Shown here: positions 1-64,000 of the stretch, piece after piece
Layout: each line of letters starts with the position of its first letter
Position numbering within the stretch: the stretch's first letter is position 1
Origin: Lentzea fradiae
Lineage (GTDB): Bacteria > Actinomycetota > Actinomycetes > Mycobacteriales > Pseudonocardiaceae
Direction of reading: 5' to 3'
Length of the DNA: 64,000 bases
NCBI RefSeq assembly: GCF_900100955.1
Contig: NZ_FNCC01000005.1
Coordinates: 124,001-188,000, forward strand
Made by a program: the position numbers and the translations under genes
The notes under the pieces: generated by a model
What the model was told of the DNA's origin: nothing
What the model saw: only the letters and a program-made list of their open reading frames with translations
Databases searched by the model: none

Positions 1-190
1 GCCAGTGGTCGCTCGCCTTCTCCAGGACCTCGTAGAACAGGTAGCTCTGTCCCAGAAGTCCCGCGTAGGCGCCCAGTCCGAGCTTTCCGGCGAGCAGCTC
101 CTCGACGAACCGCGACTGCTCCGCGTGTTCGTGCTCTTGTCTCGTGCCCGCTCTCAGGCGGGCTGCGAAGCCTTCGTCAACTGCGGTCAT
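1..190 (-). CDS. Heme oxygenase (biliverdin-producing), N-terminal part, cut by window edge
   Basis: Only the first ~63 codons are present; the gene runs off the left edge. The start is ATG at 190. The translation begins MTAVDEGFAARLRAGTRQEH and continues through HAEQSRFVEELL and YLFYEVLE. This closely follows the N-terminus of corynebacterial HmuO-type heme oxygenases, where the His in the (Q)EHEHAE region is the proximal heme ligand. The family oxidatively opens cytosolic heme to biliverdin, CO and Fe2+ so that heme iron can be used. An IdeR/DtxR-like iron box sits 18 bp upstream of the start, which supports iron-repressed expression. The C-terminal helices are outside the window, so intactness cannot be judged. 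Confidence 0.85.
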   Translation of the reverse strand, partial: MTAVDEGFAARLRAGTRQEHEHAEQSRFVEELLAGKLGLGAYAGLLGQSYLFYEVLEKASDHW

Positions 191-207
191 GTCCCACCAA
201 TCTTAAG

Positions 208-226
208 CTTGCCTAAGCTAACCTAA
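208..226 (-). promoter_or_regulatory. IdeR/DtxR-type iron box upstream of heme oxygenase
   Basis: Read on the minus strand the 19-mer is TTAGGTTAGCTTAGGCAAG. It matches the DtxR/IdeR consensus TTAGGTTAGCCTAACCTAA at 14 of 19 positions, with the left half perfect. It lies 18 bp upstream of the heme oxygenase ATG, where a bound repressor would block the promoter. The inference is repression by an iron-loaded IdeR homologue and derepression under iron starvation. Confidence 0.7.
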
Positions 227-411
227 GTGGCGTTCACGTTTCGGGCCAGAGCGACTTTTCGGACAGTGCGACTACTCATCGTGACCGGTAGCGCTGAAGC
301 GCCGGACCATCACCGTGGAGTGATCGAAGCTGTGGATTTCCTGTGAGAGAACGGTTCTGGGCGCTCGGCGGCGTCCTGTGCCGTGACGCGGTCCACTCCG
401 GGGAGCGGAGC

Positions 412-702
412 TCACCACCGGCCGTGCACTACGAGTGGCAGGGCGGACAGGCAGGCGATCGTGACGAGCGCGCCGACGAGCCCGAGGGCCAGCGGCTTGG
501 TCGCCGCCAGGTGCCGACGCCGGCGCAGCACGACCAGCGTCACCGGCACCGCCGCCGTGCACACGGCCGGAACGGCCGCCAGGCCACCGCCCTGACGCAC
601 CGCGACGTGCAACAGCAGCAACGAACACGCGGCCGCAGACAGCGCCGTGCGGGTCCACGCCAGTGCTGTCCGTTCGGGCTGGAGGCCGGGGTCGCGGGTC
701 AT
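412..702 (-). CDS. DUF202 family membrane protein (second of a pair)
   Basis: This 96-residue protein has the DUF202 signature near its N-terminus (QPERTALAWTRTALS, residues ~8-22). Three hydrophobic segments follow (about residues 20-40, 45-60 and 72-92), as expected for this small inner-membrane family of unknown function. The ATG at 702 overlaps the stop of the upstream DUF202 gene by 4 bases (ATGA), so the two are translationally coupled. Tandem DUF202 pairs (YidH/YidG-like) are common, and the two proteins may form a hetero-oligomer. No specific role can be read from the sequence. Confidence 0.8.
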   Translation of the reverse strand: MTRDPGLQPERTALAWTRTALSAAACSLLLLHVAVRQGGGLAAVPAVCTAAVPVTLVVLRRRRHLAATKPLALGLVGALVTIACLSALPLVVHGRW

Positions 703-1043
703 CCGGCGGCCACCAGCACCGCGCCCGCCACCGCGAGCACCAGCACCCCACCGGCGAGCAGCGGGACCATCCGGCTGCGCGGCAGCGGTCGCCCGGTCCG
801 CATCGCGTGCTGGACGCGGCGCCACCGCGGGAAGCTCGTGGCCGCCACGACCGCGGCGAGCGCGATGCACCCGAGCGCCAGCGCCGCGGTGCCGTGCGGC
901 AGGTCGAACGGCGGCAGCAGCTGGTGCACGCCGACCCCGGCCGCGAGCAGGCCGAGCGCCGTGCGGATCCACGCGAGGAACGTGCGTTCGTTGGCCAGCG
1001 TGAACCGGTAGTCGGGTTCGGCCTCCGGTGGTTCCGCCGGCAT
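699..1043 (-). CDS. DUF202 family membrane protein (YidH-like, first of a pair)
   Basis: This 114-residue protein carries the canonical DUF202 motif (DYRFTLANERTFLAWIRTAL, residues ~11-30). Transmembrane segments lie at about residues 23-42, 51-70 and 93-112. ATG 1043 is preferred over the in-frame ATG at 1070 because GAGGAGG lies five bases before it. The 3' end overlaps the second DUF202 gene by ATGA. The upstream neighbour on the same strand is the MarR gene, 71 bp away. The family is membrane-embedded and of unknown function. Confidence 0.82.
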   Translation of the reverse strand: MPAEPPEAEPDYRFTLANERTFLAWIRTALGLLAAGVGVHQLLPPFDLPHGTAALALGCIALAAVVAATSFPRWRRVQHAMRTGRPLPRSRMVPLLAGGVLVLAVAGAVLVAAG

Positions 1044-1114
1044 GGGTCCTCCTCGCGCGTGATCACGCACAGTCTGCGCGAGACCGCCCCGCGCTGCACC
1101 TTCCGGGCGGGAGG

Positions 1115-1597
1115 TCAGATCCAGCCGGCGTCGGCGGACGTGACGGCCGGTTCGCCGCCCGCGTCCGTGAACGCCGCGAGCGCGCTCACGAGCCCTTGCC
1201 GCTCGGCTTCCGGCATCTTCGCCACGATGCGGCCGATCGCCGCCCGGCGGCGCCGCGACACCCCGCGCACCACGCGGCGGCCTTCCTCGGTGAGCTCGAC
1301 GACCACCTCGCGGCGGGTCGCCGGGTTGGACTGGCGGGCGACCATGCCCGTCGTCACCAGCCGGTCGATCATGCGCGTCGCGGTCGACGGGTTGACGTCG
1401 AGCAGCTCCGCCAGCGCGCTGATCCTCATCGACCCCCTGGAGTCCAGGATGACGAGCATCCGGAACTGCGGCAGGGTGATCGTCTCCTCGACCGCCGCGA
1501 GCGACCGCGCCGAGATCGCGACGAGCAGGCGTGACGCGGTGAGCACGGCGTCGGTGAGCGCATCGACGTCGTTGGTGCCGACCTTGGAGCGGGTCAT
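1115..1597 (-). CDS. MarR family transcriptional regulator
   Basis: This 160-residue protein has a winged-helix core at residues ~45-115. It shows TLPQFRMLVIL, then the helix-turn-helix ISALAELLDVNPSTATRMID, and a wing with RREVVVELTEEGRRVV, the standard MarR pattern. MarR proteins bind palindromic operators as dimers and usually release DNA on binding phenolic or lipophilic ligands. The ATG at 1597 has no clear Shine-Dalgarno sequence, so the transcript may be leaderless. An in-frame start at 1678 would add an unconserved tail and was not used. The SRPBCC gene just upstream on the same strand is a plausible partner or target. Confidence 0.85.
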   Translation of the reverse strand: MTRSKVGTNDVDALTDAVLTASRLLVAISARSLAAVEETITLPQFRMLVILDSRGSMRISALAELLDVNPSTATRMIDRLVTTGMVARQSNPATRREVVVELTEEGRRVVRGVSRRRRAAIGRIVAKMPEAERQGLVSALAAFTDAGGEPAVTSADAGWI

Positions 1598-1625
1598 GGG
1601 ACTGTTGTACCGCACGGGAGTGTCG

Positions 1626-2048
1626 TCAACACCGTGCGACTTGGTGCACCATCCCACCGTTGCGCCGTTCGGTGGCAATGACGAGCTCCAGCGCTTCGAG
1701 CGACTCCTCGATCCAGGCGCTCACGGTGCTCCTGGCCGTCCCCGGTGGACCCGAGAGGGTCACGCTGACCGCACTGCGCCCCGGGGCGAGCCGGAGCACC
1801 CGCAGCGATCCCGAGCAGCTGCTGTTCGTCTCGCTGCCCCAGCGGATGCGCAACCTGTCCCAGTCGATGTCGATCCGGCGCTCGACCTCCAGGTCACCGG
1901 TGCGGCGCGGCAGCCACAGCTTGATGAGGTTCGGGCCGGACAGCTCGACCTCGACGGAGCCGGGCAGCCAGGTGGTGAGGTTGTCGAGATCGGAAACAAC
2001 GTCGAAGACGGCTTCCGCGTCCGCGGGCATGGAGCGACTTCGGGTCAA
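1626..2048 (-). CDS. SRPBCC family protein (polyketide cyclase/START-like fold)
   Basis: This ~140-residue protein begins with the usual SRPBCC opening: a short strand, then PADAEAVFDVVSDLDNLTTW. Alternating strands follow, including WDRLRIRWGS, and it ends in a long C-terminal helix (ESLEALELVIATERR). The family forms a hydrophobic ligand cavity and includes polyketide cyclases and coenzyme Q-binding proteins; the ligand here is unknown. TTG 2048 is chosen because GGAAGG lies eight bases upstream; ATG 2078 is an alternative that extends the protein to 150 residues. It lies 28 bp from the MarR gene on the same strand. Confidence 0.7.
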   Translation of the reverse strand: MTRSRSMPADAEAVFDVVSDLDNLTTWLPGSVEVELSGPNLIKLWLPRRTGDLEVERRIDIDWDRLRIRWGSETNSSCSGSLRVLRLAPGRSAVSVTLSGPPGTARSTVSAWIEESLEALELVIATERRNGGMVHQVARC

Positions 2049-2116
2049 AGCGTGGTCCTTCCGACAGGTTTTCCCCATCCTGTCCGTGATGTCACGCCGG
2101 TTGACCTGACGACTTG

Positions 2117-2323
2117 CTAACGATCCCCCGCCGTCGTCGGCATGGGCGTGCTGGAGGTGCTGGAACTCGGCACCGTGGTCGAGTGACGTCGCTGCGTCAC
2201 CACCGGGGTCGGCGCCTCACCGGTCACCGACGTGGTGCCGATGGGTTCCGGTTCGTCCTGTGTGGACACACCGCAGGCGGCGACCACCAGCAGGGCCGCG
2301 ACGGCCAGGACGGGTGTTCTCAT
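2117..2323 (-). CDS. Small secreted lipoprotein coupled to the sensor kinase
   Basis: This 68-residue protein starts with MRTPVLAVAALLVVAAC, a short basic n-region, a hydrophobic stretch and the lipobox VAAC with the acylated Cys at residue 17. The mature part is short, Ser/Thr/Pro-rich and probably disordered. Its ATG overlaps the kinase stop codon (ATGA, 2320-2323), so it is the third gene of the two-component operon. I recognise no family. Small lipoproteins encoded with kinases sometimes modulate the sensor domain, but this is only inference from context. Confidence 0.65.
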   Translation of the reverse strand: MRTPVLAVAALLVVAACGVSTQDEPEPIGTTSVTGEAPTPVVTQRRHSTTVPSSSTSSTPMPTTAGDR

Positions 2324-3693
2324 CTGCCCACCTCCGGGAGCTCCACGACGAACCTCGCCCCGCCACCGGGACGGTCCTCGATCCACACGTGGCCGTGGTG
2401 CCGCCGCACGTGCTCGGCGACCAGCGCGAGCCCCAGCCCGCTGCCGGTGTCGGTGCCGCGGCTGCCGGCCCTGGTGCCGCGGGTGAACCGCTCGAACACC
2501 TGCTCCCGCATCTCCTCCGGCACGCCGGGACCCGCGTCGTCGACCTCCAGCCGCACCTTGCCGTCGCGGTGCAGCACGGCGATCCGGACCGCGCCGCCCG
2601 CGTGGCGCCCGGCGTTCTCGATCAGGTTGGCGATCACGCGGTCGAGCCTGCGCCGGTCGCCGAGCACCAGCGGGGGCGGTGGTTCGACGACGATCTCCAC
2701 GTCCGGCGGCAGGAGCAGGGGAGCGGCGCCGCGCACCAGCCCGCCCACGTCGAGCGGTTCGAACTCGTCCCTGTCGACGTCCTGGTCGGCGCGGCTGATC
2801 TCCATCAGGTCCACGACCATCCGCGCGAACCTGTCCACTTCGGACGTCAGCAGCCCGAGCGCCTTGCCCGTGGTGCCGGGCAGCTCCGCCTGCCTGCGCC
2901 GGAGCACGGCGGCGGCGTTGACCATCGTCGTGAGCGGCGACCGCAGCTCGTGGCTGACGTCGCCGGCGAACCGCGCGTCGCGCAGCACGCGTTGTTGCAG
3001 CGCGTCGGCCGTGGAGTTGAAGGTGCTCGCGAGCGGCGCGAGGTCCGGGTCGTCCTGGTCGGGCAGCCGTGCCTTGAGGTCGCCGCCCGCGATGCGCGAC
3101 GCGGCGACGGTGAGCTCGGTCAGCGGCCGGAGCGCGCGCCTGCTCGCCCACGAGCCGAGCGCGACGCCGATCAGTCCACTCAGGACCGTTCCGGCGACCA
3201 GCAGGCCGCTGATGAACCGGAACGTGCGGTCGAGCTGGGAGAGCTGGAACAGCTCGACGTAGATGCCCTGGCCCGCGGACAGCGGCTGGACCACCGCGAC
3301 GACCGGGATGCCGTCGGCGTGCAGCCGCTGCCGGGCGGGGGTGCCGTCGCGCGCCATCGCGAGCAGGGCCGGGGGCACCGCGCCGGGGTCGACCTGCCGC
3401 CCGCTCGTCAGCACGTCGTCCCGGCGGAACAGCATGATCGTCGAGTCCGGGCTGGTGGTGAGACCGGTGAGCAGCTCGGTCAGGCCCTCGGAGCCCTTGC
3501 TCACCGCGTCCTCGACCAGCCGGAGGTTCACCTGCGCCTGCCGGGTCACCGACTGCTCCCGCTGGCGCAGCATGTAGTCCGAGGCGAGGTTCCAGGTCGC
3601 CACCGCCAGCAGGCTGGTGACGAGCAGCGACCCGAGCCCGAGCGCGGCGGCGACCCGCCACCGCAGCGACGGGCGGCGCAGCGGCCTTCTCAC
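2320..3693 (-). CDS. Two-component sensor histidine kinase (HAMP, HisKA, HATPase)
   Basis: This 457-residue membrane kinase has a first transmembrane helix at ~11-30 and an extracytoplasmic sensor region at ~32-165. The second helix (ISGLLVAGTVLSGLIGVAL) is at ~167-187, followed by a HAMP domain. The HisKA box FAGDVSHELRSPLTTM carries the phospho-acceptor His. The ATPase boxes are NLIENAGRHA (N), VDDAGPGVPEE (G1) and GSGLGLALV (G2). The GTG start at 3693 overlaps the regulator stop by GTGA, so the two are co-translated. The partner is the OmpR-type regulator directly upstream. The signal sensed is unknown. A small lipoprotein gene follows with another 4-base overlap. Confidence 0.93.
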   Translation of the reverse strand: MRRPLRRPSLRWRVAAALGLGSLLVTSLLAVATWNLASDYMLRQREQSVTRQAQVNLRLVEDAVSKGSEGLTELLTGLTTSPDSTIMLFRRDDVLTSGRQVDPGAVPPALLAMARDGTPARQRLHADGIPVVAVVQPLSAGQGIYVELFQLSQLDRTFRFISGLLVAGTVLSGLIGVALGSWASRRALRPLTELTVAASRIAGGDLKARLPDQDDPDLAPLASTFNSTADALQQRVLRDARFAGDVSHELRSPLTTMVNAAAVLRRRQAELPGTTGKALGLLTSEVDRFARMVVDLMEISRADQDVDRDEFEPLDVGGLVRGAAPLLLPPDVEIVVEPPPPLVLGDRRRLDRVIANLIENAGRHAGGAVRIAVLHRDGKVRLEVDDAGPGVPEEMREQVFERFTRGTRAGSRGTDTGSGLGLALVAEHVRRHHGHVWIEDRPGGGARFVVELPEVGR

Positions 3694-4397
3694 CGCGGCG
3701 GGCCGATCTTGTAGCCCGCGCCGCGCACCGTCAGCACGAACACCGGGTCCTCCGGGTTGTGCTCGACCTTCGTGCGCAGCCGCCGCACGTGCACGTCCAG
3801 CAGCCGCGTGTCGCCGTAGTAGTCGTAGCCCCAGACGCGCTGCAGCAGCTGCTCCCTGGTGACGATGCGCCCGCCCGCCGCGGCCAGCTCGGCGAGCAGG
3901 CGGAACTCGGTGCGGGTCAGCCGGATCTCCTCGCCGCCGCGGTGCACGACGCCCTCGTCCGGCCAGATCTCCAGGTCCTCCACTCGGTAGGAGATGTTCT
4001 GCCGAGGACCGCCGCGCCGCCGCAGCAGCGCCCGGATGCGCGCCGCCAGCTCGCTCGCGACCAGCGGCTTGGTCACGTAGTCGTCGGCGCCCGCCTCCAG
4101 CCCGGCGATCACGTCGGGCGTGTCGGTGCGGGCGGTGACGATGATGATCGGCAGGTCGCCCTGCGCGCGCAGCGTCCTGCACACCTGCAGGCCGTCCACT
4201 CCCGGCAGCATCAGGTCGAGCAGGACCACGTCGAACGAGTCCTCGTCGAGCCGGTCGAGCGCGTCCTCGCCCGACACCGCCTCGTCGACGGTGAAGCCCT
4301 CGTCGGCCAGTGCGAGCCCGAGGGCCTGGCGGATGCGCTCGTCGTCGTCGACGAGCAGCACGGAGAAGTCCATGTCCTGCTTTACCTCGGTGGTCAA
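3690..4397 (-). CDS. OmpR/PhoB-type two-component response regulator
   Basis: The receiver domain (residues ~10-125) begins with VLLVDDDER and has the phospho-acceptor Asp in DVVLLDLMLPGVDG and the conserved Lys in VTKPL. It is followed by a winged-helix Trans_reg_C domain (~140-230) ending VRRLRTKVEH...TVRGAGYKIG. Length is 235 residues from TTG 4397, which has GGAGG at an ideal distance; ATG 4373 (MDFSVLL) is a plausible alternative. It is the first gene of a three-gene operon with the kinase and a lipoprotein. It probably binds direct repeats in target promoters once phosphorylated. Confidence 0.93.
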   Translation of the reverse strand: MTTEVKQDMDFSVLLVDDDERIRQALGLALADEGFTVDEAVSGEDALDRLDEDSFDVVLLDLMLPGVDGLQVCRTLRAQGDLPIIIVTARTDTPDVIAGLEAGADDYVTKPLVASELAARIRALLRRRGGPRQNISYRVEDLEIWPDEGVVHRGGEEIRLTRTEFRLLAELAAAGGRIVTREQLLQRVWGYDYYGDTRLLDVHVRRLRTKVEHNPEDPVFVLTVRGAGYKIGPPR

Positions 4398-4642
4398 TTC
4401 GCTGCCTCCATCACGGTGTCATGGTGACCGCGTACGGGTGAAGGCGCTGTCTTCGGAAGGAGTTCGTAAGGTTGCACAGTGCATGTGTTGGAGGCGTGTC
4501 CGGCATGCTTACGGCCGCGGGTGCCCACCCGTCGGCGGCGCACGCCCGCGCCTGCGTTTCCGGGGAAGGTCAGGTGCCGGTCGTCTTCTCGGCGGCCGGC
4601 ACCTGTCGCGGTACGAGAAGGGCTGACATCAGCGTGACGGGC

Positions 4643-4834
4643 ATGCCGATCACCGACGACGGCAGCACGGGGACGATTCTCGTGTGCGACGGCTGCGGCC
4701 GGTCCCGCAGAACCAGCAGCACCGGCCCGATCGCGTGGGACCTCCTCTGGATGCAGGCCAACGTCGCGGGCTGGGGCGGGTCGGACCGCGCCCTCGGGCC
4801 GCACTACTGCACGGTGTGCCGGGACCGCGAGTAG
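4643..4834 (+). CDS. Small zinc-ribbon-like hypothetical protein
   Basis: This 63-residue protein has two CxxC knuckles, VCDGCGR near residue 14 and YCTVC near residue 55. They are separated by a tryptophan-rich segment (WDLLWMQANVAGWGGSDR). The four-cysteine arrangement fits a structural zinc ribbon. The ATG at 4643 is used, with GTG 4634 as an alternative; no strong ribosome-binding site is visible. It stands alone between a two-component operon and a TetR gene, so context gives no clue. The Cys pairing and coding bias favour a real gene, but I do not know its function. Confidence 0.5.
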   Translation: MPITDDGSTGTILVCDGCGRSRRTSSTGPIAWDLLWMQANVAGWGGSDRALGPHYCTVCRDRE

Positions 4835-4989
4835 GGCAATCGAAAGGGCCTCGCAAGGTTGATCCGCGCCGGTTGACGGCAGACTGTCGACTGCGGACGC
4901 GATCCGGTCGGGGCGCGCGTCCGCACCAGACCACGGGGAGACGCGGGTGCCGGTCGCAGTTGATCGGCGGACGGTACCCGCCACCGTCG

Positions 4990-5715
4990 TCACGGCCGCC
5001 CTGTCTCGCGGCTCTCGAGCTCCGCGGTCGTGCGGGACAGCCACTCGGACAACAGGCTCCGCTCCGCCTCGCTGAGCGCGGGGAGGCCGGGCAGCGCCGT
5101 GCGGAACGCCGTCACGAGCGCGACGGGCTCGGAGACGGGCGGCGCCGGCGCCGACGTCAGGATCGCGCCCAGCACCGCGTCCAGCAACGAGTCGGCCAGC
5201 CGCGAGTCGCGTTCACCCGCCGGTCTCGCGAGCATCGTCAGCACGGCACCGCTGCCCGCGGCGCGGATCATGTCGACCGCCCGTTCCACCGGGACGCCGA
5301 GCAGTCCCGCGGCCGCCACGCGCGCGACCCGCGCCCTCAGCACCTCGACACCGGCCGCCGCGGCGGCCGAGCCCTGTCCCGGACCGGCGAGCAGCGTGAA
5401 CACGTCGGGGTTGGCGAGGCTGAAGTCGAGGTGGGCCTGCCAGGCGGCGCGCAGGTCGGCCACCGGGTCCCCGTCCTCGCCGGCGGCTCGCCCGCCCTTC
5501 TCGGCGACGTAGCCCGCCATCACGTGCTCGGCGACGGCCTCCAGCAGGCCGTCCTTGTCGCCGAACAGCCGGAAGATCGTCGGCTGCGGCACGCCCGCCG
5601 CCTGGGCCACCGCGCGCGTCGTCAGCGCGCGGGCCCCGCTCTCCCTCAGCAGACCGGCCGCGGCCTCGACGACGGCGGCGCGGGGATCGGCGCGAAGCTC
5701 GGACATCTCGGACAT
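4990..5715 (-). CDS. TetR family transcriptional repressor
   Basis: This 241-residue protein has an N-terminal TetR DNA-binding domain at ~8-56, with the helix-turn-helix LTTRAVAQAAGVPQPTIFRLFGDKDGLLEAVAEH. The variable ligand-binding C-terminal domain follows. It is divergently transcribed from an NmrA-like oxidoreductase, and the intergenic region holds two copies of a 13-bp palindrome. The likely role is repression of both genes until a small molecule, perhaps a substrate of the oxidoreductase, binds. An upstream in-frame stop rules out a longer protein. A downstream ATG at 5706 is also possible. Confidence 0.88.
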   Translation of the reverse strand: MSEMSELRADPRAAVVEAAAGLLRESGARALTTRAVAQAAGVPQPTIFRLFGDKDGLLEAVAEHVMAGYVAEKGGRAAGEDGDPVADLRAAWQAHLDFSLANPDVFTLLAGPGQGSAAAAAGVEVLRARVARVAAAGLLGVPVERAVDMIRAAGSGAVLTMLARPAGERDSRLADSLLDAVLGAILTSAPAPPVSEPVALVTAFRTALPGLPALSEAERSLLSEWLSRTTAELESRETGRP

Positions 5716-5751
5716 GAATCAACGATATCAGCCTCCTGCTGTCGTCGATCC

Positions 5752-5786
5752 GAATCAGTGATAGCCTCACCGCGAATCACTGATTC
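5752..5786. promoter_or_regulatory. Doubled palindromic TetR operator
   Basis: Two 13-bp operators of form GAATCA-N-TGATTC lie between the TetR gene and the oxidoreductase. 5774-5786 is a perfect palindrome, and 5752-5764 (GAATCAGTGATAG) differs at two outer bases. Their starts are 22 bp apart, about two helical turns, so two dimers would bind the same DNA face. A further half site, GAATCA, begins at 5716 over the TetR start codon. Confidence 0.7.
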
Positions 5787-5802
5787 AACAGAGGAGAAAC
5801 CC

Positions 5803-6666
5803 ATGATCATCGTCACCGGGGCCACCGGACGGCTCGGCTCTCAGGTCGTCGCGCGGCTGCTCGACCTCGTGCCCGCGCACACCGTCGGGGTGAGCGTGCG
5901 CGACGAGAGCAAGGCCGCCGGGCTCGCCGCGCGCGGCGTGCGCGTCCGCACCGGCGACTTCACCGACCCGGCGAGCCTGGACAAGGCGTTCGAGGACGCG
6001 GACCAGGTGCTCGTCGTCTCGGCCGCCATCCGCGGGCCGCAGGCGTCCGGGGCGAACCGCGCCGCCATCGACGCGGCCGTGCGCGCGGGCGCCACCCGTG
6101 TCCTCTACACCAGCCACCAGTGCGCCTCGCCCGGCTCGCTGTTCTCACCCGGCAGGGAGCACGCGGCGACGGAAGCGCACCTGCGGGAACAGGGAGTCGA
6201 CTACACGGCTCTGCGCCACGGCTTCTACACCAGCACGTTCGAGCACTACGTGCCCGCCGCCCTGCGGACCGGTGAGCTCCGGCTGCCCGAGGACGGCCCG
6301 GTCTCCTGGACCGCCCACGCCGATCTGGTCGAAGCCGACGTCGTGGCGCTCACGGAACCGGACCTGCTCAACGGCGTCACGCCCCCGCTGACCGCACCCG
6401 GCCTGCTCGACTTCGCCGACGTGGCACGGGTGGTCACCGTCCTGACCGGGCGCTCGGTGAAGCGGGTCGTCGTGGACGACGAGGAGTGGAAGGAGTCCGC
6501 GGTCGCCGCGGGCATGCCCGCCGCGTTCGCCGACTTCACGCTCGGGATGTTCCGCGCCGCGAGGGCCGGTGAGTTCGCGGTCACCGACCCCGCCCTGGAA
6601 ACCCTGCTCGGCAGGCCCGCCACCCCGGCGCACACCGTGCTGGAACGCCTCGTCCAGGCCGGCTGA
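5803..6666 (+). CDS. NmrA/SDR-type NAD(P)H-binding oxidoreductase (quinone reductase-like)
   Basis: This 287-residue single-domain protein opens with MIIVTGATGRLGSQVV, a GxxGxxG dinucleotide-binding motif, and continues with the atypical extended-SDR pattern (NmrA family, like QorB/NQO-type reductases). The family binds NAD(P)H and either reduces quinones or acts as a redox sensor. A strong ribosome-binding site (GAGGAGA, 5791-5797) precedes ATG 5803. The gene is divergent from, and probably repressed by, the TetR gene through the doubled GAATCA palindromes. The substrate cannot be deduced. Confidence 0.85.
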   Translation: MIIVTGATGRLGSQVVARLLDLVPAHTVGVSVRDESKAAGLAARGVRVRTGDFTDPASLDKAFEDADQVLVVSAAIRGPQASGANRAAIDAAVRAGATRVLYTSHQCASPGSLFSPGREHAATEAHLREQGVDYTALRHGFYTSTFEHYVPAALRTGELRLPEDGPVSWTAHADLVEADVVALTEPDLLNGVTPPLTAPGLLDFADVARVVTVLTGRSVKRVVVDDEEWKESAVAAGMPAAFADFTLGMFRAARAGEFAVTDPALETLLGRPATPAHTVLERLVQAG

Positions 6667-6668
6667 CG

Positions 6669-7334
6669 TCAGGCGGGCCAGGTGCGGACGACGAAGGTCA
6701 GGGAGGCGGTGGAGTCGAAGGACGACAACGTCGAGCTCGTCACCCGCACCCAGGCGACGCGCTTGTCCGACGTGACGAGGCAGTACTGCAGCCCCGCGTC
6801 GGCCGCCAGCACCGCGGGATCGCCCATGCCACCGGACGCGGCCTCACGGCACCGTTCCTCCGCCTGCTGTTCGGGGCCGCTGTCATAGGTGATGTCGCTC
6901 CCGTTGGCGTACAGGAGGTTGAACTCGTTCAGGTAGAGGTCGATGTCGCCGGTGGCGCCGTCCGCCCGTCCGGCCTTGGGGTCGTCGCCGTCGACGTCCA
7001 CGCCCGTCCCGCGTCGCAGGTGCACCTCTTTCGCCGGTGCGCCACGGGCCGGGGTGCCGGTGGTGGAGGCCGAGGCGGGCGTCTGGGCGGCAGGGGCCTG
7101 GACAGCGGGGGTTTCCCCGGCAGCGACCAGCTTCCACACCACGAGGCCGATCACCAGCGTCATCACCGCGCCGACCACCACGCCGACGGCGGAGAGGCTC
7201 ACCGTTGTGTGCGTGGACGGGCCGATGTTGACGTCGCCGTGGGCCTGACCCGTCTGGACGCTCGTGCCGTGGTTGTCGCCCACCTCGTTGCGCGTCCACG
7301 TCCTGTTGTCGTCGCGCGGGTCAGGTCCGGTCAC
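6669..7334 (-). CDS. Single-pass membrane protein of unknown function
   Basis: This 221-residue protein has a hydrophilic, Asn/Thr-rich cytoplasmic N-terminus (~1-45) and one transmembrane helix (VGVVVGAVMTLVIGLVVWKL, ~51-70). An Ala/Pro/Thr-rich linker (~72-100) follows, then an extracytoplasmic C-terminal domain with two cysteines, in EERCREAA and LQYCLVTS, that could pair. The motif HGDVNIG before the helix resembles N-terminal tails of actinobacterial membrane proteins of unknown role. The GTG start at 7334 follows GTAGGAC. It lies tail-to-tail with the oxidoreductase, two bases apart. I do not recognise a family. Confidence 0.65.
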   Translation of the reverse strand: MTGPDPRDDNRTWTRNEVGDNHGTSVQTGQAHGDVNIGPSTHTTVSLSAVGVVVGAVMTLVIGLVVWKLVAAGETPAVQAPAAQTPASASTTGTPARGAPAKEVHLRRGTGVDVDGDDPKAGRADGATGDIDLYLNEFNLLYANGSDITYDSGPEQQAEERCREAASGGMGDPAVLAADAGLQYCLVTSDKRVAWVRVTSSTLSSFDSTASLTFVVRTWPA

Positions 7335-7485
7335 GTCCTACCCCATCGCCGCCGCCGGCCCGGACGTTTCACGCCGCCGTTCGGGCCGTTCTCGTCTCAA
7401 CAGGGAGCCGGGTCGCCGATCTGCAGCATGATGGCGGGCGCAAGCGCACCCAACCAGAGCGAACACGGCGAGGTCGGAGGCACCG

Positions 7486-8853
7486 GTGCGGTCGATGACG
7501 CGGGCATTGCTGGCTGTGGTGGTCCTCCTGCTCGGCACCGCCACGGCGGCAGCGGAGCCGGTGCGACCGGTGTCGATCGCCTGGGGGCCGTGCCCCGAGG
7601 ACGCCGAAGGGGAGTGCGGGGCGTTCAGCGTGCCGCTCGACTGGGACGAGCCGCGAGGGCCGCGCATCGACCTCGCCGTGACCCGGCACCGCGCCACCGA
7701 TCCCGCGCGGCGGGCCGGGGTGCTGCTGGTGGACCCCGGCGGTCCGGGAGGGTCGGCGGCGCAGTTCGCGCTGTCGCGGTACTTCAGCGAGGACCTCCGG
7801 GCCCGGTTCGACATCGTGGGCGTCGACTCGCGGGGGACCGGCGGCAGCCTCGCGATCCGGTGCGCGGACCTGCTCAGCGGCGCGCCGTCGAGCCACCCGG
7901 CCGACGAGGCGGGGTTCGAGGCGTTGCTGCGGTTCAACCGGACGGCGAACTCCCGGTGCCGTGAACGCAGCGGGCCGATCTTCGACAACGCCCACAGCGA
8001 CCTCGTCGCGCGGGACGTGGACGCGCTGCGGCAGGCGCTGGGAGAGCGGAAGATCAGCTACTACGGCATCTCCTACGGCACCATGTTCGGGCAGCTCTAC
8101 GCCGAGCGGTACGGGCACCGGGTGCGGGCGATGGTCCTCGACAGCGTGGTGGACCACAGCGCGGACCTCACGCGGTTCGTGGGAGACCGGGCGGCCGCGG
8201 CGGATGACTCGTTCGTCGAGTTCGCGCGCTGGTGTGACCGCACCGCCTCGTGCCCGTTGCACGGACAGGACGTCTTCGCCGCGTGGGAGGCCGCGCTCGA
8301 CCGGGCGGGGGAAGGCAGGCAGGAGCTGCTCGACCTCATGTACCTGGCGTTGCGCGACCCGGCCTGGCCGTGGGCGGCCGAGCTGGTGGCCGCAACGCCG
8401 GCGGCGAGGGCTCTGGCCTTCGAACCGAACTACGAGTCGGTGATGCGCGCGACGGTGTGCCAGGACTTCTCGTTGCGCGTCAAGAACTTCCAGCAGTACT
8501 CACGGCTGCGTGCCGAGGAGCTGCGACGGTCGCCGCTCATGCGGGGGAACTTCGTCGGGCACAACGAGGTCATGGCGTGCACCGGTATCCCCGGTCCTCC
8601 GGCCAACCCGCCGCACCGGCTGGACATCAGCGGTGCGCCGACGGTTCTGGTGCTCAGCGCAAGACACGACCCCACCACCCCGTACGCCTGGGCGGTGAAC
8701 ATCAAGCGGCAATCGCCGCACAACACCGCTTTGCTGACGTACGAGGGGTGGGGTCATGGCGCCTATCTGCGTTCCGCGTGCACCCGTGGTGGCGTGGACA
8801 GCTACCTGCTGGACCTCACGGTTCCGGCGAGCAGCTGTCCGGCCGTTGAATGA
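7486..8853 (+). CDS. Secreted alpha/beta-hydrolase, TAP-type peptidase (SlpD/SlpE-like)
   Basis: This 455-residue protein has a Sec signal peptide (residues 1-23, cut after TAAA). The alpha/beta-hydrolase fold shows an oxyanion segment VDPGGPGGS (~82-90), the nucleophile elbow GISYGT with Ser196, and a C-terminal TAP-like domain with HDPTTPYAWA and the catalytic His in GWGHGAY. Relatives are tripeptidyl aminopeptidases and mycelium-associated proteases of streptomycetes that release tripeptides from protein N-termini. Start GTG 7486 has GGAGG five bases upstream. Its stop directly abuts the stop of the convergent beta-glucosidase gene (8853/8854), and no hairpin separates them. Confidence 0.88.
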   Translation: MRSMTRALLAVVVLLLGTATAAAEPVRPVSIAWGPCPEDAEGECGAFSVPLDWDEPRGPRIDLAVTRHRATDPARRAGVLLVDPGGPGGSAAQFALSRYFSEDLRARFDIVGVDSRGTGGSLAIRCADLLSGAPSSHPADEAGFEALLRFNRTANSRCRERSGPIFDNAHSDLVARDVDALRQALGERKISYYGISYGTMFGQLYAERYGHRVRAMVLDSVVDHSADLTRFVGDRAAAADDSFVEFARWCDRTASCPLHGQDVFAAWEAALDRAGEGRQELLDLMYLALRDPAWPWAAELVAATPAARALAFEPNYESVMRATVCQDFSLRVKNFQQYSRLRAEELRRSPLMRGNFVGHNEVMACTGIPGPPANPPHRLDISGAPTVLVLSARHDPTTPYAWAVNIKRQSPHNTALLTYEGWGHGAYLRSACTRGGVDSYLLDLTVPASSCPAVE

Positions 8854-10203
8854 CTAACCCCGCGCCGCGGCGATGAAGTCGCGGTACCAGTGGTAGCTGG
8901 CACGCGGGGTGCGTTGCTGTGTCCGGTAGTCGATGTGGATCAGCCCGAAGCGGTGCTTGTAGCCGTGCGCCCACTCGAAGTTGTCGAGCAGCGACCAGCA
9001 GAAGTAGCCGCGGAGGTCCACATCGGTGGCCGCCTGCGCCGCCGCGATGTGGTCGCGGAGGAACGCGATGCGGTCCGTGTCCTCGAAGTTCTCCGTGTCG
9101 GGGAAGACACAGCCGTTCTCCGTGACGTAGACGGGAGGCAGGTGCGGGTGGCGTGCCTTGAGGTCCGTCAACGCCTCGGTCAAACCGACCGGTTCCACCG
9201 GCCAGCCCATGCCCGTCCGCTGCACGTCCGGCAGCTGCGTCGTGTCCACGCCGATGTCGTGGGCGGTGCGCTTGGCCGGGTCGGGCTCGCGGTGCGGTGC
9301 GTCGGCCACGTGCAGCCGGTAGTAGTAGTTCAGGCCCACGTAGTCCAGCGGCTGGCCGATGATCGAGAGGTCCTCGTCGTGCCGGAACGAGAAGTCGGTG
9401 ATGGCGCCGTACATCGACGTCATCTCCTCCGGGTACTCGCCACCGAACAGCGGGTCGGTGAACTGCCTGCGCAGCAGCACGTCCTGGCGGACGGCCGCGG
9501 CGACGTCGGCGGGCGAGTCCGTTACCGGCACGGTGGGGGACTGGTTCAGCACGATGCCGAACTCCTGGCCCTCGCCGCCGTTGGCCCGCATGGACTGCAC
9601 GGCGAGACCGTGGCCCAGCAGCAGGTGGTGCGACGCGGCCAGTGCCCCGTGCCCTTCCCTGGCACCGGGGGCGTGGCGGCCCTCGGCGTAGCCGACCATC
9701 GACGAGCAGTAGGGCTCGTTCAGCGTCGTCCACTTGGAGACGACGTCCTTGAGAGCCTCGTGCACGGTCGCCGAGTAGTCGGCGAACCAGCCGGACGTGT
9801 CGCGGTTGCGCCAGCCGCCCTGGTCCTCCAGGGCCTGCGGCAGGTCCCAGTGGTAGAGCGTGACGAACGGCTCGACGTCCTTGCTCCGCAACGCCTCCAC
9901 GAGCCGCCGGTAGAAGTCGAGGCCGCGCTGCTCGACCTTGCCCCTGCCCTCGGGGAAGATCCGCGACCACGAGATGGAGAAGCGGTACGCGTCGACCCCG
10001 AGGTCGGTCATCAGGCGCAGGTCCTCAGGCCACCGGTGGTAGTGGTCGGCCGCGACCTCCCCGGTGTCGCCGGAAGCGACGGCGCCGGGAACGGTCGAGA
10101 AGGTGTCCCAGATGGACGGACCGCGGCCGTCGGTACCGGCCGCTCCCTCGATCTGGTAGGCCGAGGTGGCCACGCCCCAGCGGAAGCCGGCGGGAAAGCT
10201 CAC
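8854..10203 (-). CDS. GH1 beta-glucosidase
   Basis: This 449-residue glycoside hydrolase family 1 enzyme has the N-terminal signature FRWGVATSAYQIEGA. The acid/base Glu163 is in TLNEP and the nucleophile Glu362 is in YVTENG. The length is typical and there is no signal peptide, so it acts in the cytoplasm on imported beta-glucosides such as cellobiose. GTG 10203 is preceded by GGAGA at a good distance. It is the last gene of the binding-protein/permease/permease/hydrolase operon, 20 bp after the second permease, and would cleave the imported sugar. Regulation is probably by the LacI protein encoded divergently from the operon. Confidence 0.93.
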   Translation of the reverse strand: MSFPAGFRWGVATSAYQIEGAAGTDGRGPSIWDTFSTVPGAVASGDTGEVAADHYHRWPEDLRLMTDLGVDAYRFSISWSRIFPEGRGKVEQRGLDFYRRLVEALRSKDVEPFVTLYHWDLPQALEDQGGWRNRDTSGWFADYSATVHEALKDVVSKWTTLNEPYCSSMVGYAEGRHAPGAREGHGALAASHHLLLGHGLAVQSMRANGGEGQEFGIVLNQSPTVPVTDSPADVAAAVRQDVLLRRQFTDPLFGGEYPEEMTSMYGAITDFSFRHDEDLSIIGQPLDYVGLNYYYRLHVADAPHREPDPAKRTAHDIGVDTTQLPDVQRTGMGWPVEPVGLTEALTDLKARHPHLPPVYVTENGCVFPDTENFEDTDRIAFLRDHIAAAQAATDVDLRGYFCWSLLDNFEWAHGYKHRFGLIHIDYRTQQRTPRASYHWYRDFIAAARG

Positions 10204-10223
10204 AACAGTCTCCTCTGGCAGGG

Positions 10224-11114
10224 TCAGCCCTTGACGGCGCCCGACATGATGCCGCCGACGATCTGGCGGCCGAACAACAGGAACACGAGCAGCACGGGGA
10301 CCGTGCCGATCGTCGCGGCGGTCAGGACCAGGGTGTAGTCCGTGGTGTAGCCGCTCGCCAGAGTGGACAGGGCGGTCTGCACCGTCGGGTTCTCCGGCAC
10401 CAGCACGACGAGCGGCCAGAAGAAGTCGTTCCACGCCTGCATGAACGTGAACAACCCGAGCACCGCCGCCGCCGGCCTGGCCGCGGGCAGGGCCACGTGC
10501 CAGAACAGCCGCAGGGAGTGGCACCCGTCCATCCGGCCCGCTTCGAGCAGCTCGTCCGGGATGGCCCGCTCGAAGTACTGCCGCATGAAGAACACGCCGA
10601 ACGCGGTCACCAGGCCGGGCACGATCACGGCGTGGATCTCACCGGCCCAGCCGAACTCGGCCATCATCATGTAGAGCGGGATGATGCCGAGCTCGGTCGG
10701 GATGGCCTGCGTGCCGATGACGAGCAGCAGCAGCACGTTGCGGCCGCGGAACTTCATCTTGGCGAACGCGAACCCGGCGAGGGTGGAGAACAGCACCACC
10801 GACACGGTCACCGTGCCCGAGACGATGACGGAGTTCATCAGCGCCAGGGCGAAGTCCGTGGTGTCGAAGACCCGCGCGATGTTGGCGAACAGGTGGCCGC
10901 CCGGCACGAGGACCGGGGGCACCGAGTCGACCGCGTCGGGCGTCTGCGACGACACCACGAACGACCAGTACACGGGGAAGGCGGAGCCGGCCAGGACGGC
11001 GATCAGCGCCGCGTACGTCCAGGGACCGGCCACGCGCCTGGCGATCCGGCGAGCCCTCACCACGGGACCGGTGGGACGTGCCGGCGGCGCGGGAGGATCC
11101 ATCACAGCGGTCAT
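10224..11114 (-). CDS. ABC sugar permease, MalG/CebG type
   Basis: This 296-residue inner-membrane permease has six predicted helices. Its EAA loop is ELLEAGRMDGCHSLRLFWHVALP (shown in two parts: ELLEAGRMDG and CHSLRLFWHVALP), which docks the shared ATPase. The C-terminus IVGGIMSGAVKG is typical of CUT1-family MalG-like subunits. ATG 11114 follows GAGGAACCC. Seven bases separate it from the upstream permease. No ATPase gene is in the operon; in actinobacteria such importers normally share the MsiK ATPase encoded elsewhere. The likely substrate is a beta-glucoside, because a GH1 gene follows. Confidence 0.92.
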   Translation of the reverse strand: MTAVMDPPAPPARPTGPVVRARRIARRVAGPWTYAALIAVLAGSAFPVYWSFVVSSQTPDAVDSVPPVLVPGGHLFANIARVFDTTDFALALMNSVIVSGTVTVSVVLFSTLAGFAFAKMKFRGRNVLLLLVIGTQAIPTELGIIPLYMMMAEFGWAGEIHAVIVPGLVTAFGVFFMRQYFERAIPDELLEAGRMDGCHSLRLFWHVALPAARPAAAVLGLFTFMQAWNDFFWPLVVLVPENPTVQTALSTLASGYTTDYTLVLTAATIGTVPVLLVFLLFGRQIVGGIMSGAVKG

Positions 11115-11121
11115 GGGTTCC

Positions 11122-12042
11122 TCAATCCGTCTGGATCCGTTTGGTCACCAGGTAACCGAAGCCGGCGACGATGATCGTGGCGATCGCGAGCACGACGGCG
11201 ATCGCCGAGCTGTAGCCGAAGTCGTACTTGGTGAAACCCTGTTCGTACAGGTACAGCGCGGCCGTCTGGAACTGCCGGTCCGAACCACCGGTCGCGGCGG
11301 CCGCGCCGGGGTTGAACAGCAGCGGTTCGGCGAGCAGCCGCATGTTGCCGGTGGTCGCGATGATCGTCGTGAAGATGATCTGCGGGCGCAGCAGCGGGAC
11401 GGTGATCCGCCAGAACTGCTGCCAGCCGCTCGCGCCGTCCAGCGTGGCCGCCTCGTAGAGGCTGGGCGAGATGGCCTGCATGGACGCCAGGAAGATCAGC
11501 GCGTGGTAGCCGGTCCAGCGCCACACCACCATCACCGCGATGGCGATGTGGGACGTGGCGGTGCCCGCCTGCCAGTCGATCTGCCCGGCGCCGAACAGGT
11601 CCAGCACCCAGTTGACGAGGCCGAAGTCCCGTCCGAACAGCTGCGCGAAGATGATCGTCACGGCCGCCACGGACGTGATGTTCGGGAGGATCACGCCCAT
11701 CCGGAACAGCGTGCGGGTCCTGACCTTGCGGTTCAGCAGTGCCGCGATGCCGAGGGCGAACAGGATCTGCGGAACCGTGGTCAGCATCCACAGGCTGAGC
11801 GTGTTGCCCATGGAGTTCCAGAAGTACGGGTCCGCGAAGAGCGTCGCGTAGTTGTCGAACCAGACCAGGTACGCGCCGCCCTCGTCGAGCAGGTTGCGGT
11901 GCTGCAGCGACACCCAGATGGTGTAGAGCAGGGGGAACAACCCGAAGACACCGAAGATCAGGAAGTACGGCGTGACGTAGGCGTACGGCGAGAACTTCGT
12001 GTCCCAGCGGTGCCTGCGGGTCGTCTTGTCCATCAGAACCAT
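11122..12042 (-). CDS. ABC sugar permease, MalF/CebF type
   Basis: This 306-residue CUT1-family permease has six transmembrane segments (first at ~23-42, YVTPYFLIFGVFGLFPLLYT). Its EAA motif is SLYEAATLDGASGWQQFWRI (~204-223). ATG 12042 or the nearby ATG 12033 may be used; neither has a strong ribosome-binding site, and translation is probably coupled to the binding-protein gene, whose stop lies 13 bp upstream. It pairs with the MalG-type subunit to form the membrane channel of the putative beta-glucoside importer. Confidence 0.92.
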   Translation of the reverse strand: MVLMDKTTRRHRWDTKFSPYAYVTPYFLIFGVFGLFPLLYTIWVSLQHRNLLDEGGAYLVWFDNYATLFADPYFWNSMGNTLSLWMLTTVPQILFALGIAALLNRKVRTRTLFRMGVILPNITSVAAVTIIFAQLFGRDFGLVNWVLDLFGAGQIDWQAGTATSHIAIAVMVVWRWTGYHALIFLASMQAISPSLYEAATLDGASGWQQFWRITVPLLRPQIIFTTIIATTGNMRLLAEPLLFNPGAAAATGGSDRQFQTAALYLYEQGFTKYDFGYSSAIAVVLAIATIIVAGFGYLVTKRIQTD

Positions 12043-12055
12043 GTCAGGACGTCAC

Positions 12056-13312
12056 TTACTTCTGGACGTCGCCGACGAACTGCTGCCAGGATTCCTCGCC
12101 GTTCTGCTTGCCCTGCTCGACGCGCTGCATGGCGTTGCCGATCGCGGTCTGGATGTCGCCCGCCTTCGGGCCCTGGTACTGCGGGTTCAGCGCCTTCGCG
12201 GCGTCGGTGAACAGCTTGCCGATCGGCGCGTTGTTGAAGTACTCGTTCTTGTAGTCCACGATGGACGGGTCCTCGTACAGCTTCGGCGTCGAGGGCAGGA
12301 GACCGGCGTTCTTGAAGACCTTCGCCTGCTGCTCGGGGGCGGTCAGCCAGGCGGCCAGCTCGACGGCCTTGTCCACGTTCTTGCCGGACTTCGGCACCGT
12401 CAGGTACGAGCCGCCCCAGTTGCCGCCACCGCCGGGAACCGACGTGACGTCCCACTTGCCGGCGGCCTCGGGACCGGACTGGTCCTTGATCTTCGCCATC
12501 TGCCACGCGGGGCAGGTCACGGTCGCGAACTGGCCCTGCTTGAAGCCGGTGTTCCAGACGGGGGTGGAGTAGAGCAGCTTCGCGGAGAGGCCGTCCTGCA
12601 CGCCCTTGACGACCATGTCCCAGGCGTCCTTGATCTCCTTGTTCTCGCCCACGACGATCTTGTCGGTCTTGTCGTAGTAGCCGACGGACGCCTGGCCGAC
12701 GATCGCGTTGAGGACGGTCGGGCCGCCGTCGAACCACTTGACGCCCTCGGGCGCCTTCTCCTGGAACTTCTTGCCCGTGTCCATGAACTCCTGCCACGTC
12801 GGCCACAGCGCGGCGACCGCGTCGCGGTCGGCGGGCAGGCCGGCGGCCTCCAGCATGTCGCGGCGGTAGCAGATCGCGAGGCCGCCGATGTCGGTGCCGT
12901 AGCCGATCTGCTTGCCGTCCTTGCTGAGCGAGCCCTCCCACTTCCAGGAGAGCCAGCGGTCCTTCAGCTGGTCCCCGCCCTTGGTGTTGAGGTCGACGAA
13001 CTTGTCCGGCGTCGCCTTGAACTGGTTGATGTAGCCGGTGTCGACCGCCTCGATGTCCGCGGTGCCACTGCTGGTGGCGAGGTGGGCCGCGAGGTTCTTG
13101 TGGTGGTCGGAGTACGACGCGGTGCGGTCGCTGATCTCGATGTCCGGGTGCAGGCTCTCGTACTCCTTCAGCAGCTCGGCGTAGCCGAAGTTGCCGAACA
13201 GGCCGATGGTCAGCTTGGTCTTGCCGCCGGACGCGGTGTCACTTCCGCAACCGCTGAGCACCACGGCTGTCGCCAGGGCGAAACAGCCGATGGCGAGTGC
13301 TTTGGGGCGCAT
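12056..13312 (-). CDS. ABC sugar-binding lipoprotein (CUT1 family)
   Basis: This 418-residue extracytoplasmic solute-binding protein family 1 member has a lipoprotein signal (residues 1-22, lipobox LSGC). The mature protein shows typical features such as GYGTDIGGLAICYRRDML and a tryptophan-rich sugar face. It captures the sugar outside the membrane and delivers it to the two permeases encoded next. It is the first gene of the importer operon, divergent from the LacI gene. The GH1 enzyme at the operon end suggests cellobiose or another short beta-glucoside, but the sequence alone does not prove this. Confidence 0.92.
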   Translation of the reverse strand: MRPKALAIGCFALATAVVLSGCGSDTASGGKTKLTIGLFGNFGYAELLKEYESLHPDIEISDRTASYSDHHKNLAAHLATSSGTADIEAVDTGYINQFKATPDKFVDLNTKGGDQLKDRWLSWKWEGSLSKDGKQIGYGTDIGGLAICYRRDMLEAAGLPADRDAVAALWPTWQEFMDTGKKFQEKAPEGVKWFDGGPTVLNAIVGQASVGYYDKTDKIVVGENKEIKDAWDMVVKGVQDGLSAKLLYSTPVWNTGFKQGQFATVTCPAWQMAKIKDQSGPEAAGKWDVTSVPGGGGNWGGSYLTVPKSGKNVDKAVELAAWLTAPEQQAKVFKNAGLLPSTPKLYEDPSIVDYKNEYFNNAPIGKLFTDAAKALNPQYQGPKAGDIQTAIGNAMQRVEQGKQNGEESWQQFVGDVQK

Positions 13313-13516
13313 TCAGGGCCTCCGTACGAAATTAGGGCGCGGTGAAGCACAAAAGGGTGGTTTTTCGAGCGCGTGGACCGGCGTCGCTGAGAATCGCCGG
13401 ACGAGATGTGTGGCGACTATGACAACCGGGTTAACGGCGCAGGTCAAGTAACAAGACGGTAACAAGATCAACTTTGGCGACCGTTTGACTAGGCAAAGTG
13501 CAGCTCGTACCGTGAT

Positions 13517-13528
13517 GTAACCGCTTAC
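13517..13528. promoter_or_regulatory. Candidate LacI-family operator
   Basis: The 12-mer GTAACCGCTTAC has perfect GTAA/TTAC arms around a central CG, the usual core of LacI-family sites. It lies 17 bp upstream of the LacI start codon, in the region shared with the sugar importer. It differs from the classical CebR box (TGGGAGCGCTCCCA), so the inducer may not be cellobiose itself. Confidence 0.45.
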
Positions 13529-13545
13529 GGTGAAACGGAGGCCCC

Positions 13546-14580
13546 ATGGCGACCGGGCGTGAGATCGCCCAGCTCTGCGGCGTGTCCGTCGCTACCGTGT
13601 CACGTGTCTTCAACCAGCCGGAAACGGTCGGGGCGGAAACGCGAGAACGCGTCCTGCGGGTCGCCAAAGAGCTGGACTACCGGCCGAACGAGGCCGCGCG
13701 GGCGTTGTCGACGAAGCAGTCGACGATGATCGGACTGGTGTGGGACACCGACCACCGCAGACCCGGCTGGCGCCACCCGTACCTGCAGGACCTGCTGATC
13801 GGCCTGAAGTCGGCGCTCAGCGCCCACGGCTACCACCTGCTGATGCTCGCGACCAGCGGCGACGCCCGCGAGGTCGGCGCGTCGCTCGCGGACCCGGTCG
13901 GCTACGTGAACATGACCCGCCGCCACCACCTCGGCGGCCTCGTCCTGATCGACAGCGGCTCCGACGCCGAGGCGTTCGGGACCTTCGCGCAGTCCGGAGT
14001 CCCGTGCGTCGCACTGGACGTGGCCGTGGAAGGCCCCAGAGCCACCTACGTCACCTCGGACAACGCGGGCGGCGCCCGCGACGCCGTCGCCCACCTGGTC
14101 GCGCTGGGACACGAGCGGATCGCGATGATCACCGGCCCGCAGGACAACCAGCCCTCCCAGGCCCGCGTCTCGGGCTACCGCATGGGCCTGCGCGACGCGG
14201 GCATCCCCCAGCGCGCCGAGTACGTCGAGTCCGGCGACTTCTACCGAGCGAGCGGAACCGCTGCCGCACAACGACTTCTGGCGCTGGACGAACCCCCGAC
14301 CGCGATCTTCGCGGCCAGCGACGAGATGGCGGTGGGCGCCCTGCTCGCCGCCCGTGCCGCCGGGTTGAAGGTGCCGGACGACCTGGCGCTCATCGGCTTC
14401 GACGACATCGAGATCGCGTCCGTCGTGGAGCCGGCGCTGACCACGGTGTCGCAGGACAAGCCTGGGTTCGGCGTGGCCGCTGCCAAGGCGATCATGGCGA
14501 TGATCACCGGGGCCGGGCCGGAGGCGCCGCTGGTGCTGCCGACCCGGTTGGTGGTCAGGGAGTCCTGCGGCGGAGCCTGA
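13546..14580 (+). CDS. LacI family transcriptional regulator of the sugar operon
   Basis: This 344-residue protein has an N-terminal LacI helix-turn-helix (REIAQLCGVSVATVSRVFNQ) and a hinge helix (YRPNEAARALSTKQ) at ~46-60. The periplasmic-binding-protein-like effector domain is at ~62-340, with the typical IGFDDIEIASVVEPALTTVSQ region. ATG 13546 has GGAGG four bases upstream. It is transcribed away from the importer/beta-glucosidase operon, the classic layout for a local repressor released by the imported sugar or its product. A hairpin overlapping its stop codon probably ends transcription. Confidence 0.93.
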   Translation: MATGREIAQLCGVSVATVSRVFNQPETVGAETRERVLRVAKELDYRPNEAARALSTKQSTMIGLVWDTDHRRPGWRHPYLQDLLIGLKSALSAHGYHLLMLATSGDAREVGASLADPVGYVNMTRRHHLGGLVLIDSGSDAEAFGTFAQSGVPCVALDVAVEGPRATYVTSDNAGGARDAVAHLVALGHERIAMITGPQDNQPSQARVSGYRMGLRDAGIPQRAEYVESGDFYRASGTAAAQRLLALDEPPTAIFAASDEMAVGALLAARAAGLKVPDDLALIGFDDIEIASVVEPALTTVSQDKPGFGVAAAKAIMAMITGAGPEAPLVLPTRLVVRESCGGA

Positions 14581-14612
14581 TCGGGCCCGCCCGCCCTCGC
14601 GCGGGCCCGATC
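14579..14612 (+). terminator. Hairpin terminator after lacI-type gene
   Basis: A perfect 12-bp stem (GATCGGGCCCGC paired with GCGGGCCCGATC) with a 10-base loop begins inside the stop codon of the LacI-type gene. There is no T tract, which is common for GC-rich actinobacterial terminators. Confidence 0.6.
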
Positions 14613-14700
14613 GGCCTTGCCGTTCAGTGCCTGGGGGTTCGTGTCAGGCTGCTGGTCGAGAAGCTTTCTGGCGGTGTGTGGCCGGGCCCCGCCCTCCCGC

Positions 14701-14791
14701 GGGCCCGGTCACCTTCTCGCAGAGGGCCTTCCGGCAGGCCCGGTCACCGGACCGTCTCGTAGGCCCGGTGACCTTGCGGGCAAAGGCTTTC
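14701..14791. repeat. Degenerate tandem ~30-bp repeats with GGCCCGGTSACC core
   Basis: Three related units start at about 14701, 14735 and 14761. Each carries the core GGCCCGGTCACC or GGCCCGGTGACC. The first and third continue with similar tails (CTTCTCGCAGAGGGCCTTC and CTTGCGGGCAAAGGCTTTC). The block abuts the 3' end of the alpha-amylase gene and includes its stop codon. It looks like decayed intergenic repeats; no function is evident. Confidence 0.5.
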
Positions 14792-16154
14792 AGCCCCGCG
14801 CGTTCACGTGCAGCGCGAGCGCGACACCTCCCCCGAGCGTGGCCGTGAACCGCCCGGAGGAGTCGACGGTGACGCGCGCGCACCCGTTCTCCTGGACGTT
14901 GCAGTAGGTCCCGGTCGGCAGAGACGTCTGGAACGTGTGCGTGACGGGGAACGTCTCACGGTTGATCGCCACGAAACCCTTGGAGCCGCGGCCGAAGGCG
15001 ATCGCGTCGTAACCGTTGTCCCACCAGTTGTTCACGCCGGTGCCGGCGACGGTGTTGCGGAACGCCACCATGTTCGCGATCTGCGTCCACGCGTGCTGGC
15101 ACTTCCAGCCGCTGTAGCAGACCGAGTTGCCGGGCGGGCCCGCGTCCTTGTCGGTGAACTCGTAGCCCGAGTAGACCTGCGGTGAGCCGTAGTTCCAGGC
15201 GAGCATGAACACGTTGGCGAGCGTGTAGGTCGACCCGTCCTTGTAGGTCAGCGTCGAGCCGTTGCGCTCGGTGTCCCAGTTGTCCACGAACGGCCTGGCC
15301 TGGCCGCTGGGCAGGAAACCCCACGACTGGCCGAACGTGCGCAGGTACGCGAGGTTCTCGTTGTTGAAGATCCGCTTGATGTCGTAGGCGTAGCGGAACT
15401 CGTCGACGTCACCGGACCCGGTGTACTCGCCGGGCTGCACCGCCTCGCCCGCGCCGTAGATGACCTCGTGCACCCAGAACACGTTCGGGTTGGTCAGCCG
15501 CGACTTGATGGCGGCGAGGTCGGCCGCCGCCATGTGCTTGGCCGCGTCGACGCGGAAGCCGTCGACGCCCATGCCGATCAGCCGGTTGAGGTACCCGGCG
15601 ATCGCGCCGCGCACGTAGTCGCTGCCGGTGTCCAGGTCGGACAGTCCGACGAGCTCGCAGTTCTGGACGTTGTAGCGGTCCTGGTAGTTGTTGATCGGCG
15701 AGCGGCAGGAGTGGAAGTCCCAGTCACTGTAGACGCCGGGGTAGTTGTACTTCGAGTAGTTCGTGCCGCCGGTGCCGGTGCCCGATCCCGCGCTCATGTG
15801 GTTGATCACCGCGTCGGCGATCACCTTCACGCCGGCGCTGTGGCAGGCGGAGATCATGTTCCGGAACGCGTTCTCGTCGCCGAGGCGCCCGGCGATCCGG
15901 TAGCTGACGGGCTGGTAGGAGGTCCACCACTGTGGACCCTGGATGTGTTCGGTCGCCGGGGAGACCTCCACGTACCCGTAGCCCTTGGGCCCGAGGACGT
16001 TGGTGCACTCCGTCGCCACACGGGCGAACGGCCATTGGAACAGGGTGACGGTGACGTCCTTGTTGCCGGGTGGCGCCGCAAAACTTTGCACAGGTGTGCA
16101 CAGCGCGACGGCCAGCACGGCCGTGACGAGGACGCGAAAAGCCGAGGAAACCAC
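14790..16154 (-). CDS. Secreted GH13 alpha-amylase
   Basis: This 454-residue extracellular enzyme has a Sec signal peptide (1 to ~26). The GH13 conserved regions are [16 protein letters not shown] (nucleophile Asp203), WVHEVIY (acid/base Glu230) and [10 protein letters not shown] (Asp294, transition-state stabiliser). It hydrolyses alpha-1,4 bonds of starch outside the cell. GTG 16154 is used because AAGGAG precedes it and the signal peptide begins there. Region IV reads NWD where animal-type alpha-amylases usually have NHD, a change at a substrate-binding position. No starch-binding domain follows the catalytic and C-terminal domains. It stands alone with its own promoter. Confidence 0.93.
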
Positions 16155-16394
16155 GTTGTCTCCTTGCTGCAGGGGTTCACTCCACGTCGTACCAGCCCGC
16201 GGACGGGGCCGGGAAGAGTTGCAACAAGTTTCGCGGCGAATTGGTCCGCGCGCACTATAAGTTCCGTGGTGGGCCCGAACAATGGTGCCGTCCGACGTTC
16301 GGCGGCCTCGCGGGGTGGTGGTCGCCCACGTGGTGCGCGTGCCTGCCCGGGTCCTAGCCTCGGTGTCCCTGCCTGCAACGACGGAGGCGACCAC

Positions 16395-17597
16395 ATGCGA
16401 GTGAGGACCGTGTTCCTGGCGCTCGGCGCGGCCATCGGCCTGGCCGCGTCATCCCTGCCGATGTCGGTCGCGGCGGTTCCCCCGCCGCAGCCCGGCTCCC
16501 TGACCAAGCACGAGATCACCGCCACCTACGTCAGCGGGCTGTCGTCCGGTGGCTTCATGGCGAACCAGCTGCACGTCGCCTACTCCGGCCTGTTCCAGGG
16601 CGCCGGCATCTTCTCCGCGGGCCCGTACGACTGCGCCCAGAACAACCTCAGCACCGCCCTCTCCGCGTGCATGGACACGGTCCTGCCGCGCAAGACCCCC
16701 GCCGAGCTGGAAGCCCTGACCCGCACCCGCGCGTCGGCCGGCACGGTCGACCCGCCGCAGAACCTCTCCGGCGACCCGGTGTGGCTCTTCCACGGCACCG
16801 CCGACCAGACCGTCAAGACCGCCGTGAACAACGACCTCGCCACCTACTACCGCGACTTCGGCGCACGAGTCGCCTACGACAACAGCAGCCCGGCGGGGCA
16901 CGCGTGGGTGAGTCCGATCGGGCCGAACAGCTGCGGCACCTCATCTTCGCCGTACATCAACAAATGCGGTACCACCGACCCCGTGCGCGACATGCTCACC
17001 CACCTGTTCGGCTCGGTGAACCCGGCCGCGTCCTCGTTGTCCGGCAAGCTCGTGCAGTTCGACCAGAACACCTACGTGCCAGGCGGCAACGCGGCGTCCG
17101 TCAGCATGGGACGCGAAGGCTTCGCTTACGTGCCAAGGAGTTGCGAGACCGGCCCGTGCAAGCTGATGGTGACCCTGCACGGGTGCTACCAGTACTACGG
17201 ACTGGTCGGCAACGCGTTGATGGACAAGGCTTTCCTCAACGAGTACGCCGACACCAACAACATGATCGTGCTCTACCCGCAGGCCACCACCCTGGCGGGC
17301 AACCCGCGCGGGTGCTGGGACTGGTGGGGCTACCAGTCGGCGCAGTACCCGCTGAAGAGCGGTCCGCAGATGACCGCCGTCGTGAACATGGTCCAAGCAC
17401 TGCGCGACGGGTCCACGCCCACTCCCGTGCCGGAGTGCGTCACGGCGTCGAACTACGCGCACACCCTCGCCGGGCGGGCGTACGCCAGCTTCGGACTGAC
17501 CTACGCTTTGGGCTCGAACCAAGCCCTGGGGCTGTGGAACACGCTGACGTCGAGCAGCCTCCGCCAGACGTCACCCGGCTACTGGGTGAAGTGCTAG
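16395..17597 (+). CDS. Secreted PHB depolymerase-type esterase
   Basis: This 400-residue protein has a Sec signal peptide (1 to ~27) and the nucleophile elbow [12 protein letters not shown] (Ser50/Ser51). Further blocks are [12 protein letters not shown] and [11 protein letters not shown] with PQATT and GCWDWWGY. These match single-domain extracellular poly(3-hydroxybutyrate) depolymerases of the Penicillium funiculosum/LpqC-like group. The family cleaves polyhydroxyalkanoate ester bonds outside the cell. ATG 16395 has GGAGG seven bases upstream. Several paired cysteines suggest disulfides. The gene is divergent from the amylase and is followed by a strong hairpin terminator. Confidence 0.88.
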
Positions 17598-17777
17598 TGG
17601 TGCGTCTCGCGACGTAGGGGCGGCACCGCGATCCGCCCGTCTGGCCGCGAGTCCCATCGGCAACGTCGCGAGCTGCCAAGCACTCCGCCAGAGTTTCTGT
17701 CCCTTTCCCGCCACACACCCGCCCGCGCGTCACCCACCCAGGCGGTCCCGCCTGCGCTGCGTGACGTGGCTTGGGAA

Positions 17778-17822
17778 CGCGGGGGCCCTACGTTTCCGTA
17801 CATGGGACGTAGGGCCCCCGCG
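17778..17822. terminator. Strong bidirectional hairpin
   Basis: A perfect 16-bp stem (CGCGGGGGCCCTACGT with ACGTAGGGCCCCCGCG) with a 13-base loop lies between the convergent depolymerase and cyclase-like genes. It would terminate both. The rest of 17598-17894 shows no gene. Confidence 0.75.
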
Positions 17823-17894
17823 TCCTACACGGGAAACACGAAAGAGAGTCGGGAACGGGGCGGGGCGTTACGGACAGCAGTGCTGGAAGCGTGC

Positions 17895-18620
17895 TTAGGC
17901 CGACCACTCGTTGGCGTCCGTCAGGACCGGCGGCCTCAGCGGGAACGGCCGCGGCTCCTCCACCGGGCAGAACGCGGCCTGACTGTGCACGCGGACCAAC
18001 GGCCACGCGTTCCGGTGCAGCTCGTCGTCTCCCGACGGGACGTGGACCCAGCCGCGGCAGCGGTGCGGACCCACCCTGACGAGCGGCCCCGGCAGGTAGC
18101 TGTCCTCGTCGATGCCCTGGTAACCGTGCCGCACCACGGACCGGTGGATGTGGTCGGACACGATCAGGATCAGCGGTTCCGCGATCTCGCGGAACCGCTG
18201 CTTGAGGTCGGGGGCGTCGAGCAGCCGGCACGCGACGTCGATGGACTCGCCGAAGAAGCCGTAGCCGTCGTGGTGGACCTCGCCCGCGTGCAGCACGGCC
18301 CGCAGCCGCAGGCACTCGTCGGGGAAGCTCCGGGTGTGCTCGGTCAGCAACGTCGCGAGCAGGGGGACGACGCTGGTCAGCAGCAACGTCTTGGGCACCT
18401 CGTCGACCGGGTGGACGAGCAGGAGGACGCCGTCACCCCTGTCCACGAACGGGTCTCTGTAGGCGTCGTGCACGCCGCTGATCCGCAGGCTCTGTTCGAA
18501 CATCGTGTACATCGCGCGCCGCAGAACCCCCTTCGCGGCGTTGGTCCTCGTGGTGGAGCCTTCCATGTCGATCGCGAAGATGACTCGGCTTCGCGGCGGT
18601 GTGAGAGGTGTGCCGTCCAT
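17895..18620 (-). CDS. Class III nucleotidyl cyclase-like protein
   Basis: This 241-residue protein resembles a stand-alone class III cyclase catalytic domain. AIDMEGST holds the first metal-binding Asp, DRGDGVLLL the second, and LRAVLHAGEVHHDGYGFFGESIDVACRLL covers the core (cited as LRAVLHAGEV and GESIDVACRLL). The transition-state Arg is kept in VACRLL, but the usual Asn before it is replaced by Asp, so cyclase activity is uncertain. ATG 18620 has a GGGGGG ribosome-binding site. There is no membrane or sensor domain. It is divergent from an XRE/DUF5753 regulator. It may make a cyclic nucleotide or be a degenerate, regulatory homologue. Confidence 0.72.
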   Translation of the reverse strand: MDGTPLTPPRSRVIFAIDMEGSTTRTNAAKGVLRRAMYTMFEQSLRISGVHDAYRDPFVDRGDGVLLLVHPVDEVPKTLLLTSVVPLLATLLTEHTRSFPDECLRLRAVLHAGEVHHDGYGFFGESIDVACRLLDAPDLKQRFREIAEPLILIVSDHIHRSVVRHGYQGIDEDSYLPGPLVRVGPHRCRGWVHVPSGDDELHRNAWPLVRVHSQAAFCPVEEPRPFPLRPPVLTDANEWSA

Positions 18621-18948
18621 GCCAATCCCCCCGCTGGGATCGCGGCCGCAGAGGCGCGCTGTTCGAGCGCACCTGACTTGCGCCTCAAGTCTGATCGGTG
18701 GGCCTCCCGCGCTGCAATTCCCACGGTGCATATCCCAAAGACGCCACCTGCTTGGCCTAGGGACTGGTGCCAGCGGGTGCGCACTCGTGTGGCGGTGCGT
18801 CTGTTCGGGTTCATCCGGCTGGTCTGAGCGCAGCGAGGCGTTGGGCATGTGCCACCCTGGTGGAATCGCGAGTGGTGTTGGCTCTACGATCCGCATCTTG
18901 GGAATCCCATCCGAGGAATCCCGGGAAGACCTTTGCGAGGGCGGGATC
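18621..18948. other. Gene-free divergent control region
   Basis: This 328-bp stretch separates the cyclase-like gene (minus) from the XRE regulator (plus) and must hold promoters for both. I see no convincing hairpin, palindrome or small gene in it. Confidence 0.5.
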
Positions 18949-19821
18949 ATGACCTCGGTCCAGGGACCAGTCAGGCCGCGCAAGCTGCTCGGCGCTGAGC
19001 TCCGGCGGCTGCGGGAAGAGGCGGGGCTGACGCTCGAGGACCTGGCGGAGGCCCTCATGATCTCCAAGTCGAAGCTGTCCCGGCTCGAGACCGCGCAGGG
19101 CAGCCCCGCGCTGCGCGACGTCCGCGACCTCATCCGCCACTTCGGGCTCGAGGGCTCGGTGAAGGCGGAGCAGTTCATGCGCTGGACGCGCGCCGCCAGC
19201 AAGAAGGAGTGGTGGCACAGCTACCTGCCCACCATCAAGGGCGGTCTCGACCTCCACGTCGCGATGGAGGCCGAGGCGGCTGTGATCCGGGTGTACACCA
19301 TCCCGGTGCTTCCGGTCCTGCTCCAGGTCACGGCCTACACCCGTGCCCTGTACGAACGGATGGAGCCGTGGCACAGCCCGGCGGAGCTGGAGAAGCTGCT
19401 CGAGGTGCGCCACAAGCGGCGCCTCGCGCTCGACTACCGCGACGGCATGCCCCGCCTGAAGCTGGTCGCGGTGACCCACGAGTCGAGCATCCGGCAGCTG
19501 GTGGGCAGCCCGGCGATCATGCGAGAGCAGCTCAGTCACCTGATCGAGCGCTCCACCTTGCCGAACGTGGAGCTGAGGGTGTTGCCTTTCGCGCAGACCC
19601 CGCCGTTCACGAGCACGTGCATGTGGGCCTACTTCGAGTTCGACGACTCCGAGGGAGACGTCGTCCATGTGGAGACACATGCGGGCTTCGGCTCGATCGA
19701 GACGGCCGGCCAAGTCGCCAACTACCGCGAGCACCACGACGAGCTGATGCGCAGCTCGCTCGGTCCCGACGAGACGCGGCGCCTCATCGAGTCCGTGCGG
19801 GACACGGCTTTCGCGGACTGA
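18949..19821 (+). CDS. XRE family regulator with DUF5753 domain
   Basis: This 290-residue protein has an N-terminal helix-turn-helix (LGAELRRLREEAGLTLEDLA...ISKSKLSRLE, residues ~13-50). The large DUF5753 domain follows (from ~95), with QVTAYTRALYE, RHKRRLAL and LRVLPF. This is the common actinobacterial architecture usually paired with a small DUF397 protein, but no DUF397 gene is present here. ATG 18949 is used, after GCGAGGGCGGG. A 2-oxoglutarate oxygenase gene follows after 37 bp and may be cotranscribed. The regulated target is unknown. Confidence 0.88.
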   Translation: MTSVQGPVRPRKLLGAELRRLREEAGLTLEDLAEALMISKSKLSRLETAQGSPALRDVRDLIRHFGLEGSVKAEQFMRWTRAASKKEWWHSYLPTIKGGLDLHVAMEAEAAVIRVYTIPVLPVLLQVTAYTRALYERMEPWHSPAELEKLLEVRHKRRLALDYRDGMPRLKLVAVTHESSIRQLVGSPAIMREQLSHLIERSTLPNVELRVLPFAQTPPFTSTCMWAYFEFDDSEGDVVHVETHAGFGSIETAGQVANYREHHDELMRSSLGPDETRRLIESVRDTAFAD

Positions 19822-19858
19822 CCACCACACCTACCCGCCACATGATCTGGACGCCCGC

Positions 19859-20554
19859 ATGACTCAACAGAATACCGTCGTGCCCGCCATCGACGCGGTG
19901 CGCGAGAAGCTCTCGGCCGAGGGCTTCGTCGTGACCAACGACGGACAGCTGGGAATCCCCAGGACCTTCCGCGAGGAGTTCCACCGCGGCTACTTCACCG
20001 AAGAACACCTTCGCCGCTACCCCGACGACGTCCCCGAAGACCGGCTTCGCGCGCGTGACGTGCTGCGCTACGACCGCGAGGAGGACGGGCGGATCTCCAT
20101 CCGCAGCCACCACGACATCGGTATCGAGGGACGCGGTGAGCACGCGGGCCGGCGCGAGTTCGTGCGCACCGACCTCGCCCGCGACGAGCATTTCGTGCGG
20201 TGGGTGCGAGCCGTCCTCTCCGTCATCCCGGTGCGGGAGCGGCAGACGCGCGGCACCTTCGGGGTGAACCTCTTCCGCACCAGCTCCAAGGTCGTGACCA
20301 GGCCGCATCGCGACGGCGAGCAGTTCATCGTCGTCTACGTCGTCGACAAGGCGTGCGGCGGCGGGGTGACGACGCTGCTCGACGACTCCGGCGCCATCAT
20401 CCACAAGGACGCCCTCGAGCCGGGTGACCTGATCATCTTCCGGGACTCGGACTTCCTCCACAGTGCGACCGAGCTGGAGGCCGCCGACGGCCGGCCCCGT
20501 CGTGACGCCCTGGTGTGCACCGTGAACTACCCCGGCACCTATCCCTTGGACTGA
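19859..20554 (+). CDS. 2-oxoglutarate/Fe(II)-dependent dioxygenase (amino-acid hydroxylase-like)
   Basis: This 231-residue protein shows the facial triad in RPHRDGEQF (His150, Asp152) and FLHSATEL (His201). A 2-oxoglutarate-binding Arg lies in RRDALVCTVNYP. The layout fits the 2OG-Fe_Oxy_2 family, which includes the L-isoleucine 4-hydroxylase IDO and other free-amino-acid hydroxylases. It probably hydroxylates a small amino-acid-like substrate in the cytosol using O2 and 2-oxoglutarate. It follows the XRE/DUF5753 gene by 37 bp and ends before a hairpin terminator. The substrate cannot be predicted, and no biosynthetic partner genes are adjacent. Confidence 0.78.
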   Translation: MTQQNTVVPAIDAVREKLSAEGFVVTNDGQLGIPRTFREEFHRGYFTEEHLRRYPDDVPEDRLRARDVLRYDREEDGRISIRSHHDIGIEGRGEHAGRREFVRTDLARDEHFVRWVRAVLSVIPVRERQTRGTFGVNLFRTSSKVVTRPHRDGEQFIVVYVVDKACGGGVTTLLDDSGAIIHKDALEPGDLIIFRDSDFLHSATELEAADGRPRRDALVCTVNYPGTYPLD

Positions 20555-21150
20555 CGCCGGTCGCGATTCATCGGTTCGCGATTCAACGGGTGCGGAAAAC
20601 CCGGCGAGTGCGAAACCGAGTTCACCTGAAGTTCACGAGGGCGGTCCGGCAGCGGGCCGCCCTCGTCGTGTTCGCGCGGAGCCGTGCGTGAGCGCTGCCC
20701 GGGAGACGTGATAGAACATTCCCGGGTCATCGCGCAAGATCGTGCCGGCAGTTCCGCGGCGTGGTGTCGATGATCACCAAACGAGGAATTGCCCGCTTCG
20801 CACGTTCGCTCTGCGGCCGCGACTTCGCGGTCTTTGTCAAACTGCCGGTGACGCAAAGCTACGGCCGGTCGCCGTCCGTCCCGCGCGGGTGCCCTCGCGC
20901 ACCCTGCGCAGGGGGTCGGTGCAATAGTTGCGACGTTTCCGGCCGTCGTTCGAAAAAACCGCGTGCGGCGCCGCTACCTGGGAAAGCGTGTTCCTGGGGT
21001 GCCGTGGTGGACCGCGAAGTGGGAACGGGGGTGTTGCAGAGTGCATCTGACTGAGTACTCTGCACACACCCCCTCAAGATCATCGCTGTTGATCATGCTC
21101 ATGTAGCGGTGCTATCTTTCCGTCGCCAATTCGGGTGGTCGTGGAGCGTT
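20555..21150. other. Long gene-free region with terminator and conservon promoter
   Basis: About 600 bp lie between the oxygenase and the conservon kinase. A hairpin sits near the left end. The rest has somewhat lower GC than its surroundings and short open frames with no conserved features or ribosome-binding sites, which I do not call as genes. The conservon promoter must lie here. Confidence 0.5.
20635..20666 (+). terminator. Hairpin after 2OG-dioxygenase gene
   Basis: A perfect 10-bp outer stem (ACGAGGGCGG with CCGCCCTCGT) is extended by CCG/CGG pairs around a GCAG loop, about 80 bases after the oxygenase stop. Confidence 0.65.
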
Positions 21151-23580
21151 GTGAAGCAGAAGAACGTGCCGGACACGAATTACAAGACAATTCGTTCCCG
21201 GCTCACTGGTGTCGTGGTGGTTCCCAGCATCGTCCTGTTGGTGATGTGGGCGCTGTTCTCCTCCTACACGGTCTTCGAGGGCCTGTACCTCCAGCTGGTG
21301 GCCGCCGGCGCGCGTGACGCGTCGATCCCCGCCGTCAAGTCGCTCGCGTCGTTGCAGAAGGAACGCGAGCTGACCATGACGAGCCTGAGCAAGCAGGAGA
21401 CGGGCAGCTCCGCGCTCCTGAAGCAGTACCAGGAGAGCGACGAGGACGTCTCGGCGATGAAGTCGGCGTTCGCCGAGCTTGCGTCCCAGGCGCCGCAGGA
21501 GGTCGTCGACGGGATCAACAAGCTCAACGCCCTGCTCGACCAGCTGCCGGAGCAGCGCGAGCGGATCGAGTCCGGCAACGCGCTCAAGTCCGAGGTCTAC
21601 CGGTTCTACAACAGCGTCCTCGACGCGGGCGCCTCGCTGTTCAGCACGCAGGCCCGCATCGTCCCGGACTCCGAGACGACGCAGGCCGCGCTCACCGGCT
21701 TCCAGTACTTCCTCGCCAACGACGCGATGTCGCGGTCCAGCTCCCTCGCCTCCGGCGCGATCGCGGCCGGGCGGTTCACGCCGGAGGAGCACCGCGAGTA
21801 CGTCACGCTCGTCGGCGGCTACCGGTCCTACCTCTCCTCCAGCGAGCCGAACTCGCTGCAGAACGTGCGCGACCACTACAAGGAGCTCGTCAGCAGCCCC
21901 GACTGGCAGCAGCTGGTCAACTTCGAGAACCGCCTGATCCAGAACGCGGAGCGGCCCATCGGCAACGCCGTGGCCCTCGCGGACTGGGAGGCGGCCAGCC
22001 GGGGCGTGTCGGTCGAGCTGACCACGCTGGTGCAGGAGCAGACCACCGGCGCGGTCAACATCGCGATGGCCAACGGCGAGAGCAAGTTCACCCAGGTGCT
22101 GATCGGCAGCCTGATCGCCCTCGTCGCGGTGATCATCGGGATCTTCCTGGCGGTGCGCATCTCGAGCCGCCTGGTCAACAAGGCGTTGATCGTCCGCCTG
22201 ACCAACCTGAAGAGCGACTCCCTCAAGCTCGCCCACGAGCGGCTGCCGAACATCGTCGAGCGGCTGCGCGACGGCAAGCACGTCGACGTGGCGACCGAGG
22301 TCCCGGCGCTCGACTACGGCAACGACGAGATCGGGCAGGTGGCCGACGCGTTCAACGCCGCGCAGTACACCGCCGTCGCCGCGGCCGTGAAGGAGAGCCA
22401 GACCCGTGAGGGCGTCAACCGCGTCTTCCTCGACATCGCGCGCCGCAACCAGGGCCTGGTGCACCGCCAGCTGAAGATCCTGGACAAGCTGGAGCGCGAG
22501 GAGGAGAACCCCGACCACCTCGACGCGTTCTTCCAGCTCGACCACCTCGCGACCCGTGCGCGCCGCAACGCCGAGAACCTGATCATCCTCACCGGCGAGC
22601 AGCCGGGCAGGCAGTGGCGCAAGCCGGTCCGCATGCTCGACGTGGTGCGCGCGGCGGTCGCCGAGACCGAGCAGTACGCCCGCGTGAAGGTGAACCCGGT
22701 GCCCGAGGTGGCGCTCGTCGGCGCCGCCGTCGCCGACACGATCCACCTGATCGCCGAGCTGGTCGACAACGCGACGTCGTTCTCCTCGCCGCGCTCGCAG
22801 GTCGAGGTGCACAGCAGCGAGGTGCCGCAGGGCCTCGTCATCGAGATCGAGGACCACGGCCTCGGCATCAAGGCCGAGGACCGCGAGCAGCACAACGAGA
22901 TGCTGGCCGCGCCGCCCGACTTCGAGGCGATGAGGCTGCGCGGCGAGTCCCGCCTGGGCCTGTTCGTCGTCGCCAGGCTGGCCGCCCGCCGCGGCGTCCA
23001 CGTCGAGCTGCGGGACTGCCCGTCCGGCGGCACGATCGCGCTCGTCCTGATCCCGTCGGAGCTCATCGTCGGCGGAGCCGGCACCGTGGACCAGGTCGAG
23101 GCGGCGCAGATGCCGAAGCCGACGTTCCGTCAGCAGACGCTGCAGCAGGCATCCCACCCGACGCTGCAGGGCGACCTGGCGCACGAGGACCCGTCGCGGC
23201 AGCCCACCGAGACCTTCCAGCTCGACGAGTTCTGGGCAGGCGCGGGTGTGGGAAAAGGCAACGGCGCCGTCCACCCGCGGGAACCGGAGATCAGCGGCCG
23301 TCTCGAGCTGTCGCCGGGGGACGGCCGCCCGGCAGGGGACTGGCCGGCCGACGACCCCGCGGACGGCGCTGACACGCGGCAGGACGCCAGGCCGGAGCTG
23401 CCGCGCAGGAGGCGGCAGCAGCACCTGGTGCCGCAGCTCGCGAACGACGAGCTCCGGCCGATGCCCGACCTCGGCGAGTTCGACGCCGAGGAACGGGCGG
23501 AACGCACACGCGACGGCATGTCCGCCTTCCAGCGGGGCACGCGCAGTGCCCGCCAGGCGGACGACGTCGTGGAACCGTGA
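21151..23580 (+). CDS. Conservon sensor kinase (CvnA-like; NIT sensor, HAMP, HATPase)
   Basis: This ~809-residue membrane protein has a first transmembrane helix at ~20-42 and a long extracytoplasmic helical region of the nitrate/nitrite-sensing (NIT) type at ~43-320. The second helix (VLIGSLIALVAVIIGIFLAV) and a HAMP linker follow. The histidine-kinase-like ATPase domain has LVDNATSFSSPRSQVEV (N box) and a degraded G region before LGLFVVARLAARRG. The C-terminal ~200 residues are acidic and disordered. GTG 21151 has GGAG five bases upstream; GTG 21109 is an alternative. As in streptomycete conservons it heads a four-gene cassette with roadblock, DUF742 and GTPase genes, acting like a GPCR-style membrane switch. 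Confidence 0.88.
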   Translation: MKQKNVPDTNYKTIRSRLTGVVVVPSIVLLVMWALFSSYTVFEGLYLQLVAAGARDASIPAVKSLASLQKERELTMTSLSKQETGSSALLKQYQESDEDVSAMKSAFAELASQAPQEVVDGINKLNALLDQLPEQRERIESGNALKSEVYRFYNSVLDAGASLFSTQARIVPDSETTQAALTGFQYFLANDAMSRSSSLASGAIAAGRFTPEEHREYVTLVGGYRSYLSSSEPNSLQNVRDHYKELVSSPDWQQLVNFENRLIQNAERPIGNAVALADWEAASRGVSVELTTLVQEQTTGAVNIAMANGESKFTQVLIGSLIALVAVIIGIFLAVRISSRLVNKALIVRLTNLKSDSLKLAHERLPNIVERLRDGKHVDVATEVPALDYGNDEIGQVADAFNAAQYTAVAAAVKESQTREGVNRVFLDIARRNQGLVHRQLKILDKLEREEENPDHLDAFFQLDHLATRARRNAENLIILTGEQPGRQWRKPVRMLDVVRAAVAETEQYARVKVNPVPEVALVGAAVADTIHLIAELVDNATSFSSPRSQVEVHSSEVPQGLVIEIEDHGLGIKAEDREQHNEMLAAPPDFEAMRLRGESRLGLFVVARLAARRGVHVELRDCPSGGTIALVLIPSELIVGGAGTVDQVEAAQMPKPTFRQQTLQQASHPTLQGDLAHEDPSRQPTETFQLDEFWAGAGVGKGNGAVHPREPEISGRLELSPGDGRPAGDWPADDPADGADTRQDARPELPRRRRQQHLVPQLANDELRPMPDLGEFDAEERAERTRDGMSAFQRGTRSARQADDVVEP

Positions 23581-23621
23581 TACCGATCGTGGGACGACTG
23601 AACACCGAAAGGGCTATTTCA

Positions 23622-24059
23622 GTGGACGACAAGACCGGCGGGCACCCCGAGCTCAACTGGCTGCTGGACGACCTCGTCTCCAGAGTGATCGGCGCCCGCC
23701 ACGCCGTGGTGCTCTCCGCGGACGGCCTGCTGCTCGCCCGCTCGCCCGAACTGTCGAAGGACGACTCGGACCACCTCTCGGCGATGGCGTCCGCGTTCCA
23801 GAGCCTCGCCAGGGGCACCGGGCGGCACTTCGGCGGCGGCCAGGTCCGGCAGACGATCGTGGAGATGGAACGCGCCCACCTGTTCGTCACGGCGGCGGGC
23901 CAGGGCGCCTGCCTCGCGGTGGTCGGCGACGAGGACGCGGACATGGGCATGATCGCCTACGAGATGAACATGCTCGTGAAGCGGGTGGGCAGCTACCTGT
24001 CGTCCGCGCCGAGGACGGCGGCGTCGCCGAGGCTCCCGAACGCGCTCGGCCTGTCATGA
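23622..24059 (+). CDS. Roadblock/LC7 domain protein (CvnB-like)
   Basis: This 145-residue protein has one roadblock/LC7 domain starting LNWLLDDLVSRVIGARHAVVLSADG. The family regulates small Ras-like GTPases, here the CvnD-like protein two genes downstream. GTG 23622 is preferred because GAAAGGG lies eight bases upstream; GTG 23577, which overlaps the kinase stop, is possible. Its stop overlaps the next start by ATGA (24056-24059), so translation is coupled. Confidence 0.87.
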   Translation: MDDKTGGHPELNWLLDDLVSRVIGARHAVVLSADGLLLARSPELSKDDSDHLSAMASAFQSLARGTGRHFGGGQVRQTIVEMERAHLFVTAAGQGACLAVVGDEDADMGMIAYEMNMLVKRVGSYLSSAPRTAASPRLPNALGLS

Positions 24060-24436
24060 GCCCGCACTCCGGGGACTGGTGGTACGACGAGGCGGCGGGC
24101 CCCCTGGTCCGCCCCTACGCGATGACCAGCGGTCGCACCAGGCCCAAGCCGGCGGGCGACGAGCTGACTCTCACGACCCAGGTCCGGGCGCTCCGCACGA
24201 CCTCCGACCAGGGTTCGCTCTCCGTGGAGCACCTCGAGATCGTCAAGCTGTGCCGGAAACCGCTGTCCGTGGCGGAGGTCGCCGCCTACCTCAACGCACC
24301 GCTGGTCGTGGTGAAGGTGCTGCTGAGCGACCTCATCCAGCGCGGTGACGTGATCACCCGCGACCCGTCGCGGACCGCGGTCCCGATGGACCTCAACCTA
24401 CTCCAGAAGGTGCTCGATGGTGTCCGTGCAATCTGA
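24056..24436 (+). CDS. DUF742 protein (CvnC-like)
   Basis: This 126-residue protein matches DUF742: a WWYDE...GPLVRPYAMTSGRT N-terminus, then a winged-helix-like segment (LEIVKLCRKPLSVAEVAAYL and VVKVLLSDLI) and DLNLLQKVLDG at the C-terminus. In conservons this small protein connects the kinase with the GTPase. It overlaps the roadblock gene by four bases and the GTPase gene by 20, so the cassette is co-translated. Confidence 0.87.
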   Translation: MSPHSGDWWYDEAAGPLVRPYAMTSGRTRPKPAGDELTLTTQVRALRTTSDQGSLSVEHLEIVKLCRKPLSVAEVAAYLNAPLVVVKVLLSDLIQRGDVITRDPSRTAVPMDLNLLQKVLDGVRAI

Positions 24437-25019
24437 GGGACGGCGCGAGGAGCCGCTCGTCCCCACGTCGGTCAAGATCGTCATCGCCGGCGGCTTCGGC
24501 GTGGGCAAGACGACGATGGTCGGCGCGGTCAGCGAGATCACCCCGCTGCGGACCGAGGAGCTGCTCACCGAGGCGGGCGAGGAGATCGACGACCTCGCCG
24601 GTGTCGAGGGCAAGAACACGACGACGGTGGCCCTGGACTTCGGCCGCATCACGATCAACCCGGAGCTGGTGCTCTACCTGTTCGGCACACCGGGACAGGA
24701 CCGCTTCTGGTTCATGTGGGACGAGCTGTCCCTCGGCTCCATCGGCGCCGTCGTGCTGGTGGACACCCGCAGGCTCGACGCGGGCTTCGGCGCCATCGAC
24801 TTCTTCGAGCGCAGGGGAATCCCGTTCGTCGTGGCCGTGAACTGCTTCGAGGGCAGCCACTCCTACACGGCGGAGGAGATGCGCCAGGCGCTCGACGTCT
24901 CCGAGACGGTGCCGCTGGTGCTGTGCGACGCCCGCGACCGCGAGTCGTGCAAGACCGTGCTGGCGTGCGTGATCGAGCACGCGATGCACCGGCTCGACAC
25001 CGTGGCAGCCCAAGCCTGA
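24417..25019 (+). CDS. Conservon GTP-binding protein (CvnD-like)
   Basis: This 200-residue Ras/MglA-like small GTPase has the P-loop GGFGVGKTT (~25-33), a switch region with NTTTVALDFGR, the G3 motif LFGTPGQDRF, and an NKxD-like position reading VNCF. It is the last gene of the four-gene cassette and cycles between GTP and GDP forms under control of the roadblock and DUF742 partners. Conservons regulate development and secondary metabolism in streptomycetes; the role here is inferred by analogy. No cytochrome P450 (cvnE) gene follows. Confidence 0.88.
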   Translation: MVSVQSEGRREEPLVPTSVKIVIAGGFGVGKTTMVGAVSEITPLRTEELLTEAGEEIDDLAGVEGKNTTTVALDFGRITINPELVLYLFGTPGQDRFWFMWDELSLGSIGAVVLVDTRRLDAGFGAIDFFERRGIPFVVAVNCFEGSHSYTAEEMRQALDVSETVPLVLCDARDRESCKTVLACVIEHAMHRLDTVAAQA

Positions 25020-25030
25020 CGTCTTGCGAG

Positions 25031-25066
25031 AAGAGGCCGGCCCGTCACCCGACGGGCCGGCCTCTT
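25031..25066. terminator. Bidirectional terminator between conservon and tryptophanase
   Basis: A perfect 16-bp stem (AAGAGGCCGGCCCGTC with GACGGGCCGGCCTCTT) with a 4-base loop lies 11 bp after the conservon GTPase stop and eight bp before the convergent tryptophanase stop. Confidence 0.85.
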
Positions 25067-25074
25067 CCGTTGTG

Positions 25075-26433
25075 TCAGCGCACCTGCTCCAGGCGGCACC
25101 GGAACGGCCGCAGCATCGCCGGTGCCTCCACGAGCCGGTAGCCGGGCACGTCCTCGGGTGCCTTGGCGATCCCGGCGAGCGTCTCCGCCACGTACTCGAG
25201 GTGGCTGCGCGTGTAGACGCGGCGCGGAATGGCGAGCCGCACCAGCTCGAACGGCGCGGGCGTCACCAGGTCGCCGTTCCCGTCGATCTCGCCCAGGTAG
25301 AGCGAACCGACCTCGGCGCACCGGATGCCGCCCGCCAGGAACAGCTCCGACGCGAGCGCGTGCCCGGTGAACCGGCTCGGCGGGATGTGCGGCAGCAGCC
25401 TGGCCGCGTTGAGGTAGACGGCGTGCACCCCGGCGGGCCGCACACTGTCCACACCGGCCTGTCGCGCGCACTCGGCCAGGTACGCGGTGGACTCGGCCCG
25501 CTCCCGCAGGTACAGCGGGTCGGTCACCTCGATCAGGCCCTGCGCGCACATGTCGAGGTCACGGCCGGAAAGCCCGCCGTAGGTGCGGAACCCCTCGGTG
25601 GCGATCAGCAGGAGCTCGCACTGCTTGGCCAGCTCCGTGTCGTTGAGGGCGAGCATCCCTCCGATGTGGACGATGCCGTCCTTCTTCAGGCTGAGCACGC
25701 AGCCGTCGGCGAGCCGGAACGCGAGCTTCGCCACGTCACGTGGACTGTGCCCGGCGTACTTCGCCTCCCGCTGCGTCACGAGCCACGCGTTCTCCGCGAA
25801 CCGCGCCGCGTCGAGGATGAACGGCACGCCGTGCTTGCGGCACAACGCGCTCGCCGCCTCCAGGTTCGCCATCGACACCGGCTGCCCGCCACCGCCGTTG
25901 TTGGTGATCGTCATGAGCACCAGGCCGACGTCCTCGGGACCCGACAGCACCTCCTCCAGCGCGACGAGGTCGATGTCGCCCTTGAACGGCGCGTCGCTGT
26001 CGAGGTCGGAGAAGGCGGGCGACGGGAGGTCGCGGGCGATGGCGCCGACGATCTCCACGTTGGCCCGCGTCGTGTCGAAGTGCGTGTTGCTGACCGAGAG
26101 CTGCCCGGGCTTGAGCAGCGCGCCGAACAGGATGCGTTCGGCGGCACGGCCCTGGTGCACCGGGAAGATGTGCCGGTACCCGGTCAGCTCCTCGGCCACG
26201 TCGCGGAACCGGAACCACGACCGCGCGCCCGCGTAGGTCTCGTCACCGCGCATCCCGGCCGCCTGCTGGTCGGCGGACAGCGCGCCGGTGCCGGAGTCGC
26301 TCAGCAGGTCGATCGTGACGTCGTCGGCCGTCAGGTTGAACTGGTTGTACCCAGCGGCCGCGTACACGCGCTCCCTGTGGTCGCGGGTGGTGATGGGGAT
26401 GGGCTCGACGACCTTGATGCGGTACGGCTCCAA
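25075..26433 (-). CDS. tnaA: Tryptophanase (PLP-dependent beta-eliminating lyase)
   Basis: This 452-residue fold-type I PLP enzyme is of the tryptophanase/tyrosine phenol-lyase family. The PLP-binding Lys lies in VLSLKKDGIVHIGG (Lys251 by analogy), the substrate-carboxylate Arg in ELVRLAIPRRVYT, and NNGGGGQP is kept. Where tyrosine phenol-lyases have Arg in MERG, this protein has Val in AEVG, which resembles tryptophanases and favours Trp to indole + pyruvate + ammonia. It follows the DMATS prenyltransferase by ~50 bp on the same strand. A DMATS/tryptophanase pair is known in Streptomyces sp. SN-593, where it gives 6-dimethylallylindole products, so the substrate may be prenylated tryptophan. 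Confidence 0.85.
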   Translation of the reverse strand: MEPYRIKVVEPIPITTRDHRERVYAAAGYNQFNLTADDVTIDLLSDSGTGALSADQQAAGMRGDETYAGARSWFRFRDVAEELTGYRHIFPVHQGRAAERILFGALLKPGQLSVSNTHFDTTRANVEIVGAIARDLPSPAFSDLDSDAPFKGDIDLVALEEVLSGPEDVGLVLMTITNNGGGGQPVSMANLEAASALCRKHGVPFILDAARFAENAWLVTQREAKYAGHSPRDVAKLAFRLADGCVLSLKKDGIVHIGGMLALNDTELAKQCELLLIATEGFRTYGGLSGRDLDMCAQGLIEVTDPLYLRERAESTAYLAECARQAGVDSVRPAGVHAVYLNAARLLPHIPPSRFTGHALASELFLAGGIRCAEVGSLYLGEIDGNGDLVTPAPFELVRLAIPRRVYTRSHLEYVAETLAGIAKAPEDVPGYRLVEAPAMLRPFRCRLEQVR

Positions 26434-26482
26434 GACAACGTTGCCTTTCTGAGTGCCGGCGCGAGACCTGTGGGCCTCGCCA

Positions 26483-27577
26483 TTAGCCGGACAGTGCGGT
26501 GGTGCGCGGGGGCGTCACGTCGTACGCCTCCGAGGACAGGTAGACGGTGACTCCCGGTCGCGGTCTGCCCAGCCGCAGCGACACGTGGGCGATCAGCCCC
26601 ACGCCGTCGGCGAGCGGTCGCTGGATGATGCTCGTCAGCGCCAGCACGAACGGTTTCGTGTCCAGCCCGCACCGGTTCATGATCGCGAGCACGCGCTCGC
26701 ACGCCTCCAGGTCGTCCGGCACGTAGTCCCGCACGGGGATGTAGAGCGAGTAGCCGCTCGGCCGGTCGTGGTCGCCCGGCAGGAAGGTGTAGCTCGACAT
26801 CATCGGCCTGCGGGTGAACGGGCCGGTGCCGCCGCAGGCGAGCTCGACGACCTCCGCCAGCAGGCCGGTGTCGGTGCCGGGGGTCGCGGAGGCGGCCATG
26901 ACGACGTCGTCGACGACCGAGTCCTCGTGGGACACGTAGGTCTTGACGCGGGCGTGGGCCTCGTCCACGAGGTCGAGCGCGAAGAACGAGAAGCGGTCCA
27001 GGCCCTCGCGGCGCAACGCGTGCGCGGCCACCGCGGGGTAGGCCGCGCCGAGACCGAACCGGGTCAGCGCCTCCCGGACGAGCGGGGTCGCGTTGTCCCG
27101 CCCGCGCACGTCGGGGTTGAGGTAGACCTTGATGCCCGGCGCGGCGTCCGCGTTGACGATCAGCGAGTACCAGAACGCGAACTCGCCCTGCGGGTCGGAG
27201 GGCAGGAACAGGTCGCGCACCTGCTCCAGCCGGGCGAGGTGCAGCGGGTGCTCCGCGCCGATGCGGTCGAGGGCGTCGAGCGCCGCCGTGAGGTTGGCAC
27301 GGGTGCCCGGCCGTTCGGCGAGCGACTCCACGATCATCCGGACCGCCGGGGGCTCGTTCTTGGCCAAAGCGACCGAGAACTCGACGGGGGAGTGGTCGTC
27401 GGCGACCTGGGAAGGCCACTGCGGAACGCGGGAGAGAGGGCGTGCCGAGCCGGGACCCAATGCGTCGGCCAGCAGCTTTCTCGCGCTTTCCGCGGACCTG
27501 GTCAATCCGACCGCGCGCAGCAGGTTGTTGAGTTGACCCAGGGCGAAATCACGTAATGAGACGACAGACGCGCTCAA
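26483..27577 (-). CDS. DMATS-type aromatic (indole) prenyltransferase
   Basis: This 364-residue soluble ABBA-fold protein is related to bacterial dimethylallyltryptophan synthases such as IptA and SCO7467. Supporting segments are the catalytic-acid region SPVEFSVALAKNEP (~63-76), FAFWYSLIVNADAAPGIKVYLN, FSFFALDLV, SYTFLPGD and HVSLRLGRPRPGVTVYLSSEAY. It would transfer dimethylallyl from DMAPP to the indole ring of tryptophan without needing a DDxxD metal motif. It heads a two-gene operon with tryptophanase. Which ring carbon is prenylated (C5, C6 or C7) cannot be read from sequence. Confidence 0.85.
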   Translation of the reverse strand: MSASVVSLRDFALGQLNNLLRAVGLTRSAESARKLLADALGPGSARPLSRVPQWPSQVADDHSPVEFSVALAKNEPPAVRMIVESLAERPGTRANLTAALDALDRIGAEHPLHLARLEQVRDLFLPSDPQGEFAFWYSLIVNADAAPGIKVYLNPDVRGRDNATPLVREALTRFGLGAAYPAVAAHALRREGLDRFSFFALDLVDEAHARVKTYVSHEDSVVDDVVMAASATPGTDTGLLAEVVELACGGTGPFTRRPMMSSYTFLPGDHDRPSGYSLYIPVRDYVPDDLEACERVLAIMNRCGLDTKPFVLALTSIIQRPLADGVGLIAHVSLRLGRPRPGVTVYLSSEAYDVTPPRTTALSG

Positions 27578-27951
27578 GATGGGGCTCCTGATCGGGGGGA
27601 ATCAGGCGGGGATCACAATCGAGACGGGGTGGAATCGAAGTGAATTCTCTCAAGCCACCACATGGGCAGGTCAAGGGCCAGAGGGGTTGTGCGGCCCACT
27701 CTCCGCTGTGATCAATGTTGCACCACAAGGGCTATTGACATCGCCACTGTTCCCTGATCATCGGCGGGATTGTGTGTTTGAGTGCGTCTGTGCTATGCGG
27801 CCGCATTTGGTTTCAAAGAGTGAACACCGGGACGTTAATGACAATCGCCGACTTCGCCCCGAATGGCGGCCGTTTGTCTCGGTACAAAAGAAACGAGGTA
27901 CGTCCGGGGAGTCCCGGACGTACCTCGTTTTGTGTCAGGTAGCGGTACCGC
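27578..27951. other. Gene-free region: DMATS operon promoter and LOX terminator
   Basis: This 374-bp region upstream of the prenyltransferase has visibly lower GC than the coding DNA around it and must carry the operon promoter. Its right end holds the terminator of the lysyl-oxidase operon. I see no convincing small gene. Confidence 0.5.
27891..27930 (-). terminator. Terminator of the lysyl-oxidase operon
   Basis: A perfect 18-bp stem (AAACGAGGTACGTCCGGG with its complement) and a GAGT loop lie 22 bp after the lysyl-oxidase-like stop. On the minus strand it continues into CTTTTG, giving a classical intrinsic terminator. Confidence 0.88.
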
Positions 27952-28905
27952 TCAGTTCAGCGCGTCCGCGCACCGGTCCACGCCGGGGCAGCTGCGCAGC
28001 AGCCGCACCTCGGGCGCCGCCTCGATCCTGGACGGCGCCTTGGCCGCTCCTCCCGGCCACCGCACGGAGATCGCGATCGACGACGCGTTGTTGTCGTAGC
28101 TCTTCTCCAGCAGCGTGCGGTCGGAGTTGACGACGTTGACGACGTCGTACACGCCGGACGGAACGCGGGTGAGGTCGAGCCACTGGAAGTCGACCTCCTT
28201 GCGGTAGTCGTCCCCGGAGCCCACGGAGATCCCGAACGTCGTGTCCTTCGCGGACGGGTGGTGGTGCCCGCACATGTGACCGTCGAGCTGACGCGCCACC
28301 TGCCCGGCGGGGGAGTCGTGATCGGCGGGGCGGTGCGGGAGGTCGTCCGCGACCCGGTAGCGGTCGCCGATGCAGAAGCCGTTCTTGCGGTCGGTCACCA
28401 CCACGTCGCCGCCGGGCGTGCGCAGCTGGAAGTACTCGAAGTGCAGGAGGTGCCAGTGCTCGTGCGTCGGCGCGGGCTCGTAGTAGGCGCTGGCCCTGGT
28501 CGCCCGCCGGGCCTCCTCGTACGTGCGGGCGATCGAACCGTCCACACCGGACTGGATCGCCTGCCGCACCTTCATCGACGAGACGAGGGTGGTGCCGCGG
28601 TGGGCGTGCAGGAGCAACGGGCCGTCGCCGACGTTGTCGATCGCGGTGGTGAACCTCAGGCGCACGGCGCCGATCTTGCCGTCCTGCACGCACCTGCCGC
28701 GCGGCTCGGACGCGTCGCGCACCAGGCACACGTCCCAGTCCCGGCACGTGGACGGGTCGCCGGTGAAGCCACCGGGACAGCCGATGGGCGCCTGCCTGAG
28801 GTCCGGCAGCAGCGGCGCCGGGTCTGCCTGGCCCTGCTGCGACGAGACGAGGGTGCTCGCGGTGATCGTGAGTGCCGCGATCACCGCGCCGATTCTGCTG
28901 ACCAT
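27952..28905 (-). CDS. Secreted lysyl-oxidase-like copper amine oxidase
   Basis: This 317-residue secreted protein has a signal peptide at ~1-27. The fold markers of lysyl oxidase are present: EVDFQWLDLTRVPSGVY, matching the human DIDCQWIDITDV block, and LLEKSYDNN, matching ESDYTNN. The two residues that form the LTQ cofactor in LOX appear conserved as Lys174 (RKNGFC) and Tyr270 (KSYDNN). The copper site is a His cluster HEHWHLLH (148-155) rather than the animal HxHxH. The family oxidatively deaminates lysine side chains or other primary amines outside the cell. It overlaps the FAD oxidoreductase gene by 25 bp. A role in wall protein or glycan cross-linking is only inferred. Confidence 0.8.
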   Translation of the reverse strand: MVSRIGAVIAALTITASTLVSSQQGQADPAPLLPDLRQAPIGCPGGFTGDPSTCRDWDVCLVRDASEPRGRCVQDGKIGAVRLRFTTAIDNVGDGPLLLHAHRGTTLVSSMKVRQAIQSGVDGSIARTYEEARRATRASAYYEPAPTHEHWHLLHFEYFQLRTPGGDVVVTDRKNGFCIGDRYRVADDLPHRPADHDSPAGQVARQLDGHMCGHHHPSAKDTTFGISVGSGDDYRKEVDFQWLDLTRVPSGVYDVVNVVNSDRTLLEKSYDNNASSIAISVRWPGGAAKAPSRIEAAPEVRLLRSCPGVDRCADALN

Positions 28906-30215
28906 GCGGTGTTCTCCTGGTTCGGGGATCTCCTGGCGTCGCGCAGGAGGAGGCCGGCCACGGTGCCGGCCAGCTCGACGCTCGAGTTCCAGCTGGTGAC
29001 GTTCGGGTAGACGTGGGCCGTGGTGGCGAGCAGCAGCGGCGTGCCGGGCACCTCCACGGACGGCTTGTCCGCCAGGTAGCCCAGCGGGTGCACGGGTTCG
29101 ACGAACGGGGCCTTGAAGACGCGGACCTCGTCCACGTCCTCGGCCGTCAGTCCTGTGTGGATGCTCAGCAGCTGGTCGGTCCACCGCCGCGCGATGACGC
29201 TCTCGTCCTCGCGGTACAGCTCGGACTCGCGGCTGGTGTACCGCATGGCGTACACCAGGTGCCGGTCGCCGTACCGCGCCGAACCGGTCAGCGGGGTCAT
29301 CTCGACCAGGCCGTCGAAGTCGGTGCCGGACCGCAGCACCGGCGCCCAGTAGTGGCCGGACAACGGCTTGCGGAGGAAGAACAGCGTGTTGACCACGCCC
29401 TGGTACGGCAGCCGCACGTCGGGCAGCCTGGCCGCCAGGGCCTCGTCCGCGATGCCGCGCAGCGCGGGCAGCGGCACGGTGGACACCGCGTGGCGCGCCC
29501 GCACGGTCTCGCCGTCGCCGAGCGTCACGACGACGCTGTCCGGCGTGGCCTCCAGCCGCCGCACCGGCACCGAGGTGCGCACCTCGCCACCGCCCGCCTC
29601 GATGGACGCGCGCAGGGCGTCGATGACGCTCTTGTAGCCGCCCTCCGGGTAGCCGCGCACCGACGAGTTGCTCTCCCGGCCGAGCCGCTGCCACAGGTAC
29701 AGGGCGGGCACGTCACCGAAGGCGGAGCCGAACTTGGCCCCGAACATCGGCGCGAGCAGCAGGTGCCAGACCCGGTCGCCGTACAGGCCGCGCAGCCAGT
29801 CCTCGGTGCGCATCCGGTCGAGGTCCTTGCCCTCGCCGAGCCGGCGCAGCAGCAGCGAGACGACGCCGAACCGGACCCGGTCGGTGAGGCGCAGCGGCGT
29901 GAACCGCAGCAGGTCGAGCGCGGAGTTGAACGGCCGGTGGACGCCGTCCACGACCATGCCCATGCCCGTGGGCCGCCACCGCACGCGGTCCTCCAGCCCG
30001 AGCTCGCCGAGCAGCGCGAGCAGGGCCGAGTCGGACGGCATCACGCAGTGGTAGAAGCGCTCCACCCACTGGTCGCGCGAGGAGAAGAACGTGCCGAGGC
30101 CACCGAGCTGGTCGCTCGCCTCGAGCAGCGTCACGGGCAGGCCCTCGCGGACGAGCCGGTGCGCGGTGGCGAGACCGCAGATCCCCCCGCCGACCACGAC
30201 GACGCGGCCGGGCAT
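28881..30215 (-). CDS. FAD-dependent oxidoreductase (protoporphyrinogen oxidase/amine oxidase-like)
   Basis: This 444-residue flavoprotein has an N-terminal dinucleotide-binding motif (VVVVGGGICGLATAHRLVREG) followed by LLEASDQLGGLGTFF. A substrate domain and the C-terminal FAD-contact segment SSVELAGTVAGLLL complete it. It resembles NAD(P)/FAD-dependent amine oxidases and desaturases often found with glycosyltransferases in actinobacterial surface-glycan loci. Its ATG overlaps the GT2 stop by one base (TGATG) and its end overlaps the LOX-like gene, so the three genes are tightly coupled. It may oxidise a lipid or sugar carrier; the substrate is not known. Confidence 0.8.
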   Translation of the reverse strand: MPGRVVVVGGGICGLATAHRLVREGLPVTLLEASDQLGGLGTFFSSRDQWVERFYHCVMPSDSALLALLGELGLEDRVRWRPTGMGMVVDGVHRPFNSALDLLRFTPLRLTDRVRFGVVSLLLRRLGEGKDLDRMRTEDWLRGLYGDRVWHLLLAPMFGAKFGSAFGDVPALYLWQRLGRESNSSVRGYPEGGYKSVIDALRASIEAGGGEVRTSVPVRRLEATPDSVVVTLGDGETVRARHAVSTVPLPALRGIADEALAARLPDVRLPYQGVVNTLFFLRKPLSGHYWAPVLRSGTDFDGLVEMTPLTGSARYGDRHLVYAMRYTSRESELYREDESVIARRWTDQLLSIHTGLTAEDVDEVRVFKAPFVEPVHPLGYLADKPSVEVPGTPLLLATTAHVYPNVTSWNSSVELAGTVAGLLLRDARRSPNQENTAWSAESAR

Positions 30216-31039
30216 CAGAGCTTCCCGACCGGGACGGGCGTGAGCCGGTCACGCGTGAGCAGGAGCAGGTACTGGCGCAGCGTGCGGCCGAGCCGGAGCT
30301 TGCTGGCGCCGGGCTTGCGGTCGTAGCGCAGCTTCAGCGGGACCTCGCTGACGACCGGCTCGCAGTGCCGCAGCTTCATCAGCAGCTCCACCATGCACGC
30401 GAACCCGCGCTCCTCGACCAGGCGGTCGCCCCAGTGCGCGGCGGCGCGGCGCAGCAGGCTCACCCGGTAGGCGCGGAAACCGCTCGTGAAGTCGCGCACG
30501 CCCTCGATCTTCAGCGCTCTGCCGAGCACCACGGCGGCGCCGCGGGAGAGCAGCCGGCGCGAGCGCGGTGCCGTCGAGTCGTCGCCGCCCTCGGTGAACC
30601 GGGAGCAGATCACGATGTCCGAACCGGCGCCGATCTCCTCCAGCAGCACGGGGATCACGCCGGGGTCGTGCGTGTCGTCGGCGTCCATGACGACGACGAC
30701 GTGCTCCGGCGCGGCCACCGCCAGCGCGGCCTTCAGTCCTGACTGGACGGCCTGACCGAGCCCGAGGTTCACCGGGTGGCGCACCAGCCGGACGTCGAGG
30801 CCGCGCGCGTCCGTGACGCAGTCGGCGGTGCCGTCGGACGACCCGTCGTCGACCACCCAGACCGTGACCCGGCCGGCGACGGCCGACTCGGCGACGCGGC
30901 GCAGCAACCGCGGCAGCGCGGCCGCCTCGTTGTAGGCGGGGAGGACGAGGTGCACGTCGCCGCCCGTGCGGACCTCGTCCGGCACGGTCACGGCGGCACC
31001 CTCGGCTGAATGCCGGGCGCCGTGTTCGTCGACTCTCAC
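30215..31039 (-). CDS. Family 2 glycosyltransferase (polyprenol-phosphate mannose synthase-like)
   Basis: This 274-residue GT-A fold enzyme has LVLPAYNEAAALPRLL, VVDDGSSDGT and the metal-binding VVVMDADDTHDP (DxD). A C-terminal amphipathic segment LRQYLLLLTRDRL follows. It resembles dolichol/polyprenol-phosphate sugar synthases but lacks multiple C-terminal membrane helices. GTG 31039 follows GAGGGGG at good spacing. It is the first gene of the GT2/FAD oxidoreductase/LOX operon, divergent from the sugar transferase. It probably moves a sugar from a nucleotide donor to a lipid carrier at the inner membrane. Confidence 0.87.
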   Translation of the reverse strand: MRVDEHGARHSAEGAAVTVPDEVRTGGDVHLVLPAYNEAAALPRLLRRVAESAVAGRVTVWVVDDGSSDGTADCVTDARGLDVRLVRHPVNLGLGQAVQSGLKAALAVAAPEHVVVVMDADDTHDPGVIPVLLEEIGAGSDIVICSRFTEGGDDSTAPRSRRLLSRGAAVVLGRALKIEGVRDFTSGFRAYRVSLLRRAAAHWGDRLVEERGFACMVELLMKLRHCEPVVSEVPLKLRYDRKPGASKLRLGRTLRQYLLLLTRDRLTPVPVGKL

Positions 31040-31276
31040 TCAATGCCCCCTCTTCGGTGGCTCGCGGTTGGTGGCGTGAATTATTGACACGGCGTGCTAA
31101 AGCTTTTGAGGCGACCCTGGTCGTGTTCAGGGCAAGTGGCACGTCGAAATCTCACCAACTGCGTTCAGCGAGACACTGAAGAGGGAATATTGACACCCGA
31201 AGAGATGATTTTTCGCAGCGCCCTCACTCTTTCGCGCAGTGCCGCGGTCAATACTCATTCGATCGGATGATCTTCC
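31040..31276. promoter_or_regulatory. Divergent promoter region with repeated TATTGAC boxes
   Basis: This AT-richer 237-bp region separates two divergent glycan operons. TATTGACAC occurs at 31082 and 31188 on the plus strand, and TATTGAC on the minus strand at 31247-31253. All contain a -35-like TTGAC. No canonical -10 is obvious at 17 bp, so these may be activator sites or extracytoplasmic-sigma-type elements. Confidence 0.4.
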
Positions 31277-32719
31277 ATGAGGCGATTTTCGGCGGTTGCC
31301 GTTCCGGCCGCACCCGTTCCCTCGCGTGACACCCACCCGAGACGACCGGCGCGGGCCGGTGCTCGCCCGGCCAGGGCACGCCGGGACCTGCTCAGCCGGG
31401 TGAACGCGGTGGCCGTCCTGCTCGTCCTGGCCGACTGCGCGACGCTCGTGGCGGTGTGCCTCGACCACGGCGTGGGCTGGCTGTGGGGCGGTGCCGTCGC
31501 CGGCGCGGTCCTCACGATCAGGGGCGCGTGGCGGCTCTACCGCAGGCGGCTGTGGCTGTCGTGGCTGCAGGACCTGCCGCGCTCCGCCGCCAGCACCGCG
31601 CTCGCGTTCGCGCTGCTCACCGGGGTCGGCCTGGTGGCGGGCGCCCCGGCGGACGGCCTCGCCGCCGCGCAGTGGGCGATGATCGCGTTCGCGCTGGTCA
31701 TCGAGCCCGTCAGGTGGTGCGTGTTCTGGTTCGGCCGGTGGTGCCGCAAGCGGTTCGACCGCTGCGACCGCACGATCGTGGTGGGCGCGGGCCGGGTCGG
31801 CGTGACCCTCGCCAGGACCATGCTCGAACACCCCGAGTTCGGCCTGCGGCCCGTCGCGTTCGCCGACTCCGGCCCCCACCCCGACCGCGAGCCGCCGGAG
31901 CTCGAGATCGTGGACGGCGACCTGGCCGACGCCATCGTGCGGCTGCGCGCGGGCACCGTCGTGCTGGCGTTCTCGCACACCCGCGAGTCACCGCTGGTCG
32001 ACGCCGCCATCACCGCCCACCGGATGGGCTGCTCGACGCTGGTCGTGCCGCGCATGTACGAGCTGCACCCCGACGGCCCCGGTATCGAACGGCTGCGCAG
32101 CTACCCCCTGATGCGCCTGGGCACGTCCCCGACCAGCAGGCCCACCTGGTGGGTCAAGCGGGCCGCCGACCTGGTGCTCGCCGCCGTCGCGCTGGTCGTG
32201 CTGTCGCCGGTCATCGGCCTGTGCGCGCTCGCGGTGCTGCTGGAGAGCGGCCGCCCGCTGTTCTTCCGGCAGGTCCGTGTCGGCATGGACGACCGCACGT
32301 TCGTCCTCTACAAGATCCGCAGCGTCCGGCAGTCCGGCGAGGACGACTCCCAGGTCAAGTGGTCGGTCGTGGGCGACTCCAGGGTCGGCCCGGTGGGCCG
32401 GTTCCTGCGCCGCACGTCGCTCGACGAGCTGCCCCAGCTGTGGAACGTCCTGCGCGGCGACATGTGCATTGTCGGGCCGCGCCCGGAACGGCCGGGTTTC
32501 GTTCGCGAGTTCTCCGCCATTCACGAGCTATATTGGGCTCGCCATCGCGTTCCGACCGGCCTGACGGGGCTCGCTCAGGTGCACGGGCTGCGGGGTGACA
32601 CCTCGATCGCCGACAGGTCCCGGTACGACAACTACTACATCGCGAATTGGTCGTTGTGGCTCGACCTGAGGATTCTACTGATGACAGCGGGTGAGTTGTG
32701 TTGTCGGAGAAATCGCTGA
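31277..32719 (+). CDS. Polyprenyl-phosphate sugar-1-phosphate transferase (exopolysaccharide initiating enzyme)
   Basis: This 480-residue membrane enzyme of the WcaJ/WbaP type has several N-terminal transmembrane helices (~40-155), a central nucleotide-binding-like domain (TIVVGAGRVGVTLA) and one more helix (LVLAAVALVVLSPVIGL). The C-terminal catalytic bacterial sugar transferase domain shows FRQVRVG, YKIRSV, RFLRRTSLDELPQLWNVL, MCIVGPRPE and GLTGLAQVHG. It starts lipid-linked glycan assembly by moving a hexose-1-phosphate to undecaprenyl phosphate. The next gene overlaps its 3' end by 22 bp. It is the only initiating transferase in this region and probably serves the nine-gene reverse operon. 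Confidence 0.9.
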   Translation: MRRFSAVAVPAAPVPSRDTHPRRPARAGARPARARRDLLSRVNAVAVLLVLADCATLVAVCLDHGVGWLWGGAVAGAVLTIRGAWRLYRRRLWLSWLQDLPRSAASTALAFALLTGVGLVAGAPADGLAAAQWAMIAFALVIEPVRWCVFWFGRWCRKRFDRCDRTIVVGAGRVGVTLARTMLEHPEFGLRPVAFADSGPHPDREPPELEIVDGDLADAIVRLRAGTVVLAFSHTRESPLVDAAITAHRMGCSTLVVPRMYELHPDGPGIERLRSYPLMRLGTSPTSRPTWWVKRAADLVLAAVALVVLSPVIGLCALAVLLESGRPLFFRQVRVGMDDRTFVLYKIRSVRQSGEDDSQVKWSVVGDSRVGPVGRFLRRTSLDELPQLWNVLRGDMCIVGPRPERPGFVREFSAIHELYWARHRVPTGLTGLAQVHGLRGDTSIADRSRYDNYYIANWSLWLDLRILLMTAGELCCRRNR

Positions 32720-33933
32720 TTCGTCGATTCGCCGCCGTCGCTCTCGTGCTCCTTTCGAGCGCGTGCACGGCCAGCATGGCCACCGAGCCCTTCGGCACCG
32801 CGCGGGCGCCGCGACCGCTGGCGCCCTGCGCCTGGTGGTACGCCATCGGCGACTCGCCGACGGCGTGGGAGATCAAGTCCGCCGCCAAGCGCTACGACGT
32901 GGTCGTGCTCAACGCGTGGGAGACGGCGCACATGCGCAAGCTCCACGAGCTCAACCCGAAGCTGAAGGTCCTCGTGTACAAGGACTTCTCCAGCGTGCGG
33001 AACTACCCCGGCGCCGTCGAGGGCAGCCGTGACGCCCGCTACCTGCCCACCGGTGTCGGTTACTTCGCGGCCGAACGGGACCACCCCGAGTGGTTCGCCC
33101 TCGACACCGGTGGGCGGCGCATCGAGTGGAACGGGTACCCGCTGCACTGGCAGACGGCCGTGTGGGACCCCGCCTACCAGCAGGCGTGGGTGGACGCGGT
33201 CGTCGGCGAGGTGCTCCGCGAGGGCTGGGACGGGGTGCTGGCGGACAACGACTTCAGCTCGCTGCGGCACTACTCGTCCGCGGTGGTCGCCGGCACCGCC
33301 GACGCCGGGGAGACCGACCGGGTGCTGCGCGAGGGCCTCGACGACCTGCTGGCGCTCGCCGGGGAAGCCCTGGAGAAGGCCGGGAAGATGCTGGTCCCCA
33401 ACGTCTCGGAGTCCCAGCTCACCCCCGGCCGCTGGGCGGCGCACTCGCGCTACGCGGGCGCGATGGAGGAGAACTTCGGCCTGCGCGGCGACGACGGCAC
33501 CGGCGAGCTGGTCACGTTCAAGGGCAACCAGTTCAAGGAGCAGCGCGCCCAGGCGGCGCTCGGCGAGTCCTGGTTGCTGCTCATCACGCACACGAAGACC
33601 GAGCAGGAGGAACGTGTCGGGTACGCCTCGGCCGCTCTTCTCGCGAGCCCCCACACCTGCTGGACCCGTGCGAACCCCGACTACCGGAGCCCGTACTGGT
33701 CGCTGTACCAGGACACCCGGCTCGGCGAGGCGGTCGAGGCGGCCACCCGCCTCACGAGCGGGGTGTGGACGCGCCGGTTCAGCGGCGGCTGGGTCGCCGT
33801 GAACCCGACGAAGACCTCCGCGCTGATCCAGCCGCCCGAGGGTCTGGTGACCCTGGCGGGCGAGCCGGTCACCGACCCGGTGGACCTGCCGCCCGCCGAC
33901 GCCGTGGTGCTGGTCAACGCTCCTGGCCCGTGA
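32698..33933 (+). CDS. Lipoprotein glycosyl hydrolase-like protein (GHL15 type)
   Basis: This 411-residue protein has a lipoprotein signal ending LLSSAC (Cys at ~23) and a TIM-barrel-like domain of the putative glycosyl hydrolase GHL15 family. Markers are YDVVVLNAW, KVLVYKDFSSV, HPEWFALDTGG and WDGVLADNDFS, with acidic residues at barrel strand ends. The family has been suggested to hydrolyse glycans, but its activity is not firmly established. GTG 32698 overlaps the sugar transferase gene. It probably acts outside the membrane, trimming or releasing the polymer made here. Its 3' end overlaps the convergent GT4 gene by 20 bp. Confidence 0.75.
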   Translation: MLSEKSLIRRFAAVALVLLSSACTASMATEPFGTARAPRPLAPCAWWYAIGDSPTAWEIKSAAKRYDVVVLNAWETAHMRKLHELNPKLKVLVYKDFSSVRNYPGAVEGSRDARYLPTGVGYFAAERDHPEWFALDTGGRRIEWNGYPLHWQTAVWDPAYQQAWVDAVVGEVLREGWDGVLADNDFSSLRHYSSAVVAGTADAGETDRVLREGLDDLLALAGEALEKAGKMLVPNVSESQLTPGRWAAHSRYAGAMEENFGLRGDDGTGELVTFKGNQFKEQRAQAALGESWLLLITHTKTEQEERVGYASAALLASPHTCWTRANPDYRSPYWSLYQDTRLGEAVEAATRLTSGVWTRRFSGGWVAVNPTKTSALIQPPEGLVTLAGEPVTDPVDLPPADAVVLVNAPGP

Positions 33934-35011
33934 GCTTGCGGTAGAGGTCGAGGTGGCGGCGCGCGCACACCTCGGCGGTGAACCGCTCGCGCGCCCGTGC
34001 CGCCAGCCTGGCCCCCGTCGCACCGGGGTCGGGGTCGGCGAAGAGGTCGCGCAACCGAGCCGCGAGCGAGGTCACGTCCCCCGGCCGCGCCAGGTCGTCG
34101 CCGGAGACGCCCAGCATGTCCGCCACGCCGCCGGTGTCCGTCGCGACCACGGGCTTGCCCGCCATCATCGCCTCCGCGACCACGAGCGGCTGCTGCTCCA
34201 TGGTGGACGGCAGCACCAGCGCGTCGTGCTCCGGCAGCAGCTCGGGCACGTCGGACCGGAACCCGAGGAACTGCACGCGGTCAGCGAGGCCGCGCCGGGT
34301 GACCCTGCCCTCCGCCTGCGTCCTCTGTGGACCGTCGCCGATGACCGTGAGCGTCGCGTCGTCCGGCATCGAGGTCTCCAGCGCGTCCAGCAGGGTCAGC
34401 ACACCCTTGCGCTCGACGAGCAGGCCCACGAAGACCAGGTGCCGGACGGGCCCGGTGGGCGGGTCGGGGGTGACCTCGTCGACGCAGTTGTCGATGTGGG
34501 TCATCCGGTGCGGGGGCACGTACAGCCGGTCGCGCAGGAACCGCGCCATCTCCCTGGCGGGCACCACGGTCCGGTGCACGACCCTCGCCACGGCGGCGTC
34601 GGCGGCGAGCACCGCGCGGGTGTAGCCCGACGGCGCCGTCGCGCCCCGCACGCCGCGGAACCACGGCTCCTCCACGTCGTCGGGCACGCCGTGGTAGGTG
34701 TGCACGATCTTGGGTCCGGTGGTGGAGAGCCCCGCGCTCACCAGGCCGGAACGCCGGTCCTGGGCGTGCACGACGTCCGGCCGCCACGACCGGAGCGCCG
34801 CGCGGGCCAGGCGCGCCGCCCGCACGTCCCCCTTGCGGGGCACGAGGATCTCCTCGAAGAACGGGTCGAGCAGCTCCGCGCCCCGGCGGGGACGCGGCCC
34901 GAAGACGCGCACCTCGGCGTCGCCGGACTTGGCCAGCGCGGCAGCCAGCCGCACGGTGACGTCCACCGGGCCACCGCTGTCCTGGGTGAGCAGGTAGGCG
35001 ATCCGTGTCAT
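33914..35011 (-). CDS. Family 4 glycosyltransferase
   Basis: This 365-residue GT-B enzyme has an N-terminal acceptor domain (RIAYLLTQDSGGPVDV) and the donor-binding domain with LVFVGLLVERKG, VIGDGPQRTQAE, VQFLGFRSD and the EX7E-like STMEQQPLVVAEAMMAGKPVVATDTGG. It adds a sugar, retaining configuration, to the growing lipid-linked chain on the cytoplasmic face. ATG 35011 overlaps the upstream GT4 stop by ATGA. It is the last gene of the nine-gene glycan operon, and its 3' end overlaps the convergent GHL15-type gene. Confidence 0.9.
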   Translation of the reverse strand: MTRIAYLLTQDSGGPVDVTVRLAAALAKSGDAEVRVFGPRPRRGAELLDPFFEEILVPRKGDVRAARLARAALRSWRPDVVHAQDRRSGLVSAGLSTTGPKIVHTYHGVPDDVEEPWFRGVRGATAPSGYTRAVLAADAAVARVVHRTVVPAREMARFLRDRLYVPPHRMTHIDNCVDEVTPDPPTGPVRHLVFVGLLVERKGVLTLLDALETSMPDDATLTVIGDGPQRTQAEGRVTRRGLADRVQFLGFRSDVPELLPEHDALVLPSTMEQQPLVVAEAMMAGKPVVATDTGGVADMLGVSGDDLARPGDVTSLAARLRDLFADPDPGATGARLAARARERFTAEVCARRHLDLYRKLTGQER

Positions 35012-36066
35012 GGTCGTCCTTCCACCAGCTTCTCGGTGAGGGTCGCGATCCGGTCGGTCATGCGGTCGCGGTCGAACAACGCCTCGGCGCGGGCCCTGCC
35101 GCGTTTGCCCTCGGCCGCAGCCAGCTCCGGGTCCGCGAGCCGGAGGGCGATCGCCTGCGCCAGTGCCTCCGTGTCCTGCGGCGGCACGACCTCGCCCGCG
35201 TCGCCGATGCTGTGGCGCACGCCCTCCACGTCGAACGCCACCACCGGACGTCCGCACGCCAGGGCTTCCAGCGGAACCAGCGCCATGCCTTCGGCCCGTG
35301 ACGGCAGGACCACGACGTCGGCTCGCGCGTAGAACTCGGCGGTCGCGTCGCTGTGGCCGTGCCACCGCACGCCGGGCTGCTCCTCGGCCAGCAGGACGTT
35401 CCGCAGCGGTCCGTCGCCGACGAGCAGGAGCCGGGCGTCCGGCACCTTCGCCCGCACCGACGGCCAGGCGCGCAGCAGCAGGTCCTGCCCCTTCTGCCGG
35501 GCCAGGCGGCCGACGCAGACCGCGGTCGGGGTGTCGTCGCCCTTGGGCCTCGGGAACAGCCGGCGCGTGTCGACCCCGTTGCACACCACCTCGGCCGGCG
35601 CGGTCACCCCCGCGGCCCGGCCGAGGCGGAGCTCGTCGTCGCTCACGCACAGGAGCAGGCCCGTCCACCGCGACGCGCGCGCCTCCCACCACCGGCAGGC
35701 GCGGCTCAGCAGCCCCTCGGCGACGCGGAACGACCAGAGGTGGGGCTGGAACACCGTGGGCGTGCGGCCGCGCAGCACGAGCCGGGCGAGCCCGGCCTTC
35801 GAGCTGTGCAGGTGCACCACGTCCGGGCCGATCTCGCGCAGCGTCCGGCGCAGCGAGAGCAGCTCACCGACGGTGCGGGGGCCGGGGGAGCGAGTCGCGT
35901 GCCACGGGTGGACCGGGATCCCCGCCCGCCGCGCCTGGTCGGCGAGACGGCCGGGCGGGCAGGCGACGCGGGCGTCCCACCCGCGCCGCCGCTGGGCCGT
36001 GACGAGGTCCAGCACCACGACCGCGACCCCGGCCTCCACCGGCTGGGTCACGTGGACGATCCTCAC
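35008..36066 (-). CDS. Family 4 glycosyltransferase
   Basis: This 352-residue GT-B enzyme starts RIVHVTQPVEAGVAVVVLDL. It has the donor domain CVGRLARQKGQDLLLRAW, LLLVGDGPLRN and the EX7E segment SRAEGMALVPLEALACGRPVV. GTG 36066 overlaps the flippase stop by GTGA and its own stop overlaps the next GT4 start by ATGA. It is part of the coupled operon; donor and acceptor sugars are unknown. Confidence 0.9.
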   Translation of the reverse strand: MRIVHVTQPVEAGVAVVVLDLVTAQRRRGWDARVACPPGRLADQARRAGIPVHPWHATRSPGPRTVGELLSLRRTLREIGPDVVHLHSSKAGLARLVLRGRTPTVFQPHLWSFRVAEGLLSRACRWWEARASRWTGLLLCVSDDELRLGRAAGVTAPAEVVCNGVDTRRLFPRPKGDDTPTAVCVGRLARQKGQDLLLRAWPSVRAKVPDARLLLVGDGPLRNVLLAEEQPGVRWHGHSDATAEFYARADVVVLPSRAEGMALVPLEALACGRPVVAFDVEGVRHSIGDAGEVVPPQDTEALAQAIALRLADPELAAAEGKRGRARAEALFDRDRMTDRIATLTEKLVEGRP

Positions 36067-37463
36067 GCGCGCTCCTTCAGTCCGATGAGGACGGTGCGGT
36101 TCACCGGCAGGACGACGGCGCAGTAGGCGGCGGCGAGCGCGAGCCCGGTGCCGGCCAGGCCGAGGACACCGGACGGCTCGGGCAGCGCGAGGCGCACGCC
36201 GAGGCTGAGCAGGGCGCCCGCGACGACCCCGGCGACCGGCCGGGCGACCCGGCGCGGCGCGAGTCCGGCGCGGGCGAGCACCAGCCACGTCACCGGGACC
36301 AGCAGCCACACGACGGCCACCTGCGTGACGGCGACCGCCTCCGGTCCCCGCCTCGTCGTGAGCACCAGCGCCGTCAGCAACGCGACGAGGTGCGCGGTTT
36401 CCAGGGCGAGGTACTGGCGGGCGTGCCCGGCGGCCCTCAGCGCCTGGTACCAGACGTGCAGCAGGCTCAGCCCCAGGCCGTACCCGCAGAGCAGCACCAG
36501 GATCCGGGCGGCGCCCGCCCACTGCTCGCCCAGCACGACGATCCCGTCCGCCAGCAGCGCCACCACCACGTACAGGCCGCCGGTGACGACCAGGGCGGCG
36601 GTGGTGAACCGGTGCACGGTCTCCGGCAGCCGTTCCCCGAGTCCGCTCCGGACCAGGTCCGCGCAGATCGGGAACAGCACACCGCCCAGCACGACGGCCA
36701 CCATGATGTACGGCACCCAGGCGATCCGGAACGCGAGCGAGTACCCGCCGACCGCCTCGGGACCGAGCACGTGCCCGATCGCGAGGTAGTCGACGTTGAC
36801 CAGCAGCACGGCGATCAGGGCGCCGGGTCCGACGACCGCGATCCACCGCACCGCCTCCGCCGCGCTGCCGCGGTCCCACGTGAAGCGCAGGCGCGCTCCC
36901 GTGACGGCCGCGAGCACCGGTTGCGCGACCGCCGTGCACACCAGGCCGAGCACGAACGCCGTCGGCCCGGCCCCGGTCGCGGCCAGCGTCACGGTGACCG
37001 CGGCGCCGAGGAACATCCCACCGGCGTCCGGCAGCATCCGGCGGCGGAAGTCCAGGTCGCGGTGCATCAACGCCATCTGCACCCCGCCCGCCGCGGTGAA
37101 CGGCAGGGTCAGGGCGGCGAGCCGGAGCAGCCCGGTGGCGTCCGGCGTGCCGAGGGCGGCGGCGATCGGCCCGGCCGCGGCCACGACGGCGGCGGCGAGG
37201 ACCGCTCCCGTGCCGACGCTCAGGGTGAGCACGGTGCCGGCGAGCCGCAGCGGGTCCCGCGCGGTGCGGCTGACCACGTCGTAGACCCCCATCGCCTGGA
37301 CGACCTGGCCGATGTTGACCACCGAGACGACCAGGGCGACGACGCCCAGCTCGGTCTCGGTGAACAGCACCGCGAGCGCCAGCGTCACGGCGATCTGGCC
37401 GCCCTTGCTCAGCAGGTTCACCGCGAACAGCCAGAGCGAGCCCCGCACCGCGACGTCGGTCAT
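36063..37463 (-). CDS. Polysaccharide flippase-like membrane protein (Wzx/MOP family)
   Basis: This 466-residue polytopic protein has about 12-14 hydrophobic helices and the N-terminal pattern VRGSLWLFAVNLLSKGGQI typical of oligosaccharide flippases. Further segments VGGYSLAFRIAWVPY and HVWYQALRAAGHARQYL also fit the family. It would move the lipid-linked repeat unit across the inner membrane. ATG 37463 overlaps the upstream GT87-like gene by ATGA, and the 3' end overlaps the next gene by GTGA. Together with the O-antigen-ligase-like and Wzz-like proteins encoded upstream it completes a Wzx/Wzy-style export set. Confidence 0.85.
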   Translation of the reverse strand: MTDVAVRGSLWLFAVNLLSKGGQIAVTLALAVLFTETELGVVALVVSVVNIGQVVQAMGVYDVVSRTARDPLRLAGTVLTLSVGTGAVLAAAVVAAAGPIAAALGTPDATGLLRLAALTLPFTAAGGVQMALMHRDLDFRRRMLPDAGGMFLGAAVTVTLAATGAGPTAFVLGLVCTAVAQPVLAAVTGARLRFTWDRGSAAEAVRWIAVVGPGALIAVLLVNVDYLAIGHVLGPEAVGGYSLAFRIAWVPYIMVAVVLGGVLFPICADLVRSGLGERLPETVHRFTTAALVVTGGLYVVVALLADGIVVLGEQWAGAARILVLLCGYGLGLSLLHVWYQALRAAGHARQYLALETAHLVALLTALVLTTRRGPEAVAVTQVAVVWLLVPVTWLVLARAGLAPRRVARPVAGVVAGALLSLGVRLALPEPSGVLGLAGTGLALAAAYCAVVLPVNRTVLIGLKERA

Positions 37464-38710
37464 GCCGTGCGCCGGCCGTGCCGCACGGCGAAGACGACGA
37501 GCACGGCCCAGGCGGCCACGACGGCCAGCCCGTCGAGCGTCACGCTCGCCCTCGCCCCGAACACCGACCGCACCGCCGTGTCCACGAAGTACAGGTGCGC
37601 GAACGGGACCGCGAGCAGCAGTGCCGCGCACCCCGCCCACCGCCAGGCCGTCTCCGCCCGCCGCCGCCAGCACAGGACCGCCAGCGCGACGAGGGCGGGC
37701 ACCGCGATCAGCACGTCACCGGGCTGGTGCACCAGCGCGACCACGATGCCGAGGCACGTCAGCACGTCCGCGACCGCGGAGCCGTCCGGCGTCCGGTCGA
37801 GGCGGCGGGCGAGCAGCGCGGTCGCCGCGAGGACACCGCACAGCGCGAGCAGCTCGGCTCCCGGCGGCAGCCACCCGGTGGTGCGGAAGAACACCGCGGG
37901 CAGGTCGACGCGTTGCGCGGCCATCGAGTCGACGGCGCCGTAGCCGGTCTGGCTGGCCCACGCGAGGTTGCGGGAGATCACGTCGAGGAACTCACCGGCC
38001 CCGCCGCCGCGCACGACGAGCAGCGCGGCCACCGGCAGGCTCGCCACGGCGGCGGCCGCCGTGCCCAGCAGCGCGACCTTCCGGTCTCCCCGCACGAACA
38101 GCACCACCGCCAGCGGCAGCCCGAACTGGGGCTTGAGCCACGCCAGCGCCAGCGCGGCCGAGGCCCAGCCGGGGTGTGTCGCGCGCAGCAGCAACGCGCC
38201 CGCGACGCTCACCGCGATCAGCGGGTTGACCTGGCCGATGTACAGCTGCGCCTTGCCGACCTGGCTCGTCACCAGCAGCGTGGCGACCACGACGGTCCCG
38301 GCGACCAGCGGCAGCCGCGCCCCGCGTGCCGCCAGCACCGCGAGACCCACCAGCAGCACCAGGCAGGCCAGCGTGAACGCGACGGCGCCGACCCGGTACT
38401 CCGGCAGCGCGAACGGCAGGTGCAGCACCAGGTGGTAGGGCTGGTAGAGGTTGAAGTTCTGGCGCACCGGCCAGTGCTCGAACATCACGGCGGGGTCGTA
38501 CGGGTTGCCGCCGCCCAGGAACTCCCTGATCGGGAAGTACAGCGCGTCCCGGAAGTCCTGCATGCGCTCTTCCGGCAGGTTCGCCTCGGTCGGCAGCGGC
38601 ACCTCCCACGACGGCCGCAGCGCGCGGAAAGCACTGGCGGCGCCCAGGAGGGCGACCAGGCCGACGAGGATCGACCTGGCGAGACCGGACCGGTTCGTCG
38701 TCGTGATCAC
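37460..38710 (-). CDS. GT87/DUF2029-type polyprenol-dependent glycosyltransferase
   Basis: This 416-residue integral membrane protein has about ten helices. After the first helix comes an extracytoplasmic loop with DALYFPIREFLGGGNPYDP, the acidic loop expected of GT-C enzymes, and the later block ALAWLKPQFGLPLAVVL. The family includes mycobacterial mannosyltransferases that use polyprenyl-phosphate sugars on the outer face. GTG 38710 overlaps the Wzz-like stop by GTGA. It may decorate the glycan after flipping, perhaps with the sugar loaded onto lipid by the GT2 encoded nearby; that link is inference. Confidence 0.82.
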   Translation of the reverse strand: MITTTNRSGLARSILVGLVALLGAASAFRALRPSWEVPLPTEANLPEERMQDFRDALYFPIREFLGGGNPYDPAVMFEHWPVRQNFNLYQPYHLVLHLPFALPEYRVGAVAFTLACLVLLVGLAVLAARGARLPLVAGTVVVATLLVTSQVGKAQLYIGQVNPLIAVSVAGALLLRATHPGWASAALALAWLKPQFGLPLAVVLFVRGDRKVALLGTAAAAVASLPVAALLVVRGGGAGEFLDVISRNLAWASQTGYGAVDSMAAQRVDLPAVFFRTTGWLPPGAELLALCGVLAATALLARRLDRTPDGSAVADVLTCLGIVVALVHQPGDVLIAVPALVALAVLCWRRRAETAWRWAGCAALLLAVPFAHLYFVDTAVRSVFGARASVTLDGLAVVAAWAVLVVFAVRHGRRTA

Positions 38711-39546
38711 GCCAGCACCACCGCCACCAGGACGGAGGACGCGGGCAGCACCGCGAGGGCGGGAGCGAGGTCCCTGCCGCGCCGGTCGGCCACCGCGACC
38801 ACCGCCGTGCCGTCCCCAGGCTCGGACGCCTTGTCCGGCAACGCCCGCGCGAGCTCCTCGGCCCGGTCGGCGAGCTCGGGGCTCACCGCCAGCACCCGCA
38901 CCGGGCGGGCGGCGGCCACGCACAGCGCCGTGAGCCGCTCGGTGAGCGCGGGGTCGTCGTCCCGCGTCACGACGACGGGGTGGCCGACACCGGCCTTCGC
39001 GAGGGCCGAGCGCGCGGTGGTCCCGCGCCGCAGCACGCCGGTGGCGACACCGGCGATGACCGCCACGACCAGCGCGAGCCCGGTGGCGAGCCGCCAGTCC
39101 GGGCTCACGACCGCCGTCTCCGGCCGCGGGTCGACCAGCCGGAAGCGGGCGGCGGGGGCGAGCAGGTCGGCGTCGATCACGGCCTTCGCGACCGCGGACA
39201 CGGCCTTCGCGGCGTGCTCGGCGGAGTCGGCGCGCACGGAGATCCGCGCGACACCGGACGCGGGCACCAGCTCGACCGAGATGGCCTTGGCCAGCCGCTG
39301 CGGCGACGTGCCCGCCTGCTCCGCCGCCACCTCCAGCACCGACGGGCTGCGCACCAGCTGCACCACCGCGGGCGCCGCGAGCGAGGTGACCTCGCCGAAC
39401 CGCGCGCTGTCCGGTGTGGACGGAGTGGCCAGCAGGGCGAGCCTGCCCTCGCTGACGGCGTCGCGCGACGCCACGGCCAGCAGCACGAGGACACCGGCCA
39501 GGACCGCGGCCAGCACCCCCTCGACCACAGCTCTGGGAGCCTTCAT
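38707..39546 (-). CDS. Wzz-like polysaccharide chain-length determinant
   Basis: This ~279-residue membrane protein has one N-terminal helix (VLAAVLAGVLVLLAVAS), an extracytoplasmic region with coiled and beta-rich segments (~35-145), and a second helix (WRLATGLALVVAVIAGVATGVL). A short C-terminal cytoplasmic domain lacks a Walker motif, so it is a Wzz-type copolymerase without its own tyrosine kinase. ATG 39546 has a strong GGAGGG site; ATG 39582, overlapping the GT4 stop by ATGA, is an alternative. It probably controls polymer length together with the O-antigen-ligase/polymerase-like protein. Confidence 0.75.
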   Translation of the reverse strand: MKAPRAVVEGVLAAVLAGVLVLLAVASRDAVSEGRLALLATPSTPDSARFGEVTSLAAPAVVQLVRSPSVLEVAAEQAGTSPQRLAKAISVELVPASGVARISVRADSAEHAAKAVSAVAKAVIDADLLAPAARFRLVDPRPETAVVSPDWRLATGLALVVAVIAGVATGVLRRGTTARSALAKAGVGHPVVVTRDDDPALTERLTALCVAAARPVRVLAVSPELADRAEELARALPDKASEPGDGTAVVAVADRRGRDLAPALAVLPASSVLVAVVLA

Positions 39547-39578
39547 CGTCCCTCCAGGACGGTCGGATCGTGGGACTT

Positions 39579-40622
39579 TCATCGCCGTCGCTCCAGCACG
39601 GTGCGAAGCAGCTCGTCGTAGGTCTTCAGCAACGCCCGCGCGTCCGCGGAACCGTCGCGCGGGGCGGCGGCCGCCCGCGCGTTCTCGTCGTAGAGCAGCG
39701 CACGCAACGCCTTCGCGGTCTGGCCGGGGCTGCGGCGCGGCACCAGCACGCCACCGCCGTCCGCCAGCACCTCCCGCACACCGTCCACATCGGACGCGAC
39801 CACCGGGCGGCCCGCCGCGAGCGACTCGAGCAGCGCGATCGGCATGCCCTCCCAGTCGCTGGTGAGCACCGTGACGTCCGCCGCCTCCAGCAGGTCCCGC
39901 ACGTCCGTGCGGGTGCCGAGGAACCGGACGCCGTGCAGCCGCCTGGCCCGTTCCTCCAGCCCGGGGCGCAGGCTGCCGTCCCCGGCCAGCCACAGCTCGG
40001 CGTCGCCGGGGACGAGCCCCCACGCGTCGAGCAGCACGTCGTGCCGCTTCTGGCGTTCCATCCGGGCGGGGCACAGGGCGACCGGCGCGCCGGCAGGGGT
40101 GCCGATCGCCGCGCGCACGGCCGCGCGGCTGGTCAGGGCGGGTTCCGGGAAGACCGCGTTGGGGATGACCCGAACGGCGGTGAGCCCGGCCTTCCGCAGC
40201 CGCGCGGCGGTGGCGTCGGAGACGGTGACGACCGTGTCGGAGACGCGTCGCAGCACCTTCACGGCACCGGCCACGTCCGCTTCCGCCACACCGTGGAACA
40301 CCGTCACGAGCGGACGCCGTGGCGCCGCGATCCTGGCCGTGAGGCTCGCGGACACGTTGTGCGCCAGCAGGACGTCGGGCCGGAACCGGCGGACCGCGGC
40401 ACGCGTCGCCCACGCCGCCCGCAGGACACCGGGCGCGGAACGGCGGGCCACCGGCACGTCGAACACGGCAACACCGTTGTCCCGCACCACGTCGGCGCGG
40501 AACCCGCCACCGCTCGCCACCGCGGACTCCCAGCCGGCCTCAGCGCCCGCCACCGCCATCCCGGCCACCAGAGCCTCGGCGCCACCGGCACCCATCTCGC
40601 TGATCACGTGGAGAACGCGCAT
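39579..40622 (-). CDS. Family 4 glycosyltransferase
   Basis: This 347-residue GT-B enzyme begins RVLHVISEMGAGGAEALVAG and has ALCPARMERQKRHDVLLDAW, LWLAGDGSLRPGLEERA, VRFLGTRTDV and the EX7E segment DWEGMPIALLESLAAGRPVV. ATG 40622 lies inside the 3' end of the polymerase-like gene (19-bp overlap), preceded by AGGGGAG. It elongates the lipid-linked unit in the cytoplasm; sugar specificity is not visible. Confidence 0.9.
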   Translation of the reverse strand: MRVLHVISEMGAGGAEALVAGMAVAGAEAGWESAVASGGGFRADVVRDNGVAVFDVPVARRSAPGVLRAAWATRAAVRRFRPDVLLAHNVSASLTARIAAPRRPLVTVFHGVAEADVAGAVKVLRRVSDTVVTVSDATAARLRKAGLTAVRVIPNAVFPEPALTSRAAVRAAIGTPAGAPVALCPARMERQKRHDVLLDAWGLVPGDAELWLAGDGSLRPGLEERARRLHGVRFLGTRTDVRDLLEAADVTVLTSDWEGMPIALLESLAAGRPVVASDVDGVREVLADGGGVLVPRRSPGQTAKALRALLYDENARAAAAPRDGSADARALLKTYDELLRTVLERRR

Positions 40623-41770
40623 CGGCTCCCCTTCCTCGCTCGCTGCTCGACGGCGACCGCGATGGCGACGAGCGACCACAGCGGCAGGTAGTACTGCTCG
40701 GACAGGAAGACCGAGGCGACCAGCACGGCGATCAGCGCGGCCTGCACGGCCACCGCCTCGCGCCGGTACGCCCGCACGGCCCGTTCGCTCGCCACGAACC
40801 CGAGAGCGGCCAGGCCGGTGAACGCCGCGAACCCCGGCACGCCCAGCTCCGCCGCCACCTCGACGAACATGTTGTGCGCCACGGGACTCTGCTCGTCGAT
40901 CTCCGCGTTGCGCGACGCCGCCACGTACTCTTGGCGGAACCCGCCGGGCCCGACGCCGAGCAGCGGGCCGTCGGCCAGCATCCGCGCGGCGGCCTGCCAG
41001 CGCAGCACCCTGGTGTCGGCGTTGGTGCCCGCGATGTGGCTCTTCTCCCGCACCGCCCGTTCCAGCTCGGCCTGGGCGGTCTGCGCGAACACCAGCGCCG
41101 CCAGCCCGGTCACGGCGGCGGTGACGAGCACCGCGCGGACCGGGATCGCCCCGCGCAGCACCAGCCAGGTGAGCGCGCAGGCCAGGGCGAGGCCGCCGCC
41201 GCGCGAGAACGTCGCCGCCGCACCGGCCACCAGCACGGCGCCCAGCAGCAGCAACGCGATCCGGGACCGGCCCCTCGCCGGCAGCGCGACCAGCAGCGGC
41301 AGCGCGGCCACCAGGAAGAACGCCAGGTCGTTGGGGTCCTCCACCGGCCCGGTGGCCCGCAGCTCGCCGGTGGCGAGGCTGAACAGCCCACCGGCCGCCG
41401 CCACGACCGCTCCCGCGACCGCCGCCGCGAGCAGCGCCCTGACCGGCACCTCCCGGGCGGCGACGTCCGCCAGCACCACCACGACGACCAGGAACGGCAC
41501 CCAGCGGACCAGGTACTCCAGCGTGAACGGCTCGGCCGAGTGCACCGCCGACGTCGTCAGCAGCACGACCGCCAGCAGCGCCACGAGCAGGTGCAGCGGA
41601 TGCGGGGCGGGCAGCCTGCGGTGCTTGGCCAGCGACACCAGCCACACGCCCACCAACGCGGCGGGCACGACCTTGGCCAGCTGGCCGTGCAGCTGGAGCA
41701 GGTAGCCCTCCAGCGGGGCCAGGGCGACCGTCCCGCAGGCCAGGACGCGCAGGAGCGTCGTCAGCCACAT
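40604..41770 (-). CDS. O-antigen ligase/polymerase-like membrane protein (Wzy/WaaL family)
   Basis: This 388-residue protein has about ten transmembrane helices. The large extracytoplasmic loop near the C-terminus holds the family pattern MLADGPLLGVGPGGFRQEY, with VAHNMFVEVAAELG, and earlier ATFSRGGGLALA. The family polymerises or ligates lipid-linked glycans on the outer membrane face. ATG 41770 overlaps the deacetylase 3' end by 10 bp. Being the only such protein here, it is the likely polymerase of the pathway. Confidence 0.85.
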   Translation of the reverse strand: MWLTTLLRVLACGTVALAPLEGYLLQLHGQLAKVVPAALVGVWLVSLAKHRRLPAPHPLHLLVALLAVVLLTTSAVHSAEPFTLEYLVRWVPFLVVVVVLADVAAREVPVRALLAAAVAGAVVAAAGGLFSLATGELRATGPVEDPNDLAFFLVAALPLLVALPARGRSRIALLLLGAVLVAGAAATFSRGGGLALACALTWLVLRGAIPVRAVLVTAAVTGLAALVFAQTAQAELERAVREKSHIAGTNADTRVLRWQAAARMLADGPLLGVGPGGFRQEYVAASRNAEIDEQSPVAHNMFVEVAAELGVPGFAAFTGLAALGFVASERAVRAYRREAVAVQAALIAVLVASVFLSEQYYLPLWSLVAIAVAVEQRARKGSRCAFST

Positions 41771-42705
41771 GCGACCGGGTCCCGTTCGCGCAACGCCGTG
41801 CCGTCGAGCCGGGCCACGTGCTCGCCGGTGCCCACCACGTCGAAGTGGCGGCGCAGCGACGACAGCACCCAGCCGAGCAGTGCGACCTTCTCGCCGCCGG
41901 GCACGGCCATGCCGGGGAAGAACTCCATGCCGGGTGCCTCGGCGGCGGCCAGCACGTCCGTCGGGTGCAGCAGCAGCGACTGCCCGGCTCCGGTGGCACG
42001 GCACAACCTCAGCGCCGTGCGGAAGTACCCGCGGGCCAGCCGGGGCGAGATCTGGTGCAGCTGCAACAGGTACGCGCCGTGGATCGGCACCCGCAGCAGC
42101 GGCATCGTGGTGACCGGCAGCTCGACGAGCCCGCCCGCACGCCACCGGTACGCCTGGTTCGGCGCCCTGACCTTGCCGAACCCGCCGAACAGGTCCGTCG
42201 CGCCGCTGTCCGGTCCGGCGGTGCGGTTGTGGTAGGCGCGGGCCAGCGGCCCGATCCACGTCGGCAGGACGCTCGCGTCGTAGCGGTACCCGCGGCGGGT
42301 GAGGACGTCGAGCAGCTGCGGCGTGACGCTGTAGCCGGGGCCGCGGAACCCGGTGGGCTTCGGCGCCCCGGCGGCGACGATCGCCCGTTCCGCGCGGGCC
42401 ACCTCGTCGTCCAGCTCGGCGGGGGAGTACCGGTGCAGCCACGGCTCGTGGCCGAACGAGTGGTTCGCGACCTCGTGCCCGGCCGCGGTGATGGCGGCGA
42501 CGGCCCCGGCGCCGTCGTCGCGTTCGGCGTCCGCGCCCACGACGAACACCGTGGTGGTCAGGCCGTGCTCGCCGAACACGTCCAGCAGCCTCGGCACCGC
42601 GGACGGCAGGAAGCTCGGCCTGCGCTCCCACGCCGGGTCGCCGTGCGTCTTCAGGTACGCCCAGAGGTTGTCGAGGTCCAGCGACACGCTGGCGACGGGC
42701 CTCAC
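41761..42705 (-). CDS. Polysaccharide deacetylase family protein
   Basis: This 314-residue NodB-like carbohydrate esterase 4 domain protein has motif 1 SLDLDNLWAY, motif 2 HEVANHSFGHEPW (metal-binding His pair) and motif 3 FRGPGYS. There is no signal peptide, so it may act in the cytoplasm on a sugar or lipid-linked precursor. GTG 42705 overlaps the upstream transporter stop by GTGA. With the UDP-GlcNAc 2-epimerase encoded divergently, it suggests that the glycan contains N-acetylated hexosamine that is later de-N-acetylated. Confidence 0.85.
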   Translation of the reverse strand: MRPVASVSLDLDNLWAYLKTHGDPAWERRPSFLPSAVPRLLDVFGEHGLTTTVFVVGADAERDDGAGAVAAITAAGHEVANHSFGHEPWLHRYSPAELDDEVARAERAIVAAGAPKPTGFRGPGYSVTPQLLDVLTRRGYRYDASVLPTWIGPLARAYHNRTAGPDSGATDLFGGFGKVRAPNQAYRWRAGGLVELPVTTMPLLRVPIHGAYLLQLHQISPRLARGYFRTALRLCRATGAGQSLLLHPTDVLAAAEAPGMEFFPGMAVPGGEKVALLGWVLSSLRRHFDVVGTGEHVARLDGTALRERDPVACG

Positions 42706-43529
42706 CGCTCACCCCCGGCGCCGACGAGCTCACGGGCGGGCGCCGCGACGGACCCGAGCACCAGCACGCCGGAGACGACCAGCAGCACGCCGAGGCCGAC
42801 CCACCACTCCCGCCCCGGCGCGATCCCGTCGCCCATCAGCAGCAGGCCCGCGGCCGAGCTGACCACCACCGTCGTCGCGTCCATCGACGCCACCGCCGAC
42901 GTGGCCGACCCGCGTTGCAGCGCCGTGGCGAGGCAGGCTTGCCCGGCGAACGCGGCCAGCACCATCACCCACGTCAGCGGGTGCGCCAGCAGCTCCGCCA
43001 CCGGCTTCCCGGCGACGTTGCGCGCCGCCACGGCCACGACCGCGAACGCGAGACCCGCCAGCAGGGGTGTGGCGGAGCGGAACGCGCGGGCCAGCGGGAG
43101 CACCGCGAGCGTCACCACGCCGAGCACCACCAACGCGGGCACCAGCGGCAGCTCCCGCGCGGCCGACGGCGCCGCCGCCCCGGTGAGCAGCAGCAGGCCG
43201 CACGCCATCACCACCAGGACCGCGACCTCGACCCGCCGGATGCGCCAGCCGAGCAGCAGCACGCCGATCACCGTCGCGAGCCCGACCGCGCTGCTCGACC
43301 CCGCCTGCACCAGGTACAGCGGCAGCTCCTCGCGGGCGAGGAAGGCGAACGCGAAACCGCCCGCCTGGCCGGTGAACCCGAGCAGGTACAGGCGGTCGGC
43401 CGCGAGCCGTGCGAGCAGCCCCACGCCGGCGCCGGGACGGTCCTCCGCCCTGCGCGCGGCGACGGTCTGCGCGACTATCCCCAGCCCGTACAGCACGGTG
43501 GACACGGCAAGCGCCAGATGACCGGACAC
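42702..43529 (-). CDS. DMT/EamA-like membrane transporter
   Basis: This 275-residue protein has nine to ten hydrophobic helices arranged as two EamA-like halves, beginning SGHLALAVSTVLYGLGIVAQ and with a second half around VMVLAAFAGQACLATALQRG. GTG 43529 is chosen because GGAGAG precedes it; a longer start at 43592 would add a non-membrane tail. It is the first gene of the nine-gene reverse glycan operon. Such small transporters in glycan loci sometimes flip undecaprenyl-phosphate sugars, which could supply the GT87-like enzyme; this is inference. Confidence 0.75.
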   Translation of the reverse strand: MSGHLALAVSTVLYGLGIVAQTVAARRAEDRPGAGVGLLARLAADRLYLLGFTGQAGGFAFAFLAREELPLYLVQAGSSSAVGLATVIGVLLLGWRIRRVEVAVLVVMACGLLLLTGAAAPSAARELPLVPALVVLGVVTLAVLPLARAFRSATPLLAGLAFAVVAVAARNVAGKPVAELLAHPLTWVMVLAAFAGQACLATALQRGSATSAVASMDATTVVVSSAAGLLLMGDGIAPGREWWVGLGVLLVVSGVLVLGSVAAPARELVGAGGER

Positions 43530-43705
43530 GCGGAACTCTCCGTTGGTTTCGGCGAAACACGCTTCGGCGCGCGCCTCAGACTGAGCGCGCACCCTACGAC
43601 ACGCCTGTGCCCCAACACTTTCGAGCGATGTCCCGGTGAACGCTTTCGAGTGAACGTGGGCGGAGAACGCCGGGGAACGCCAAGATCGGTGAGTACTTTG
43701 CCGCA

Positions 43706-44812
43706 GTGCTGGAAACGACCACCGTGACGATCGTCTGCGGAACCAGGCCCGAGCTGATCAAGCTGGCGCCGCTCGTCGACCACTTCGGCAGCGCGTGCAC
43801 GATGATCTACACCGGTCAGCACTACGACCGCTCGATGTACTCGCTCATCCGCAGGGACGTGCCGGAGCCGGGCGGCTTCCACGAGCTGCGGCTGGGCGGT
43901 CTGCGCAGGGGCGACCAGCTCGGCCGCGCCGTCGCGGCCGTCGACGAGGTGCTGGCACAGGAGCGCCCGGCGGCGGTGATCGTCCAGGGCGACACGACGT
44001 CCGCGCTCGCGGGGGCGCTGGCGGCCAACGCCTGCGACGTGCCGCTGGTGCACGTCGAGGCCGGCCTGCGCAGCTACGACCGCGCGATGCCGGAGGAGCA
44101 CAACCGGGTGGTCATCGACCACCTCGCGGACCTGTGCTGCGCGCCGACGGCGCTGAACCGCCACAACCTCCTCGCCGAGGGCGTCGCGGACAGCAGGGTC
44201 GTCGTCACCGGCAACACCGTCGTCGAGGCGCTGGCGCAGGCGCAGCCGGGGCCCGGCGAGGAGGAGGCGGTGCTCGCGGGCCTCGGCCTGCGCCGCGACA
44301 GGTACGTCCTCGCGACGATCCACCGCCCGGAGAACGTCGACGACGAGGGCAACCTGAGGACGATCCTGCGCGAGCTGGCCGCGCTGCCGCTGCCCGTCGT
44401 GCTGCCGCTGCACCCGCGCACCGCCGCACGCGTGCGGGCGTTCGGGCTGGACGGGCTGCTGCACGGCCTCCGGGTCGTCGAGCCGCAGCCGTACCGGGCG
44501 TTCCTGGCGCTGGCGCACGGCTCCGCGGTGGTCGTGTCGGACTCCGGCGGCATCCAGGAGGAGGTGAGCGTGCTCAAGCGGCCCGTGGTGGTCGTGCGGC
44601 GCAGCACCGAACGCCCGGAGATCGAGGGCACGTTCGGCACCCTCGTGCCGCCGGGCCCGCTGGTGGGCGGGGCGGTCCGGGTGTGGCTGGACGACGTCGC
44701 CGGGCACCGGGAGGCGCTGCGGGAGATCGCCTCCCCCTACGGCAGCGGCTCGCCGTCCGAGCAGATCGCCCACGCCGTGCGGCAGCTGGTGGGGCAGCCC
44801 GTGCCGGTGTGA
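43706..44812 (+). CDS. wecB: UDP-N-acetylglucosamine 2-epimerase (non-hydrolysing)
   Basis: This 368-residue GT-B-like epimerase has VCGTRPELIKLAPLV, VQGDTTSALAGAL, HVEAGLRSYDRAMPEEHNR, HRPENVDDEGN and VVSDSGGIQEE. These are the full set of motifs of WecB/MnaA enzymes, which interconvert UDP-GlcNAc and UDP-ManNAc in the cytosol. GTG 43706 lacks a clear ribosome-binding site, so the message may be leaderless. The gene is divergent from the glycan operon, with 176 bp between, and probably supplies ManNAc or a derivative for the polymer. Confidence 0.92.
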   Translation: MLETTTVTIVCGTRPELIKLAPLVDHFGSACTMIYTGQHYDRSMYSLIRRDVPEPGGFHELRLGGLRRGDQLGRAVAAVDEVLAQERPAAVIVQGDTTSALAGALAANACDVPLVHVEAGLRSYDRAMPEEHNRVVIDHLADLCCAPTALNRHNLLAEGVADSRVVVTGNTVVEALAQAQPGPGEEEAVLAGLGLRRDRYVLATIHRPENVDDEGNLRTILRELAALPLPVVLPLHPRTAARVRAFGLDGLLHGLRVVEPQPYRAFLALAHGSAVVVSDSGGIQEEVSVLKRPVVVVRRSTERPEIEGTFGTLVPPGPLVGGAVRVWLDDVAGHREALREIASPYGSGSPSEQIAHAVRQLVGQPVPV

Positions 44813-44847
44813 GCCCCCGGGCGGCGCCGTCCGAGAAGAGGGGAAGG

Positions 44848-44880
44848 GTGTGGCCGCGCCCCCCTACGCCGCGGCCACAC
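44848..44880. terminator. Bidirectional hairpin after epimerase gene
   Basis: An 11-bp perfect stem (GTGTGGCCGCG with CGCGGCCACAC) with an 11-base loop lies between the convergent epimerase and small membrane protein genes. Confidence 0.75.
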
Positions 44881-44885
44881 CGGGA

Positions 44886-45203
44886 TCAGAGCCGCACGAG
44901 GTTCGTGCGGTCCGGCTCGATCCCCTCGGTGGGACCTGTGTCCGGCATCGACCCGCGCAACGCCCGACCGTTGGCGAGGATCGACTGCCAGGTGTCCCAC
45001 ACGGCGATGAGCGCGGCCGAGAGCACGACGGCGACAGCCACGGCGAGCACGCCGCTGTCGTCGAGCAGCACCACGGCGGCGACGACGGCCCACAGTTCGA
45101 CAGCGGTGAAGACGACGGCGTAGACCACCCGTTCCGTGTGCTTGCGCCGCGCACGCTGCATCTGCTTGCGGGAGTCGGTTTCCGGCAGAGTGTGACGCTT
45201 CAT
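44886..45203 (-). CDS. Small two-helix membrane protein, unknown function
   Basis: This 105-residue protein has a basic N-terminus (QMQRARRKHTERV) and two transmembrane helices (about 27-48 and 52-72). An acidic C-terminal tail ends DRTNLVRL. ATG 45203 has CAGGAG upstream. It follows the Crp-type regulator gene by 116 bp on the same strand. I recognise no family. It might belong with the nearby peptide locus, for example as protection protein, but nothing in the sequence shows that. Confidence 0.6.
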   Translation of the reverse strand: MKRHTLPETDSRKQMQRARRKHTERVVYAVVFTAVELWAVVAAVVLLDDSGVLAVAVAVVLSAALIAVWDTWQSILANGRALRGSMPDTGPTEGIEPDRTNLVRL

Positions 45204-45319
45204 GACGGCTCCTGGGTGAGTGGTCTTCTTCCTGCTGTTGTGGTTCCAGGAAAGACCTGACGGACGGGTCCGTCTGCGTCAGATGTCACACAACACCGAA
45301 ACCGGTCTTCGCGGCGGGG

Positions 45320-45997
45320 TCAGATCCCGCACAGGGACCGCAATTCGTCTTCGCGCAGAATCTCGATGCTGGTGCGGCTGGTGACGATGATCCCCTTCTG
45401 CCGCAGCTTCTTCAACGCCCTGGTCAGGGTCTCCCGCGAGATGCCGGCGATCCCGGCCAGCTCGCGCTGGCTCAGCGGCACGGTGGCGATCAGGTCGTCG
45501 GCCCCGCGGTGGGCGAGGTCGAGCAGGACCGCGCCGACGCGGACGAGCGACGGGCCGGTCCTGAGGTCCTGCTGCTCGCCCGTGGCCCGGTGCCGGGACA
45601 CGACGACCCGCAGCATCGCCCACGAGATGCCGGGGTGGTTGCGGCACAACCTCTTCAGCGCCAGCGCGTGGATGAGCAGACCGTGCACCGGGTCGAGCGC
45701 CGTGAGGGTGGCGGACCGGCGGCGGCCGTCGATCGCGGACAGCTCGCCGATGATCTCGCCGGGACCGCGCACGGCGAGCACGGTCTCCTCGCCGGTGAGG
45801 GCGAACCGGCTGACCTTCACTCGGCCGTGTGACACCAGGAGCACGTTGCGCGAGTTGTCCCCCTGATGGCAGATCACCGACCCCGGCTGGAACAGCACGC
45901 GCGTCGCGGCGGCTTCGAGCGCCGAGCGGTCGGGTTGTTCGAGCATCCCCCAGAAGGACTGGTCGCTCCCCATCCTCCCATGATTCACGGACCGCAC
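45320..45997 (-). CDS. Crp/Fnr family transcriptional regulator
   Basis: This 225-residue protein has an N-terminal cyclic-nucleotide-binding-type beta-roll (LFQPGSVICHQGDNSRNVLLVSHGRVKV and PGEIIGELSAIDGRRRSAT). The C-terminal winged helix contains LSQRELAGIAGISRETLTRAL. The phosphate-binding-cassette-like segment GELSAIDGRRRSAT is close to that of cAMP-binding members. There are no N-terminal cysteines for an iron-sulfur cluster, so it is not Fnr-like. Start GTG 45997 is tentative; ATG 45973 is an alternative. It sits between the XRE gene and the small membrane protein, all on the same strand. Confidence 0.88.
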   Translation of the reverse strand: MRSVNHGRMGSDQSFWGMLEQPDRSALEAAATRVLFQPGSVICHQGDNSRNVLLVSHGRVKVSRFALTGEETVLAVRGPGEIIGELSAIDGRRRSATLTALDPVHGLLIHALALKRLCRNHPGISWAMLRVVVSRHRATGEQQDLRTGPSLVRVGAVLLDLAHRGADDLIATVPLSQRELAGIAGISRETLTRALKKLRQKGIIVTSRTSIEILREDELRSLCGI

Positions 45998-46207
45998 CCC
46001 GGGTCACTGACCCGATCGAGCTAAATCCGGGGTTCTGGTGCGAACGCGCGGTGAGTGCCTCGGAGCACGCGATGTGGTGCCAGAAGTGGGCCGCTGCCAC
46101 GGCTGCTGCTCGTCGAAGAGCAGCAGCCGCAAGTGAAGCGAGGGGGTGCGGGTGGCGCACCCCGCGTCCCCGCCGGGTTCGTCGCGGTGGTGGGGGACAA
46201 CCCGCGG

Positions 46208-46498
46208 TCACACGACTCCCGTGAGTTGGGTCTGATCGACGTCGTCGCGGCCGTGCGCGGCGCCTGACCGCCTGCACGCGGCGACCCAGCGCAGCCGCCA
46301 GCGGGTGATGTCGCCGCCGCAGGCCCGCGCGATCGCGAGAACCGTGTCGAGCCTGGGGAAGCGACGCCCGGTCAGGGCGTCGTGCAACGTGCTGCGGGCG
46401 CACCCGGTGCGGCGCGCCAGCTCGCGGTAGGACAAGCCGGCCAGCAGACGCAGCTCGTCCAGGTCGGTGCCGAGCTGGTTCCTGCCCCCTGTGGACAT
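46208..46498 (-). CDS. Small XRE-like helix-turn-helix protein
   Basis: This 96-residue protein is a Cro/C1-type helix-turn-helix (LRLLAGLSYRELARRTGCARSTLHDALTGRRFP) with a short Trp/Arg-rich C-terminal helix. ATG 46498 is chosen for its AGGAG site. It lies 101 bp after the SdpB-like C-terminal part on the same strand and may be a local regulator of that locus. It is unrelated to SdpR, which is ArsR-like. Confidence 0.75.
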   Translation of the reverse strand: MSTGGRNQLGTDLDELRLLAGLSYRELARRTGCARSTLHDALTGRRFPRLDTVLAIARACGGDITRWRLRWVAACRRSGAAHGRDDVDQTQLTGVV

Positions 46499-46599
46499 CC
46501 GGACTCCTGTGGTGTTCGGTTCCTCCGTTGCCCTCTCCGCGATCAGCCCACCCGCATGGATACCCGGCGGGCGGGAAAAACGCCACAAGTCGATCTTGG

Positions 46600-46977
46600 T
46601 CACCGTTGACGGTGCCGGCCGCTCGCCGCCGCGGCCACGAACCCGAGCATCACCAGCCCGAAGCTCACGAGACCGAGCACGACGGCGATGCCGCCGTGCA
46701 GCACCACGGCGCACGCGAGACCGGCCCGGCGCAGCGGGGAGTTTCCGAGCACGCAGACCACGATGGCCGTTTCCAGGACGACCGTTCCCCAGGTGGCCAC
46801 CCCGATCACGAAACCTGATTGCAGCAGTGGTGCGAGTTCGGAAGTCGTTCCGAAATACGCGTCCTGCATCACATAGTGCAGTGCGGTCCCGTTACGCCAT
46901 TCCGGTTCCACGAGTTTCGTCCAGACCGCTTGTCCGTACACCACGACCACCTGCGACCGGATCATCCAGTGGGCCAC
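46600..46977 (-). CDS. SdpB-like/HTTM membrane protein, C-terminal part (split gene)
   Basis: This 125-residue membrane segment continues, in the same frame, the protein that stops at 46996. The bridge reads PLPE-stop-RKGSAL, then VAHWMIRSQVVVVYGQAVWTKL. Transmembrane stretches cover ~8-20, 55-80 and 85-118. The motif around QVVVVYGQAVWTKL is typical of HTTM-domain proteins of the SdpB group, where it lies mid-protein. GTG 46977 could serve for re-initiation, with GGAAGGG upstream. The two parts together (~280 residues) match the family's usual length, so this is a nonsense-interrupted gene, a functional two-part protein, or a readthrough product. Confidence 0.65.
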   Translation of the reverse strand: MAHWMIRSQVVVVYGQAVWTKLVEPEWRNGTALHYVMQDAYFGTTSELAPLLQSGFVIGVATWGTVVLETAIVVCVLGNSPLRRAGLACAVVLHGGIAVVLGLVSFGLVMLGFVAAAASGRHRQR

Positions 46978-46995
46978 CAGGGCCGAGCCCTTCCG

Positions 46996-47445
46996 TCATT
47001 CGGGTAACGGTGTGTCCGGGCGTCTCCAATGCCAGATCCGGTCGTCGGTCAGACAGAGCGGGATGAGCAGCAGGGTGACGATTCTCGCCACGTTCTCGCC
47101 GCCGTTCGGGATGTGGATCGCGGCGGCGAGGCTGAATGTCGCGTACCAGTGCGGAACGCACGTCCAGCGCGGACGGTAGCCGGACGCGGCGAGAACCAGG
47201 GCGGCGATCGTCACGACCCGGAAAACCGTCTGGGCGGCGGGAGACGAGCTCGCGCACCACAGCGAAAGCCCTCGCAGCCCGTCGCACCGCGGCCCCGCCG
47301 GACCGCCCGGCACGGCGGGGAAGAGGTCGGAGTCCGAGGTGAACACGAGCACGGTCAGCTCCGCCACCGCGACCAGCGACCGGGCGGCACCGAGCAGCGC
47401 GGTCCGGTGCTCGAACGCGAGGGCGTGGTCTACCGGGGTGCGCAC
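46996..47445 (-). CDS. SdpB-like/HTTM membrane protein, N-terminal part (in-frame stop)
   Basis: This 149-residue N-terminal half has helices at about 13-32, 55-75 and 90-110. It carries the HTTM-type segment AAAIHIPNGGENVARIVTLL and ends LTDDRIWHWRRPDTPLPE-stop. SdpB homologues work with SdpA to mature and export a secreted toxin peptide. GTG 47445 overlaps the end of the SdpA-like gene, as in sdpAB operons. A rare TTA codon lies three codons before the TGA (CCG TTA CCC GAA TGA). The same frame reopens seven codons later as the C-terminal half. Whether this is a mutation or a functional split is unresolved. Confidence 0.65.
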   Translation of the reverse strand: MRTPVDHALAFEHRTALLGAARSLVAVAELTVLVFTSDSDLFPAVPGGPAGPRCDGLRGLSLWCASSSPAAQTVFRVVTIAALVLAASGYRPRWTCVPHWYATFSLAAAIHIPNGGENVARIVTLLLIPLCLTDDRIWHWRRPDTPLPE

Positions 47446-47966
47446 CGCAGGTCCACGACGGCGATGCGCACGACGTGCCGCACCGGCACCGCACGGCTGG
47501 GGCGCTCCACGGTGAACACCGCGGGCCCGCATGGTGTGCCCGGCTTGAAATGGCTGTTCAGCGCCATTCTCGGGGCAGCCGCGATGGCGGCGGCGCAGCC
47601 GGACACCTCGGCCGCCGCGCAGTCCTGCCAGTGCGCGTCCGGAACCTGGTCCACCGTCGCGAGCAGGCGGACGAGGTCGGCGTAGCCGGCCCGGTCGAGG
47701 CCCCCGAGGTGGTCCCGGTCGCCCGCGGTCCGGGTGATCGGGACGAACGCGCCGCCGCCCGCCTGGTGGTAGGCGACGACGAACTCGCGCTCCGCCGCGT
47801 TGGTGAAGAGCCGCATCCCCACCGGCCAGAAGAGCCGGAAGGTCTCCCGCGCGGCGGTGTCGCGCTGCCCGGCGGGCAGCTGGGCGGCGGTGGCGGCGAG
47901 GAACAGCAACCCGAGTGCGGCCGCGGTGCAGCTCATGCCTTTCGCGGCACGGGTTCCGGCGTTCAT
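47430..47966 (-). CDS. SdpA-like peptide-toxin maturation protein
   Basis: This 178-residue protein has one N-terminal transmembrane helix (SCTAAALGLLFLAATAAQL) and the SdpA family block FRLFWPVGMRLFTNAAEREFVVAYH (shown as FRLFWPVGMRLF and EREFVVAYH). A C-terminal domain has paired cysteines (DCAAAEVSGCA). In Bacillus subtilis SdpA works with SdpB to turn pro-SdpC into the SDP cannibalism toxin. Here it is preceded by a 48-residue secreted precursor (22-bp gap) and followed by the SdpB-like gene with a 16-bp overlap, the same order of functions in a compact operon. Confidence 0.75.
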   Translation of the reverse strand: MNAGTRAAKGMSCTAAALGLLFLAATAAQLPAGQRDTAARETFRLFWPVGMRLFTNAAEREFVVAYHQAGGGAFVPITRTAGDRDHLGGLDRAGYADLVRLLATVDQVPDAHWQDCAAAEVSGCAAAIAAAPRMALNSHFKPGTPCGPAVFTVERPSRAVPVRHVVRIAVVDLRCAPR

Positions 47967-47988
47967 GTCGACGAGCTGCCGCGAATTG

Positions 47989-48135
47989 TCAGCACTCGGT
48001 GGTGCACGGCCCGATTATCAGGGCCGTCTTCTTCTCCGATTCAGTGGGAGCGGTGTCCGACAATGCTCCGGAAATGGTGATGATCGCGATTGCGGCAGCT
48101 GCCAGGAGCATGCCGAAGAAGCTGGAACTTCTCAT
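47989..48135 (-). CDS. Small secreted peptide precursor of the Sdp-like locus
   Basis: This 48-residue precursor has the N-terminus MRSSSFFGMLLAAAAIAI, a hydrophobic core to ~21 and a likely signal-peptidase site after SGA (residue 24). The remaining ~24 residues run LSDTAPTESEKKT then ALIIGPCTTEC, ending in two cysteines four apart. ATG 48135 follows GAGGGG nine bases upstream. Codon use is less GC-biased than its neighbours (for example ATA for Ile). It is immediately upstream of the SdpA-like gene and co-directional, so it is the natural candidate for the toxin or signal precursor. It is far shorter than SdpC (about 200 residues), and I see no similarity to it. Confidence 0.65.
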   Translation of the reverse strand: MRSSSFFGMLLAAAAIAIITISGALSDTAPTESEKKTALIIGPCTTEC

Positions 48136-48415
48136 TTTCTTGATCCCCTCGTCGTCGCGCCGGAAACCTCCCCGTCCCCGCCGCTGCGGCAAGGAATATG
48201 GCACCCGTTGTCCGGGTCGTCAACTCATGACGGGGTGTGGTCGGTTGATTCCTCTCAGTGATTCCACCTGATGCTGAATCGGTGCAGGGCAACTGGCGTA
48301 TCTATGGCTCGCGGCGCGCCTCTGAGGAGATAACTGTCGAACTCGCGGCGGTACCCGCTGGTGTCCAACGTCGGGCCCCACTCGTCGTACTCCGAGATGG
48401 AAAGCGTGCGGCTGA
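48136..48415. promoter_or_regulatory. Divergent control region: peptide locus versus SARP regulator
   Basis: This 280-bp region holds promoters for the peptide operon (minus) and the AfsR-type gene (plus). TGATTCC occurs twice (48246 and 48259, 13 bp apart) with an inverted GAATC at 48276. No 11- or 22-bp SARP repeat is evident here. Confidence 0.35.
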
Positions 48416-51400
48416 ATGGAATATCGCATCTTGGGCCCGCTGGAGCTGCGGGCCGCCGGACGGCCCGTCGCCCTCGGCGGCGAGCGGCAGCGGAAGCTGC
48501 TGGCGCTCCTGCTGCTCGGCACCGGCGCCGTCGTGACCTTCGACAGGCTGGTCGACGAGCTGTGGGACGACCCGCCGCAGACCGCGCGCCGGCAGGTCTG
48601 CAACGCGGCCGCCGCGGTGCGCAGGGCCGTGACGCGGGCTGGTGGCCGGCTGACCACCAGCACCCACGGCTACCGCCTCGACCTGCCGGAGGGAGGGCTC
48701 GACGCCGACGTGTTCCGGTCACGGGTCCGGGAGGCGGAGGCGCTGGCCGGGCGGGGAGAGCGGGCGCGGGCGGTCGAGCTGTTGCAGAGCGCGCTGGAGC
48801 TGTGGCGGGGCCCGGTGCTCGCGGGCCTCGACTCGCCGTCGATCACCGCGGCGGCGCACGGCCTGGCCGAACAGCGGCTGCAGACCGTGGAACGCCTCGC
48901 CGGGCTGCGGCTCGAGCTGGGCGAGGTCACCTCGCTGCTGGGACAGCTCACCGGCCTGGTCGCCGAGCACCCGCTGCGGGAGTCGTTGCGCGCCACCCTG
49001 ATGCGGGCGCTCGACAGGGCCGGTCGCCGCGGCGACGCGCTGGCCGTGTTCGAGCAGGGCCGCCGGGTGCTCGCCGAGGAGCTCGGCACCGACCCCGGCC
49101 AGGAGCTGCGGCAGCTGCACGCCGCCCTGCTCGACGACCGGCCGGTCGCCGTGCCCGTTCCCGGGCCGCAGCCGGTAGCCGTCGCACGCCCGCGGTCACC
49201 GCTGCCGTTCGACGTCCCGGACTTCACCGGTCGCGAGTCCGAAGTGGACCGTCTGGTCGAGGCCGTTGCCACGAGCCCGGTCGTCACCGTCGAGGGCATG
49301 GGCGGCATCGGCAAGACGGCCCTGGCCGTGCACGTGGCGCACCGGTTGCAGGACAGGTTCCCCGACGGGCGCTGCTACGTCGACCTGCGCGGTTTCACGG
49401 CGGGCACCGCGCCGATGACCACCGGTGCCGCGCTGGAGGTGCTGCTGCGCCAGGTCGGCGTGCCCGCGCGGGACGTCCCGGTCGACCCCGGCGCGCGCCG
49501 CGAGCTGTGGCTCACCGAGGTGGCGCACCGCCGCGTCCTCGTCGTGCTCGACAACGCGGCCGACGCGAGCCAGGTCCGGCCGTTGCTGCCCGGCGGTTCC
49601 GGCGCGGCCGTGATCGTGGTGAGCCGCTGCCACCTGATGTCGATCGAGGGTGCCGTCCCGGTGTCGCTCGGTGTCCTGCCCGCCGCCGAGGCGGTGGCGT
49701 TGTTCCGCCGCATCGCGGGCGAGGAGCGCACGAACGACGAGCTGGACGCCGTCGGAGAGGTCGTCGAGCTGTGCGGGAGGCTGCCGCTCGCGATCAGGAT
49801 CGCCGCGTCCCGGTTCCGGCGCAGACCCTGGACGGTCGCGCAGCTCGCCGGCCGGTTGCGCGACCCGCGGCACCGCACCCGCGCGTTCACCGTGGACGAC
49901 CTCAGCGTCACCGGCGTCCTCGCGCTGTCCTACCACCACCTCGACGATGACCGGCAGGAGCTGTTCCGGCTGCTGTCGCTGGTCCCCGGCGCCGACTTCG
50001 ACGCGTACGCGGCAGCGGCGCTCGGAGGCGTGGACGTGGCCGGTGCGCAGGACGTGCTGGAGGAGCTGGTCGAGTGCAACCTGCTGATGCAGCGCACGGC
50101 CGACCGGTACTGCCTGCACGACCTCGTCCGCGACTGCGCCCGCGACCTCGCGGGCCAGGCGCACTCACCGTCCGAACTGGACGGTGCGCGGCAGCGGCTG
50201 TTCGACTACTACCTGCACTTCGCCGACGTACGAGTCCGGAGGTTCCAGCCGGGCCAGCGCGGGTTCGAGCCGGAGCTGAGCCGGACGCCGGAGCTGCCGC
50301 CGTCGCGGTCGGAGGAGGAAGACGTCCGCCAGATCCGCGCCGAGTACAAGAACCTGGTGGCGGTGGCGGACTACGCGAGCGAACACGGCTGGCACGCGCA
50401 CGCGTGGCAGCTGCCGTGCCTGCTCATGCCGTACCTGTCCCGTGCCGGGCAGCGGGCGGGCGTGCTCGAACTGTCCCGCAACGCGTTGGAGGCGGCCAGG
50501 ACCCTGCGGGACCGGCGCGGGGAGGCCCTGGCGCTCAAGGCGACCGCGTTCGCGTTGCGGGAGGCGGGAAAGCACGGCGAGGTCCGCGAGTTCCTCGACC
50601 AGGCCATCGCGATCGGCCGCGAGCTCGGCGACCTGACCGGCGTCATCGGAGGGCTCCGCGAGCTCGGCGCGGTCCAGGGGCAGGCCGGTCTGCTGGAGGA
50701 GGCGGCCGCCGCGTTCGCCGAGGCTGCGGCGCTGGCCCGGTCGTCGGGGGACCGCGTGGCCACGACGAACACGATCATCGACCTCGGTGTCATCGACTGC
50801 AACCTCGGCCGGTACGCCGAGGCCGACGCGCGGTTCCGGGACGCGCTCGCGATGCACCGCCGCGACGGCCACGTGGGCGGCGAGGTCATCGTGCTGATCA
50901 ACATCGGCTGGCTGGCGCAGGCGCGCGGCAGGGACGCCGAGGCGGTCGAGGCGCTGGAGAGCGCGGTGCGGCTCAGCCGGGGGATCGGGATGCGGCGGGG
51001 CGAGGGGATCGCGCTGGCGTGGCTGGGAGTCGCGTACCGCAGGCTCGGCCGCATCGCGGAGGCGACCGAGATCGGCCGGGAGGCACTGGCGGTGACGCGG
51101 CGGATGGACCTGCGCGAACCCAGGGGTGACGCGCTCAACGGGCTGGCCGAGACCTACCTGGCCGGGGGCCGGCTGTCCGAAGCCGAGGACCTGCTCGGGG
51201 AGGCCGAGCAGCTCGGGGCGGCGGGGGCGTTGCCGTTGGTGCGGGCCAGAGCGCACGAGGGACTGGCGCACGTCGCGGCACGGCGCGGCGACCACGACTG
51301 GGCGCGCACGCACTGGGAACGCGCCGTCGCGCTGTACCCGGCCGGCGTGGTGGACACCGAGAACCCGCTCGCGCACCTGGCCGACCCCGGCGCTCCGTGC

Positions 51401-51463
51401 CTGCGCTGCTTCTGCGCCCAAGAGGGCCAGCGGGCGCTCGCCGTCGTCGCACCAGCGGTCTGA
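48416..51463 (+). CDS. AfsR/SARP family transcriptional activator with NB-ARC and TPR domains
   Basis: This 1015-residue regulator has an N-terminal Trans_reg_C winged helix (MEYRILGPLELRAAGRPV...RQRKLLALLL, ~1-90) and a BTAD domain (~95-240, DADVFRSRVREAEAL...LRESLRATLMRALDRAGRRGDAL). The NB-ARC ATPase has Walker A VEGMGGIGKTALA (~295-307), Walker B RVLVVLDNA and GRLPLAIRI. C-terminal TPR repeats lie at ~620-960. This is the AfsR architecture: ATP-driven oligomerisation controls binding to direct repeats and activates secondary metabolism. It is divergent from the Sdp-like operon and lies upstream of a second regulator and an NRPS-PKS operon, its likely target. Confidence 0.92.
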   Translation: MEYRILGPLELRAAGRPVALGGERQRKLLALLLLGTGAVVTFDRLVDELWDDPPQTARRQVCNAAAAVRRAVTRAGGRLTTSTHGYRLDLPEGGLDADVFRSRVREAEALAGRGERARAVELLQSALELWRGPVLAGLDSPSITAAAHGLAEQRLQTVERLAGLRLELGEVTSLLGQLTGLVAEHPLRESLRATLMRALDRAGRRGDALAVFEQGRRVLAEELGTDPGQELRQLHAALLDDRPVAVPVPGPQPVAVARPRSPLPFDVPDFTGRESEVDRLVEAVATSPVVTVEGMGGIGKTALAVHVAHRLQDRFPDGRCYVDLRGFTAGTAPMTTGAALEVLLRQVGVPARDVPVDPGARRELWLTEVAHRRVLVVLDNAADASQVRPLLPGGSGAAVIVVSRCHLMSIEGAVPVSLGVLPAAEAVALFRRIAGEERTNDELDAVGEVVELCGRLPLAIRIAASRFRRRPWTVAQLAGRLRDPRHRTRAFTVDDLSVTGVLALSYHHLDDDRQELFRLLSLVPGADFDAYAAAALGGVDVAGAQDVLEELVECNLLMQRTADRYCLHDLVRDCARDLAGQAHSPSELDGARQRLFDYYLHFADVRVRRFQPGQRGFEPELSRTPELPPSRSEEEDVRQIRAEYKNLVAVADYASEHGWHAHAWQLPCLLMPYLSRAGQRAGVLELSRNALEAARTLRDRRGEALALKATAFALREAGKHGEVREFLDQAIAIGRELGDLTGVIGGLRELGAVQGQAGLLEEAAAAFAEAAALARSSGDRVATTNTIIDLGVIDCNLGRYAEADARFRDALAMHRRDGHVGGEVIVLINIGWLAQARGRDAEAVEALESAVRLSRGIGMRRGEGIALAWLGVAYRRLGRIAEATEIGREALAVTRRMDLREPRGDALNGLAETYLAGGRLSEAEDLLGEAEQLGAAGALPLVRARAHEGLAHVAARRGDHDWARTHWERAVALYPAGVVDTENPLAHLADPGAPCLRCFCAQEGQRALAVVAPAV

Positions 51464-51564
51464 CCTGCGCCGACATCCGTGCATCCGGCGCCGATGCGGC
51501 ACGGATGCACGGGCCGGGTGCACTGGAGGGGTCAGGTCGTCCGGTGAGGAAGTGGTGCTCGAAC

Positions 51565-54500
51565 ATGCGGCAGCCCGCGGTACCCGCAAGGCTGGTGGAC
51601 CGGCCCGCGCTGAGCGCGGCGCTCGACGCGGCGGCCACCCACGAGGTGGTCGTGGTGAAGGCGGGGGCCGGGTGGGGGAAGACGACGGCGGTCGCGGCCT
51701 GGGCGAAGACGCGCCGCGCGTGCTGGTTGACGGTGCCCGGTGCGGACATCTCGCTCGAACGGTTCTCACGGGAGCTGTTGCGCGCCTTGCGGCACCGGCT
51801 GCCGCGCCTGCCCGCCGAGCTGGTCACCACCACCGCCGGTGACGCCACGACGGTCGCGGAGCTGGTCCGCGGGCTGCTGGGCGTCCACCTCGACGAGCCC
51901 GTCGTGCTCGTGGTCGACGACGCGGGCGTGCTGACGGGCGAAGCGGCGCGACTGGTCGAGGAGCTGTGCCTGGACGGTCCCGCCCTGCTCACCCTCGTGC
52001 TGCTCACCCGCGTCGAGCTGGGGTTCGCGGTGCCGGGGGCCGCTGAGATCGACTCGCGGCAGCTCGCGTTCACCGAACGGGAGGTGGCGGCGCTGGCCGG
52101 ACCCGACGCCGCGATGATCTTGGCGCGCACCGGTGGCCGGCCCGCCGCCGTCGCGCTGTACCGGGAGGCGTTGAGCGGCGGCTGCGCGTTGCCGGGGGAG
52201 AGCGGCGACGTGCTGGCACAGCTCTCCGGGAGCGTCCTCGCCGACCAGCCGGAACCGGTGCGGGAGCTGGTGCGCGCCATCGCCGTGCTCGGGTCGGCCC
52301 GCACGGAACTGTGCGTCGCGCTCGGGTTCCCCGACGCGCGCGAGACGCTGCCGGAGCTCGCCCGGCGCGGCCTCGTCACGGGTCCTGAGTGGACGGTCGT
52401 CGAACCGCTGCGCGAGGCGCTGCTCAGGGAACACGCCGATGACGGTGTGCGGGTCAAGGCCGCGGTGTTCTGCGAACGGACCGGCGCGCACGCGGAGGCG
52501 TTGCGGCACCTGGTCGAAGCCGAGAGGTGGGACCTGGTCACCCAGCTGTTGCTGCGGAGGGACGAGCAGATCGTCGCGGGAGGTGACGCGGAAGCGGTTC
52601 TCACCGCGCTGGACCGGATGGAGATCGAAGACCCCCGGCTGCACCTCGTCCGCGGTTTCGCGTTGCAGCACAGGGGTGACTGGCTCGCGGCGGTGCACTG
52701 CTACGAGCAGGCCACCGGTGAGCTGAGACCGTGCACGTCCTGGCGGATGGGCCAGCTGTACGCGCTCACCGGGCAGACCGGCCGCGCGGTCGAGGTGTTC
52801 GAGCGCACGGTGTTCGACGACGTCGTGTCACTGGACGTGGTGCGGCTGCTGTCGCTCGCCACGCACTGGTTCCGCGAGACCGGCCAATGCGAGACCGCGC
52901 GGGAACTGGCCGTTCGGTGCGCCGAGGCCGCCCGGCGCTGCGGCGGGCACGCGGCGTTCGCCTGGAGCGACAAGGCGTTCGGGCTGCTTGCCGGGTACGA
53001 CGGCGACCGGGCCGCCTTCGAACGCCACTACGGCCAGGCGGTCGAGCGGGCGAGACGGGCGGGCAACCGGTTGCTGGAGCTGACGATCCGCACCGAACAG
53101 GCGTGGTTCCGCACCGAGACGGGACCGGAGGAGGCACTCGCCGAGGTGGACGAGGTCCTGGTGCTCGGCAGGCAGGCCGGTCTGATCGGGCACGAGCGGG
53201 ACTGCCGCGGCATCAGGGCGCTGGCGAACGTGCGGCTGGGCCGGTTCGACGCCGCGCTGCGGGACGCCGGGCAGGACCCGCGCACCCTCGTGACGCGGGC
53301 CGAGGTGCACCGCCGCCGGGGCGAACCCGGTCAGGCGCAGGCGTTCCTGGACGAGGCGCTGGCCGCGGGTTCCGACCCGCTCGCCGTGGCGACGCTCGCC
53401 AGGGTCGTGGCCGGCACCGACCTGGCCACCGCCGGCAAGCTCGCGGACCAGGCCGTCGCCACCAGCGCGGTGCTGCGGTCGCGGGAGGTGCCCGCGCTGC
53501 TCGCCCGCGGCTGGGTCGCCGCGCTCGCGGGAGATCGCGAGACGGCACGGGCGGACGCCGCCACCGCGCGGGCGCTCGCCGGACGCCGGGGTGACCGGGC
53601 GGGCCTCGCCGACGCGTTGCAGCTCGCGGCGGTCGTCTCGGCCGACCGCGGGGCTCTGCTCGCCGAGGCCGCGGTGGTGTGGCGCGCGGCGGGCGACCCG
53701 GTCGGCGCGGCGGCGGCGCAGCTGGCGTCGGCCCGGCTGGACGACACGGACCCGGCGGAACCCGAGAACGTGCTACGGCGTCACGGAGTCCGGACCGATG
53801 TACGGATGGCCGACGTGCTCGGCGCGAGCCTGCCGCGCACGGCGCGGATCGTGGTGCGGACCCTCGGCTGGTTCCAGGTCCTGCGGGACGGCATCGCCGT
53901 GCCGACGGCGTCGTGGCAGTCGCGGAAGGCGAGGGACCTGCTGAAGGTCCTCGCGGCCCATCGCGGCCGTCCGGTGCCGCGCCCCCGGTTGGTGGACCTG
54001 CTGTGGCCGGACGACACCTCGGACCGCACGGCGAACCGGCTGTCCGTGCTGCTGTCGACGTTGAGGACGGTGCTTTCCGTTCCGGGACTGCCCGAGGACG
54101 CCGAGCCGCTCGTCGCCGACCGGGACACCGTGTCGCTCGACCTGTCCCTGATTCACCTGGATGTGGCAGTGTTCCTGGACTCGGCGCACCTCGCCCTCGT
54201 CGCACATCGCCGTGGCGACCAGGCGGCGGCGTCGTTGCTGACCGCCGCCGACGAGCTGTACGTCGGCGAGTTCCTGGCTGAGCAACCCTATGAGCAGTGG
54301 GCGGTGCAGGCACGGGAAGAAGTGCAGGGCCGCTACACGGCAGTGCTGCGCGCACTCGTCCAGCTGGTGCGCGATCCCGACCAGCAGGTGGGGTACCTGA
54401 TCCGGATGCTGGAGCTCGACCCGTACGACGAAAGCGCGCACGTACGTCTGGTGAAGGCGCTCAGAGCCGCGGGCAGGCACGGTGAAGCTCGCCGGAGGTA

Positions 54501-54591
54501 CCAGGTGTACCTGGAGCAGATGCGTGAGATCGGTGTCCGTCCCGTGGAACCGGACCTCTTCGCCCCCACGGCTGTCCTCAGGGCCGGCTGA
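51565..54591 (+). CDS. Large ATPase/TPR regulator with C-terminal SARP-like (wHTH-BTAD) domain
   Basis: This ~1008-residue protein has an N-terminal MalT-like P-loop ATPase (Walker A KAGAGWGKTTAVAAW, ~33-47; Walker B VVLVVDDAG) and a long TPR-like helical middle (~300-730). The C-terminal SARP-like unit has a winged helix at ~765-850 (VRTLGWFQVLRDGIAV...SRKARDLLKVLAAHRGRPVPR...LLWPDD) and a BTAD domain (ELDPYDESAHVRLVKALRAAGRHGEARRRY). The DNA-binding part is therefore at the C-terminus, the reverse of AfsR. The start is uncertain (ATG 51565, or GTG 51544). It follows the AfsR-type gene by ~100 bp and ends before a very strong terminator, just upstream of the NRPS operon. Confidence 0.85.
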   Translation: MRQPAVPARLVDRPALSAALDAAATHEVVVVKAGAGWGKTTAVAAWAKTRRACWLTVPGADISLERFSRELLRALRHRLPRLPAELVTTTAGDATTVAELVRGLLGVHLDEPVVLVVDDAGVLTGEAARLVEELCLDGPALLTLVLLTRVELGFAVPGAAEIDSRQLAFTEREVAALAGPDAAMILARTGGRPAAVALYREALSGGCALPGESGDVLAQLSGSVLADQPEPVRELVRAIAVLGSARTELCVALGFPDARETLPELARRGLVTGPEWTVVEPLREALLREHADDGVRVKAAVFCERTGAHAEALRHLVEAERWDLVTQLLLRRDEQIVAGGDAEAVLTALDRMEIEDPRLHLVRGFALQHRGDWLAAVHCYEQATGELRPCTSWRMGQLYALTGQTGRAVEVFERTVFDDVVSLDVVRLLSLATHWFRETGQCETARELAVRCAEAARRCGGHAAFAWSDKAFGLLAGYDGDRAAFERHYGQAVERARRAGNRLLELTIRTEQAWFRTETGPEEALAEVDEVLVLGRQAGLIGHERDCRGIRALANVRLGRFDAALRDAGQDPRTLVTRAEVHRRRGEPGQAQAFLDEALAAGSDPLAVATLARVVAGTDLATAGKLADQAVATSAVLRSREVPALLARGWVAALAGDRETARADAATARALAGRRGDRAGLADALQLAAVVSADRGALLAEAAVVWRAAGDPVGAAAAQLASARLDDTDPAEPENVLRRHGVRTDVRMADVLGASLPRTARIVVRTLGWFQVLRDGIAVPTASWQSRKARDLLKVLAAHRGRPVPRPRLVDLLWPDDTSDRTANRLSVLLSTLRTVLSVPGLPEDAEPLVADRDTVSLDLSLIHLDVAVFLDSAHLALVAHRRGDQAAASLLTAADELYVGEFLAEQPYEQWAVQAREEVQGRYTAVLRALVQLVRDPDQQVGYLIRMLELDPYDESAHVRLVKALRAAGRHGEARRRYQVYLEQMREIGVRPVEPDLFAPTAVLRAG

Positions 54592-54600
54592 GCTTCCGGC

Positions 54601-54646
54601 ACGCAATCAGGGCCACCTCTGTCCACAGAGGTGGCCCTGATTGCGT
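54601..54646 (+). terminator. Very strong hairpin terminator
   Basis: A perfect 22-bp inverted repeat (arms 54601-54622 and 54625-54646, arm core CAATCAGGGCCACCTC) with a 2-base spacer lies nine bp after the second regulator's stop. It isolates the regulator pair from the biosynthetic operon. Confidence 0.9.
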
Positions 54647-54675
54647 TGGCGCAGTTGAGGACGGGTGTAAGAGCA

Positions 54676-54720
54676 CGCTCAGGATTCCGGAAGGGTGCGC
54701 TCAGGGCCGGTCCCTAACTT
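54676..54720 (+). promoter_or_regulatory. SARP-type direct repeats and -10 element of the biosynthetic operon
   Basis: CGCTCAGG occurs at 54676-54683 and 54698-54705, exactly 22 bp apart, with 9 of 11 bases matching in the longer frame. A -10-like TAACTT lies at 54715-54720, nine bp beyond the second repeat. SARPs typically bind repeats with 11- or 22-bp phasing about 8 bp upstream of the -10 box. The predicted transcription start falls at or near GTG 54728, giving a leaderless message. Confidence 0.65.
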
Positions 54721-54727
54721 GGCTCCC

Positions 54728-55462
54728 GTGAAGGAAAATGGGGGAAGCGACTGGCTGGTCTGCCCCAGGCCCCGGCCGGACGCGGCGCTGAGGGTGGTGT
54801 GCGTGCCGTACGCCGGCGGCGGGCCGTCGGCGTTCTGGGACTGGCCCGGCCTGCTGGGCGACGACGTCGAGCTGTGGTGCGCGGTCCTGCCGGGACGGGA
54901 ACGGCGGTTCGCCGAACCGGCCCTCACCGACCCGGCGCTCATCGGCGCACCGCTCGCCGCGGCGGTCAGGGCCGAGGTCCGCGCACCGCTGGCGCTGTTC
55001 GGCCACAGCATGGGCGGGCTCATCGCGTTCGACGTGACGCGCAGGCTCGGTGACGCGGCCGGGCACCTGTTCGTCTCCGCGGCCAAGGCGCCGCGCCTGC
55101 CGTTCGGCGACCAGCCGCACCTGCTCGACGACGCGGGCCTGCTGGCCTGGATGACGCGGCTCGGCGGCGTGCCCGAGGACCTGCTGGCGCACGAGGAGAT
55201 GCTCGCCCTGCTCCTGCCGACGCTGCGCGCCGACCTCGCCGTGTGCGCCGCGTTCCACGGCACGGACGCCGTCGTCGACGTGCCCATCACCGCGTTCTCC
55301 GGCACCGACGACCCGCTCGCGTCCGTCGCGGACGTCGCGGCCTGGCAGCACCACACCACCGCCGGCTTCGACCTCGTGGTCCGGCCGGGCGGGCACTTCT
55401 ACCTCCAAGACGATCCGGCTGCGGTGACCTCGGTCGTCGCCGCCAGGGAAGGTGTGCAGTGA
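54728..55462 (+). CDS. Type II thioesterase of the NRPS/PKS cluster
   Basis: This 244-residue alpha/beta hydrolase has CVPYAGGGPSAFWDW, the nucleophile motif LFGHSMGGLIAFD and the catalytic His in VRPGGHFYL. Type II thioesterases remove wrong or stalled acyl groups from carrier domains. GTG 54728 is chosen because it fits the family length and the predicted leaderless transcript; GTG 54695 would overlap the SARP repeats. Its stop overlaps the first NRPS start by GTGA, so it is the first gene of the biosynthetic operon. Confidence 0.9.
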   Translation: MKENGGSDWLVCPRPRPDAALRVVCVPYAGGGPSAFWDWPGLLGDDVELWCAVLPGRERRFAEPALTDPALIGAPLAAAVRAEVRAPLALFGHSMGGLIAFDVTRRLGDAAGHLFVSAAKAPRLPFGDQPHLLDDAGLLAWMTRLGGVPEDLLAHEEMLALLLPTLRADLAVCAAFHGTDAVVDVPITAFSGTDDPLASVADVAAWQHHTTAGFDLVVRPGGHFYLQDDPAAVTSVVAAREGVQ

Positions 55463-58400
55463 CCGAGCACCGCGCCGCGGCCACCCGCGGTCAGCAGCAG
55501 ATCTGGCTCTCCGACCAGCTCGCGCCGGACGCCACGTTCAACACCGTGCCGGTGCACGTGGACATCACCGGCGACCTCGACACCGACGCACTTGCCGCCG
55601 CGCTCACCGCGGTGGTCGACCGGCACGAGCCGTTGCGCACGAGCTACCACCTCGACGGTACGCAGCTTGTCGCGGAAATCCTTCCGGAGGCGCAGGTTTC
55701 CGTTTCCGCACGCGACCTGCGCGACCTCCCGCCCGCCGAACGGTCGGCGCGTGCCGCGGCGCTGGTCGCCGCCGAGCTGGCCCGCCCGATCGACCTCTCG
55801 ACCGGCCTGCCGGTGCGGGTCCTCCTGCTGCGCCTGGAGGACGACCGCCACCAGCTCGTCCTGCTGGTGCACCACATCGCGATCGACGGCGCGTCGGTCG
55901 CGGTGCTCCAGGACGAGCTGCCGCGCTGCTACCGGATGGCGGTGGACGGTGAGGTCGTCGCACTGCCGCGACCGCCGGTCGCCTACCGCGACATCGCCGA
56001 GCCGTCCGGGAACGCCGAGCACTGGCGCGAGGCGCTGGCCGACCTGCCCGCACCGCTGGAGCTGCCCACCATCCGCACGCGCCCCGCCCCACCGGACTTC
56101 AGCGCCGAGGCCCTGCCCCTGGTCGTGCCGGAAGAGCTCGCCGACGCCGTGCGCCGGGTCGCGAGCACCCACCGGTCGTCGTCGTTCATGGTGCTGCTGA
56201 CGGCGTTCTCCGTGCTGCTGCACCGGTTGACGGGCTCACCGGACGTCGTGGTCGGTTCGCCCTCCGCCGGTCGTGAGCACGCCGACACGCACGACCTGGT
56301 CGGCTACTTCGTGACCATGCTGGCGTTGCGGGTGAAGCTCGGCTGGGACCCGACGTTCAGCGAGGCGATGACCGCCGTGCGCGACACCGTGCTGGACGCG
56401 CTGGACCACCGGGACGTGCCGTTCCACGAGGTCTGCGCGGCGCTCGGGCAGACCGGTGACGGCGACCGGCACCCGGTCTTCCAGGTCGTGTTCGCCTCCC
56501 CGCCGCCGCTGGCCGGTCCGCTGGCCGCGGGCGGGTGCGTCTTCACGTTCACCCAGGGCACCAGCGACCAGGGGCTCTACGACTTGGAGCTGCAGCTGCC
56601 CGACTCCGGATCCGGGGAGATGCGTGGCTGGGTCAAGTTCCGCACCGCGCTGTACGACCGGGCGGACGTCCTCGACCTGACCGAACGGTTCGCCACCGTG
56701 CTCGGCCAGCTCACGACGACCCCGGACGCGCGCCTGTCGAACCTGTCGCTGCTCTCCGCCGACGAACGCCGCCGGATCGTCCACGACCTCAACGACAACG
56801 CGACGGACTACCCCGTGCGCACGCTGGTCGAGCTGTTCGAGGAGACCGCCGACCGGCACTCCGATGACGTCGCCGTCGAGTTCGGCGCGCAGCGGCTCAC
56901 CTACGCCGAGCTGGACCAGCGCGCCAACCGGCTCGCCGCCCACCTCGGCACCCTCGGCGTCACGACCGGAACCCCGGTGGGAATCCTGCTGGACCGCGGC
57001 GTGCACTGGGTCGTCACCGCGCTGGCCGTGCTCAAGGCCGGAGGCGCCTACCTGCCGCTCGACCCCGGCTACCCGGTCGAGCGCCTGCGGGCGCTGTGCG
57101 CCGACGCCTCGGCCGCCGTCGTGGTCACCGACCGTCAGGAGGACCTGGGCGTCGAGCTGGTCGACCTGTCCGCGATGGTCCTCACCTGCCCGGCTGACCG
57201 TCCACAACGGACAATCACGGCCGACGACCTCGCGTACGTCATGTACACCTCCGGCTCGACGGGCATGCCGAAGGGCGTGGGCGTCAGCCACCGCAACGTC
57301 GTCCGGCTCGTCCGCGACACCGAGTACGTCGAGTTCCGGCCCGGCGACCGGGTCGCGCAGGCGTCCACGACCACGTTCGACGCCGCGACGTTCGAGGTCT
57401 GGGGCGCGCTGCTCAACGGCGGCCGGCTCGTCGGCCTGCCCAAGGACGTCGCCCTCGACCCGGTCGCGCTCGGGGAGTGGCTGCGCGCCAACGAGATCGC
57501 CACGCTGTTCCTGACCACCTCGGTCGCGATGCACGTGGCCCGCGAGCTGCCCGCCGCGCTGTCCGGGTTGCGGTACTTCGTCTTCGGCGGCGAGCAGCCG
57601 GACGCCCACGCCGTCGCCGCCCTGGTCGCCCACCCCGGCGGCCCAGAGCACGTCGTCAACGGCTACGGCCCGACCGAGGCCACGACGTTCGCCTCCAGCC
57701 ACGAGTGCGAACGCGCGGAAGGCCGGGTTCCGCTCGGCCGCGCGCTGAACAACACCCAGCTGTACGTGCTGGACCAGTACCTGGAGCCGGTCCCGCCGAT
57801 GGCCGTCGGCGAGCTGTGCATCGGAGGTGACGGCGTCGGCCGCGGGTACGTCGGCAACCCCGCGCTGACGGCGGAGAAGTTCGTGCCGGACCACCTGGGC
57901 GGCAAGGAGGGCGCGCGGCTCTACCGGACCGGTGACCTCGCGCGGCTCCTGCCCGACGGCACGTTCGAGTACCTCGGGCGGGCGGACCGGCAGGTCAAGA
58001 TCCGCGGGTTCCGCATCGAACCGGGCGAGGTCGAGGCGTGCCTGCACGGCTCGGGCCTCGTCCGCCAGGCCGTGGTCGTGCCGCGCGAGGACGCCGCCGG
58101 GGACGTGAGCCTGGTCGGGTACGTCGTGCTGGAACGGGCCGGTGCCGGCCAGGTCGAGGAGCTGCTGCGGCACGTGCGCGACGCGCTGCCCGCCTACCTC
58201 GTGCCGTCCGCGCTGGTGCCGCTGGAGGCGTTGCCGTTGACGCGCAACGGCAAGCTCGACCTGCGGGCGTTGCCGGACCCGGAGGTCGAGGCCGCGGCAC
58301 CGGAGGAGCCGCGGACGCCGACCGAGGCCGCCGTGGCGGACCTCTGGCGGCAGGTCCTCGGCGCCGAGCCGGTCGGGCGGGACGCCAACTTCTTCGACCT

Positions 58401-58614
58401 GGGCGGGCACTCGCTCAAGGCCGCCCGGATCCTCTCGCGCATCGAGAACGACCTCGGCGTCCGGCTGCCGATGCGGTCGCTCTTCGACCACCCGACCGTG
58501 GCCGGCATCGCGACCGAGGTCGACCGGCTGCGTGACGCCACACCCGTGTCCGCGGGCGCGATCCGGGCAGGGGCCAGGTCCTCGCTCTCCGTCGCCGACC
58601 TGCTCGACCTGTGA
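55459..58614 (+). CDS. NRPS, one module (condensation-adenylation-thiolation)
   Basis: This 1051-residue protein has a C domain at ~5-430 with HHIAIDG at 138-144. The A domain (~455-950) has YTSGSTGMPKG at 596, NGYGPTEATT and YRTGDLARLLPDG. The carrier domain has FDLGGHSLKA with the phosphopantetheine Ser985. By my alignment to GrsA the ten specificity residues read DAFFVGGTFK, close to known valine (DAFWIGGTFK) and isoleucine (DAFFYGITFK) codes, so Val or a similar branched residue is predicted. Because the first module starts with a C domain, it may N-acylate its residue or accept a chain from another protein. It overlaps the thioesterase gene by GTGA. Confidence 0.95.
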   Translation: MTEHRAAATRGQQQIWLSDQLAPDATFNTVPVHVDITGDLDTDALAAALTAVVDRHEPLRTSYHLDGTQLVAEILPEAQVSVSARDLRDLPPAERSARAAALVAAELARPIDLSTGLPVRVLLLRLEDDRHQLVLLVHHIAIDGASVAVLQDELPRCYRMAVDGEVVALPRPPVAYRDIAEPSGNAEHWREALADLPAPLELPTIRTRPAPPDFSAEALPLVVPEELADAVRRVASTHRSSSFMVLLTAFSVLLHRLTGSPDVVVGSPSAGREHADTHDLVGYFVTMLALRVKLGWDPTFSEAMTAVRDTVLDALDHRDVPFHEVCAALGQTGDGDRHPVFQVVFASPPPLAGPLAAGGCVFTFTQGTSDQGLYDLELQLPDSGSGEMRGWVKFRTALYDRADVLDLTERFATVLGQLTTTPDARLSNLSLLSADERRRIVHDLNDNATDYPVRTLVELFEETADRHSDDVAVEFGAQRLTYAELDQRANRLAAHLGTLGVTTGTPVGILLDRGVHWVVTALAVLKAGGAYLPLDPGYPVERLRALCADASAAVVVTDRQEDLGVELVDLSAMVLTCPADRPQRTITADDLAYVMYTSGSTGMPKGVGVSHRNVVRLVRDTEYVEFRPGDRVAQASTTTFDAATFEVWGALLNGGRLVGLPKDVALDPVALGEWLRANEIATLFLTTSVAMHVARELPAALSGLRYFVFGGEQPDAHAVAALVAHPGGPEHVVNGYGPTEATTFASSHECERAEGRVPLGRALNNTQLYVLDQYLEPVPPMAVGELCIGGDGVGRGYVGNPALTAEKFVPDHLGGKEGARLYRTGDLARLLPDGTFEYLGRADRQVKIRGFRIEPGEVEACLHGSGLVRQAVVVPREDAAGDVSLVGYVVLERAGAGQVEELLRHVRDALPAYLVPSALVPLEALPLTRNGKLDLRALPDPEVEAAAPEEPRTPTEAAVADLWRQVLGAEPVGRDANFFDLGGHSLKAARILSRIENDLGVRLPMRSLFDHPTVAGIATEVDRLRDATPVSAGAIRAGARSSLSVADLLDL

Positions 58615-58628
58615 GAAGGGGAAAAATC

Positions 58629-61600
58629 GTGCAGGACGTGTTGCGGCGCTTGCGAGCGCTGGACCAGGAGAAGCGCGCGGCCGTGTTCGCGCGGATCGCC
58701 GAACACGGCGAGGACTTCAACGTGCACCCGGTGTCGCCGGGCCAGCGGCGGCTGTGGCTGCTGGACCAGCTGCACCCCGGCAGCCCCGTCTACAACGTGC
58801 CGTACGCCTTCCGGCTGCGCGGCCCCGTGGACGCGGGGGCGTTGTCGGCCGCGCTGGTGGAGCTCGGCCTGCGGCACGAGGTGCTGCGGACGGTGTTCCT
58901 GGACCTCGATGGCGACCCGCGTCAGGTGATCCTGCCGGAGCCGCAGTTCTCACTGGTGGTGACGCACGCCGACGTCACTGATCGGGACGCTTACGCGGTT
59001 TCCCGGGCCGCCGAGGCGGCGCGGGAGCCGTTCGATCTCGCCGATGGACCGTTGCTGCGCGCGGAACTCGTCGTCTTCGACCCCACGGACTCGTTGCTGC
59101 TGATCTCGATGCACCACATCGTGTGCGACGGGTGGAGCACGCAGCTGCTGTTCTCGGAGCTGAGCACCGTCTACTCCGGACAGCACCTCGGCCCGGCACC
59201 CGCGCAGTACCTCGACTTCAGCCGCTGGCAGGCGGAGTGGCTCGACGGGCAGGAGAGCGCCGAACAGCTCGGCTACTGGACCCGGCAGCTCGCCGGGATC
59301 CCGCCCGTGCTCGGACTGCCGACGGACCGCCCGCGTCCGGCCGTGATGCGGATGTGCGGCGGCGCCGTCGAGTTCGCCTGGCCCGCGTCGCTCAAGGAGC
59401 GGCTCGACGAGTTCTGCCTGGCCGAGCGCGTCACGCCGTTCATGGTTCTCGTGACCGCGTGGAACGTCCTGCTGCACCGCTACTCCGGCGCGGACGACGT
59501 CGTCGTCGGCACGAACGTCGGCGCCCGCAGGGTCGAGATCGAGGACGCGGCAGGCTTCTTCGTCAACACCGTCGCCCTCCGCACGAAGATCGACCCGGCG
59601 GTGAGCTTCCGGGAGCTGCTGCACCAAGTCCGCGACACGACCCTGGCCGCCCAGCAGCACCAGGACCTGCCGTTCGAACGGGTCGTCGAGGCGCTCGCAC
59701 CGCCGCGCAGCACCGCGCACCAGCCGGTCGTGCAGACCGTCGTCGGCATGGAGGACGGCCAGCACTCGCTGCTCTCGCTCCCCGGCGTGGACGTGCGGCG
59801 CGTCCCCGCGCACTCGGGCACCGCCAAGTGGGACCTGGAACTGGGCGTCACCTCCACCGAGGGCGGCATCACCGGGCTGCTGGAGTACGACAGCGACCTG
59901 TACGACCGGGAGACCGCCAGCCGCCTGCTCGGCCACCTGGAGGTGCTGCTGACCGCAGGGCTCGCTGACCCGTCGTGCTCGGTGGGCCGGCTGCCGCTGC
60001 TCACCTCGGCCGAGCGGGTGCGGCTGCTGGACGAGTGGAACCCGCACGCCGAGGCACGGCTGGACGGCGTGCTGGTGCACGAGCTGACCGAGGCGTCCGC
60101 CGACCGCACACCCGACGCCGTGGCACTCGTGTTCGAGGACCAGGAGCTGACCTACCGGGAGCTGGACGAGCGGGCGAACCGGCTCGCGCACCTGCTCCGC
60201 TCGCGTGGCATCGGGCGCGGTGACCTCGTCGGCATCAGCCTGCCGCGCTCGCTCGACCTCGTGGTGGCACAACAGGCCGTGCTCAAGTCGGGCGCCGCGT
60301 ACGTGCCGCTGGACCCTGAGTACCCGGCAGACCGGCTCGCGTACATGGTGTCCGACTCGGGGCTGCGGCTGGTCGTGACGCTGGACCGGTTCGCGGCACG
60401 GTTCCCCGGCGCCGACGCGTTGCCGCTGGACGAGACCGACCTGTCCGGCCTGCCCGCCGACCGTCCACACCGGACGATCGAGCCGGACGACCTGGCGTAC
60501 GTCATCTACACGTCCGGCTCCACCGGCAAGCCGAAAGGCGCCATGCTGCCGCACCGGGGCGTGGCGAACCTCGCGGACGAGCTCGCGCGGATGCTCGGCA
60601 TCGGGCCGGGCAACCGGATGCTGCAGTTCGCGTCGTTCAGCTTCGACGTGTCGGTGGCCGACATCATGGTCACGCTGAGCGCGGGCGCGACCGTCGTCCT
60701 GGCGGCGCAGCACGACCTGCAACCCGGCCCCGACCTCGCCCGCACGATCAACTCCCAGCGCGTCGACGTGGCGTGCCTGCCGCCGACCGTGCTGCGGCTG
60801 ACCGACCCCGCGCTGGTGCCCGGCCTGCGCACGCTGATGGCGGGCGGCGAGGCGTGCCCGGACGAGGTCGCGGCGGCGTGGGCACCCGGTCGCCGGTTCA
60901 TCAACATCTACGGCCCGACCGAGGCGAGCATCTGGATCACGTCGACGGAGTGCGACGGGACCGAGAGCCCGCTGCCGATCGGCCGGCCGATCAGGGGCAA
61001 CACCGCGTACGTCCTCGACGAGCACCGCGAGCCGCTGCCCGCCGGCATCCCCGGTGAGCTGCACCTCGGCGGAGTGCAGGTCGCCCGCGGCTACCTCGAC
61101 CGGCCGGAGCTGACCGCGGAACGGTTCGTGCCGAACCCGTTCGGTGCGGGGCGTCTGTACCGCACCGGTGACCTCGCGCGGTTCCTGCCGGACGGGCGGA
61201 TCGAGTTCCTGCGCCGCCTGGACGACCAGATCAAGCTGCGCGGGTACCGGATCGAGCTCGGCGAGATCCAGACCGCGGTGGCCCAGCACCCGTCGGTGCG
61301 GGCGGCCGTCGTCATCGCCCGCGAGGACGTGCCCGGCGACGTGCGGCTGGTCGCCTACGCGGTGGCCGGGCAGGGGCACCGGATCGACCCGGCCGAGCTG
61401 CGCGCACACGTGCGGCGCGGGTTGCCGGAGTACATGGTGCCGTCGGCGTTTGTCGAGGTGCCGACGATCCCGCGCAACCCCAACGGCAAGCTCGACCGCC
61501 GCGCGCTGCCCGCGCCGGAGTCGGTGCGCACCGAACGGGTCGTGGTGCCGATCGGCAACCGGACCGAGCGCGCGATCTCGGACGTCTGGCGCGAGGTCCT

Positions 61601-61838
61601 GCGGACGGACCGGGTCGGCGCCGACGACAACTTCTTCGACCTGGGCGGCAACTCCGTGCTCCTGGTCAAGGCCCGCAGCCGGCTCGCGGAGGTGTTCGAG
61701 CGGGAGGTGCCGACGGTCATGTTGTTCACCTACCCGACCGTCCGCGCGCTGGCTGCCCACTTCGACGGGACCGGCACGACCGCGTCCCGCGCGTCCGGCG
61801 GCAGGGGAGCCCTGCTCGCCAGGGGGAGGAAGGCATGA
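58629..61838 (+). CDS. NRPS, one module (condensation-adenylation-thiolation), atypical A-domain code
   Basis: This 1069-residue protein has an N-terminal helical linker, a C domain (HHIVCDG from 162), an A domain with YTSGSTGKPKG at 627, NIYGPTEASIW and YRTGDLARFLPDG, and a carrier domain with FDLGGNSVLLVK (Ser1009). My alignment gives the code DVACMGIIWK. Only its end resembles glycine codes (DILQLGLIWK), so the substrate is uncertain and may be unusual. GTG 58629 is preferred (GAAGGGG seven bases upstream) over GTG 58611, which overlaps the previous stop. Its stop overlaps the PKS start by ATGA, so its residue is handed to a ketosynthase. Confidence 0.94.
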   Translation: MQDVLRRLRALDQEKRAAVFARIAEHGEDFNVHPVSPGQRRLWLLDQLHPGSPVYNVPYAFRLRGPVDAGALSAALVELGLRHEVLRTVFLDLDGDPRQVILPEPQFSLVVTHADVTDRDAYAVSRAAEAAREPFDLADGPLLRAELVVFDPTDSLLLISMHHIVCDGWSTQLLFSELSTVYSGQHLGPAPAQYLDFSRWQAEWLDGQESAEQLGYWTRQLAGIPPVLGLPTDRPRPAVMRMCGGAVEFAWPASLKERLDEFCLAERVTPFMVLVTAWNVLLHRYSGADDVVVGTNVGARRVEIEDAAGFFVNTVALRTKIDPAVSFRELLHQVRDTTLAAQQHQDLPFERVVEALAPPRSTAHQPVVQTVVGMEDGQHSLLSLPGVDVRRVPAHSGTAKWDLELGVTSTEGGITGLLEYDSDLYDRETASRLLGHLEVLLTAGLADPSCSVGRLPLLTSAERVRLLDEWNPHAEARLDGVLVHELTEASADRTPDAVALVFEDQELTYRELDERANRLAHLLRSRGIGRGDLVGISLPRSLDLVVAQQAVLKSGAAYVPLDPEYPADRLAYMVSDSGLRLVVTLDRFAARFPGADALPLDETDLSGLPADRPHRTIEPDDLAYVIYTSGSTGKPKGAMLPHRGVANLADELARMLGIGPGNRMLQFASFSFDVSVADIMVTLSAGATVVLAAQHDLQPGPDLARTINSQRVDVACLPPTVLRLTDPALVPGLRTLMAGGEACPDEVAAAWAPGRRFINIYGPTEASIWITSTECDGTESPLPIGRPIRGNTAYVLDEHREPLPAGIPGELHLGGVQVARGYLDRPELTAERFVPNPFGAGRLYRTGDLARFLPDGRIEFLRRLDDQIKLRGYRIELGEIQTAVAQHPSVRAAVVIAREDVPGDVRLVAYAVAGQGHRIDPAELRAHVRRGLPEYMVPSAFVEVPTIPRNPNGKLDRRALPAPESVRTERVVVPIGNRTERAISDVWREVLRTDRVGADDNFFDLGGNSVLLVKARSRLAEVFEREVPTVMLFTYPTVRALAAHFDGTGTTASRASGGRGALLARGRKA

Positions 61839-64000
61839 CCGGGTACACCGGGTTCGAGATCGCCGTCGTCGGACTGGCGGGCCGGTTCCCCGGAGCGTCC
61901 GATGTGGACGCTTTCTGGGCGAACGTGCTCGCAGGCGAGGTGGGCGTCCGCCGGTTCACCGACGAGGAGCTGGACGCCGCCGGCGTACCGGAGCATCGCC
62001 GTGCCGAACCGGGTTTCGTGCCGATGGGCGGGGCGCTGGACGGCATCGAGCACTTCGACGCCAAGCTGTTCGGCTACAGCCCGCGTGACGCGGCGGTGCT
62101 CGACCCGCAGCACCGGGTGTTCCTGGAGTGCGCCTGGCACGCGCTGGAACACGCCGGGCGCCTCGGCGACGGGGAAGGCGTCGGCGTCTACGCATCGGCG
62201 AGCATCAACACCTACCTGCTGCGGCACCTGCTGGGCAACCCGGCCGTGCCGGGCGGGTTGCAGCCGCTCGACCTCATGCTGGCCAACGACAAGGACACGC
62301 TCGCCAGCCGCGTCTCCTACCACCTCGACCTCACCGGACCCGCGATCACCGTGCAGACGGCCTGTTCGTCGTCGCTGGTGACGATCCACGTGGCGTGCCA
62401 GGCGCTGCTCGGCCGCGACTGCGACACCGCGCTCGCCGGTGGTGTGTCGATCAGGCCGCCGGTCCACGAGGGCTACGAGCACACCGAGGGCGGAATCCTC
62501 GCCGCGGACGGCCGCTGCCTGCCGTTCGACGCCGACGCGCACGGAGTGGTGGCGGGCAACGGTGTCGCCGCCGTGGTGCTGCGCCGCTTGGAGGACGCAC
62601 TGGCCGACGGTGACACGATCCACGCCGTCATCAAGGGCACGGCCGTCAACAACGACGGCGCGGGCAAGGTCGGCTTCACCGCGCCCAGCGTCACCGGTCA
62701 GGCACGGGTGATCAGGGCGGCGCACGAACTGTCCGAAGTGGACCCGTCGACCATCGGGTACGTCGAGGCGCACGGCACCGCCACCCCGCTCGGCGACCCG
62801 ATCGAGGTGGCCGCGCTGACCCGGGCGTTCGATCCCGCACCCGCGTCGTGCGCGCTGGGGTCGGTCAAGGCGCTGATCGGGCACCTGGACGCGGCGGCCG
62901 GTGTCGCCGGGTTCGTGAAGGCCGCGTTCGCCGTCCGCGACGGCGTGGTGCCGCCGAGCCCGTACTTCACCACGCCCAACCCGGAGACGGGGCTGGAGCA
63001 CAGCCCGTTCTTCGTCAACCGCGAGGCGCTGCCGTGGCCGTCGCCGCGCAGGGCCGGGGTGAGCGGGTTCGGCATGGGCGGTACGAACGCCCACGCGGTG
63101 CTGGAGGAGCCACCCTCACCCGAGCCGATGGGACCGGCGCGCTCCCGGCAGCTGCTGGTGCTGTCGGCCGCGACCGAGCAGGCGCTGGAGGAAAGCCGAC
63201 GCCTGCTCGCCGAGCACCTCGCCGGGGACGGCCCGGAGCTCGCGGACGTCGCGCACACGCTCCGGGTCGGCCGCCGCGCGTTGCGGCACCGGCTGGCCGT
63301 CGTGGCGGGCGACCGTTCCTCGGCCGGTGAGGCACTGGCCGGGGCGTGGACCGGGGCTGGGGAACGCGGTGACGTCGTGTTCCTGTTCCCCGGCCAGGGT
63401 TCCCAGTACGCCGGCATGGCCGCACAGCTCGCCGAGGAGGAACCGGTGTTCCGCGCGGTGCTGGACGAGTGCGACGCGCTGCTGCCGTTCGACCTGCACG
63501 AGGTCCTCGGTGACGAGGAGCGGCTGGCGCGCACCAGGTTCACCCAGCCCGCGCTGTTCGCCGTCGAGTACGCGCTCGCGAAGCTGTGGGAGCACTGGGG
63601 TGTCCGCCCGTCCGCCATGCTCGGGCACAGCGTCGGCGAGTACGTGGCCGCCTGCCTGGCCGGGGTGTTCTCGCTGCGGGACGCCCTGACCCTGGTGACG
63701 GCACGCGGTGAGCTGATGGACGCGCTGCCCGCCGGGGCGATGCTGTCGGTGCCGCTGGGCGCCGACGAGCTGGAGCTGCCCGGCGACGTGTGCCTGGCCG
63801 CAGCCAACGCACCGAAGCTGAGCACGGTCGCCGGCACGTTCGAGGCGATCGACCGGTTCGCCGCGACGCTCAGCGTCACGAGCCGCCGCCTGCGCACCTC
63901 GCACGCCTTCCACTCGTCGATGATCGACCCGATGCTGGCCGAGTTCGCCGCACGAGTGCGGGCGGTCGAGCTGCGGGAGCCGGTGCTCCCGTTCGTCTCC
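61835..64000 (+). CDS. Type I PKS, ketosynthase and malonyl-specific acyltransferase, cut by window edge
   Basis: 722 codons are visible and the frame stays open to the edge. The KS domain (~6-430) has the active Cys177 in QTACSSSLV, His313 in EAHGTATPLGDP and His350 in IGHLDAAAG. After a linker, the AT domain (from ~510) has VFLFPGQGSQ, GHSVGEY with Ser599 and the specificity motif HAFH at 690-693, which indicates malonyl-CoA rather than methylmalonyl-CoA. ATG 61835 overlaps the NRPS stop by ATGA. It extends the dipeptidyl intermediate by a two-carbon unit. Reductive domains, carrier and product release lie outside the window. Confidence 0.95.
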   Translation, partial: MTGYTGFEIAVVGLAGRFPGASDVDAFWANVLAGEVGVRRFTDEELDAAGVPEHRRAEPGFVPMGGALDGIEHFDAKLFGYSPRDAAVLDPQHRVFLECAWHALEHAGRLGDGEGVGVYASASINTYLLRHLLGNPAVPGGLQPLDLMLANDKDTLASRVSYHLDLTGPAITVQTACSSSLVTIHVACQALLGRDCDTALAGGVSIRPPVHEGYEHTEGGILAADGRCLPFDADAHGVVAGNGVAAVVLRRLEDALADGDTIHAVIKGTAVNNDGAGKVGFTAPSVTGQARVIRAAHELSEVDPSTIGYVEAHGTATPLGDPIEVAALTRAFDPAPASCALGSVKALIGHLDAAAGVAGFVKAAFAVRDGVVPPSPYFTTPNPETGLEHSPFFVNREALPWPSPRRAGVSGFGMGGTNAHAVLEEPPSPEPMGPARSRQLLVLSAATEQALEESRRLLAEHLAGDGPELADVAHTLRVGRRALRHRLAVVAGDRSSAGEALAGAWTGAGERGDVVFLFPGQGSQYAGMAAQLAEEEPVFRAVLDECDALLPFDLHEVLGDEERLARTRFTQPALFAVEYALAKLWEHWGVRPSAMLGHSVGEYVAACLAGVFSLRDALTLVTARGELMDALPAGAMLSVPLGADELELPGDVCLAAANAPKLSTVAGTFEAIDRFAATLSVTSRRLRTSHAFHSSMIDPMLAEFAARVRAVELREPVLPFVS

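Follow-up and report, generated by a model that had tools for sequence, protein, structure and literature searches.

A small-peptide class of sdpAB loci co-inherited with a SARP regulator in actinobacteria: a candidate peptide signaling module

In Bacillus, SdpA and SdpB are both needed for processing of SdpC, and the resulting 42-residue toxin is the hydrophobic domain of that protein (PMC6818787). Bacillus SdpAB homologues make the toxins SDP and YIT, and SdpC homologues differ in their C-terminal toxin sequence (PMC6818787). A 64,000-nucleotide stretch of the Lentzea fradiae genome (here called the window) encodes SdpA- and SdpB-like proteins next to a predicted secreted precursor of only 48 residues, which raises the question of what such a cassette matures and to what end. 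Based on comparison with related loci in several groups of actinomycetes, the module looks like an undescribed peptide signaling system and not like a classic toxin locus. Its features, in coordinates of the window, are as follows.

46600..46977, reverse strand: C-terminal piece of SdpB, matching TIGR04033 positions 154-270; a GTG start is possible
46996..46998, reverse strand: in-frame TGA in SdpB, a sense codon in the same alignment column of the five nearest relatives
46996..47445, reverse strand: N-terminal piece of SdpB, ending at the TGA and matching TIGR04033 positions 10-135; start at 47445 chosen by means of relatives
47430..47966, reverse strand: SdpA-like protein, 178 amino acids, from Pfam and NCBIfam matches and conserved cysteines
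47989..48135, reverse strand: precursor peptide gene, 48 residues, from the list of open reading frames, recurrence at homologous loci and dN/dS
47992..48063, reverse strand: hydrophilic tail LSDTAPTESEKKTALIIGPCTTEC, left after signal cleavage as predicted by a simple rule
48195..48223, reverse strand: promoter-like site TTGACG-17-CATATT, 5' of the small ORF
48416..51463, forward strand: SARP regulator (BTAD-NB-ARC-TPR, 1015 amino acids), divergent from the peptide gene, from Pfam, tree and structural relatives
51397..54591, forward strand: second regulator with a C-terminal BTAD domain, kept beside the first in a six-genome Lentzea group
54695..64000, forward strand: start of an NRPS-PKS cluster (thioesterase, two C-A-T proteins, KS-AT), running on past the end of the window

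An initial annotation had described a reverse-strand cassette of peptide, SdpA and SdpB. The peptide ORF, the SdpA-like ORF and the SdpB homology are indeed present, but SdpB is broken by the in-frame TGA, which had been overlooked, as had the linked SARP regulator and the neighboring NRPS-PKS cluster. SdpA matched Pfam SdpA (PF17418) with 32.3 bits (cut-off, 25) and NCBIfam TIGR04034 with 19.3 bits (cut-off, 53.1); its cysteines C116, C124, C146 and C175 were invariant in 43 aligned SdpA sequences from both kinds of locus distinguished below. The SdpB region (47445-46600) consists of two same-frame ORFs split by the TGA, and the cut-off of TIGR04033 was exceeded only if the region was read across the stop (196.9 bits versus 178.4). 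The C-terminal piece matched HTTM with 22.6 bits (cut-off, 27.7). A profile of SdpB relatives also matched VKGC chains, weakly (E 0.0024), so that SdpB may be distantly related to vitamin K-dependent carboxylase.

The stop was absent from all 12 other places with a TIGR04033 match in the genus (10 near full length, 1 partial and 1 a 48-position fragment), and relatives have the module intact, for example Lentzea waywayandensis DSM 44232 (L083 and L090). Downstream of it, dN/dS values of pairs that include the window copy were 0.23 to 0.37, versus 0.17 to 0.37 in ten intact pairs. Since the part after the stop keeps such low values, the TGA is either recent, a sequencing error or tolerated via a restart at the GTG. 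Because SdpB is interrupted, the system may be inactive in this genome, and the window cassette could even be a remnant without present function. For this explanation, which concerns L. fradiae only and is compatible with every other reading considered here, the evidence is evenly balanced: besides the private stop codon, each of the five relatives had its highest peptide dN against the window copy, but the reading frames of peptide, SdpA and SARP are all open, and SdpB after the stop evolves much like its intact counterparts.

The proposed 48-residue precursor ORF was confirmed, including its tail ending in ...GPCTTEC. A noncoding pattern of synonymous and nonsynonymous changes would have spoken against the ORF; among six Lentzea copies, however, dN (0.08 to 0.30) was well below dS (0.58 to 1.62) in 15 pairwise comparisons, and third positions accounted for more than half of the changes in each of the 15 pairs. 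The small ORF thus evolves as coding sequence in Lentzea. The promoter-like site upstream of it was the sole one in 46400-48500, versus 0.0 ± 0.1 in shuffled sequences, and its TTGAC and ATATT are conserved columns of the six-genome Lentzea alignment. Searched against NCBIfam and Pfam, the window peptide had zero matches, and none of 10 representatives of the 37 peptides described below scored above any curated cut-off; matches below threshold included TAT_signal_seq (16.2; cut-off, 16.7) and PhrA (12; cut-off, 40).

Homologous loci were collected with TIGR04033. Matches were found in 10 of 24 genomes of the genus, in 73 of 390 genomes of the family (26 over the cut-off) and in 90 of 394 genomes of the class (13 over the cut-off). 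From the family search we took 36 loci (34 places above ∼130 bits besides the window, plus 2 weaker ones), leaving out weaker HTTM-like matches, and from the class search 13 places over the cut-off besides the window. A scan of named genomes yielded 42 loci, of which 23 were set aside as copies of loci already collected and 19 were used. The resulting 69 loci, window included, were reduced to 65 that could be classed, after L080 and L081 (below the cut-off, no SdpA-SdpB cassette recognized), L187 (taken as a duplicate of L122) and L054 had been dropped. The last is an orphan SdpB over the family cut-off, beside which no SdpA, SdpC or small peptide was recognizable.

Two kinds of locus emerged. 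In 27 loci, the gene directly 5' of sdpA encoded an SdpC-like protein of ∼190 to 265 residues (counted from the longest start). In 37 of the 38 others, which include the window, a peptide of 37 to 68 residues (median, 49) was encoded at this position; at the remaining one, L057, SARP and SdpAB were present, and a small ORF was looked for and not found. In the SdpB tree, the small-peptide loci (38 rows) and the SdpC-type loci (27 rows) fell on two sides of a single branch with support of 100/98. The recurrence of a small ORF directly 5' of sdpA, suggested earlier as a check, was therefore found on one side of this tree, and it supports the proposed new small class of SdpAB-linked precursors.

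A rule for recognizing such ORFs (35 to 75 residues, a membrane segment near the N terminus and a ribosome site) was set after the family had been seen. ORFs of this description were found at 29 of 29 small-peptide loci tried versus 5' of 3 of 127 other genes in the same stretches. Of the 37 peptides, 29 entered this control, in which the stop codon of the peptide served to place sdpA at the small-peptide loci. The small ORF is hence more than a chance occurrence.

The small-peptide kind was found in Pseudonocardiaceae (Lentzea, Amycolatopsis, Saccharothrix, Kutzneria, Actinosynnema, Umezawaea and Solihabitans) and also in Nonomuraea, Actinoplanes, Actinorhabdospora, Actinocrinis and Streptacidiphilus. 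Some genomes (G022, G006, G081, G099 and that of Actinorhabdospora filicis, with L106 and L113) carry two small-peptide modules with differing tails.

Loci of the SdpC type (sdpCAB of Streptomyces and others) share with the small-peptide loci the gene order, a precursor directly 5' of sdpA and the four SdpA cysteines. They differ in lying across the dividing branch of the SdpB tree, in a longer SdpC with a hydrophobic C-terminal stretch and in having no regulator of the linked group described below. Given the synteny with SdpC, the small peptide is likely an SdpAB substrate, which suggests a second, much smaller substrate class for SdpAB-like maturation proteins. A normal SdpC encoded elsewhere in the genome, which would have argued against this assignment, was looked for with TIGR04032, and no match was found in the 8.5 Mb at E 0.1, with a positive Bacillus control. 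The sole SdpI match of the genome lies on another contig, in line with the initial annotation, which had reported no sdpI nearby. Compared with sdpABC and yitPOM of Bacillus subtilis, the module thus has the SdpA and SdpB homologues and a (here predicted) secreted precursor beside them in common; unlike there, the precursor is 37 to 68 instead of ∼200 residues long and has a hydrophilic tail, and there is no linked SdpI but a SARP regulator instead.

The peptides consist of an N-terminal membrane or signal segment and a short, mostly hydrophilic tail. By eye, the family resembles itself most in the N-terminal part, with tails that vary from group to group. A terminal CxxxC, originally taken as the defining feature of the precursor, was not borne out and was rejected as a hallmark of the family: at least two tail cysteines were present in 16 of 37 peptides, one in 3 and none in 18, and only 6 of 37 peptides ended strictly in CxxxC. 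Some of the peptides ended in CTTGEC, CTTGC, CSTGC, CFC, CEDC, CIGC or CTSC, and an N-x-V-like motif occurred in 14 of 37, each with one or no cysteine in the tail. Cleavage sites were predicted by a simple, crude rule instead of SignalP, and on this basis one could be placed in 36 of 37 peptides, several being of the A-x-A type. The tails left after predicted cleavage comprised 13 to 49 residues, with negative GRAVY in 32 of 37 (window tail, -0.22) and negative net charge in 31 of 37. For SdpC-type proteins, in contrast, 19-residue hydropathy maxima of 1.0 to 2.67 were found within the last 90 residues (26 of 27), which agrees with the hydrophobic toxin domain of Bacillus SdpC. As most of the tails are without a hydrophobic stretch, the peptides do not resemble small SDP toxins.

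The small-peptide loci also have a regulator in common. The SARP of the window matched BTAD (137.6 bits), NB-ARC (34.2) and TPR_12 (95.4), all over their cut-offs, and Trans_reg_C with 24.4 bits (cut-off, 26.2); its alignment with AfsR begins at residue 2, and its best solved relatives are the AfsR structures 8k60 and 8jke. The TPR part matched LGN/Pins TPR proteins with modest scores, as is generic for such repeats. LGN/Pins TPR proteins bind peptides. Close to their C terminus, the linked SARPs carry a C-x-x-C pair (window positions 51398-51409) that did not vary among 28 aligned sequences.

The window's SARP was matched at 38 of 38 small-peptide loci, by an adjacent and divergent gene at 35 and, in other arrangements, by a gene within 5 kb on the other side at 3 (L095 of Nonomuraea and L106 and L113 of Actinorhabdospora). 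At L064, L070 (a 326-residue ORF) and L100 (at a contig edge), the match was confined to the N-terminal part, so that the TPR domain is not demonstrated there. Regulator matches at SdpC-type loci amounted to 2 of 27 and were weaker; two others of the 27, L048 and L120, lie on contigs of less than 6 kb. At the SdpC-type locus L190, a SARP is located 4.6 kb away and falls outside the linked-SARP group. At L047, also of the SdpC type, a same-strand gene ∼3.3 to 1.9 kb 5' of sdpB gave an NB-ARC/TPR match of 144 bits and has no SARP part; it may represent an independent case of regulator linkage.

In a tree of SARP sequences, 35 linked SARPs were separated from 29 others by one branch with support of 100/99. 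Linked rows for L064, L078 and L100 were left out (no match stretch of at least 250 residues), and one stray L064 row and a second copy of the window SARP were deleted manually. AfsR and other large SARPs have BTAD, NB-ARC and TPR domains in common with these proteins, which nevertheless form a group of their own tied to small-peptide sdpAB. Distances between SdpB proteins correlated with those between the SARPs of the same 35 loci (r = 0.892), and none of 2,000 shuffles gave a value as high. The SARP is thus co-inherited with the small-peptide sdpAB module. The genome has 49 BTAD matches; among its 30 best BTAD loci, a small ORF of the kind defined above was found at 2, the window SARP and L181, whose ORF was judged unconvincing. 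Repeats that a SARP might bind were looked for in the intergenic region, whose alignment showed conserved blocks and, by eye, no clear repeat.

A small precursor peptide, SdpA, SdpB and a SARP, as a rule a large one, are inherited together as a module of their own in actinobacteria. We propose that the peptide is exported through its N-terminal segment and, like Bacillus SdpC, matured by SdpA and SdpB. Its hydrophilic tail, once released, would then be a peptide signal acting on the linked SARP, either directly via the TPR domain or indirectly. An SdpAB-matured peptide signal that acts through the SARP is, in our opinion, the best reading of the module, although we would place it only midway between doubtful and probable. 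Co-inheritance of the SARP, which usually has a TPR domain, the hydrophilic and variable tails and the lack of a recurring immunity gene are indirect arguments that favor a signal. If the TPR receptor is cytoplasmic, the peptide would have to be imported.

The initial annotation had left the choice between a minimal bacteriocin and a signal with a new class of substrate. The new class stood up to comparison; a bacteriocin was made less plausible by the hydrophilic, acidic tails and by the neighborhoods, in which no recurrent family beside the module, immunity-like or other, occurred in more than 7 loci of the stretches compared. Under such an explanation, SdpAB would mature a short inhibitory peptide, and the SARP would do no more than activate transcription of the operon, in which case its linkage is equally expected. 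That Bacillus SdpAB homologues make toxins and that the tails differ strongly between groups are both consistent with this. Moreover, YIT has its own antitoxin, which is unlike SdpI, and a missing SdpI is therefore compatible with immunity (PMC6818787). Most tails, however, are without the hydrophobic segment seen in the SdpC-type proteins, and the SARP is co-inherited. We thus consider a small bacteriocin unlikely and rate the signal above it, with both unproven. Still less probable is that the small protein is not secreted and serves as a membrane subunit or as an anchor that keeps SdpAB or the SARP membrane-bound, in the manner of a switch; by eye, similarity is highest in the N-terminal membrane segment, and the simple rule placed no cleavage site in L065, but the small protein takes the place of SdpC, a known substrate, in the sister loci, and the same crude rule found cleavage sites, several of the A-x-A type, in all other peptides.

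The peptide signal with its linked SARP can be compared with other regulatory systems. In design, though not in membership, it is like the RRNPP systems of Firmicutes, in which a small gene for an exported precursor adjoins a gene for a TPR regulator, export being a prediction for the peptide here. Known RRNPP receptors have an HTH-TPR architecture. The regulator here, unlike these, is a SARP-NB-ARC-TPR protein by Pfam, and SdpAB is present. In the host phylum, signals are described as being, typically, small molecules (PMC10075063). A precedent is the SARP NosP, whose DNA binding changes in response to ligands that stem from the precursor peptide of nosiheptide, and hence from a ribosomal precursor as proposed here; unlike here, these ligands are a thiopeptide and its intermediates, and the passages on NosP name neither SdpAB nor a gene dedicated to a signal (PMC10972967). 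A search by title of open-licence full-text literature yielded no report of SdpAB with small precursors or of a dedicated SARP signal peptide, which is weak evidence.

In Lentzea, the module adjoins a conserved NRPS-PKS cluster in six genomes. Located 3' of the SARP in 5 of 5 relatives examined is the second regulator (74 to 81% identity), followed by cluster genes, of which the thioesterase, two NRPS proteins and the PKS protein were 76 to 86% identical in all five. On the sdpB side of the module, by contrast, the surroundings in the six genomes were of four different kinds. In neighborhoods that mostly extended ∼7 kb to either side (8 kb in the case of the window), NRPS/PKS domain matches were found at 6 of 38 small-peptide loci versus 0 of 27 SdpC-type loci; of the 32 small-peptide loci with no match in the stretch, 5 are the Lentzea relatives, in which the cluster lies further out.

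The SARP might control the operon of the peptide and, where it adjoins the module as in Lentzea, the NRPS-PKS cluster as well. More tentatively, and with somewhat less confidence than in the peptide signal as such, one can envisage a ribosomal peptide autoinducer system in which SdpAB, known from toxin maturation, has been recruited to release a short hydrophilic pheromone, with the TPR domain of a dedicated SARP as its reader. This regulator would switch on its own peptide operon and neighboring antibiotic-type clusters, and group-specific tails, or two modules in one genome, would provide separate channels. The activating input of large SARP regulators is poorly known; AfsR probably requires signaling compounds, and the part played by small molecules in signal transduction through SARPs has been named as a subject for study (PMC10972967). 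A linked, variable and genetically encoded peptide is a directly testable SARP input, and silent clusters might be activated with a short synthetic peptide.

At the other end of the module, 3' of sdpB, there was no generally recurring gene family. At seven small-peptide loci (L051, L057, L063, L072, L074, L076 and L079), however, a gene that overlaps the stop of sdpB or lies near it encodes an acetyltransferase-like protein (named from reading the sequence), possibly an accessory enzyme.
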